This document shows positions 1 through 21,436 of a DNA stretch of 21,436 nucleotides, piece by piece. The position numbers and the translations under genes are program-made. The stretch comes from a virus. The notes under the pieces were generated by a model that saw nothing but the letters and a program-made list of their open reading frames with translations, made no database searches and was not told where the DNA came from. The stretch is taken from the IMG/VR virus record IMGVR_UViG_3300008120_005414, positions 1 through 21,436 of that record; one strand, 5' to 3'. Within the stretch, counting starts at the first letter, position 1; every line of letters starts with the position of its first letter.

Positions 1-1
1 T

Positions 2-883
2 TTACATGCTGGGTTTTATGTAATCGGCGTAGATAAGAAGACATACGCGGCTAATTTAAATTTGTTACCCGATCTACAAAAATTTGGTAAGCAGTTTAAG
101 TTTATAGAATCGGATATCAATGATCTTGATAGTCTACACGATTGTGATTACGTCATCAATACTGCTGCAGAAACACATGTAGATAATAGCATCGTAAATC
201 GCGATGTTTTTGTTCGTAGCAACATTAATGGAGTACATCATCTTCTAAAGCTAATACGAGAACACTATAAGATGCCAACTCTATTGCATTTTAGTACAGA
301 CGAGGTGTACGGTGATATAGCTGTAGGTTCTCATACTGAACAAGATCTGTTAAAACCAAGTAATCCTTATAGTGCTACTAAAGCTGCGGCTGATATGTTA
401 GTTTTGGCATGGGCAAGAACTTATGGTGTTCCTTATATAATCGTAAGACCCACTAATAATTATGGTATCGGACAATATGTAGAGAAACTTATACCTAAAA
501 TGTGCAAATATTTGTCTTTAGGTAGAAAGATTCCTTTACATCAGGGAGGAACTCCGCGAAGAACTTGGCTTCATGCTCTTGACACTGCCAATGCTATTAT
601 TACTCTTATAGAACATGGTGTTACAAATGAGATCTATAACATCTCTGGAAACTATGAAGAGCAGAATATAGAAGTAGTAAAGAAGATATTACAATGCTAT
701 TTCATACATGATAAATATAATGTCGAAGATCATCTAGACTTAACATTTGCAAGACCTGGACAAGACGTTAGATATTCGATAGATGATACTAAACTTCGTA
801 ATCTAGGTTGGAAACCTCAGGCAGATTTTGATAAGGAATTACCTGACATTGTTTCCTATTATAAAGAAAACTTTATTTGGTAA
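2..883 (+). CDS. rmlB: dTDP-glucose 4,6-dehydratase-like SDR, 5' end cut off by window
   Basis: The frame is open from the first bases and codes for 293 residues. The N-terminal GxxGxxG NAD-binding loop lies outside the window, so about 20-30 residues are missing. Seen: the STDEVYGD segment, matching the Thr-Asp-Glu catalytic motif of RmlB; the YxxxK motif in YSATKAAAD; the NNYG...EKLIPK segment; and RPGQDVRYSIDDTKL near the C-terminus, matching RPGHD..YAID of the family. Family knowledge: these extended short-chain dehydrogenases convert dTDP-glucose to dTDP-4-keto-6-deoxyglucose using bound NAD. In a phage this could feed sugar modification of host surface or phage DNA, or change host polysaccharide. 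A related epimerase or dehydratase acting on another nucleotide sugar is possible. It ends 12 bases before the pqqA start and probably shares its transcript. Confidence 0.85.
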   Translation, partial: LHAGFYVIGVDKKTYAANLNLLPDLQKFGKQFKFIESDINDLDSLHDCDYVINTAAETHVDNSIVNRDVFVRSNINGVHHLLKLIREHYKMPTLLHFSTDEVYGDIAVGSHTEQDLLKPSNPYSATKAAADMLVLAWARTYGVPYIIVRPTNNYGIGQYVEKLIPKMCKYLSLGRKIPLHQGGTPRRTWLHALDTANAIITLIEHGVTNEIYNISGNYEEQNIEVVKKILQCYFIHDKYNVEDHLDLTFARPGQDVRYSIDDTKLRNLGWKPQADFDKELPDIVSYYKENFIW

Positions 884-895
884 AGGAGAGATCTT

Positions 896-967
896 ATGTG
901 GACACAGCCAACATTTGAAGATGTACGATTTGGTTTTGAAGTAACCATGTACATTAATAATCGATAA
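896..967 (+). CDS. pqqA: PqqA, 23-residue precursor peptide of the cofactor PQQ
   Basis: This short frame reads MWTQPTFEDV, then RFGFEVTMY, then INNR and stop. It is 23 residues, the same length as classical PqqA of Klebsiella and Pseudomonas. The glutamate and tyrosine of the E-V-T-M-Y core fall at positions 15 and 19, the two side chains that PqqE cross-links and that become pyrroloquinoline quinone. The MW start and the R-x-GFEVTMY core match the Pseudomonas-type peptide. A strong ribosome site (AAAGGAGAG, 882-890) lies just ahead. No pqqB-E genes are visible here, so the peptide would have to be processed by host PqqD/PqqE/PqqF-like proteins. PqqA is consumed one-for-one per PQQ, so extra peptide could raise cofactor supply for methanol dehydrogenase. 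The formaldehyde-fixing genes just downstream support this reading. Confidence 0.93.
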   Translation: MWTQPTFEDVRFGFEVTMYINNR

Positions 968-976
968 GTATATAAT
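948..976 (+). promoter_or_regulatory. candidate sigma70-type promoter for hxlA
   Basis: TGTACA (948-953, four of six matches to TTGACA), a 17-base spacer and TATAAT (971-976, perfect) overlap the end of pqqA. A start near 983 would put the following hairpin and T-run inside a short leader ahead of hxlA. AT-rich DNA gives chance matches, so this is tentative. Confidence 0.35.
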
Positions 977-991
977 ATATCTGAAACAACA

Positions 992-1034
992 CCCACGACG
1001 CCTCTCTATAGAAGCGCACCACGTGGGATTTTTT
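992..1034 (+). terminator. hairpin plus T-run between pqqA and hxlA
   Basis: CCCACG (992-997) pairs with CGTGGG (1022-1027), an inner CGC (999-1001) pairs with GCG (1014-1016), and ATTTTTT follows at once. This has the form of an intrinsic terminator. It would end a short pqqA transcript, with some read-through into hxlA. If the promoter at 948-976 is real, it would instead sit in the hxlA leader as an attenuator. Confidence 0.65.
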
Positions 1035-1054
1035 AACCTTGAGGAAAGTAAATT

Positions 1055-1690
1055 ATGGCGTTGATTCAAGTAGCACTCGATACTCTAGACTATGAACAAA
1101 CGATTCGTCTAGCTCAACGCATCTCACCCTATGTAGATATCATTGAACTCGGCACTCCGTGTGTTAAGTATAATGGTATTCGTATCGTCGAAACAGTTCA
1201 CATACTTATTCGAGACTGCCTAACTCTAGCAGATCTTAAGACAATGGACGCTGGGCTATATGAAGCCACACCATTCTACGAAGCTGGTGCTGATATCGTT
1301 ACCGTTCTTGGTGCTGCTGATGCTGGTACAATCAAAGGTGTAGTTGAAGCATCTAAGTCAACTAAAGCGCAAGCACAGGTTGATCTTATTAATGTAAAGA
1401 ATAAGCTAGAAACTGTTGCTCTTGCATATGAACTTGGTGCTCATATTATTGGCGTGCATACTGGACTAGATCAGCAGGCAAAAGGTCAGACGCCATTTGA
1501 AGATCTAAGGAAAGTTCAACAGATGAAAGTTGGTCTTAAGATCTCTGTTGCTGGTGGTATTAACAAGGATACCGTTCGTCAAGTTATTGATGCTGGTGCT
1601 GATATCGTTGTAGTAGGTGCAGCAATTTATGGTGCTACTGACCCCGTTCGCGCTGCTGCTGAAATTCGGGAAGCAGTTGAACGTGGCTAA
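1055..1690 (+). CDS. hxlA: 3-hexulose-6-phosphate synthase (HPS)
   Basis: The product is 211 residues, the usual HPS length. HPS condenses formaldehyde with ribulose 5-phosphate to give D-arabino-3-hexulose 6-phosphate, the first step of the ribulose monophosphate cycle. Seen: an orotidine-phosphate-decarboxylase-like barrel, with LADLKTMDAG carrying the D-x-K-x-x-D catalytic signature in its HPS form, then HTGLDQQAKG, and phosphate-binding VAGGIN and VVGAAIYGA strands near the C-terminus. DLKTMDAG and the HTGxDQQ segment favour HPS over the related decarboxylases KGPDC and UlaD. A GAGGAAA ribosome site lies at 1041-1047. The end overlaps hxlB by 8 bases, so the two are translationally coupled, as expected for a substrate-channelling pair. 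Confidence 0.92.
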   Translation: MALIQVALDTLDYEQTIRLAQRISPYVDIIELGTPCVKYNGIRIVETVHILIRDCLTLADLKTMDAGLYEATPFYEAGADIVTVLGAADAGTIKGVVEASKSTKAQAQVDLINVKNKLETVALAYELGAHIIGVHTGLDQQAKGQTPFEDLRKVQQMKVGLKISVAGGINKDTVRQVIDAGADIVVVGAAIYGATDPVRAAAEIREAVERG

Positions 1691-2249
1691 TTACTCTGAT
1701 GTTCTTGATATTCTAAGAGACGAACTGCTCTATACCGAAAAGGAAACATGTCAGCAACTTATTGATGTACTCATTCATACGATAAGTCGGAAAGAACATT
1801 ATAATGGCGGAAGAGTGTTTATTGCTGCTGCTGGTAGATCTAAGATGGTTGCCAATATGTTTGCGATGCGAATGATGCATTGTGGATTAAATGTGCAAGT
1901 AGTTGGAGAAACTACTACAACTCAGATAACGAGATTTGATTCGCTTCTTCTCGTTTCTGGTTCGGGTGAGACTAAGCAGTTGATCAATTTTGCTGAGAAG
2001 GCAAAGTCAGTTCGTTCAGAAGTATTGTTAGTAACAGCAAATCCAACTTCTACTCTTAGGAATATGGCTGATGAGGTTTTTCAGATTGGTCCATCAAATA
2101 GACTTCTATCTCCTGATAAGAATCTTCCTCTCGGTAGTAGGTTTGAACTCTCTACTATGATATTTTTTGAAACTGTTATTCTTAATTTCATGGAACAACT
2201 GAAGCTCACTGAAGACAATTTGAGAAACTGTCATACTAATTTGGAATAA
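1683..2249 (+). CDS. hxlB: 6-phospho-3-hexuloisomerase (PHI)
   Basis: PHI isomerises hexulose 6-phosphate to fructose 6-phosphate, the partner step to HPS. I chose the GTG at 1683: it overlaps the HPS stop, has GGGAAG nine bases upstream (1668-1673), and gives 188 residues starting MANYSDVL, the normal size. Starting at 1617 would bury the gene in hxlA. Seen: a SIS fold with the AAAGRSKMVANMFAMRMMHCG segment (family: GAGRSG..A.AFAMRLMHLG), VVGETTT, SGSGET for sugar-phosphate binding, and PLGSRFELSTMIF (family PLGTLFE). All key segments look intact. The stop lies directly ahead of the tmRNA, and a late-promoter-like box overlaps its last codons. Confidence 0.92.
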   Translation: MANYSDVLDILRDELLYTEKETCQQLIDVLIHTISRKEHYNGGRVFIAAAGRSKMVANMFAMRMMHCGLNVQVVGETTTTQITRFDSLLLVSGSGETKQLINFAEKAKSVRSEVLLVTANPTSTLRNMADEVFQIGPSNRLLSPDKNLPLGSRFELSTMIFFETVILNFMEQLKLTEDNLRNCHTNLE

Positions 2250-2252
2250 ATA
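2245..2252 (+). promoter_or_regulatory. candidate late promoter for the tmRNA (AATAAATA)
   Basis: AATAAATA overlaps the hxlB stop codon. It differs from the T4 late box TATAAATA in the first base only; that base is variable in marine T4-like phages. A start about 12-15 bases on would fall at the expected 5' end of the tmRNA acceptor piece. Confidence 0.4.
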
Positions 2253-2326
2253 GTATTGTTGGTATGGTCGTATGAAGTAAAGGGAAGGTATTCTGGACGC
2301 GGGTGCGAATCCCGCCACCTCCACCA

Positions 2327-2410
2327 AAAGCACACTCACCAACGCAAGGGGCGTTGGTCCCATTAAGGTTTTCTAGAGACTGGGATAGTTGCAACGAGTG
2401 TGCTTTTGAT
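2327..2410 (+). other. tmRNA intervening segment, removed on processing
   Basis: These 84 bases join the CCA end to the mature 5' end. AAAAGCACACTC (2326-2337) pairs perfectly over 12 bases with GAGTGTGCTTTT (2396-2407). Inside are hairpin ACCAACGC/GCGTTGGT (2338-2345, 2351-2358) and a weaker CCCA/TGGG pair (2359-2362, 2381-2384), giving a three-way junction stacked next to the acceptor stem. Processing at the CCA and at G2411 would free the two pieces. Confidence 0.8.
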
Positions 2411-2497
2411 GGGGGTGACTAGATTCGACAGGGTAAGATACTGATACAGACGACTCGGTAGGCGATGACCGTAAATCAAGCAAAAAATATAAATGTC

Positions 2498-2542
2498 GCA
2501 GCAAACGACGATCTATTTGAAGGTTACGCTCTAGCAGCTTAA
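2498..2542 (+). other. tmRNA tag reading frame (AANDDLFEGYALAA, stop)
   Basis: The resume codon is taken as GCA at 2498, directly after ATGTC, where E. coli and Caulobacter tmRNA have GTC-GCA. The frame reads A-A-N-D-D-L-F-E-G-Y-A-L-A-A and ends at TAA (2540-2542). The AAND start matches the alphaproteobacterial form, and the A-L-A-A end fits recognition by ClpXP. Confidence 0.9.
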
Positions 2543-2563
2543 TCTGTCATTAGCGGGGTGTTC

Positions 2564-2605
2564 GGTCCGTTGTCCTTGTTACTCAATCAACGGACCACCT
2601 AATTT
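2564..2605 (+). terminator. hairpin at the end of the tmRNA coding piece
   Basis: GGTCCGTTG (2564-2572) pairs perfectly with CAACGGACC (2588-2596) around a 15-base loop (TCCTTGTTACTCAAT). ACCTAATTTTT follows, so it may end the tmRNA precursor, although the T-run is set back a few bases. It may instead be the last helix of the mature RNA. The loop contains the stop codon of the HNH gene on the other strand. Confidence 0.55.
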
Positions 2606-3212
2606 TTGTTGACAATTTCGCGTTACAAGATCTACTACAACATTTTTGATTTGAAGGCGATTTGTGTACAAACTCTTGCTTTACAAAATTATTTTTGCAA
2701 ATTACGCAAACATATTCTCTATTGATCTTCGGTTTAGATTTGTGAATCACATTTAATGATTTTAAAAGCGTTGATTGTGTGCATTTTCTTTCTGGATTTT
2801 TAGACCAAGCCTCTTTCGCAGATTTTCCATCTTTATTTGGATTATTTGATTTGAATAATTCAGCGTGTTTCTGTCTAGCAGAAGAATACAATGAAGAATT
2901 TATTAAATAATTTCTTTGATGATTATCAGTTTGTTTTACCATCATTCTCATTAATGCATAATTCATTTGAAATTGTTTTCTTCCTTCAAACATCTTAGTA
3001 AGAAGTAAATGACAGATATAATGTTCTCTCGCGGTTAGCTTGACTATATTTTCTTGATCTTTTTCACCACCCAGTTTAAAACATTTAGGTAAAATATGGT
3101 GATTCTCACCATAACCATTTACATATTTTGAGTTTTGTATTATACTAATATACCATTTAGTATATTTGTTTGAAAGGGATAAAAATTGGATTTGTTGAAT
3201 ATAAATATTCAT
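2583..3212 (-). CDS. HNH homing endonuclease, free-standing
   Basis: This is a 209-residue protein and the only gene on the minus strand. Seen: an HNH core with GENHHILPKCFKLGG (His38, His39), ENIVKLTAREHYICHLLL (Asn55, His64, His68), and a C-terminal zinc-finger-like CVIC...CCSRSC region. HNH nucleases cut DNA with a divalent metal; free-standing ones in T4-like phages act as homing elements that spread to sister phages. The start at 3212 has AAGGAGT seven bases upstream. The gene ends inside the hairpin loop at the tmRNA end, so its transcript runs antisense into the tmRNA. It is clearly more AT-rich than its neighbours, which fits separate origin. No intron is apparent. Confidence 0.88.
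   Translation of the reverse strand: MNIYIQQIQFLSLSNKYTKWYISIIQNSKYVNGYGENHHILPKCFKLGGEKDQENIVKLTAREHYICHLLLTKMFEGRKQFQMNYALMRMMVKQTDNHQRNYLINSSLYSSARQKHAELFKSNNPNKDGKSAKEAWSKNPERKCTQSTLLKSLNVIHKSKPKINREYVCVICKNNFVKQEFVHKSPSNQKCCSRSCNAKLSTKIRWSVD
3200..3207 (+). promoter_or_regulatory. TATAAATA box pointing right
   Basis: This exact T4-type late box lies inside the first codons of the HNH gene but reads on the + strand, towards the gene at 3338. It would make a leader of about 125 bases containing the hairpins described for this region. It may be chance, since the element sits in a reading frame. Confidence 0.35.
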
Positions 3213-3270
3213 GCTGGCACTCCTTATTAGTGTTAGAGTCAGTGGAGCTGCAACTCGCGACTGACAACTA

Positions 3271-3278
3271 TATTTATA
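3271..3278 (-). promoter_or_regulatory. late promoter of the HNH gene
   Basis: TATTTATA on the + strand is TATAAATA on the minus strand, 59 bases ahead of the HNH start. The predicted RNA would begin near a hairpin made from 3238-3243 and 3260-3265 (GTCAGT/ACTGAC, + strand reading). A second small stem (CACT/AGTG) holds the AAGG of the ribosome site in its loop. T4 homing endonuclease genes show similar late control with ribosome-site hairpins. Confidence 0.6.
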
Positions 3279-3288
3279 AAAAAGTTTC

Positions 3289-3330
3289 GCCAGCTGTCCT
3301 TATTATCCAATCAGCTGGCACTCTTAAGGA
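3289..3330 (+). promoter_or_regulatory. hairpin with possible ribosome-site pseudoknot
   Basis: GCCAGCTG (3289-3296) pairs with CAGCTGGC (3312-3319) around a 15-base loop TCCTTATTATCCAAT. The first six loop bases, TCCTTA (3297-3302), are the exact complement of TAAGGA (3325-3330), the ribosome site of the next gene. That would be an H-type pseudoknot able to block translation. The loop matches 12 of 15 bases of the loop at 2573-2587. Confidence 0.5.
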
Positions 3331-3337
3331 AACTAAG

Positions 3338-3586
3338 ATGCATATAGATCCGCGATATTCGATTCAGTCAGTGCAACCTAACTATGTAACTCCTAAAGTT
3401 GCTCAGACTAAAGTTGCTGAGATGCAAGTGCAACATTTTGTGACAGTTATCAATCCAGATCTATCTGTATCAATTAAGAATATTATCGATGACTTCTATA
3501 CGTATGATCATTTGAATGGAAAAATTGTAATGAAGAAAGTTATTTGTCGAATTAACTCCACTACCTTTAATCCGGTAGATGCATAA
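3338..3586 (+). CDS. small protein of unknown function
   Basis: This codes for 82 residues starting MHIDPRYSIQ. I do not recognise a family. The start at 3338 follows AAGGA at a spacing of seven bases; an upstream in-frame start at 3170 would run across promoter and hairpin elements and is unlikely. No signal peptide or membrane segment is visible. The C-terminal half (SIKNIIDDFYTYDHLNGKIV) could form a compact helix-strand domain. Its stop overlaps the next start as TAATG, so it is translationally coupled to the deaminase. The leader suggests control at translation. Confidence 0.75.
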   Translation: MHIDPRYSIQSVQPNYVTPKVAQTKVAEMQVQHFVTVINPDLSVSIKNIIDDFYTYDHLNGKIVMKKVICRINSTTFNPVDA

Positions 3587-4011
3587 TGGAGCCTCACCTG
3601 AGAAAGCGAGATCAGAAGATACTCGCAATTCTGTCAAAAGCCGCTGAAGCCGCAGATCATGTTGGTCTAAGAGCCAAATTAGCTGCAGCAATCGTTATCA
3701 AAAATGAGATCATTTCTATCGGTTTTAATCGAAAGAAGACTCATCCTTTCCAGCGTCAGTTTCAGACCAACGATAAACAGATCTATCTGCATGCTGAAAC
3801 TGACGCTATCAATCGAGCGCTTAAGTATGTCTCTAAAGAAGAACTACGTAAAGCGACTCTCTATGTTGCTCGTGTAAAATATACAGACAATAAAAGTAAA
3901 AAGGCGATTTCGGCTGAAAGTAAACCATGTATCGGTTGTCAAAAAGCCATTAAGTTATATGGTATCTCTAACGTTGTACATACATGTGATGAAGAATATA
4001 AATATATGTAA
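3586..4011 (+). CDS. zinc-dependent cytidine/deoxycytidylate deaminase family protein
   Basis: The product is 141 residues. Seen: the zinc and catalytic motif HAETDAI (His69, Glu71) and KPCIGCQKAI (Cys115, Cys118), the H-x-E plus P-C-x2-C signature of the cytidine deaminase superfamily. Family knowledge: such phage enzymes usually deaminate dCMP to dUMP, which thymidylate synthase then methylates; thyX lies about 13.6 kb downstream. It is shorter than T4 dCMP deaminase (193 residues) and lacks its extra zinc region, so the substrate could be dCMP, cytidine or another base. It overlaps the preceding gene by one base. Its last codons carry the late box for the next gene. Confidence 0.82.
   Translation: MEPHLRKRDQKILAILSKAAEAADHVGLRAKLAAAIVIKNEIISIGFNRKKTHPFQRQFQTNDKQIYLHAETDAINRALKYVSKEELRKATLYVARVKYTDNKSKKAISAESKPCIGCQKAIKLYGISNVVHTCDEEYKYM
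3997..4004 (+). promoter_or_regulatory. late promoter TATAAATA
   Basis: An exact T4 late box lies 29 bases ahead of the ATG at 4033, overlapping the end of the deaminase gene. The spacing and position fit a promoter for the 4033-6531 genes. Confidence 0.6.
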
Positions 4012-4032
4012 GCTTACACAGGTTATATTTAA

Positions 4033-4854
4033 ATGGCTTCACAACAAGGATTTGAATACGAAAAAAATGCAGTTGCATATTTAAAAAACTATGGATTGTC
4101 TGATGGAATCCCTGCTGGCCCTAGCCATACACGCCCAGATTTAATGTTAACAGTTCATGGAAAAAAATCTGGTTGCGAATTAAAAATTAGCCCTACTGCA
4201 GGTGGAAGTCTAGTTTTAAAATATTATAGCAAAAAAACTCCGCATTGGCAGTTCGGAGAAGTTGATCATGACGAAACCGAAAAAATTTTTCTGAGTGAAC
4301 TAGCCACAAGATCTGGTGTACTGCAAACTGTAAATAGTACATGGAATATTCCTCCTTTCTTAATAGAAGACAGAGATGCAAATCACGAGCAAATAATGTT
4401 ACAAATTCCATTACGTCAAAGATATGAAGCAGATTTAAAAGCTTGCACAGACGTAAAGCTTCCTTTAGAATCAAGCGCAATGTCGAACTATTATAATATT
4501 AAAAACACATACTATATAAACGTTGGAACACACGGTTTTTTCTTATTGGGAAACAAAGATCCGTTAGGATTAAATGATAGTTTAAGAAAAAAAAATAAAT
4601 CAATAGTGCCCATATTTGAAAGTACAGCTAAGATTACTGCTAGAGTAAGATGTCAATCAAAAGGTGTAACAAAAGCTGATGCTGCAGAAAAGTCAAAAAG
4701 ACAAATAGGAACACAAGGTTATCAATTTACTTTCACTTTAGAATTTTCTCTTGCAACAAATGCATCTCCTTATAATATCGCACCATTAGCAAGTAATGGG
4801 AAATCAGTAACTATTCTTGCTAATAAAGAAGCTTTATTAGATTGTTTAAGGTAA
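4033..4854 (+). CDS. unknown protein with possible PD-(D/E)XK nuclease core
   Basis: The product is 273 residues. Near the N-terminus, RPDLMLTVHG followed by GCELKIS gives the P-D...E-x-K spacing of PD-(D/E)XK nucleases (about residues 34-53), preceded by a helix (GFEYEKNAVAYLKN) as in that fold. Such a protein would cut or bind DNA with a metal ion. The rest, including a Phe-rich TYYINVGTHGFFLLG stretch, matches nothing I know. Codon use is more A-rich, with frequent AAA and TTA, than the flanking genes. A virion or DNA-processing role is possible. The call rests on a short motif only. Confidence 0.55.
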   Translation: MASQQGFEYEKNAVAYLKNYGLSDGIPAGPSHTRPDLMLTVHGKKSGCELKISPTAGGSLVLKYYSKKTPHWQFGEVDHDETEKIFLSELATRSGVLQTVNSTWNIPPFLIEDRDANHEQIMLQIPLRQRYEADLKACTDVKLPLESSAMSNYYNIKNTYYINVGTHGFFLLGNKDPLGLNDSLRKKNKSIVPIFESTAKITARVRCQSKGVTKADAAEKSKRQIGTQGYQFTFTLEFSLATNASPYNIAPLASNGKSVTILANKEALLDCLR

Positions 4855-4861
4855 ATAATAT

Positions 4862-6031
4862 ATGAAATCATTTATAGAACTCGTAGAATCAGCAAACGAA
4901 GAGAAACTTACTCACTTAGAGCATGCCGAAGATCATCCAATCAATGCCGGTCATGAAGGAACTCAACACGCCATAAACACTCTTCGCCAAACTGCAAATG
5001 CTTTACAGAATAAGCCATCTAAAGCTAAGATCATGACTAAGTTCGATGGATCTCCATCTATAGTATTCGGTCATCATCCTGAAACTGGTAAGTTTTTCGT
5101 TGCTTCTAAGTCTGCTTTCAATAAGACTCCTAAATTAAACTATACTCCTGAAGATATTGAAAAGAATCATGGTCATGCTCCAGGATTAGTCTCTAAGTTA
5201 AAATCTGCATTAGAACATCTACCTAAAGCTGCTCCTAAATCCGGCGTGTATCAGGCAGATATCATGCATACGCCTGAAGATGTTAAGCATAGTAATGGCA
5301 AAGTTCACTTTAAACCAAACACCATTACATACTCTGCTTCAGGTAACTCTGCCGAAGGCGAAAAGGCAAAGCGTTCGCAAATAGGCATCGCGGTTCATAC
5401 AGCTTATCATGGTAAAACACTGGACTCGATGAAAGCTGAATATGGTGCGGATCTTTCTCATTTCAAAGAACATCCAGACGTTCATGTAATTCATACTCAC
5501 TTTAAACCAGAACACGCTTCATTTAGTGGTAAAGATACTAAAGAATTCAATAAGCATATTCAAGCCGCATCATCGATGGCTAAAAAAATAAAGCCAGAAC
5601 ATTATGGCGTATTGGATGATCATACGCATAAAGAACATCTTAAGACATACATCAATAGTACAGTAAGAAACAATACTGCTCCGTCTGTTGAAGGCTATAA
5701 AAAGCATCTCGAAGAACGCGGAGATAAAGAAGCTGGCAAAGTTAAGACGATGCTAGCACAAGATAGAAAGAAAAAGGTATACACAGATGCGGCTGAACAT
5801 GTTGAGCAAAATAAAGAGCATTTCGGTAACATATTATCATTGCATCATCATTTACAGAAAGCTAAGAACACTCTAGTTCATACCATGTCTCGTAAATCAG
5901 ATTTCGAACATCATATCGCCGGTCAAAAGACTAAACCAGAAGGTTTCGTTTCAGTCATAAATAATAGACCTACGAAGTTAACTGATAGATATGAATTTAA
6001 TAGAATGAATTTCTTAAAAACAAAGGAGTAA
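4862..6031 (+). CDS. ligase-fold nucleotidyltransferase-like protein with capsid-targeting-like leader
   Basis: The product is 389 residues. It starts MKSFIELVES, like the T4 internal-protein leader MKTYQEFIAE with the L-x-E end that the prohead protease gp21 recognises. Seen further on: TKFDGSPSIVFG (K60-x-D-G, motif I of covalent nucleotidyltransferases such as DNA and RNA ligases), and near the C-terminus PEGFV (Glu360-Gly361, motif IV-like) then RPTKLTDRYEF (Lys372, motif V-like). The middle is rich in His, Lys and charged residues. I recall homologues in marine T4-like phages as uncharacterised proteins. The motif order supports nucleotide transfer to a lysine, but the substrate is unknown and the match could be superficial. 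Confidence 0.55.
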   Translation: MKSFIELVESANEEKLTHLEHAEDHPINAGHEGTQHAINTLRQTANALQNKPSKAKIMTKFDGSPSIVFGHHPETGKFFVASKSAFNKTPKLNYTPEDIEKNHGHAPGLVSKLKSALEHLPKAAPKSGVYQADIMHTPEDVKHSNGKVHFKPNTITYSASGNSAEGEKAKRSQIGIAVHTAYHGKTLDSMKAEYGADLSHFKEHPDVHVIHTHFKPEHASFSGKDTKEFNKHIQAASSMAKKIKPEHYGVLDDHTHKEHLKTYINSTVRNNTAPSVEGYKKHLEERGDKEAGKVKTMLAQDRKKKVYTDAAEHVEQNKEHFGNILSLHHHLQKAKNTLVHTMSRKSDFEHHIAGQKTKPEGFVSVINNRPTKLTDRYEFNRMNFLKTKE

Positions 6032-6033
6032 TC

Positions 6034-6360
6034 ATGGAAAATCCCTCAAATCGATTTGGTAATCTTCTTCAAACGATGCAAGATAATCGTTGGAGAATCA
6101 CTCTAATTAATCTTGGAACTTTTGCAATGATTGTTATTGGCATTCTACTTGCAACAGTGCTACAGACACCAGTTGCATCAGAATGGAAAGAACTGCTCCT
6201 TCTAATGCTTGGCGCATTTATCGGCAACTATAATAAGACTGCAGAGTTCTGGTTTTCAAATGAAGATCGCGATAAGCTACTTGTTCAGAAGATGGATGAA
6301 GAAGATGATGCTCCCGGTACTGAAAAGGAACGTGTAGACCTAAACAAGACTAAAGAATAA
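6034..6360 (+). CDS. two-TM membrane protein, holin candidate
   Basis: The product is 108 residues. Two hydrophobic segments (about 23-44 ITLINLGTFAMIVIGILLATVL and 51-67 WKELLLLMLGAFIGNY) are separated by a short turn, and a long acidic C-terminal tail follows (KMDEEDDAPGTEKERVD). That is the layout of a class II holin, with both ends in the cytoplasm. Holins form the membrane lesion that times lysis. No sequence family match is certain, and other small membrane proteins look alike. An AAGGAG ribosome site lies at 6023-6028. A CATAAATA box at 5956-5963 could be a weak late promoter. Confidence 0.6.
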   Translation: MENPSNRFGNLLQTMQDNRWRITLINLGTFAMIVIGILLATVLQTPVASEWKELLLLMLGAFIGNYNKTAEFWFSNEDRDKLLVQKMDEEDDAPGTEKERVDLNKTKE

Positions 6361-6381
6361 TAATAAAGAGGACTTACTGAA

Positions 6382-6531
6382 ATGGCAAAACCTAAAGAAG
6401 TTTTTATATCACATCAAAATAATGTTTTTAAGAAATCGTCTACAAGCGGTAAGTCCTCTATGGTCAAGCGATCATCAATGAATAAGAAACGAAAAGCCTC
6501 ATATAAAGCGTATAGAGGCCAGGGAAGATAA
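6382..6531 (+). CDS. small basic protein, 49 residues
   Basis: The frame reads MAKPKEVFIS, continues with a Ser/Lys-rich core (FKKSSTSGKSSMVKRSSMNKK) and ends YKAYRGQGR. I recall similar short basic proteins before structural genes in T4-like marine phages, with unknown role. A ribosome site AAAGAGG lies at 6365-6371. The strong positive charge suggests RNA or DNA binding. Confidence 0.8.
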   Translation: MAKPKEVFISHQNNVFKKSSTSGKSSMVKRSSMNKKRKASYKAYRGQGR

Positions 6532-6555
6532 TATACAATTGTGTTTGGTATATTA
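6529..6555 (+). other. hairpin between 6382 and 6578 genes
   Basis: TAATATAC (6529-6536) and GTATATTA (6548-6555) form a perfect eight-base stem with an 11-base loop, starting in the stop codon of the upstream gene. There is no T-run, so this is not a standard terminator. It could be an mRNA processing or stabilising element ahead of the virion gene. Confidence 0.55.
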
Positions 6556-6577
6556 AACTTTTGAAAGGTCAACAATA

Positions 6578-7885
6578 ATGGCACAGTTTAGAACAGATTT
6601 AAAAATATTAGATGGACCTCATAATCGTACACGATATGAAGTGATGATGTTAAATGATAGATTAACTACATCTGGTTCTTTAACGGATGCATTTGGTCGT
6701 CTTCGCACATCAACTCCATTTACTCTATTTGACAGTCAACATCGTTATAAAGAAAATGATAAGTTTGATACATTAATCGTAGGAGCTACGGCTAATAGTC
6801 AATATAAAATAAATGAATCTGCAATTAATTTAAACGTTGGCACTTCATCTGGCGATAAAGTAGTACGCGAATCTAAAAGAGTATTTGCATATCAACCCGG
6901 AAAATCTCTGCTTATTATGAATACGTTTGTGATGAATGAACCGAAAGCTCAAGTGCGTCAAAGAGTAGGATATTTTGGTAACAATAACGGTATATATTTA
7001 GAGGCAAATGGCGTTAACATTTCATTAGTTAAAAGAAGTTATTCTAGTGGAACTATAGAAGAAACAGTAATTCCTCAGTCATCTTGGAATATAGATAAAT
7101 TTGACGGAAAAGGTTTTTCTGGACAAATGGCCCTTGCGAATAATCACGGACAAGGATTATTTGTAAATAAATCTAATTTATTTTGGATAGACATGGAATG
7201 GTTAGGTGTAGGAGATGTTAGATGTGGATTTTTAGTAGATGGCGGACTATATCCAGCTCATGTCTTTCATCACGATAACGTGGCTAATACTGCATACATA
7301 ACAACCGCAGTACTACCCATTCGTTATGAAATAGAAAATTTAGATACGACTATCTCTTCATCTACCTTAAAACAGATATGCTCTACCGTTATTTCAGAAG
7401 GAGGATATCAGGGTAGAAACAAAGCTAGATCACAGACTATAAATTTAAATGATTTTAAAACTCTTACCACGGCTAATACTTATTATCCGGTAATGAGTAT
7501 AAGATTAAGTCCTGATAGACCCGACGCAGTAGTTCTTCCGAAAAATTTTGATTTAGGTGTCATAACTAATCAAACTACTACTTTACATTATAAAATATTA
7601 ATCAACGCTAATTTATCTAATACGTCATTTGCCAATTGTCAGGGAAATACAGTGCAATTTGATATAAGTGCTAATTCAACGGTTTCAGAAGGCACATTAA
7701 TCAAATCGGGTTATATTAGTACTAGTCAAAAAGGTGCGGCGATAGATATAGGATCTATAGACGAGTTCGAAATACAACTAGGAAGAACTATAAGCGGCAA
7801 TAGTGATGTTTTTTCTTTAATTGTAGCAAGTGAAGCTGGTGGTGTTAAAGTTGGTGCTACATTAGAATGGTTTGAATTAATATAA
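6578..7885 (+). CDS. virion structural protein, marine T4-like type
   Basis: The product is 435 residues. Seen: a start with DAFGRLRTSTPFTLFDSQHRY, a middle VGYFGNNNGIYLEANGVNISLVKRS, and FWIDMEWLGVGDVRCGF then LPIRYEIENL. I recall this combination from virion proteins of cyanophages and other marine myoviruses, where it is usually labelled structural protein. The C-terminal part (SGYISTSQKGAAIDIG...) is beta-rich. No enzyme motif is seen. AAAGG precedes the ATG by eight bases. It is likely exposed on the particle, possibly in tail or neck, but its exact position cannot be told. Confidence 0.75.
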   Translation: MAQFRTDLKILDGPHNRTRYEVMMLNDRLTTSGSLTDAFGRLRTSTPFTLFDSQHRYKENDKFDTLIVGATANSQYKINESAINLNVGTSSGDKVVRESKRVFAYQPGKSLLIMNTFVMNEPKAQVRQRVGYFGNNNGIYLEANGVNISLVKRSYSSGTIEETVIPQSSWNIDKFDGKGFSGQMALANNHGQGLFVNKSNLFWIDMEWLGVGDVRCGFLVDGGLYPAHVFHHDNVANTAYITTAVLPIRYEIENLDTTISSSTLKQICSTVISEGGYQGRNKARSQTINLNDFKTLTTANTYYPVMSIRLSPDRPDAVVLPKNFDLGVITNQTTTLHYKILINANLSNTSFANCQGNTVQFDISANSTVSEGTLIKSGYISTSQKGAAIDIGSIDEFEIQLGRTISGNSDVFSLIVASEAGGVKVGATLEWFELI

Positions 7886-7888
7886 ATA
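7881..7888 (+). promoter_or_regulatory. late promoter TATAAATA
   Basis: An exact T4 late box overlaps the stop codon of the 6578 gene, 29 bases ahead of the ATG at 7918. This is the same geometry as at 3997-4004. Confidence 0.6.
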
Positions 7889-7917
7889 GCTAAATAAGTA
7901 ATTTTAGGCCCAATTAA

Positions 7918-8973
7918 ATGCTTAAATTTTTAGACTACGTAACGGAAGAAAAAGAGCGTCATGCTGTAGTGGCATTTGGGCGCATGAATCCTCCTACGAC
8001 TGGTCATGAAGCGCTTGTCAATAAAGTCAAAGAACATGCTGCACATGTAGGCGGAGACGCTCATGTCTATCTTTCACATTCTCAAGACGCTAAGAAGAAT
8101 CCATTATCATATGAACACAAAGCATCATATGCGCAAAAGGCATTTGGAGATACAATAAAGAAATCTCCTGCTAAGAATCCTTTAGAAACTCTTAAAGATC
8201 TTCATAAACAAGGTTATCATCATGTAACTATGGTTGCTGGTAGTGACAGAGTAGATGAATATAAGAATCTATTACATAAGTATAATGGTCATCCAGATCA
8301 TTATAACTTTAAGTCCATACATGTAGTTTCTGCCGGAGAAAGAGATCCTGATTCAGAAGGCGTTTCTGGTATGAGTGCTTCTAAGATGAGAGAGCATGCT
8401 AAGAACAGCAATCATGAAGGGTTCAAATCTGGATTACCAGATAGTTTAAAAAAGCACAGTAAAGAAATCATGCATCATGTTCGAACTGGCATGAATATCA
8501 GCGAAGCTAAAGACACTACTACAATTGTATATGCTCGAGTACCTCCTAAGCCTCTTCAAAAGGGACCAATTCAACGACAAAATGCTTCTGGTGTTTTAGA
8601 ATATCTAAAGCAACTCGTCGTAGGTATAAAAAATAAAAATGCAGCTATGGTCAATAAGCCAAATAGAAAAGTCAATGATAAGATCGTTGGCATGTATGCA
8701 GGCGATACAAATAAGAATGGTAAAGCACTAACAGAATCATATGAAAGCTTTAATGTCGTTAAAGCTGCTGGTTATGGAGCCATCTTAACAGCTGCAGATA
8801 TGGGCATTAAGATCAAAGGTGGGTTTGCCCATCATCCATCAGTAGAAAAAGAGTTGATGGAAAGAATGGGATGTGGATGTGACGAAAAGGATTGCGAACA
8901 CGAGTTGGAATATAAACTACAAAAGAAACGTAACTTAAGAAGAAAACAATTTAAACTTGGAGATGAGTCATGA
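7918..8973 (+). CDS. NMNAT/cytidylyltransferase-type nucleotidyltransferase with leader
   Basis: The product is 351 residues. Residues 1-14 (MLKFLDYVTEEKER) resemble a capsid-targeting leader. A Rossmann nucleotidyltransferase domain follows: GRMNPPTTGH (21-30, the T-x-G-H form of the HxGH motif) and SASKMR (153-158, the ISSTxxR-type motif). Enzymes of this kind transfer a nucleotide to a phosphate, as in NAD or CDP-glycerol synthesis. Residues about 195-351 form another domain with TESYESFNVVKAAGYGAILTA and a Cys cluster CGCDEKDCEH that might bind metal. Homologues are common in marine T4-like phages, with unproven substrate. It overlaps the next gene as ATGA. Confidence 0.75.
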   Translation: MLKFLDYVTEEKERHAVVAFGRMNPPTTGHEALVNKVKEHAAHVGGDAHVYLSHSQDAKKNPLSYEHKASYAQKAFGDTIKKSPAKNPLETLKDLHKQGYHHVTMVAGSDRVDEYKNLLHKYNGHPDHYNFKSIHVVSAGERDPDSEGVSGMSASKMREHAKNSNHEGFKSGLPDSLKKHSKEIMHHVRTGMNISEAKDTTTIVYARVPPKPLQKGPIQRQNASGVLEYLKQLVVGIKNKNAAMVNKPNRKVNDKIVGMYAGDTNKNGKALTESYESFNVVKAAGYGAILTAADMGIKIKGGFAHHPSVEKELMERMGCGCDEKDCEHELEYKLQKKRNLRRKQFKLGDES

Positions 8974-9251
8974 TTAAGAGTCTTTTAGCTAAAGTACGAA
9001 AGTTATTTGAAACTACAACTGAAGAAGTCGCTGTGATTACTACACAAGTAGAGCAAAAAGTAGAAGAACTTAAAGTTGAAGTAGCTGCAGTCGTTGAAGA
9101 AGTTAAAGTTGAAGTTCAACCTATCGTTGAAGCTGTAGTTCAAGAAGTAAAAGAAGTTGTTGAAGTAGTCAAAACTCCAGTTCAAAAGCTTAGTAAAGCT
9201 AAGGTTGAAAAGAAGCCACGTAAACCCAAATCTGCTAAGGTACAAAAATGA
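8970..9251 (+). CDS. Glu/Val-rich helical protein with basic tail
   Basis: The product is 93 residues. Residues 14-68 are built almost wholly of Glu, Val, Lys and Ala in a repeating EEVKVEV pattern, likely a long amphipathic helix or coiled coil. The C-terminus (KAKVEKKPRKPKSAKVQK) is a Lys/Pro/Ala tail like those of histone H1-like proteins. No family is recognised. It could bind DNA, or associate with a membrane or head shell. It overlaps both neighbours by four bases (ATGA), so it is translated with them. Confidence 0.7.
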   Translation: MIKSLLAKVRKLFETTTEEVAVITTQVEQKVEELKVEVAAVVEEVKVEVQPIVEAVVQEVKEVVEVVKTPVQKLSKAKVEKKPRKPKSAKVQK

Positions 9252-9895
9252 GTAAGAAGGATAAAAAAGAATATGATTATGAAGGTGATATGGCAATGTC
9301 ACAGCTTCGTAGCATCATACGTAATGCGCAATATATGCATGATAAGCTTTTAACTCCTACTACAAATCTTCCTGAATGGGTACAATCAAAGATTACATTA
9401 GCTGAAGATTACATTTCTACTGCAGTAAATTATATGAGTAGCGAAATTGATGAAAGTTATATTGAAGAATCTGCGAACAAAGGTTTAGCTGCTAAAGCAA
9501 AAGCTTCTGGTGTATCATTGTCTACATTGAGAACGGTTTATAAAAGAGGCGTAGCTGCATGGAATTCTGGTCATCGTCCAGGTACAACTCCTCAGCAATG
9601 GGGAATGGCCAGAGTTAACTCATATATTACCAAAGGTAAAGGCACATATCATGGTGCCGATAAAGATCTTCGTGAAGCTGATTCCCGATTAAATAAAGAA
9701 CCATATCAAAGAGGATTGAGTTCCTCTACTATCGCAGCTAGAGTTAGACATTGGCAAAAAGCAGATAAACTTTCTGATAGAGATCCAAAGGCATATGAAC
9801 CAGCTCCAGGCGATGCAACTGCTAAAACGAAACTAAGTAAACACACTGTGAAATATCGTAAAATGTATGGTAAAGGAGCAAAGGAAGAATCATGA
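9248..9895 (+). CDS. modular phage protein with DUF5824-like domain
   Basis: The product is 215 residues. Module 1 (about 13-63): EGDMAMSQLRSIIRN...LPEWVQSKITLAEDYI, a helical segment I recall in several marine T4-like proteins. Then an acidic linker SSEIDESYIEES with I-D-E. Module 2 (about 80-135): GVSLSTLRTVYKRGVAAWNSGHRPGTTPQQWGMARVNSYI, which I believe is DUF5824. Module 3: a basic C-terminus with WQKADKLSDRDPKAYEPAPGDATAKTK. Its function is unknown. Head-internal location is an inference from the linker and neighbours. ATGA overlaps occur at both ends. Confidence 0.7.
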   Translation: MSKKDKKEYDYEGDMAMSQLRSIIRNAQYMHDKLLTPTTNLPEWVQSKITLAEDYISTAVNYMSSEIDESYIEESANKGLAAKAKASGVSLSTLRTVYKRGVAAWNSGHRPGTTPQQWGMARVNSYITKGKGTYHGADKDLREADSRLNKEPYQRGLSSSTIAARVRHWQKADKLSDRDPKAYEPAPGDATAKTKLSKHTVKYRKMYGKGAKEES

Positions 9896-10263
9896 GAGCA
9901 CTCGCTATACTAGCATTAACGATGTCCTTAAGTGGATGTCTTTCTTTATCACTACTTCCACGAGATCACGATCCAGTTCTTGCTGGTGCATATGTTGATA
10001 CTCGGCTCGAGATAAATAATCTAAAGTGTGAGGCACGTGGTGAATCTTTTGTTCAAGTCAGTTGGGCATCTGCATTGTACCACAGTAAGTTTATGAAAGA
10101 ATATACTGCTTTTAGAAAAGATCCTCAGGCTGAAAATGCAGAAGGCATATCAGTTAATCTTCAAAAAGCTTTAGACGCTAAGAATGAAAAGATGTGTAAT
10201 CATTGGTTAAAATTAACGGGTTCTAGAATGTCAGCTTTAGAAACAGCTTGGAGAGGTCGATAA
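9892..10263 (+). CDS. lipoprotein of unknown function
   Basis: The product is 123 residues. The N-terminus MRALAILALTMSLSGC is a lipoprotein signal with lipobox L-S-G-C (Cys16), so the mature protein would be lipid-anchored in the host envelope. The mature part is helical, with two further cysteines and an EARGESFVQVSWASALYHSKF segment. No family is recognised. Possible roles are superinfection exclusion or lysis. It is joined to its neighbours by ATGA and TAATG overlaps. Confidence 0.75.
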   Translation: MRALAILALTMSLSGCLSLSLLPRDHDPVLAGAYVDTRLEINNLKCEARGESFVQVSWASALYHSKFMKEYTAFRKDPQAENAEGISVNLQKALDAKNEKMCNHWLKLTGSRMSALETAWRGR

Positions 10264-10502
10264 TGGACGAACTTATCAAAGAAATCTTATCGCATAAAGA
10301 TGACGATTCTGCACTTGGTGAACTTGCTGCAGAACTTCATAATATCATTGAAGATCATAAAGCCGGAGATATTTCAGACGAAGATCTAAATGATCTTTTG
10401 ATTGAAACTATTCAGGTTTATAAAGCCCATGAAACAGCGCATAATGAAGTCATGATTAGATGGGCGGTTAAACTAGCTCAGCTTGCAGCAAAGGCAGTCT
10501 AA
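10263..10502 (+). CDS. small acidic protein
   Basis: The product is 79 residues. The start at 10263 (MDELIKEILS) forms a TAATG with the preceding stop and has GAGAGG ten bases upstream; an earlier in-frame ATG at 10248 is less likely. It is mostly helical and acidic (HKDDDSALGELAAELHNIIEDH, SDEDLNDLL). No family is recognised. It is coupled to the Dps gene by TAATG. Confidence 0.7.
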   Translation: MDELIKEILSHKDDDSALGELAAELHNIIEDHKAGDISDEDLNDLLIETIQVYKAHETAHNEVMIRWAVKLAQLAAKAV

Positions 10503-10939
10503 TGACTCTTATTGATTCTATTAAAATGGTTTTGGCAAATAATTTTGCTCTATATCTAAAAGCGCATTATTTTCATTGGAATGTTGAAGGTCCAGATTTT
10601 GCTCAATTTCATGATTTTTTTGAAAATCTTTATACCGAAATTTATAGCTCAATAGATCATTTTGCAGAAGAGATAAGAGCGTTGGATGCATATGCTCCCG
10701 GATCTTTTGAGCGTTATGTAGAACTTTCTCAAATCAAGGGCGAAGAGAGACTTTTAACTTCTCTAGAAATGTTAAGACAATTACAAGTTGATAATCAAAC
10801 TATGATTGCTTCTTTACAACAAGCATATAAATTAGCAGAAGCTTCAGTTGAACTCGGTCTTTCTAATTTCATTCAAGATAGAATAGATCAACACAAAAAA
10901 CACGCTTGGATGATCAGATCATTCCTTAAAGGACGATAA
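10502..10939 (+). CDS. dps: Dps-family ferritin-like protein
   Basis: The product is 145 residues. Dps proteins form 12-subunit shells that oxidise and store iron and shield DNA from hydroxyl radicals. Seen: LKAHYFHWNVEGPDFAQFHDFFE and then IDHFAEEIRALD, which carry the inter-subunit ferroxidase residues His25, His37, Glu41, Asp52 and Glu56 in the spacing of E. coli Dps (His51, His63, Asp67, Asp78, Glu82). The C-terminal IDQHKKHAWMIRSFLKG matches the last Dps helix. There is no long Lys-rich N-terminal tail, so direct DNA binding is uncertain. It sits among late genes and could be made late or packaged; that is inference. Confidence 0.88.
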   Translation: MTLIDSIKMVLANNFALYLKAHYFHWNVEGPDFAQFHDFFENLYTEIYSSIDHFAEEIRALDAYAPGSFERYVELSQIKGEERLLTSLEMLRQLQVDNQTMIASLQQAYKLAEASVELGLSNFIQDRIDQHKKHAWMIRSFLKGR

Positions 10940-11556
10940 TGAACGAGTATAAAAACTTAGAAAGTACTATCAAAGATTTTGTTAGTAGAGTTCCTATGCT
11001 CGATAAAACTGATTACAGATATAGTCGTATATGCAATACAATAAGAAGCGTTTATGAACAAAGAGATAAGCGACTTGAAAAAGATCAAAATGATCAAGTT
11101 GCTGTAGGTTCATACATGACTAAGTATTTTGAAGTAAGTCCTAAAGCTCAGATCCTATATGACAATCTTCCAAAGGGTACTAATCCTACTGCAGCTGAGA
11201 ACTCTGCGATTGCCCATGATCGCCTTTTTGCCCTTGAAAAAGAAGTTCTAGCAAAGAACATAGCTAATCCAGAAGACGTAAAACGCGCTGAAGAGCTGCG
11301 TGATCGTATTATGTCATTTGCTAAAGATATGAATCTTGAGAAAGAGCACGAATATATAAATAAAAACTTAGATACGATTAAAAGTTTCGTGAAAGATGAT
11401 TCTAAAGACAGTGTTGAAGATCAAATAGCTCATAGATTCGCCAGTCCTCCTGCTCGCCGGACTCCAGAGCCTAAAGATACTGATATAGATTCATCGAAGT
11501 TTCTTATTCGTAGAGATTTAAAAGCACAACGTAAACTTAAAATAATAGATGACTAG
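10939..11556 (+). CDS. unknown charged protein, likely late
   Basis: The product is 205 residues, helical and highly charged (KKxx, EKEVLAKN, EELRDRIMSF), with a Pro/Arg-rich stretch SPPARRTPEPKDTDID and a basic C-terminus DLKAQRKLKIID. It has no membrane segment or known motif. The N-terminus is coupled to dps by TAATG. A scaffold, head-internal or tail-associated role is possible but unproven. Confidence 0.65.
   Translation: MNEYKNLESTIKDFVSRVPMLDKTDYRYSRICNTIRSVYEQRDKRLEKDQNDQVAVGSYMTKYFEVSPKAQILYDNLPKGTNPTAAENSAIAHDRLFALEKEVLAKNIANPEDVKRAEELRDRIMSFAKDMNLEKEHEYINKNLDTIKSFVKDDSKDSVEDQIAHRFASPPARRTPEPKDTDIDSSKFLIRRDLKAQRKLKIIDD
11355..11362 (+). promoter_or_regulatory. internal TATAAATA box
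   Basis: This exact late box lies inside the 10939 gene (codons for E-Y-I-N-K), 204 bases before the 11566 start. It could add late transcription of the large repeat protein, or be a chance result of the AT-rich codons. Confidence 0.35.
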
Positions 11557-11565
11557 GGGACTTAT

Positions 11566-13209
11566 ATGTCTAACTTAAAAAATACTTATGGCTTTTCATC
11601 CAGCCTTTTAGATGCAATTCGTAGCGTTCATGAAACTTCTAATCAAGATGTTGAACAAATCGATGAAATTTCAAAAAACGCAAAAAAACGGTATATGGGC
11701 TCAGCGGTCGCTGATCTTACCAGTCGTGCTTATGACCATGGAGTTCATACTGCCGGACCTTACAACCGAACCAATAAAGATATCGCTGACGCTAAACGTA
11801 AGATAAAAAATCGTCAAGTTGGCATTTATCGTGCGACTCAAGAAGAAGTCGAACTTGATGAAGCAGTTCCTTATACACTTGGCGGTAGACCCGATAAGTC
11901 TAATGTCTATAAAGTGCATAGACAAGATTGGAAAGGCAATTGGTCACATAATCCTGGAGACACATATCATTCTTTGGATGACGCAAAAACTGTTGCTAAA
12001 AATATGAAAAAAGGTGCTAGTAGCACTGTAAAAACAAAGATAACTAAACACGCAAGAACAAAATTGGCTGGCCCTAAAGGTGTACTACCAGAAGAAGTTG
12101 AACTTGATGAAGGTGGAATGCCTAGTTCAGTTATTCGGTCAAAACAAAAATATGCTGCCATGACCAATCAAGAATTTGCTGATCTACATGGACATAAACC
12201 TGAAGAGCAATTAAGACAAATGGCTTGGTCACATGGTTATGGCAAAATGAGTCCACATTATTGGAATCGAGTTCAAAAAGCTAAAGCAGCTCAAATGAAA
12301 GAAGAAGTTGATCTTGATGAAGCCGATCAGATTGATGAAATTTCAAACAAAGCAAAAGCAAAATATTTAGGTAGAGCGGTTGGCGATTTAACACTTCGCT
12401 CTCAAGAACACGGTTTCCATACAGGCGCCAACTTTTATGGTAAACGCACGCATCCACCACATGATTACGCAGATGCTAAGCGGAAAATAAAAAATCGTCA
12501 AGTTGGCATTTATCATGCAACAAAAAACATTGCTAAGGAAGAAGTTGATCTTGATGAAGCCGATCATACCTATCCATTTAAAGCTAATCAGTTAGCTCCA
12601 TTAGTCGTTCAGCTTCGGGCACTTCTTAACTTCCTATCTAAGTCTGGTTCTCTTAAAAAGTCTATGCGAGAGCACGCAGAACTAGTTGAAGCATACATCG
12701 GCGAAGAGATTACAGAAGAGCGGCTAGAAGAAATGATTTCCTTTATCGATGATCTAATGGAAGGTCGTCCAAAGGGTTCAAAGAATAAGTCAAAGATGGC
12801 TTCCGCTCCTAAGCCAGAAGCCCGCAGTGAAAGAGGCGAAGCCTCATCATCAGAAGAAGATGATGATTATGAAGACGCACACCCAACAGCCAGTCGTGAT
12901 GGTCGCCACATTATTCCAGAATTAAATGGTGCCGCTGGTGATAAAAAAGGTGATACTGTTCAGACATCTGGTGGTCAGCGTCACGTACCTCAACACGTTG
13001 CAACAAAGATGGTATCTCATCTTATGTCGCTAAAACCAGCTGAGCGCGCTGAGCATTCTGCTCATATCTTTAATGGTTCAGTACCAAAAGTCAAAACATT
13101 GAATCATGTAAAGACTAATGTACTAATTAAGCAGATGGGTTCTGAAAAGAAAATTGGCTCTGACGCTGGTGTAAAGCGCGGCCGCGGTCGTCCTAAAAAG
13201 GCAGTCTAA
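11566..13209 (+). CDS. large modular repeat protein with candidate prohead-protease sites and AT-hooks
   Basis: The product is 547 residues. Modules of about 70-80 residues are divided by acidic linkers ending I-D-E or L-D-E: sites at 32-34, 97-99, 180-182, 250-252, 256-258 and 329-331. Modules 35-99 and 259-331 are repeats of each other (ISxxAKxxYxGxAVxDLT...DAKRKIKNRQVGIY). The C-terminal half has a helical part (332-398), an AT-hook-like EGRPKGSKNK (399-408), an acidic Ser/Asp/Glu stretch, and a final KRGRGRPKKAV, a classic AT-hook core. T4 gp21 cuts after [L/I]-x-E, so this may be a head polyprotein processed into DNA-binding peptides. That is inference. A GGGG ribosome site lies at 11557-11560. 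Confidence 0.72.
   Translation: MSNLKNTYGFSSSLLDAIRSVHETSNQDVEQIDEISKNAKKRYMGSAVADLTSRAYDHGVHTAGPYNRTNKDIADAKRKIKNRQVGIYRATQEEVELDEAVPYTLGGRPDKSNVYKVHRQDWKGNWSHNPGDTYHSLDDAKTVAKNMKKGASSTVKTKITKHARTKLAGPKGVLPEEVELDEGGMPSSVIRSKQKYAAMTNQEFADLHGHKPEEQLRQMAWSHGYGKMSPHYWNRVQKAKAAQMKEEVDLDEADQIDEISNKAKAKYLGRAVGDLTLRSQEHGFHTGANFYGKRTHPPHDYADAKRKIKNRQVGIYHATKNIAKEEVDLDEADHTYPFKANQLAPLVVQLRALLNFLSKSGSLKKSMREHAELVEAYIGEEITEERLEEMISFIDDLMEGRPKGSKNKSKMASAPKPEARSERGEASSSEEDDDYEDAHPTASRDGRHIIPELNGAAGDKKGDTVQTSGGQRHVPQHVATKMVSHLMSLKPAERAEHSAHIFNGSVPKVKTLNHVKTNVLIKQMGSEKKIGSDAGVKRGRGRPKKAV
11656..11862 (+). repeat. coding repeat, copy 1
   Basis: Residues 31-99 of the 11566 protein. A 27-base stretch at 11803-11829 (codons for IKNRQVGIY) is identical to 12487-12513 in copy 2. 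Confidence 0.85.
12328..12558 (+). repeat. coding repeat, copy 2
   Basis: Residues 255-331, homologous to copy 1 with a few extra residues before the DYADAKRKIKNRQVGIY segment. The linkers at 12301-12329 and 12540-12568 (EEVDLDEAD) share 29 identical bases, indicating recent duplication or gene conversion. Confidence 0.85.
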
Positions 13210-13210
13210 T

Positions 13211-13423
13211 ATGCCTATTTTTGGCAATATAATAGTACAAAATGACGTCTCTACTGCTGCAATAAGTAGAGACGTTAGTGAAGTTAAGACATTTGATGAG
13301 TTACGACAATTAGCTGTAGCAGTTAATGATATAAAAGTTGCCAAAGAAACTAGAACAGAAAATAAAATAAATAGTAAGAAAACTTCTAGATATTTAGAAG
13401 ATCTTACGAATAAAGGAGACTAA
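13211..13423 (+). CDS. small unknown protein
   Basis: The product is 70 residues (MPIFGNIIVQ...), starting one base after the previous stop. It is helical and basic in its second half (KETRTENKINSKKTSRYLEDL). No family is recognised. It is probably a linker gene in the structural operon. Confidence 0.65.
   Translation: MPIFGNIIVQNDVSTAAISRDVSEVKTFDELRQLAVAVNDIKVAKETRTENKINSKKTSRYLEDLTNKGD
13366..13373 (+). promoter_or_regulatory. candidate late promoter AATAAATA
   Basis: A near-exact late box lies 52 bases ahead of the virion gene at 13425, inside the end of the 13211 gene. Confidence 0.35.
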
Positions 13424-13424
13424 A

Positions 13425-14237
13425 ATGGCACAATGGGGTAATGTCGATAACGCGGCTAATTCATGCCTATGGGCAGTAGCTGGATTTAATAAAACTGCTA
13501 ATTCAACAAATCAAACAGCATTTTTTGGTAATACAACTGCAGATGCGTATATAACTGGCGAAACAGTTGGCCTGTTTGGTGCAGATGCTACAGAAACTAC
13601 AGTAGCAAATGGTTCGCTACTTTCATTTACTGTAACATTTACTGGTTCAGGTTATCTTGCTAATACTACTGTCACCGTAACTGGTAATGGTACAGCTAAT
13701 GCTACTGCTAACTCTACGGGCAGAATTAGTTCAGTTAATGTTGTTGCTAATGGTAGCAACTATACTAGTAAACCAACAGTTACTATTGCTGCGCCTACTG
13801 CCGTAACATTTAATGGTAATACAGCTGTATCAAGCACAAATAAGTTTATTACGCTAGCTTCAAATCCATTTCTTGTCGGTGATGCAATTACGTATTCAGT
13901 AACGGCAGGTAATACGGTTGTATCTCCTCTTACAAATAATGCAGTGTTTTTCGTATCTTTGTCAAATTCCAGTGGTATACAGCTTACAAGTAACTTAGGT
14001 AATACTACTCCAATTTCTTTGATACCAACTACAGTATCTGAAACTGGTCAAAAACTTACTGGTCAAACCGCAACTGCTGAAGCAGTATTAACAAGCGTAC
14101 GTAATAATTATCACGCTGGTTGGGTAGTTCGTACAGTTGGATCAGGCGGCCGCGCTGGTCGTGTGCAGTACGAAACTCTAGTAGCTATGGGTTCAATGAC
14201 TGGTGACGCTGAAGACGATATTCTAAAGGATTTATAA
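13425..14237 (+). CDS. beta-rich virion structural protein
   Basis: The product is 270 residues, rich in Thr, Asn, Ala, Gly and Val. Starts with MAQWGNVDNAANSCLWAVAG; repetitive beta segments follow (TVTFTGSGYLANTTVTVTGNG, then TGRISSVNVVANGSNYTSKP), and it ends with VRTVGSGGRAGRVQYETLVAMGSMTGDAEDD. I recall this start and end from structural proteins of marine T4-like phages. The repetitive middle resembles fibre or decoration proteins. AAAGGAG precedes the start by six bases. It has no enzyme motif. Confidence 0.75.
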   Translation: MAQWGNVDNAANSCLWAVAGFNKTANSTNQTAFFGNTTADAYITGETVGLFGADATETTVANGSLLSFTVTFTGSGYLANTTVTVTGNGTANATANSTGRISSVNVVANGSNYTSKPTVTIAAPTAVTFNGNTAVSSTNKFITLASNPFLVGDAITYSVTAGNTVVSPLTNNAVFFVSLSNSSGIQLTSNLGNTTPISLIPTTVSETGQKLTGQTATAEAVLTSVRNNYHAGWVVRTVGSGGRAGRVQYETLVAMGSMTGDAEDDILKDL

Positions 14238-14241
14238 TTAA

Positions 14242-14526
14242 ATGTCTGATCGTGCTAAAAAGATAAGTGAATTAACTGCGCTTACATCAGCCTCGGAGGA
14301 CGATCTATTAGTAATAGTAGACGCTCCTTCGGGAACTGCTGCTACCAAAAAAATTACAGTCGGTAATCTATTTGGTAATTCGCAGGCAAATGTCGTAATC
14401 TATGGTGCAACTCCAGCAAATAGTACGATTACTATTAAACAGGGTACATTGTTATATAGCAACAGTTATCTTTATATAGCTGTTGCTAACAATGTAGTAA
14501 AGAGGGTGGCTCTAGAGTCATTCTAA
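14242..14526 (+). CDS. small virion or fibre-associated protein
   Basis: The product is 94 residues. The N-terminus KKISELTALTSASEDDLLVIVD...ATKKITVGNLFGN is a segment common at the start of phage tail-fibre and structural proteins (K-I-S-E-L-x-A-L...D-D-L). Here it stands as a short protein with a beta-rich C-terminus (TITIKQGTLLYSNSYLYIAVANN). It may be a trimmed fibre adaptor. It follows the 13425 gene by four bases. Confidence 0.7.
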   Translation: MSDRAKKISELTALTSASEDDLLVIVDAPSGTAATKKITVGNLFGNSQANVVIYGATPANSTITIKQGTLLYSNSYLYIAVANNVVKRVALESF

Positions 14527-14530
14527 ATTA

Positions 14531-14867
14531 ATGAAATGTGAAACCTTGGATAATAGTAATTTTTTATTATATGCAGCTAAACATTATGATAATCCACAAT
14601 GTTTTGATACTAAAGAATTTTATGACGATCTGAAAAGGTTTAAGATTGATTATCAATCATCTTCAAGTTCTTTACAATTTATTTGGTATAGAACCTACTA
14701 CGCGTATGCTGTTCTTGTCTTTAAAACACCATCATGAGTGTTTAAAACCATTCCTAATACTATTCAATACTATGCCAGAATGTATATTTAACGTTGAAGG
14801 TCGAGATATACTAAACAGCGATATAAGTATGGATAATCAAATAGTAGAAGTACTAAGGAAAATCTAA
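14531..14867 (+). pseudogene. broken gene of a conserved T4-like marine phage protein
   Basis: Two overlapping frames give one protein family. The first, from 14531, reads MKCETLDNSNFLLYAAKHYD...FYDDLKRFK and then goes off into unrelated sequence, ending at 14737. The second, open from 14646 in another frame, reads IINHLQVLYNLFGIEPTTRML...LFNTMPE...VEVLRKI and ends at 14867. From memory, intact relatives join these parts through roughly 20 residues (RLFNRY..GELKERL-like). So about 60 bases seem lost with a frame change near 14643, exactly at an inverted repeat GATTGAT-T-ATCAATC (14644-14658). A sequencing error or programmed shift would not explain the missing middle. Confidence 0.6.
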
Positions 14868-15142
14868 TGAAAACATTTATGCAATTTATCACTGAACGAG
14901 GTGAAGATTCTAAGGGATACTATCGTTCAACTGAGAGTGGTGCAGGTCTTACTAGAAAGGGCGCTAAACACTTCGGCATTCAAACTGCAGTAACCGGAAA
15001 GGTTAAACCTGGATCAAAAGCGGCTAAACGTCGTAAATCGTTTTGTGCGCGCATGTCTGGGATGCGTGGTCCTATGAAAGATGAAAAAGGTCGTCCAACA
15101 CGAAAAGCTATGTCTCTTAGAAGATGGAGATGCAGAACATGA
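14867..15142 (+). CDS. small basic protein (DUF6321-like) with capsid-targeting-like leader
   Basis: The product is 91 residues. The leader MKTFMQFITE closely matches the T4 internal-protein leader MKTYQEFIAE, including the I-x-E end. The rest is very basic: GLTRKGAKHFGIQTAVTGKV, KPGSKAAKRRKSFCARMSGM, then DEKGRPTRKAMSLRRWRC. I believe this is the domain called DUF6321, of unknown role. The charge suggests DNA contact inside the head. The start forms TAATG with the preceding stop. Confidence 0.75.
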   Translation: MKTFMQFITERGEDSKGYYRSTESGAGLTRKGAKHFGIQTAVTGKVKPGSKAAKRRKSFCARMSGMRGPMKDEKGRPTRKAMSLRRWRCRT

Positions 15143-15408
15143 TATCCTTCAAACAATTTTCAGAAGCTTGTTGGGATGGTTATAAAAAAATTGGTATGAA
15201 GAAAAAGGGCAATAAAATGGTGCCTAACTGTGTACCCGTAGGCGAAGATATTACCGCAATTCCAGCTAATAATGCTGGATCTGGTAATGTAAAGGGATTT
15301 GATCCTGTGTTAGGTCAACCTATGACTAAAAGAATAAAACCTGTTGGAAAAATGATTGATGCAATGACGAATCCAAAAAAGAAGACTAAAATCGACACAC
15401 GAGTGTAG
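15139..15408 (+). CDS. small protein with capsid-targeting-like leader
   Basis: The product is 89 residues. I chose the ATG at 15139 over 15124: it overlaps the preceding stop (ATGA) and has GGAG nine bases upstream. It begins the leader MISFKQFSEA (F-x-E end). The body, CWDGYKKIGMKKKGNKMVPNC, is a short basic motif seen beside DUF6321-like proteins in marine phages, as I recall. The C-terminus is Lys/Pro rich. Function unknown. Confidence 0.7.
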   Translation: MISFKQFSEACWDGYKKIGMKKKGNKMVPNCVPVGEDITAIPANNAGSGNVKGFDPVLGQPMTKRIKPVGKMIDAMTNPKKKTKIDTRV

Positions 15409-15418
15409 AGATTAAGAA

Positions 15419-15853
15419 ATGCAATTTAAGATTATGATTTTTTTGGCAATATTGACGTTCGTAGGCACTGTGGTTGGCGGTGCCTTTTTTTATTATAAGG
15501 ATTCGCAAGCTACTATCGCTGCATTAAATCAACAAACTGCTACGCTTACGCAAGCTGTTGATCAACAGAAAGAAGCGATAGAGGCTATGGAGCAATCTAT
15601 TCGAGATCAAGCAGCAATTCGCGAAGACATGATGAAAGAAGTTGAGTCTGCTAGAAAAGATGTAGAGAAGTTGCAAACTAAGATTGCTTCACATGATTTT
15701 AAATTAATAGCAAGTGAAAAGGCAGGATTGCTTGAAAAGAAAATTAACAGAGCAACTAACGATGTGATGCGATGTTTCGAGATCGCCACAGGGGATGCAA
15801 TATTACCAGATGAAAAGAATAATCAGTGTTCTGATCTGCTCGCTCGCCCTTAG
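15419..15853 (+). CDS. inner-membrane coiled-coil protein, i-spanin candidate
   Basis: The product is 144 residues. A single N-terminal membrane segment (about 5-26, IMIFLAILTFVGTVVGGAFFYY) precedes a long Gln/Glu/Lys coiled coil (about 30-120) and a C-terminal part with two cysteines. The next gene, an LSGC lipoprotein, starts inside its 3' end. That topology and overlap are the hallmarks of Rz/Rz1-type spanins, which fuse inner and outer membranes in the last step of lysis. No sequence family match was made, so the call rests on architecture. Confidence 0.6.
   Translation: MQFKIMIFLAILTFVGTVVGGAFFYYKDSQATIAALNQQTATLTQAVDQQKEAIEAMEQSIRDQAAIREDMMKEVESARKDVEKLQTKIASHDFKLIASEKAGLLEKKINRATNDVMRCFEIATGDAILPDEKNNQCSDLLARP
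15463..15491 (+). terminator. terminator-like hairpin inside the i-spanin candidate
   Basis: AGGCAC (15463-15468) and GTGCCT (15480-15485) form a stem with an 11-base loop, followed by an unbroken T-run to 15491 and ATT. It looks like a full intrinsic terminator but lies in codons for the membrane segment (V-G-G-A-F-F). Confidence 0.45.
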
Positions 15854-16184
15854 TGGTTGTGCGACACTTAAAAAAGAGTTAGTAGTTCGCACAAAGCCTA
15901 TCGAGAAGCCTAAGCTCGACGTACCCATGCCACAACCTGTGAAGATGCAATCTATGCAATGGGTCGTCATCACCGATAAGAATTATAATGATGTGATTGA
16001 AACTGTCAAAGATCCAAATGGTCTAGTATTTTTAGTAGCTTTAGATGAAACAAGCTACAAAAATTTAGCTCTAAACAACGCTAATCTTTTAAGATTCATT
16101 CGTGAACAAAAGTCAGTCATAGCTGCATATAAGCAATACTACGAAAAACCTAAAGAAGACGCACAACCCGATGAACAAAAATGA
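15810..16184 (+). CDS. outer-membrane lipoprotein, o-spanin candidate
   Basis: Start chosen at 15810 so that the product opens with MKRIISVLICSLALSGC, a standard lipoprotein signal with lipobox L-S-G-C; an in-frame ATG at 15795 would add five residues. The product is 124 residues. The mature part is Pro/Lys rich (TKPIEKPKLDVPMPQPVKM), then has a globular segment (WVVITDKNYNDVIETVKD) and a helix IREQKSVIAAYKQYYEKP. Proline-rich, lipid-anchored partners are typical of o-spanins, but this one is longer than most. It overlaps the i-spanin candidate by 44 bases and the next gene by 14. Confidence 0.6.
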   Translation: MKRIISVLICSLALSGCATLKKELVVRTKPIEKPKLDVPMPQPVKMQSMQWVVITDKNYNDVIETVKDPNGLVFLVALDETSYKNLALNNANLLRFIREQKSVIAAYKQYYEKPKEDAQPDEQK

Positions 16185-16539
16185 CGAAGACTACAAAACT
16201 CAGATAGCACTTCTTGAAAAAGACGTGTCTCAGGTTACTGTGTTTTTAGGTAAATTAGATTCAGCTATTGAAAAGTTGTGTGATGTCTCTACGTCTATTA
16301 AAGAACTACTTGCAGTTCATGATCATAAACTCACTCAACAGAGCGAAGTCAATTCTGAGATCTATGACATGATCAAAGAATTAAAGATTGAAAATCACAA
16401 AGAACACTTAGAAACTAAATTACAATTAGATCAATTAGCCGTGCGTATCTCTAGTCTTGAAAAATGGAAGTATACCATCGTTGGTGGAGCTGCCGTTGCA
16501 GGGTTTATTCTCTCTTATGTTACAAAGGCATTTACATAA
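16171..16539 (+). CDS. coiled-coil protein with C-terminal TM, XhlA-like
   Basis: The product is 122 residues. A long helical region is followed by SSLEKWKYTIVGGAAVAGFILSYVTKAF, a C-terminal membrane anchor. Small phage proteins ending in LEKWKxxxxGG plus a TM (XhlA-type, DUF-labelled) lie in lysis cassettes, often with holins or endolysins. Here it follows the spanin-like pair, so a lysis or envelope role fits. No endolysin is seen in the window. Confidence 0.6.
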   Translation: MNKNDEDYKTQIALLEKDVSQVTVFLGKLDSAIEKLCDVSTSIKELLAVHDHKLTQQSEVNSEIYDMIKELKIENHKEHLETKLQLDQLAVRISSLEKWKYTIVGGAAVAGFILSYVTKAFT

Positions 16540-16587
16540 TATTACTTTAATGATATAATCAACTATGTTGGTTAATCAAAGTAGTAT
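16539..16587 (+). promoter_or_regulatory. long hairpin ending directly at the primase start codon
   Basis: ATATTACTTT (16539-16548) pairs with AAAGTAGTAT (16578-16587). After a three-base bulge, GAT and TAATCAAC (16552-16554, 16556-16563) pair with GTTGGTTA and ATC (16567-16577), leaving a TAT loop. The ATG at 16588 is the very next base, and no clear ribosome site is seen. TATAAT (16554-16559) is also inside the element and may be a promoter box. Confidence 0.55.
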
Positions 16588-17610
16588 ATGATGTCTCTCT
16601 GGATAGATCAAAAATACATCAATCTTGTCTCTGTTAGGTTAGAGCAGTTCAAACAAAAGGATCGTGAACTGTTTAACTTTCGCTGCCCTGTGTGTGGTGA
16701 TTCTCAGCGGAGTAAGATCAAAGCACGAGGATGGATCTTCAATAAGAAGGGCAAGTATCGCTTTTATTGCCATAATTGTTCTGCCTCGATGACTTTCTCT
16801 AATTTCCTCAAGTCTCTTGATGTGGTGCTCCATCAAGAATATATGAAAGATATGTTTATCGAGAATAATCTTGATAATCCTTTGCCATTGTCTAAGCCCG
16901 ATATTACCAAGATCGAAGTACCAAAGTATAAGATTGATTCTCCTCTCAAAAACCTGACTAAAATATCTTCACTTGCTTGGGACCATCCTGTTAAGAAATA
17001 TGTGATGAGTCGAAAGATCCCAAGTAATGTTCAATATAAGATATTTTTCTGCCCTAAATTTAGGAGTTGGGTAAATACATTTATACCAGATAAATTTATT
17101 GACATCGAAAAAGATGAACCCAGACTTATCCTTCCGTTCTTAGATCGTGAAAAGAACTTCTATGGATGTCAGGGAAGAAGTTTTAGTAAGACCGGCAATA
17201 GATATATAACTGTACTTTTAGACGAAGACAAACCAAAAGTCTTTGGTCTCGATACAGTCGATTTTACTAAGCACATCTATGTATTTGAAGGTCCTATAGA
17301 CTCCATGTTTATAGAAAATTCTATAGCTATGTGTGGTTCAGATCTGAGCGGATCATTAGATCTGAACAAGAAGAAATGTACTGTCATTTTTGATAATGAA
17401 CCAAGATCTCCACAGACCGTAAAGAAGATTGATAAGTATATCGCTTTGGGTTATAATGTGTGCTTTTGGCCAGATCGAGTGACTGGTAAAGATGTGAATG
17501 AGATGATTTTGAATGGTCATGATGCAGAAGAACTTAAAATCATCATAGACAAGAATTCGTATTCCGATATTGAAGCGAAATTACAATTACAAATGTGGAG
17601 AAAGTGTTAA
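16588..17610 (+). CDS. 61: DNA primase, T4 gp61-like
   Basis: The product is 340 residues, the size of T4 gp61 (342). Primase makes RNA primers for lagging-strand synthesis together with the replicative helicase. Seen: an N-terminal zinc-binding site with C-P-V-C (Cys33, Cys36) and C-H-N-C (Cys61, Cys64), then a TOPRIM-type catalytic core with VFEGPIDSMF (Glu234 and Asp238) and VIFDNEP (Asp269). An ATGATG start follows directly on a long hairpin. The gene ends as TAATG with thyX. The nearest match is gp61; DnaG-type identity is less likely given its size. Confidence 0.87.
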   Translation: MMSLWIDQKYINLVSVRLEQFKQKDRELFNFRCPVCGDSQRSKIKARGWIFNKKGKYRFYCHNCSASMTFSNFLKSLDVVLHQEYMKDMFIENNLDNPLPLSKPDITKIEVPKYKIDSPLKNLTKISSLAWDHPVKKYVMSRKIPSNVQYKIFFCPKFRSWVNTFIPDKFIDIEKDEPRLILPFLDREKNFYGCQGRSFSKTGNRYITVLLDEDKPKVFGLDTVDFTKHIYVFEGPIDSMFIENSIAMCGSDLSGSLDLNKKKCTVIFDNEPRSPQTVKKIDKYIALGYNVCFWPDRVTGKDVNEMILNGHDAEELKIIIDKNSYSDIEAKLQLQMWRKC

Positions 17611-18353
17611 TGATTGATGAAATTTCTAAATATGTGAATCGTCCCGTTAAACTCATGAGCTATACTCGTGGCGATATAGACTTTATGATCGATAATGGTG
17701 TCGTCAATGCTGATGATGATCTTCAAGACATGATTGCTTTTTGTGCTCGTGTATCAAACCCAAGCAATCAGCAGAATAGTTCTACTTCTGATAGGTTGAT
17801 TAAATATCTCGTAAAACATAAGCACTGGTCTCCCTTTGAGATGGCAAATGCATGTATTGAAATTAATACCACACGCGATATTGCCCGACAAATCCTAAGA
17901 CATCGTTCTTTTTCTTTTCAAGAATTTAGTCAGCGATATGCAGATCCAACGCGGGATCTCGGGTTTGAATATCGTGAAGCAAGACTTCAAGACACTCAGA
18001 ATCGTCAGAACAGTATTGAAACAGACGATCGTGAGTTAAATGATGTTTGGCTTGAGAAGCAACAAGCAGTCATTCGTGCAGCAAAAGATGCTTATGAGTT
18101 TGCTGTAATGAATGGTATTGCAAAAGAACAAGCACGTGCAGTCCTTCCAGAAGGACTAACTACTTCTAGAATGTATGTAAATGGAACAATTAGATCTTGG
18201 ATCCATTACATTGAAGTACGTACAGATCCAGGTACACAAAAAGAACATCGTATCATTGCAGAACAATGCGCACAAGAACTATCTAAAGTAGTACCAATTA
18301 TTTCAGAATTTGTATATAATAAGACGCCAGTAAGTGAATGGATCGGCCTTTAA
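17610..18353 (+). CDS. thyX: flavin-dependent thymidylate synthase ThyX
   Basis: The product is 247 residues. ThyX methylates dUMP to dTMP using FAD, NADPH and methylenetetrahydrofolate. The signature RHRSFSFQEFSQRY (residues 97-110) fits R-H-R-x7-S, with Gln where many have Asn. The C-terminal EQARAVLPEGLTTSRMYVNGTIRSW carries the dUMP-binding Arg/Ser segment. I chose the ATG at 17610: it forms TAATG with the primase stop and has GGAG nine bases upstream (17597-17600). The GTG at 17595 is rejected. It lies with primase and RNR in a nucleotide/replication operon. Confidence 0.93.
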   Translation: MIDEISKYVNRPVKLMSYTRGDIDFMIDNGVVNADDDLQDMIAFCARVSNPSNQQNSSTSDRLIKYLVKHKHWSPFEMANACIEINTTRDIARQILRHRSFSFQEFSQRYADPTRDLGFEYREARLQDTQNRQNSIETDDRELNDVWLEKQQAVIRAAKDAYEFAVMNGIAKEQARAVLPEGLTTSRMYVNGTIRSWIHYIEVRTDPGTQKEHRIIAEQCAQELSKVVPIISEFVYNKTPVSEWIGL

Positions 18354-18371
18354 CACATAACGAGAAGAACT

Positions 18372-20180
18372 ATGACAACAAAAACAAATTATATGGGCAT
18401 CGACATTGATTACTCTCGTGATAAATTATTTGATGAATTAGGTGTTAAGCGATTAAAAGAATCGTATATGCTTGATAGTGAATCATCACCACAAGAAAGG
18501 TTTGCTCATGTTTCAAAAACTTTTGGATCTAATCCTGCTCATGCTCAGCGGCTTTATGACTATGCTAGCTTGCATTGGCTCAGCTATTCTACTCCTATTC
18601 TTAGTTTTGGTCGTTCTGCTCGTGGACTACCTATTTCATGTTTCTTAAACTTTATTGAAGATACAGCGGAGGGATTAGTTGATAACCTATCTGAAACAAA
18701 TTGGCTTTCGATGCTTGGAGGTGGGGTCGGAGTTGGCTTTGGCATTCGCTCGGCTGGTGACAAGTCCACTGGAGTCATGCCACACCTTAAGATGTATGAC
18801 GCATCATCTCTCGCTTATCGACAAGGTAGGACTCGTCGTGGGAGTTACGCTGCCTACCTTGATGTTAATCATCCAGATATTATCAATTTTCTGGAAATGC
18901 GAAAGCCTACTGGTGATCCAAACTTGCGTACTCTCAATCTACATCATGGTATTAATATTACTGATGATTTTATGCATATCATCGAAAGATGCATGTTAGA
19001 TCCAGAGGCAGATGATTCATGGAATCTTGTAGATCCACACAGTAAAGAACTTCGTGAGACAGTCTCTGCTAAAGAACTTTGGCAAAAGATTCTTGAAACT
19101 CGTATGCTTACAGGTGAACCATATCTTCATTTTATTGATACGAGTAATAAGCATTTACCACCTTGGCAGAAAGCTCTTGGGCTTTCAATCAAACAGTCTA
19201 ATCTATGCTCAGAAATTGTTCTTGCTACCAATAAGAATCGTACAGCAGTATGTTGTTTGTCTTCAGTAAATTTGGAATATTATGATGACTGGAAAGATAA
19301 TGAGTTATTTCTTAAAGACATTGCTGAAATGCTTGATAACGTATTACAGTATTTTATTGATAATGCACCAGACTCTATCGCACGAGCAAAGTTTTCTGCT
19401 AGCATGGAGCGTTCTATTGGGGTTGGTGCTCTGGGATTTCACGCACTTCTTCAAAGCAAAATGATTCCTTGGGAATCTGCAATGGCTGTGGGATTAAACA
19501 AGAAAATCTTTAAGCATATTCGTGATAAACTTAATCTTGCTAACGTGCAACTTGGACTATTTCGCGGATCTCCTCTTGATGCATTTGGTACTGGACTACG
19601 ATTCAGTCATTTGATGGCGATTGCTCCTAATGCTTCAAGTTCAATCATCATGGGTAATACTTCTCCTTCAGTTGAACCTTATCGTGCAAATGCGTATCGT
19701 CAAGATACTTTGTCTGGATCTAGTTTTGTAAAGAACAAATTTCTTGATAAATTACTATGGGAAAAGGTAGGCAATCACGATCATAATGAACAAGAGATGG
19801 CAGATATTTGGTCATCTATTATAGCGAATGATGGTTCAGTTCAGCATCTAGCGATACTTACTGACTGGGAAAAAGATGTGTTTAAAACATCAATGGAAAT
19901 TGATCAACGCTGGGTCATAGAACATGCAGCAGATCGACAGGAATATATAGATCAAGCTCAGTCACTTAATCTTTTCTTTAGACCTGATGTTAATATCAAA
20001 TACTTACATGCAGTACACTTTCTTGCATGGAAGCAAGGTTTAAAGACTCTTTATTATTGTCGTTCAGAGAAGATCGGAAAAGCAGATAAAGTTTCTAAGA
20101 AGATTCAACGACAAATCATTGAAGAAATTGATCTTAAGCAATTAACAGAAGGCGATACATGCATTGCGTGTGAGGGTTGA
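18372..20180 (+). CDS. nrdA: class I ribonucleotide reductase, large subunit
   Basis: The product is 602 residues. RNR reduces ribonucleoside diphosphates to deoxy forms with NrdB. Catalytic residues are present: Cys90 (PISCFLN) and Cys294 (AVCCLSS) as the redox pair, Asn277, Cys279 and Glu281 (SNLCSE) as the radical site, a YY pair (LYYCRSEK) for radical transfer, and C-terminal C-I-A-C (597-600) that thioredoxin re-reduces. It is about 150 residues shorter than E. coli NrdA. Its N-terminus starts directly before the barrel, so the ATP-cone that senses dATP is absent; the enzyme probably escapes dATP shut-off. A GAGAAG ribosome site precedes the start. Confidence 0.94.
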   Translation: MTTKTNYMGIDIDYSRDKLFDELGVKRLKESYMLDSESSPQERFAHVSKTFGSNPAHAQRLYDYASLHWLSYSTPILSFGRSARGLPISCFLNFIEDTAEGLVDNLSETNWLSMLGGGVGVGFGIRSAGDKSTGVMPHLKMYDASSLAYRQGRTRRGSYAAYLDVNHPDIINFLEMRKPTGDPNLRTLNLHHGINITDDFMHIIERCMLDPEADDSWNLVDPHSKELRETVSAKELWQKILETRMLTGEPYLHFIDTSNKHLPPWQKALGLSIKQSNLCSEIVLATNKNRTAVCCLSSVNLEYYDDWKDNELFLKDIAEMLDNVLQYFIDNAPDSIARAKFSASMERSIGVGALGFHALLQSKMIPWESAMAVGLNKKIFKHIRDKLNLANVQLGLFRGSPLDAFGTGLRFSHLMAIAPNASSSIIMGNTSPSVEPYRANAYRQDTLSGSSFVKNKFLDKLLWEKVGNHDHNEQEMADIWSSIIANDGSVQHLAILTDWEKDVFKTSMEIDQRWVIEHAADRQEYIDQAQSLNLFFRPDVNIKYLHAVHFLAWKQGLKTLYYCRSEKIGKADKVSKKIQRQIIEEIDLKQLTEGDTCIACEG

Positions 20181-20182
20181 AT

Positions 20183-20437
20183 ATGCACGATAAAAGAGTC
20201 ATAAAGTTTAGTGCCAGTTGGTGTGGACCTTGTAAAGCTTTAAATAAAATGCTTGAAGGTTCAGATCTAGGAGTTCCAATTGATAGCGTAGATGTTGATG
20301 AAGGATATGAAATCTCCCGTCAATATGGAGTACGAGCAGTTCCTACACTAATTCTTTTACAATGTGAAAAAGAAGTTGGGCGTCTAAATGGCGCAAAGAC
20401 AGTAGCAGAAATTCAAGAATGGATTAATCAACACTAG
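20183..20437 (+). CDS. thioredoxin-like protein, likely RNR reductant
   Basis: The product is 84 residues. The start at 20183 has GAGGG six bases upstream (20172-20176). Seen: FSASWCGPCKAL (Cys14, Cys17) in thioredoxin form and the cis-Pro segment RAVPTLIL. It is short for thioredoxin (about 108), closer to T4 NrdC size. Its place directly between nrdA and nrdB suggests it reduces the RNR C-terminal cysteine pair. Confidence 0.88.
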   Translation: MHDKRVIKFSASWCGPCKALNKMLEGSDLGVPIDSVDVDEGYEISRQYGVRAVPTLILLQCEKEVGRLNGAKTVAEIQEWINQH

Positions 20438-20446
20438 GGGAATACG

Positions 20447-20884
20447 ATGAAATCATCAGTAATAGCATTTTTGGTTATGGTTGGATCGTTTGGCATAGCA
20501 GTCGCATGTAAGGCAGAAGGTCCATATGATTATAAAGTAATTCGTGCGGTAGATGGAGATACTGTAGAGTTTGAAATTCCCGGACTTCCAAGCGAATTAG
20601 GCACTAAACTAAAACTTCGTGTATTAGGCGTAGACACTCCAGAAAAAGGTTTTAGAGCACAATGTGAATCTGAAGCTAAAAAGGGTGAAGAAGTCACTAA
20701 GTTTGCTAAAGAAGTGGTTGCAAGTGGTGCTAAACTCCAGATCACTCTCAAAGAATGGGATAAGTTTGGTGGACGAGTATTAGGTGATATGCTTGTTGAC
20801 GGCAAAAGCTATAGCGCAATGTTAATCGAAAAGGGTTATGCAAGACCTTATTTTGGAGATAAGAAGAAGAGCTGGTGTGAATAA
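20447..20884 (+). CDS. exported Staphylococcal nuclease-like protein
   Basis: The product is 145 residues. The N-terminus (about 1-24, MKSSVIAFLVMVGSFGIAVA) is a signal peptide; Cys21 after AVA could make it a weak lipobox. The SNase domain holds AVDGDTVEF (Asp36, Asp38), LRVLGVDTPE (Arg58, Asp63, Glu66) and KFGGRVLG (Arg110), matching the Arg35, Asp40, Glu43 and Arg87 set of Staphylococcus nuclease. It would cut DNA or RNA with calcium outside the inner membrane. It sits between RNR genes, an odd place for an exported enzyme. Confidence 0.87.
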   Translation: MKSSVIAFLVMVGSFGIAVACKAEGPYDYKVIRAVDGDTVEFEIPGLPSELGTKLKLRVLGVDTPEKGFRAQCESEAKKGEEVTKFAKEVVASGAKLQITLKEWDKFGGRVLGDMLVDGKSYSAMLIEKGYARPYFGDKKKSWCE

Positions 20885-20885
20885 T

Positions 20886-21436
20886 ATGAATAAGAAATTG
20901 AAATTGACAGATGAACGTCAATACTTTAAGCCATTCTCCTATCCTTGGGCATATGATGCATGGTTAAAACATGAACAGTCTCATTGGATTCATACTGAAG
21001 TGCCAATGCTTGAAGATGTAAAAGATTGGAAGAAGCGGCTAACATCTGAAGAAAAGACTTTTCTTACAAACATCTTTAGGTTCTTTACTCAGGGTGATAT
21101 TGACGTTGCTGGTGGATATGTCAATAACTATCTACCATATTTTCCACAACCTGAAGTAAGAATGATGCTTTGTGGGTTTGCTGCTCGTGAGGCTCTTCAT
21201 GTAGCAGCTTATTCTCATCTTATTGAAACTCTTGGAATGCCTGAAACTACATATAATGAGTTCATGCAGTATGAAGAGATGAAGGCTAAGCATGATTTCT
21301 TTGCTCAGATTGCAGGGCAAGATGCACAGACAATTGCTCAACAGATTGCAGCTTTCTCAGCGTTCACTGAAGGTATGCAGTTGTTCTCATCATTCATCAT
21401 GTTGCTTAATTTTCCTCGTCATGGCAAGATGAAAGG
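20886..21436 (+). CDS. nrdB: class I ribonucleotide reductase, small subunit (3' end cut off)
   Basis: About 183 residues are visible before the window ends. NrdB holds the di-iron/tyrosyl-radical cofactor for NrdA. Seen: FFTQGDIDVAGG with the Asp84-equivalent, REALHVAAYSHL with E-x2-H-x3-Y in the E. coli spacing (Glu115, His118, Tyr122), and AFTEGMQLFSSF (Glu204-equivalent). The later Glu and His ligands lie past the window. The radical tyrosine is present, so this is a normal class Ia-type subunit. The start follows the nuclease gene by one base. Confidence 0.92.
   Translation, partial: MNKKLKLTDERQYFKPFSYPWAYDAWLKHEQSHWIHTEVPMLEDVKDWKKRLTSEEKTFLTNIFRFFTQGDIDVAGGYVNNYLPYFPQPEVRMMLCGFAAREALHVAAYSHLIETLGMPETTYNEFMQYEEMKAKHDFFAQIAGQDAQTIAQQIAAFSAFTEGMQLFSSFIMLLNFPRHGKMK

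What the first reader, a model, noticed from the sequence alone, without database searches (positions are those of the whole stretch)
896..2249. Phage methylotrophy cassette: pqqA, hxlA and hxlB in a row
Seen: a PqqA peptide, HPS and PHI within 1.4 kb, with hxlA and hxlB overlapping. Known: PQQ is the cofactor of methanol dehydrogenases, and HPS and PHI are the two dedicated steps fixing formaldehyde in the ribulose monophosphate cycle. Inference: the phage boosts both ends of methanol use, the oxidation cofactor and formaldehyde fixation, producing fructose 6-phosphate and pentose phosphates for phage DNA. It would also keep formaldehyde from building up. This makes a methylotroph such as the OM43 clade the likely host.
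Basis: partly seen in the sequence, partly recalled or inferred. Interest (0 to 1): 0.92.

Follow-up and report, generated by a model that had tools for sequence, protein, structure and literature searches.

The report
Phage genes for formaldehyde fixation
A virus of methanol-eating bacteria carries the two enzymes that fix formaldehyde into sugar and the peptide from which the methanol-oxidation cofactor is made, plus, between them, a small RNA resembling the antidote of a bacterial anti-virus toxin.

Summary
pqqA (896-967), hxlA (1055-1690) and hxlB (1683-2249, 8-nt overlap) are real and pass NCBIfam cut-offs. hxlAB recurs in six other IMG/VR contigs (an hxlB part in a seventh) under purifying selection. 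Phage HPS and PHI form their own clades among RuMP-cycle proteobacteria. HPS has HPS-type, not KGPDC-type, residues at four discriminating sites. Genuine phage PqqA in INPHARED occurs only in Methylophilales phages and one environmental phage, so a Methylophilales host is likely; OM43 specifically is not shown.

Corrections: pqqA is not always beside hxlAB; the steadier partner is a downstream permuted tmRNA. One relative has lost hxlAB by deletion.

Added: a covarying hairpin RNA (992-1027) lies between pqqA and hxlA. A model built only from phage copies finds it in bacterial genomes just upstream of Abi_2/AbiF toxin genes, where it is the likely antitoxin RNA. The viral loci sampled carry it without AbiF, in varied contexts, once inside a pre-tmRNA. 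This suggests RNA mimicry against AbiF. It misses Rfam's abiF threshold.

Phage methanol dehydrogenase plus pqqA is published; I found no report of phage HPS/PHI. Functions are inferred, not tested.

The parts
896..967 (+). pqqA, 23-aa PQQ precursor peptide
   Evidence: TIGR02107 43.7 bits, cut-off 20
948..976 (+). promoter-like TGTACA-17-TATAAT at the end of pqqA, about 15 bases before the RNA
   Evidence: 10 of 12 matches, but such sites are no more frequent than in shuffles; GATAAGTATATAATA is kept after pqqA in the window, G429, G426 and L150
992..1027 (+). abiF-type hairpin RNA
   Evidence: covariation; phage-only model R2 47.7 bits; Rfam RF03085 19.7 bits, under threshold
1055..1690 (+). 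hxlA, 3-hexulose-6-phosphate synthase (HPS)
   Evidence: TIGR03128 236 bits, cut-off 200; tree
1683..2249 (+). hxlB, 6-phospho-3-hexuloisomerase (PHI), GTG start
   Evidence: TIGR03127 163.1 bits, cut-off 160; tree
2227..2633 (+). permuted tmRNA, betaproteobacterial type, starting inside the end of hxlB; tag VAANDDLFEGYALAA
   Evidence: ARAGORN 2234-2633; Rfam RF01850 101.6 bits at 2227-2602 and RF04321 129.4 bits at 2266-2542

Best explanation
An auxiliary metabolic module of T4-like phages of methylotrophic bacteria, most likely Methylophilales. HPS condenses formaldehyde with ribulose 5-phosphate and PHI isomerises the product to fructose 6-phosphate (the two dedicated RuMP-cycle steps). 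This keeps formaldehyde from building up and carbon flowing into hexose and pentose phosphates for nucleotide synthesis during infection. PqqA supplies the consumable peptide from which host PqqB-E make PQQ for the host's own methanol dehydrogenase. The RNA between pqqA and hxlA is a separate, probably trans-acting element that resembles the antitoxin RNA of AbiF systems. Shown here: gene identity by sequence, methylotroph ancestry, purifying selection, recurrence, RNA structure and its link to AbiF in bacteria. Inferred: enzyme activity, direction of flux, benefit to the phage, host, and RNA function.
For: Curated HMM cut-offs passed for all three proteins. Phage HPS clade (98*) lies with RuMP proteobacteria (98*), away from Bacillus, actinobacterial, cyanobacterial and archaeal HPS; same for PHI (98*, 96*). 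At the four KGPDC/HPS sites the phage has D110, L138, A166, A190 (sites E112/R139/T169/R192 from my knowledge of the KGPDC mutant work). dN/dS hps 0.06-0.22, phi 0.07-0.25. Recurs in further IMG/VR contigs. Phage PqqA in INPHARED: nine Methylophilales/Methylophilaceae records plus one environmental phage; six types checked have full ORFs. The window also holds thyX, nrdA, nrdB, thioredoxin and dCMP deaminase, fitting nucleotide supply. Lake Baikal Methylophilaceae phages carry methanol dehydrogenase and pqqA (PMC7678222).
Against: No expression or enzyme data. No methanol dehydrogenase on the eight contigs, all fragments. pqqA and hxlAB are separable. hxlAB was lost in L150, so it is dispensable. 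The tmRNA is of a permuted betaproteobacterial type that G003, G161 and G365 do not show above threshold, so it does not confirm that family as host. HPS/PHI is reversible and could run the other way.
Confidence: 0.75

Rival explanations
1. Reverse use: PHI and HPS turn fructose 6-phosphate into ribulose 5-phosphate plus formaldehyde, giving pentose for nucleotides and, through methylene-tetrahydrofolate, a one-carbon unit for thymidylate synthesis by ThyX.
For: Archaea use the pair in this direction (general knowledge; PMC10904782 cites such work on Methanosarcina); the phage has thyX and ribonucleotide reductase genes.
Against: The genes fall with methylotroph HPS/PHI, not archaeal ones. pqqA beside hxlAB and in Methylophilales phages points to a methanol-oxidising cell, where formaldehyde is produced.
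Confidence: 0.1
2. Passenger genes: hxlAB is a recent, non-functional host acquisition with no benefit to the phage.
For: It was lost in L150 and is rare in IMG/VR: seven contigs besides the window.
Against: dN/dS 0.06-0.25 over long divergence; diagnostic residues kept; phage-specific clades in several phage backbones.
Confidence: 0.07
3. For the RNA: it is a leader, attenuator or terminator that controls hxlA, not a trans-acting antitoxin mimic.
For: It lies directly before hxlA in the window, G424, G425, G426, G428 and G429 and ends in a T-run.
Against: It is absent before hxlA of G427. The same core precedes unrelated genes or none elsewhere and lies inside a pre-tmRNA in L144. The loop and bulge are conserved far beyond what a terminator needs, and bacterial copies sit before abiF genes.
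Confidence: 0.3
4. The host is a gammaproteobacterial methanotroph rather than a Methylophilales bacterium.
For: Methanotroph-like genomes, including Methylothermaceae, have HPS as close to the phage as the probable Methylophilaceae have (55-60% identity).
Against: PqqA in isolate phages is limited to Methylophilales phages. The tmRNA is of betaproteobacterial type.
Confidence: 0.2

Closest known systems
Lake Baikal Methylophilaceae phages VP_139 and VP_266 (PMC7678222)
   Same: T4-like phages of methylotrophs with methylotrophy genes, including pqqA
   Different: They carry methanol dehydrogenase; HPS and PHI are not mentioned in the text (0 hits for 'hexulose'). Here HPS and PHI without methanol dehydrogenase.
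3-hexulose-6-phosphate synthase and 6-phospho-3-hexuloisomerase of RuMP-cycle proteobacteria
   Same: Family, diagnostic residues, hxlA followed by hxlB
   Different: 55-60% identity for HPS; own phage clades; overlapping genes; followed by a permuted tmRNA in four contigs
PqqA of Methylophilales phages Venkman, MEP301, P19250A, MEP402, Melnitz
   Same: Complete 23-24-aa PqqA with conserved E-x-x-x-Y
   Different: No HPS/PHI match in those records; the ORF is unannotated in the first four
abiF RNA (Rfam RF03085) and the RCd22 antitoxin RNA of the C. difficile AbiF system (PMC12373285)
   Same: Same topology (6-bp stem, 3-bp inner stem, CUCU loop start, 3' bulge); bacterial counterparts sit directly upstream of Abi_2 genes
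   Different: Phage copies have no abiF gene; single motif, not a tandem pair; below Rfam's gathering score
abiF sRNA of cyanophage S-CREM1 (PMC9964418)
   Same: abiF RNA in a T4-like phage; that paper also counts three phage sequences in Rfam
   Different: That one scores 51.6 bits in Rfam; no anti-AbiF role appears in the passages read; the RNA here is a divergent subgroup
Pseudo-ToxI of phage PhiTE (PMC3475682)
   Same: Phage-encoded mimic of a toxin's antitoxin RNA
   Different: Different toxin and RNA; pseudo-ToxI activity was shown by experiment, here it is inferred

Membership tests
3-hexulose-6-phosphate synthase (TIGR03128) | score above curated cut-off | tested here: met
   236 vs 200 bits; KGPDC models below their cut-offs
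3-hexulose-6-phosphate synthase (TIGR03128) | HPS-type rather than KGPDC-type residues at the four discriminating sites | tested here: met
   D110, L138, A166, A190 in the alignment with 1xbx/1xby; site list recalled from the literature
3-hexulose-6-phosphate synthase (TIGR03128) | HPS activity | not testable with these tools
   needs purified enzyme
6-phospho-3-hexuloisomerase (TIGR03127) | score above curated cut-off; grouped with RuMP-cycle PHI | tested here: met
   163.1 vs 160 bits; tree
6-phospho-3-hexuloisomerase (TIGR03127) | PHI activity | not testable with these tools
   needs purified enzyme
PqqA (TIGR02107) | score above cut-off; Glu and Tyr in E-x-x-x-Y | tested here: met
   43.7 vs 20 bits; E16 and Y20
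PqqA (TIGR02107) | beside pqqBCDE (usual in bacteria, not required) | tested here: not met
   none seen beside phage pqqA here or in the isolate phages viewed; the host would have to supply them
Auxiliary metabolic gene of phage | among phage genes, host-derived family, under purifying selection | tested here: met
abiF RNA (RF03085) | Rfam gathering score 37 | tested here: not met
   window 19.7, L113 24.6, L121 27.9 bits
abiF RNA (RF03085) | family topology with covarying stem | tested here: met
   100% of cells paired, 5 of 6 outer pairs with two-sided changes, slid structures fail
abiF RNA (RF03085) | upstream of an abiF gene | tested here: not met
   bacterial relatives yes (L159, L161-L164, L166, L168, L170, L173, L175, L176); phage copies: no AbiF in 639 kb of viral loci

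The most novel reading that the evidence does not exclude
Phages of methylotrophs and other aquatic bacteria carry orphan abiF-type RNAs as antitoxin mimics that occupy host AbiF and block its abortive-infection response. In this lineage the RNA is built into the pqqA-hxlAB-tmRNA region, so one stretch combines formaldehyde fixation with RNA-based counter-defence; in other phages the RNA lies in the spacer of a permuted pre-tmRNA and might be released by tmRNA processing.
Probability: 0.4. Interest if true: 0.87.

Novelty: new variant of a known kind. Interest (0 to 1): 0.73.

Why it matters
Phage photosynthesis and pmoC genes showed that viruses steer host energy metabolism. Phage HPS/PHI would extend this to the carbon-fixing step of methylotrophy, a sink for methanol carbon. 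It is directly testable by 13C-methanol labelling if a phage with hxlAB is isolated on a cultured Methylophilales strain. The short pqqA, missed in the annotation of most isolates viewed, is a candidate host marker for Methylophilales phages. The orphan abiF-type RNA makes a simple, testable claim about RNA mimicry against the AbiF family, the proposed ancestor of Cas13, and the model used here finds copies below Rfam's threshold.

Tried and rejected
KGPDC (UlaD-like) identity for HPS: rejected by cut-offs and residues. Methanol dehydrogenase on the same contigs: none. Host from tmRNA type: inconclusive; RF01850 stayed under its cut-off in six HPS-bearing genomes, and the OM43 phage Melnitz has an alphaproteobacterial-type tmRNA (PMC9004378). 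BET42a 23S probe to name the unnamed family: two copies in G395 only, so weak support for Betaproteobacteria. INPHARED HPS/PHI hits read as probable bacterial contamination or distant relatives. First PHI coordinate (1684) out of frame, corrected to 1683. The genome scan with the phage HPS alignment used narrow patterns and returned no Methylophilaceae; replaced by class and family searches. Rfam at gathering threshold shows nothing at 992-1027; blastn of the RNA against isolate phages gave nothing convincing. The fold z-score of the single intergenic sequence is unremarkable (-1.25); the case for structure rests on covariation. MAFFT misplaced the 3' stem in four RNAs, so pairs were counted on the 11 that align. 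Great Salt Lake, Lac Pavin, sponge and methane-AMG papers found by text search do not report phage HPS/PHI in the passages read.

Full report
OBSERVATION. The window is a 21,436-base IMG/VR virus record, a fragment. pqqA runs 896-967 (23 aa), hxlA 1055-1690 (211 aa), hxlB 1683-2249 (188 aa, GTG start, 8-nt overlap). The three pass NCBIfam cut-offs: PqqA 43.7 vs 20, HPS 236 vs 200, PHI 163.1 vs 160 bits. Flanking genes are phage genes: nucleotide-sugar epimerase, homing endonuclease, dCMP deaminase, virion structural protein, primase, thyX, RNR large and small subunits.

IDENTITY. The best solved relatives of HPS are 3-hexulose-6-phosphate synthases (3ajx, 9lj9), not KGPDC. At the four positions where KGPDC mutants gained HPS activity (E112, R139, T169, R192; from my knowledge) the phage has Asp, Leu, Ala, Ala. 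PHI matches YckF and MJ1247 over the SIS domain. The PqqA peptide keeps E16 and Y20.

DISTRIBUTION. Scans of viral contigs with single proteins and with alignments gave hxlA and hxlB in G424, G425, G426, G427, G428 and G429, and an hxlB part in G430; G425 and G426 may be one population. INPHARED gave no convincing phage HPS or PHI. dN/dS is 0.06-0.22 for hps and 0.07-0.25 for phi. The genes lie in clearly different phage backbones.

ANCESTRY. Phage HPS forms one clade (98*) inside a group (98*) of Methylothermaceae, other methanotroph-like genomes and a 57-genome family in which 48 carry HPS, mostly two copies. PHI gives the same picture (98*, 96*). I infer that family to be Methylophilaceae from its RuMP genes and genome sizes; one member, G395, has the betaproteobacterial BET42a 23S site twice, the others tested do not. 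The exact donor is unresolved.

HOST. PqqA in INPHARED: 12 records. Of the two 'Acinetobacter phage' records, the one opened is a bacterial pqqABCD operon; the other looks alike by its match. Nine are Methylophilales/Methylophilaceae phages and one is environmental. Five isolate phage types and the environmental one have complete PqqA ORFs with AGGA-type ribosome sites, unannotated in Venkman, MEP301, P19250A and MEP402. This supports a Methylophilales host without proving it. No methanol dehydrogenase is present on the eight contigs.

GENE ORDER. pqqA-RNA-hxlAB is contiguous in the window, G429 and G425/G426. In G424 pqqA is about 3 kb downstream on the other strand; in G427 about 24 kb away; the G428 fragment shows none. 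A permuted tmRNA directly follows hxlB in the window, G424, G427 and G429; in the window it starts inside the 3' end of hxlB. L150 (contig of 154,777 bases) has pqqA, the RNA, about the last 20 codons of hxlB, the tmRNA and the dCMP deaminase, but neither hxlA nor the body of hxlB: a deletion, with the tail perhaps kept because the tmRNA precursor needs it (inference).

THE RNA. Between pqqA and hxlA lies CCCACGACGCCUCUCUAUAGAAGCGCACCACGUGGG (992-1027). G429 has CCCGTG...CACGGG where others have CCCACG...CGTGGG. The core GACGCCTCTC-N2-6-GAAGCGCACCA occurs in 43 stretches of IMG/VR, mostly not beside hxlA. In L144 it lies between the acceptor and coding parts of a permuted tmRNA, and six other loci share that sequence context. 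On 11 aligned sequences all cells pair, five of six outer pairs change on both sides, 0 of 500 shuffles reach the covariation score, and slid structures fail (the set includes one bacterial RNA). Rfam's best match is abiF RNA, below threshold: 19.7 to 27.9 vs 37.

LINK TO AbiF. Of 57 genomes of the probable Methylophilaceae, G385 has an RF03085 match of 33.8 bits just before an ORF with Pfam Abi_2 at 174.7 bits. Model R1 found 17 matches in 14 of 369 class genomes; L161-L164, L166, L168, L170, L173, L175 and L176 encode an AbiF relative of the G385 protein at the RNA, with an RN[ILV]CAHH motif in the eight read in full. Three of these RNAs pass Rfam's own threshold. Model R2, from phage copies alone, recovers them at 28 to 51 bits and the window at 47.7. 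A profile of the AbiF proteins finds none in 639 kb of the viral loci. So the phage RNA is a relative of the abiF antitoxin RNA without its toxin gene. Antitoxin mimicry is the simplest trans-acting reading, by analogy with pseudo-ToxI (PMC3475682) and the antitoxin activity of an abiF RNA (PMC12373285); it is not shown. Some bacterial matches (L160, L165, L167, L169, L171, L172, L174) have no AbiF match beside them, so orphan copies exist in bacterial assemblies too, perhaps in prophages.

PRIOR ART. Phage methanol dehydrogenase and pqqA: PMC7678222. Phage pmoC, fae and other methane genes: PMC10904782. abiF sRNA in cyanophage S-CREM1 (51.6 bits): PMC9964418. No text on phage HPS/PHI was found in the open library; subscription papers are not covered.

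VERDICT. The cassette is real, methylotroph-derived and under selection; its identity is near certain, its benefit inferred. It is a new pair within the known kind of methylotrophy auxiliary genes. The abiF-type RNA is the less expected part and deserves its own test.

Noticed in passing
window 992-1027; L116-L158: abiF-type hairpin RNA without abiF gene in 43 IMG/VR stretches, in several contexts, under Rfam's threshold where checked.
   Followed up: partly
L144 6555-6917 (RNA core at 6662-6685); same sequence context in L116, L133, L135, L137, L145, L157: The abiF-type RNA lies in the intervening segment of a permuted pre-tmRNA, between the CCA end and the coding part.
   Followed up: partly
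L150 8100-8700: Relative that lost hxlAB but keeps pqqA, the RNA and the last codons of hxlB before the tmRNA.
   Followed up: yes
window 2227-2633 and 2583-3212 (-): Permuted tmRNA of betaproteobacterial type (tag VAANDDLFEGYALAA) with a homing-endonuclease gene on the opposite strand overlapping its end.
   Followed up: partly
window about 3338-3586; G424, G427, G430: 82-aa protein of unknown function (MHIDPRYSIQ...) kept at about 86% identity near the tmRNA in otherwise divergent phages; no Pfam match for the G427 copy.
   Followed up: no
INPHARED CAKLQF020000010.1 (L182) and OR84xxxx records: Records labelled as phage that look like bacterial DNA (L182 carries pqqABCD); a source of false auxiliary metabolic genes.
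   Followed up: partly
L177-L180 (Venkman, MEP301, P19250A, MEP402): Complete, unannotated pqqA ORFs in Methylophilales phage isolates.
   Followed up: yes
L160, L165, L167, L169, L171, L172, L174: Bacterial-genome matches of the RNA model without an AbiF match beside them; possibly prophages or orphan copies.
   Followed up: no
L140 10945-11017 (-): Weak AdoCbl-II riboswitch match (25.3 vs 36.5 bits) near an abiF-type RNA in a viral contig.
   Followed up: no

Follow-up and report, generated by a model that had tools for sequence, protein, structure and literature searches.

What kind of RNA gene lies just behind two genes of one-carbon metabolism in a phage genome fragment, is it kept in working order, and what would it do for the virus that carries it? 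The fragment is virus DNA from the record IMGVR_UViG_3300008120_005414 (21,436 nt, hereafter the window), in which the original prediction, made from the letters alone, had placed a phage-encoded, circularly permuted, two-piece tmRNA, i.e., the RNA that frees stuck ribosomes, at 2260-2600. Covariance searches were proposed at the time as a check, and they agree with that reading. Using cmscan, the permuted model (RF04321, tmRNA_permuted) was matched over its full length (1-213) at 2266-2542 on the plus strand with 129.4 bits (E 1.7e-25, cut-off 47), the betaproteobacterial model (RF01850, beta_tmRNA) was matched at 2227-2602 with 101.6 bits (E 3.1e-30), above its gathering cut-off of 84, and ARAGORN independently called a permuted tmRNA at 2234-2633. 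The model matches also bear out the proposed bounds.

The gene order is permuted as described, with the T arm and CCA (2299-2326) preceding the 5' acceptor strand (2411-2417), and all features lie on the plus strand. The first RNA piece (2260-2326; outer 5' end approximate, RF04321 beginning at 2266) holds the 5' strand of the P2 helix (GGTCGT, 2266-2271), the T arm (2299-2315, T stem 2299-2303/2311-2315), the 3' acceptor strand CACCTCC (2316-2322) and ACCA (2323-2326). Next comes an intervening segment of 84 nt (2327-2410), predicted to be removed, whose fold is a long hairpin that stacks on the acceptor stem (z-score -4.98; of 200 shuffles, not one reached its stability). The second piece (2411-2602; the RF01850 match ends at 2602 and the outer 3' end is approximate) contains the 5' acceptor strand GGGGGTG (2411-2417), the D-arm region, the 3' strand of P2 (2450-2455), the mRNA-like domain and a 3' hairpin (2565-2572/2588-2595). 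All seven acceptor pairs form, as had been noted, over exactly 84 intervening bases between the CCA end at 2326 and the 5' strand start at 2411, with a single G.U at position 3; the alanine identity pair G3:U70 is thus intact, and CCA is present in the window. This gene order predicts processing of the RNA into two separate pieces. The tag frame recognized originally is found by both the Rfam match and ARAGORN at 2498-2542, encoding AANDDLFEGYALAA with a degradation-type end and a TAA stop (GCA GCA AAC GAC GAT CTA TTT GAA GGT TAC GCT CTA GCA GCT TAA). ARAGORN puts an extra leading V on this tag (GTC, 2495-2497), the counterpart of the E. coli codon preceding the resume codon. On the opposite strand, a homing endonuclease gene (phrog_655, 2583-3212, minus strand) ends within the tmRNA 3' hairpin; no such gene adjoins the tmRNA in the other hxlAB phages read, and it may have moved in beside, or together with, the tmRNA 3' domain.

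The window is a fragment of a T4-superfamily phage, with genes for a head/packaging structural protein, DNA primase, ThyX, ribonucleotide reductase, a spanin-like protein and DUF6267, the last having its best phage matches among T4-superfamily cyano-, pelagi- and Melnitz-type myophages (ca. 31-35% protein identity). An incomplete dTDP-glucose 4,6-dehydratase-like gene occupies the left end of the record (2-883, plus strand), and a Dps-like protein (phrog_3636), with DpsA models scoring below their cut-offs, is encoded at 10502-10939 (plus strand). Upstream of the tmRNA, on the same strand, lie hxlA (1055-1690), encoding a 3-hexulose-6-phosphate synthase (HPS; TIGR03128, 236 bits against a cut-off of 200; best PDB match 3ajx, a 3-hexulose-6-phosphate synthase), and hxlB (1683-2249, GTG start), encoding a 6-phospho-3-hexuloisomerase (PHI; TIGR03127, 162.5 bits against 160; PDB match 1m3s, PHI-type). 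The two genes overlap by 8 nt, an overlap that is identical in five phages, and have dN/dS values of 0.06-0.23 (hxlA) and 0.07-0.23 (hxlB). This gene pair, the one line of evidence used here, makes a RuMP methylotroph the likely host, the Methylophilaceae being the likeliest candidates. HPS relatives were found in 144 of 150 Methylophilaceae genomes (best 62% identity to the phage protein), Methylophaga HPS reaches ca. 58-60%, and in an HPS tree the phage proteins form a clade of their own (98/91) beside proteobacterial methylotrophs, in which no donor for the phage hxlA was resolved.

Relatives of hxlA occur in six IMG/VR contigs (L003-L008), and a permuted tmRNA follows hxlA-hxlB, at a distance of 0 to ca. 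0.5 kb, in all five whose sequence extends downstream (L007 ends too early to show this region). L004 and L005 resemble each other in both HPS identity and tmRNA scores, and as they may be a single virus, we count four independent contigs in addition to the window. The linkage of hxlAB and tmRNA appears to be new. We found no report of hexulose or hexuloisomerase genes in viruses in the literature searched (supplements and most subscription journals being outside its scope), a silence that is not proof of novelty. By eye, a look-alike of S-adenosylmethionine decarboxylase lies just upstream of hxlA in L008 (5482-5832). One further contig, L216 (154,777 bases), has no hxlA, and its tmRNA comes directly after the last 23 codons of hxlB (8252-8320), and the simplest reading of this one case would be a loss of hxlAB with retention of the tmRNA. 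A terminator-like CCCACG...CGTGGGTTTTT stands immediately upstream of this remnant.

Retention in L216 is perhaps owed to a promoter in the hxlB end. The sequence AATAAATA (2245-2252, plus strand), just before the tmRNA and one mismatch from the T4-type TATAAATA, is a candidate late promoter and recurs at the hxlB end in L003, L008, L216, L004 and L006; 8-mers like it are expected by chance in the window. Upstream of hxlA, TGTACA-17-TATAAT (948-976, plus strand) is a sigma-70-like candidate, and the number of such sites in the window is not above shuffle expectation. A search for a strong promoter between hxlB and the tmRNA returned nothing beyond chance, and AATAAATA is retained as a candidate only.

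Is the RNA itself under maintenance? We aligned 94 viral permuted tmRNAs, among them matches listed by an IMG/VR pattern scan (at least 120 stretches). The acceptor is paired at seven of seven positions in all 94, each with CCA and with G1-C72, G2-C71 and G3.U70, and position 5 runs through all four Watson-Crick pairs (G-C, A-U, C-G and U-A). Since the scan pattern fixed most letters of the 3' acceptor strand and the 5' strand was taken as the best-pairing 7-mer before the D-arm motif, independent evidence comes only from the variable positions and from L004 (for the universal G3:U70, the independent part is the 5' G). L004 was found via its HPS gene and not via the pattern, and it shows compensatory changes at acceptor positions 4 and 6. 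Of the 76 predicted pairs, 13 differ on both sides among the six closest phages and are still paired, including three T-stem pairs and a P2 pair that went from C-G to U-A. The covariation term of RNAalifold is near zero overall, with a fold that also pairs the poorly supported tag and outer regions, so it is the acceptor, T and P2 pairs, rather than the fold as a whole, that carry the case for maintenance. The compensatory changes in these three helices indicate that the tmRNA is maintained in related phages.

Sequence conservation runs along the same lines. Two cores of 38 and 72 bases (110 together) are free of substitutions in five of six phages, bar single-base gaps; the counterpart of 2261-2298 is identical in four of five related phages, and the core of the second piece (2411-2602) is identical or almost so across the six, while hxlA dS is 0.34-0.62 among the four of those phages that carry hxlA. 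The intervening segment retains its outer stem in all six though its inner sequence varies. Variation comes in blocks in the T arm, the intervening segment, the tag and the 3' domain: one intervening segment is common to L003, L004, L006 and L216, and one tag and 3' domain to L004 and L006, a pattern that looks like recombination between phages. RF01850 also scores above its cut-off in L003, L004, L005, L006 and L008. The L004 gene was missed by ARAGORN; its T loop (GGCAGTG, ca. 4681-4687) is not of the usual TTCGATT type, and as the phage Melnitz has a similar one (GGCAGTA), we do not read it as decay. Tag middles vary among relatives but the ALAA end is conserved, and both NDD and ALAA are retained in three different tag versions. 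More widely, 68 of 83 distinct viral genes among the matches listed have tags ending in LAA, a count that rises to 78 when MAA and VAA endings are included. The phages listed have a longer stretch from CCA to the 5' acceptor strand (median 73 nt, range 12-175) than do those bacterial permuted genes that were read (median 30).

To which lineage does the gene belong? Two-piece phage tmRNAs are already published: of the 133 tmRNA structures that the authors of Melnitz counted in phages, 53 were of this form (PMC9004378). In IMG/VR, too, permuted forms are common, our scan having yielded at least ca. 80 distinct permuted viral genes; "rare", as the form had originally been called, was too strong. 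The final tree comprised 102 tmRNAs, with permuted genes re-ordered to one-piece order, and its deep placements are soft owing to an alignment of only 186 columns; groups were named partly after a first tree had been seen, and the set held no cyanobacterial and no named SAR11 gene. That first tree, built without real beta references, suggested a lineage made up mostly of phages, which broke up once we added 11 permuted genes of beta type together with further alpha references taken from small genomes, and hence we claim no single phage origin. The tmRNAs of the hxlAB phages form one clade (100/99), whose sister is a group of bacterial beta permuted genes (L327-L329; 90/94) from genomes of ca. 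2 Mb, with loci of 40-45% G+C; the sister relation has moderate support from these sequences. A clade uniting the hxlAB phages with Melnitz and Mosig was rejected (AU p 0.007), as was one with the one-piece genes of Methylophilaceae alone (AU p 0.013). The test did not reject a grouping with alphaproteobacterial genes (p 0.33), nor one with the one-piece genes taken as a whole (p 0.23).

An origin from a host one-piece tmRNA is unsupported by the Methylophilaceae loci, the tree and the AU test, and the one-piece tmRNA of a host of Methylophilaceae type is probably not where the phage acquired its gene. A permuted tmRNA scored above cut-off in only one of the 150 Methylophilaceae genomes, that of Novimethylophilus, which also has a one-piece gene; at the other loci read, nearly all ARAGORN calls were one-piece, with tags ANDETYALAA, ANDETYSLAA or ANDDNYALAA. 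The second Novimethylophilus tmRNA (L316, 8149-8945, minus strand) is permuted, has the tag ANDESYRLVA and stands apart from the one-piece gene; it adjoins, by eye, an SmpB-like protein and may sit on a mobile element. The Methylophilaceae one-piece tmRNA, as the probable host's rescue RNA, shares the tag logic with the phage gene but is unpermuted and forms a separate clade (100/100). L327-L329 share the structural type of RF01850 and are the nearest bacterial relatives in the tree, but they are parts of bacterial genomes, have intervening segments of 30-33 nt against 84 here, and carry the tags ANDENFALAA or ANDESYALAA.

The Methylophilales (OM43) phage Melnitz (MZ577097, PMC9004378), named in the original prediction for a tmRNA said to be under a glutamine riboswitch, is likewise a T4-superfamily phage of a methylotroph host with a permuted ssrA, an intact tag frame and no smpB found. 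Its own features are the tag ANDNYVPVDYALAA, a 142-nt intervening segment, a reported glutamine riboswitch, a late-transcription coactivator as neighbour and no hxlA, whereas the gene in the window fits the beta model best, lies behind hxlAB and takes a separate position in the tree. The impression by eye that no glutamine riboswitch is present holds, RF01739 being without a match at E <= 1, and with the Melnitz/Mosig clade rejected, a Melnitz-type gene under such a riboswitch was discarded. Nor is the window Melnitz or a near relative: megablast against 50,697 phage records, a set from which very near records may be absent, gave no match, and genes common to both share ca. 33-51% protein identity. 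Pelagibacter phage Mosig (MT647606) also has a permuted tmRNA, but one that fits the alpha model (67.6 bits), with the tag GEDNFALAA and other neighbours. Lake Baikal T4-like phages of probable Methylophilaceae carry another one-carbon gene, methanol dehydrogenase, and methanol oxidation was reported for them, with hexulose genes and tmRNA unmentioned (PMC7678222). As far as the literature was searched, what is new here is a beta-type lineage, free of a riboswitch, in a probable methylotroph phage.

What, then, would the RNA do? The tRNA half, the tag and the helices are all intact, and the explanation that best accounts for this is ribosome rescue in partnership with host SmpB. We consider it probable that the phage carries a functional permuted tmRNA gene, of betaproteobacterial structural type and from a permuted lineage close to the bacterial beta-type genes, and its most likely function would be to rescue ribosomes via host SmpB and to tag proteins for host proteases. 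A phage-own SmpB was sought and not found in the window, and an smpB gene turned up in one of all 49 records searched (absent from 47 of the 48 others); with none in the window, the RNA would depend on the SmpB of its host. It is established that tmRNA is alanylated via G3:U70 and processed by RNase P and at the 3' end, and that proteases recognize its tag. We envisage a single precursor, transcribed by read-through from hxlAB, from a late promoter at the end of hxlB, or by both routes. Host RNase P would cut it before G2411 and host 3' maturation would trim it back to the CCA at 2326; the 84-nt hairpin would thereby be released, and the two remaining RNAs would stay together through their acceptor and P2 pairing. 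The phage tmRNA would then be charged by host AlaRS and brought by host SmpB to ribosomes that stall, during infection, on mRNAs that are broken or truncated. The nascent chain would receive the charged alanine and a tag ending AANDDLFEGYALAA, and its degradation by ClpXP-type host proteases would recycle ribosomes and amino acids for phage synthesis.

Tagging could also be the main task in itself, marking host or phage proteins for proteolysis so as to feed synthesis or alter the proteome, an idea raised by the authors of Melnitz (PMC9004378). The phage tags are unlike the ANDETYALAA of Methylophilaceae and vary between phages, as such directed proteolysis might lead one to expect, but their degradation end remains host-like, and because trans-translation frees the ribosome in the same step, sequence hardly separates the two functions; we regard it as an improbable main task. 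It is similarly doubtful that hxlA, hxlB and the tmRNA constitute one co-expressed cassette against formaldehyde stress, in which HPS and PHI would use up formaldehyde building up in the infected methylotroph, yielding sugar phosphate for nucleotides, and the tmRNA would free ribosomes stalled on formaldehyde-damaged mRNA. The linkage of the three genes is observed, and co-transcription and a shared purpose are conjectured from it; counter to the idea, L216 has the tmRNA without hxlAB, and no hxlA was found in the other large tmRNA-bearing phage contigs searched. Still less probable is a decoy that draws SmpB, AlaRS or ribosomes off the host tmRNA and so blocks host trans-translation: a tag-less form from phage DS6A has been reported to inhibit E. 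coli tmRNA (PMC11915505), and the phage RNA would be foreign to a host whose own tmRNA is likely one-piece, but a decoy needs no tag, and here the frame is full length with NDD and ALAA kept in three versions. That the gene is a captured or decaying passenger (a host fragment or integration-site scar) without phage function is very improbable, for although tmRNA genes are common integration sites (PMC11915505) and L004 has an unusual T loop in a gene unreported by ARAGORN, its acceptor changes are compensated and its loop resembles that of Melnitz, pairs co-vary, the core is nearly invariant despite high hxlA dS, the gene is kept in L216 without hxlAB, and there is no one-piece source.

A phage-borne rescue RNA working with host SmpB remains our preferred reading, and the placement of the gene suggests that methylotroph phages hold permuted tmRNAs from more than one lineage. 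A switch from SAR11 to OM43 hosts was inferred from Melnitz; with more than one permuted lineage in such phages, a permuted phage ssrA beside an unpermuted host ssrA need not mean a host switch of this kind. The gene offers a test case of a phage rescue RNA with a foreign architecture that is obliged to work with the SmpB of its host, and with the RuMP entry enzymes encoded by phages, formaldehyde fixation would join the known effects of phages on one-carbon metabolism.

Follow-up and report, generated by a model that had tools for sequence, protein, structure and literature searches.

Four proteins encoded by a T4-like phage from water share a leader resembling the T4 capsid-targeting sequence on unrelated bodies

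Introduction

The closest described system is that of phage T4, in which the internal proteins IPI-III and Alt carry an N-terminal capsid-targeting sequence (CTS). According to a review, residues 4 and 7 of this leader control targeting and residues 8 and 10 control processing, the cleavage motif of the protease gp21 is L/I-x-E, and the propeptide of gp23 is 65 residues long (PMC9026906). For T4-like phages beyond the coliphages we found little in the literature on head cargo. Our search, which took in mainly openly accessible papers, returned no paper that describes a CTS on proteins of cyanophages or marine phages, and none containing 'DUF6267' or 'cytitidyltransferase'; the same review contains both 'capsid targeting' and 'cyanophage' (once). 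A tag that can be read directly would allow head-packed proteins to be predicted from sequence.

Here we analyse IMG/VR record IMGVR_UViG_3300008120_005414 over positions 1 to 21,436, a stretch of 21,436 nucleotides from a T4-like phage from water, referred to as the window. An earlier note on this DNA had proposed that four of its proteins share a leader like the T4 CTS, that three of these leaders end as prohead protease sites do, that the bodies behind them are unrelated, and that the proteins are internal head proteins injected into the host, two nucleotidyltransferase-like enzymes among them.

Results

The four open reading frames lie on the + strand, and their N-termini and positions were confirmed: MKSFIELVES at 4862, MLKFLDYVTE at 7918, MKTFMQFITE at 14867 and MISFKQFSEA at 15139 (Table 1). 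The frame at 15139 has an alternative open start 15 bases upstream, at 15124. All four leaders have hydrophobic or aromatic residues at positions 4 and 7. The glutamate is found at position 9 in the proteins starting at 4862 and 15139 and at position 10 in those starting at 7918 and 14867. The reading of the leader ends as protease sites holds in part: LVE and ITE fit the published L/I-x-E, but FSE fits just the wider [L/I/F]-x-E and VTE fits neither. A relative of the 7918 protein that is 92% identical, L164, has LIE where the window has VTE. The bodies belong to unrelated families, as the earlier note had it, but relatives have DUF6267 fused to the adenylyltransferase and the adenylyltransferase fused to DUF6321. 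In annotated phages the same genes sit 3' of gp41, with a gp61-type primase and the ribonucleotide reductase genes on their other side. Downstream of the tagged genes, the window has a primase-like ORF, ThyX and NrdA. From its phrog matches, the CWDGYK module is otherwise known just as pieces of larger proteins with unassigned function. For the protein at 11566, tblastn against phage records gave no match.

Table 1. Coordinates of leaders, bodies and associated elements in the window.
Feature	Position	Strand	Basis
Leader MKSFIELVE of DUF6267 protein, end L-V-E	4862..4888	+	F4 and E invariant, [LI]xE in 23/23 aligned copies; pLDDT <50 for residues 1-12
Body DUF6267, predicted RNA-ligase-like covalent nucleotidyltransferase fold, KxDG at residues 60-63	4889..6031	+	PF19782 E 2e-100; pLDDT 88.5; VIA-align Z 9.8, Naegleria RNA ligase
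Leader MLKFLDYVTE of adenylyltransferase	7918..7947	+	Relative L164 (92% identical) has MLKFLDYLIE
Body adenylyltransferase of predicted NMNAT/PPAT fold, residues about 12-196; C-terminal part low-confidence	7948..8973	+	phrog_3041 E 9e-71; Z 14.4 vs PPAT
Leader MKTFMQFITE of DUF6321 protein	14867..14896	+	ORF N-terminus; leader comparison across DUF6321 contexts
Body DUF6321, small, strongly basic	14897..15142	+	PF19846 E 8e-16; net charge +19 in 81 residues
Leader MISFKQFSE of CWDGYK-module protein	15139..15165	+	ORF N-terminus
Body CWDGYKKxGxKKKG module, small, basic	15166..15408	+	phrog_9737, 727 and others, none with assigned function; net charge +10 in 80 residues
TATAAATA, T4-type late promoter element, 30 bases upstream of 7918 start	7881..7888	+	Motif; no excess over chance within window alone
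Possible further internal protein; repeat modules with EEV[ED]LDE and QIDE between, of [LI]xE-site form	11566..13209	+	Suggestive only

The leader of DUF6267 was aligned across 23 divergent copies, one from the window and 22 taken from IMG/VR. Phe4 is invariant, as is the Glu at position 9 or 10, and Leu or Ile precedes this Glu by two residues in every copy, the tripeptides taking 11 different forms. Within the bodies of these 23 proteins, just 19/504 Glu have L/I at that distance. Between the leader Glu and the conserved KLxHLEH, both length and sequence differ among the copies. The AlphaFold model, with a mean pLDDT of 88.5, predicts a disordered leader (residues 1-12 below 50).

Together with these invariant residues, a comparison of first with internal ATGs bears out the proposed likeness to the T4 leader and places it above chance. 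In a non-redundant set of proteins from 80 related loci and the window, in which counts are not independent events because the sequences are related, a strict T4-derived pattern matches at 17/549 first ATGs vs 1/1708 internal ATGs (p 4e-10). A relaxed pattern matches at 30/549 first and 21/1708 internal ATGs; since a control pattern with Ser replacing Glu is somewhat enriched as well (14/549 vs 13/1708, p 0.0017), part of what the relaxed pattern picks up is hydrophobic bias in general. The relaxed pattern marks 3 of the 37 called genes of the window (0.3 expected, p 0.0023), with the caller using another start for 7918. Genome-wide relaxed scans, which rest on a simple gene caller that missed real starts, fell short of significance in four of the seven genomes scanned (HTVC008M, p 0.85; Syn9, 0.09; G001, 0.47; G003, 0.90). 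Leaders are enriched in the gene block of Melnitz (3/22 v 2/210), Syn9 (3/11 v 2/260) and S-SM1 (3/12 v 2/234), and not in that of HTVC008M (1/22 v 0/185), where leaders are degenerate only. At least one leader-bearing member is present in 22 of 293 protein families. A distant example is Stenotrophomonas phage DLP6, whose DUF6267, 29.5% identical, begins with the leader MMKFTQFLAES. The DUF6267 leader of Melnitz reads MINFSKYITE.

Late expression and a matching protease were sought in the relatives. The motif TATAAATA, the T4 late promoter element, occurs within 70 bases upstream of 9/30 leader genes vs 39/518 other genes (p 5e-4). This signal appears just in the comparison across relatives; an excess within the window alone was considered and rejected. 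Of 14 records, comprising relatives and controls with T4 as the positive one, 10 have a gp21-type peptidase; the other four are contigs between 36 and 90 kb long. The 21 kb window contains no gp21-type protease and no head genes, so that its own protease is unseen. The major capsid protein has [LI]xE at the T4 gp23 cut position in all seven phages compared (T4 and six related).

Virion evidence comes from cyanophage S-SM1. Sullivan et al. (2010) report peptides of the putative citidylyltransferase T4-GC190 in purified S-SM1 virions (PMC3037559). In GenBank, T4-GC190 is SSM1_190; it is the counterpart of the window's 7918 protein and has the N-terminus MKKFSAFLNEAE. The counterparts in Syn9 and S-SM2 start with MKKFSAFLSEAE and MKSFFQFLSEAQ, respectively. 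The DUF6267 of S-SM1, GC71, is without a leader, and the passages on newly detected virion proteins do not name it (PMC3037559).

The predicted folds agree with the proposal of two nucleotidyltransferase-like enzymes, DUF6267 being ligase-like and the 7918 protein NMNAT/PPAT-like. We read DUF6267 as a predicted RNA-ligase-like covalent nucleotidyltransferase that carries an additional helical region. K60, D62, G63, E360, G361 and K372 are invariant in the 23 aligned copies, and motifs I (KxDG), IV (EGxV) and V (K) and the predicted fold are those of a ligase-superfamily adenylation domain. When the model was compared with the PDB by VIA-align, ligases made up 50/50 of the matches listed, with Z scores of 9.8 for Naegleria RNA ligase (183 residues), 8.3 for T. 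brucei REL1, 8.3 for T4 Rnl2, 8.2 for fungal Trl1 and 7.1 for T4 Rnl1. Foldseek alone gave a weak signal, with a DNA ligase as best match (E 0.012). Pfam matched DUF6267 alone, and a PDB sequence search was empty. DUF6267 relatives occur in 467/50,697 phage records, mostly cyanophages.

The 7918 model has a Rossmann-type fold and superimposes on PPAT with Z 14.4 and rmsd 3.0 over 152 residues; Foldseek matches it to NadD with E 2e-6. Residues of its conserved motif GRxNPPTxGH are invariant. The Pfam score for CTP_transf_like is 18.9 bits, below the cut-off of 21, and a PDB sequence search gave no match. By its predicted fold the protein is an NMNAT/PPAT-fold adenylyltransferase, and 'cytidyltransferase' is a label only. 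In L058, L066, L165 and L169 it runs on into a zeta/AAA_33-like P-loop kinase, with scores near or below Pfam cut-offs, and phrog_455 extends from DUF6267 through the adenylyltransferase into part of the kinase stretch. Melnitz encodes a kinase as a protein of its own, which starts with the leader MKTFAELQEG. Directly upstream of DUF6267, L066 and L079 have leader-bearing proteins of PNK-phosphatase type that match the polynucleotide-kinase family phrog_415. By family assignment, this cargo composition resembles RNA end-healing and sealing, or NadR-like NAD synthesis, which combines a kinase with NMNAT.

As read from the sequences, the tag is portable: it is found on unrelated bodies and, in related phages, occupies either terminus or a joint between domains. 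The adenylyltransferases show four tag states. The tag is in front in the window, L164, the L005 group, L169, Melnitz, S-SM1, S-SM2 and Syn9. In L049, L050, L053 and L067 the enzyme is fused C-terminal to a leader-bearing DUF6267. Just behind the catalytic domain, the tag forms the extreme C-terminus in L062 (...MSFSKFLVEENNVVVSS), L078 (...LSFGAFLNEQRSSI) and L056 (with one further residue) and a joint to further sequence in L055, L069, L072 and L080. No tag was found on the enzymes of L001-L003, HTVC008M, several cyanophages and others; among these, L001 has a DUF6267 that is 69% identical to the window's. The 30 complete distinct adenylyltransferases divide into 8 with the front tag or the fusion and, among the remaining 22, 7 with a rear tag and 15 with neither. 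Shuffled sequences gave a mean of 0.19 rear tags, with 0/2000 shuffles reaching 7. DUF6267 of cyanophages lacks the tag, and the leader is absent from the copies in S-SM1, Syn9, P-HM1, S-8S53, S-CAM1, S-MbCM7 and AG-345-P14.

In the window DUF6321 is a separate protein with its own leader; in L055, L057, L069 and L077 it follows the adenylyltransferase within a single fused protein. At this joint the whole leader, Met included, is kept in 4/4 distinct fusions. Across 14 distinct DUF6321 contexts, a leader is directly in front in nine; L011, L018 and L019 have a partial leader match about 157 residues upstream, and L050 and L067 have no leader. From this arrangement we infer that fusions with the tag at the joint may be split again within the head. 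A conserved cut site before the CWDGYK module in all architectures was also considered and rejected: among 20 distinct matches, some clearly not the module, [LI]xE lies within three residues in 4/20 and [LIFVM]xE in 6/20.

Discussion

We conclude that the leaders are probably capsid-targeting propeptides that work as in T4, comprising targeting, a gp21-type cut, retention of the body in the head and probable entry into the host. The tagged proteins would be made late in infection, and the tag, through Phe4 and the aromatic residue at position 7, would draw each of them into the prohead core. There a gp21-type prohead protease would cut after [L/I]-x-E and free the folded body within the head, where it would stay beside the DNA and probably enter the next host cell. 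The proposal of injected internal head proteins is supported in part. The invariant residues, the [L/I]-x-E ends, the predicted disorder, the late promoters and gp21 in relatives argue for capsid targeting, and virion mass spectrometry of one orthologue (PMC3037559) adds to this. Packaging is well supported; for the three proteins other than the T4-GC190 counterpart we infer it. Leader cleavage in the head is likely. Injection into the host, taken by itself, is about an even call. Against this reading count the orthologues that lack the tag, the degenerate leaders of HTVC008M, which show no enrichment, the two window leaders that depart from strict L/I-x-E and the lack of head genes in the window.

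Alternatively, the tagged proteins could be scaffold-core or assembly factors like T4 gp67, gp68 or IPIII, targeted and cut but not meant for host delivery. T4 IPIII influences head shape and gp21 cuts core proteins, as the review describes (PMC9026906); two of the four bodies here are small and basic like the T4 internal proteins, and none of the present results shows injection. The other two bodies, however, are predicted nucleotide-chemistry enzymes with conserved catalytic motifs, unexpected of a scaffold, and we regard this alternative as unlikely. We give far less weight still to a role of the leader as a docking peptide for another partner, for example the replication machinery, with the likeness to the T4 CTS coincidental or due to gene duplication. 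The tagged genes do lie between the replication genes gp41 and gp61, outside the head operon, but T4 gp61.1, which adjoins gene 61, likewise begins with MKTFKEFIKED. Docking would also leave unexplained the strict [LI]xE end, which matches the head protease, and the detection of a tagged orthologue in virions (PMC3037559).

Under the capsid-targeting reading, the tag points to enzymes that would be on hand at time zero of infection. Because the cargo composition resembles RNA end-healing and sealing, ocean and lake T4-like phages might load an end-healing and sealing kit by the portable tag, consisting of the RNA-ligase-like DUF6267, the adenylyltransferase fused to a P-loop kinase and the PNK-type HAD phosphatase. 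Entering together with the DNA, such a kit would mend tRNA or other RNA of the host that defence nucleases have cut, ahead of any phage gene expression; we offer this as a speculation that is rather improbable as it stands. If the tag does work at C-termini and fusion joints, the T4 rule would be extended, and such a tag could help to load foreign proteins into heads.

Regarding the enzymes, DUF6267 has the predicted fold, KxDG, EGxV and a motif-V-like lysine in common with the ATP-dependent RNA ligases (Naegleria, T4 Rnl1/Rnl2, fungal Trl1) and differs from them by a helical insert at about 220-345. The 7918 protein shares fold and GRxNPPTxGH with the NMNAT, NadD and PPAT adenylyltransferases; unlike these, its family has phage-specific C-terminal parts, and relatives are fused to DUF6267, DUF6321 or the P-loop kinase. 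In the giant phages SPN3US and phiKZ, a related protease likewise removes head-protein propeptides after a Glu, but the cut there follows A-x-E (S/A/G-x-E in phiKZ), and most of the propeptides are longer than 100 residues, as described for these phages in PMC5694885. With the CTS of T4 IPI-III and Alt, the present leaders share a length of about ten residues, an aromatic residue at positions 4 and 7, a Glu at 9 or 10 following [L/I]-x, and attachment to bodies that are unrelated to one another; in T4 and in relatives of the present phage, a gp21-type protease and late promoters accompany them. In contrast to the T4 system, published packaging of the present families is limited to the one orthologue, S-SM1 T4-GC190 (PMC3037559). 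The cargo is also different, being ligase-like, adenylyltransferase and DUF6321 proteins; the phages belong to other groups, and relatives have C-terminal and joint tags. As judged from sequence, what is new relative to the T4 CTS would be the cargo, the phage groups and a tag found at both protein ends.

RuMP genes, tmRNA and host

The phage fragment carries two formaldehyde-fixing genes of the RuMP pathway, HxlA and HxlB, and because of these genes its sequence points to a methylotroph as the host. In the part of the literature that our search covered, no report of HxlA/HxlB in a phage was found. The fragment also bears a permuted, two-piece tmRNA, for which ARAGORN gives the encoded tag as VAANDDLFEGYALAA. 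The end of this tmRNA is overlapped by a homing-endonuclease-like gene on the opposite strand.

Features of the window
Feature	Position	Strand	Evidence
HxlA, 3-hexulose-6-phosphate synthase	1055-1690	+	236 bits (cut-off 200)
HxlB, 6-phospho-3-hexuloisomerase	1617-2249	+	162.5 bits (cut-off 160)
Permuted tmRNA	2227-2633	+	129 bits to tmRNA_permuted; ARAGORN
Homing-endonuclease-like	2583-3212	-	phrog_655, E 2e-34
PD-(D/E)xK-nuclease-like, before DUF6267	4033-4854	+	by eye
Dps-like DNA-protection protein	10502-10939	+	phrog_3636, E 1e-32; DpsA models below cut-off
Repeat-module protein, 547 residues	11566-13209	+	modules separated by EEV[ED]LDE and QIDE
Small protein, hydrophobic start, weakly thermonuclease-like	20447-20884	+	scores below cut-offs

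Neighbours of the leader genes

The gene directly preceding DUF6267, the leader-bearing protein with an RNA-ligase-like predicted fold, differs greatly between loci. By eye, the window and several other loci have a PD-(D/E)xK-nuclease-like gene there, some loci one for a HAD protein, and others a glycosyltransferase-like gene. The Dps-like gene belongs to the same block as the leader genes. Both spacers of the repeat-module protein resemble prohead-protease sites, and judged from its sequence this protein is perhaps a polyprotein that would yield internal peptides.

Comparison with known phages

A two-piece tmRNA is likewise present in the methylophage Melnitz. In T4, the hypothetical protein gp61.1 (AF158101, 18966-19130) starts with MKTFKEFIKED, a leader resembling the capsid-targeting sequence. 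It adjoins gene 61, and this gp61 adjacency is common to T4 gp61.1 and the leader-gene block studied here.
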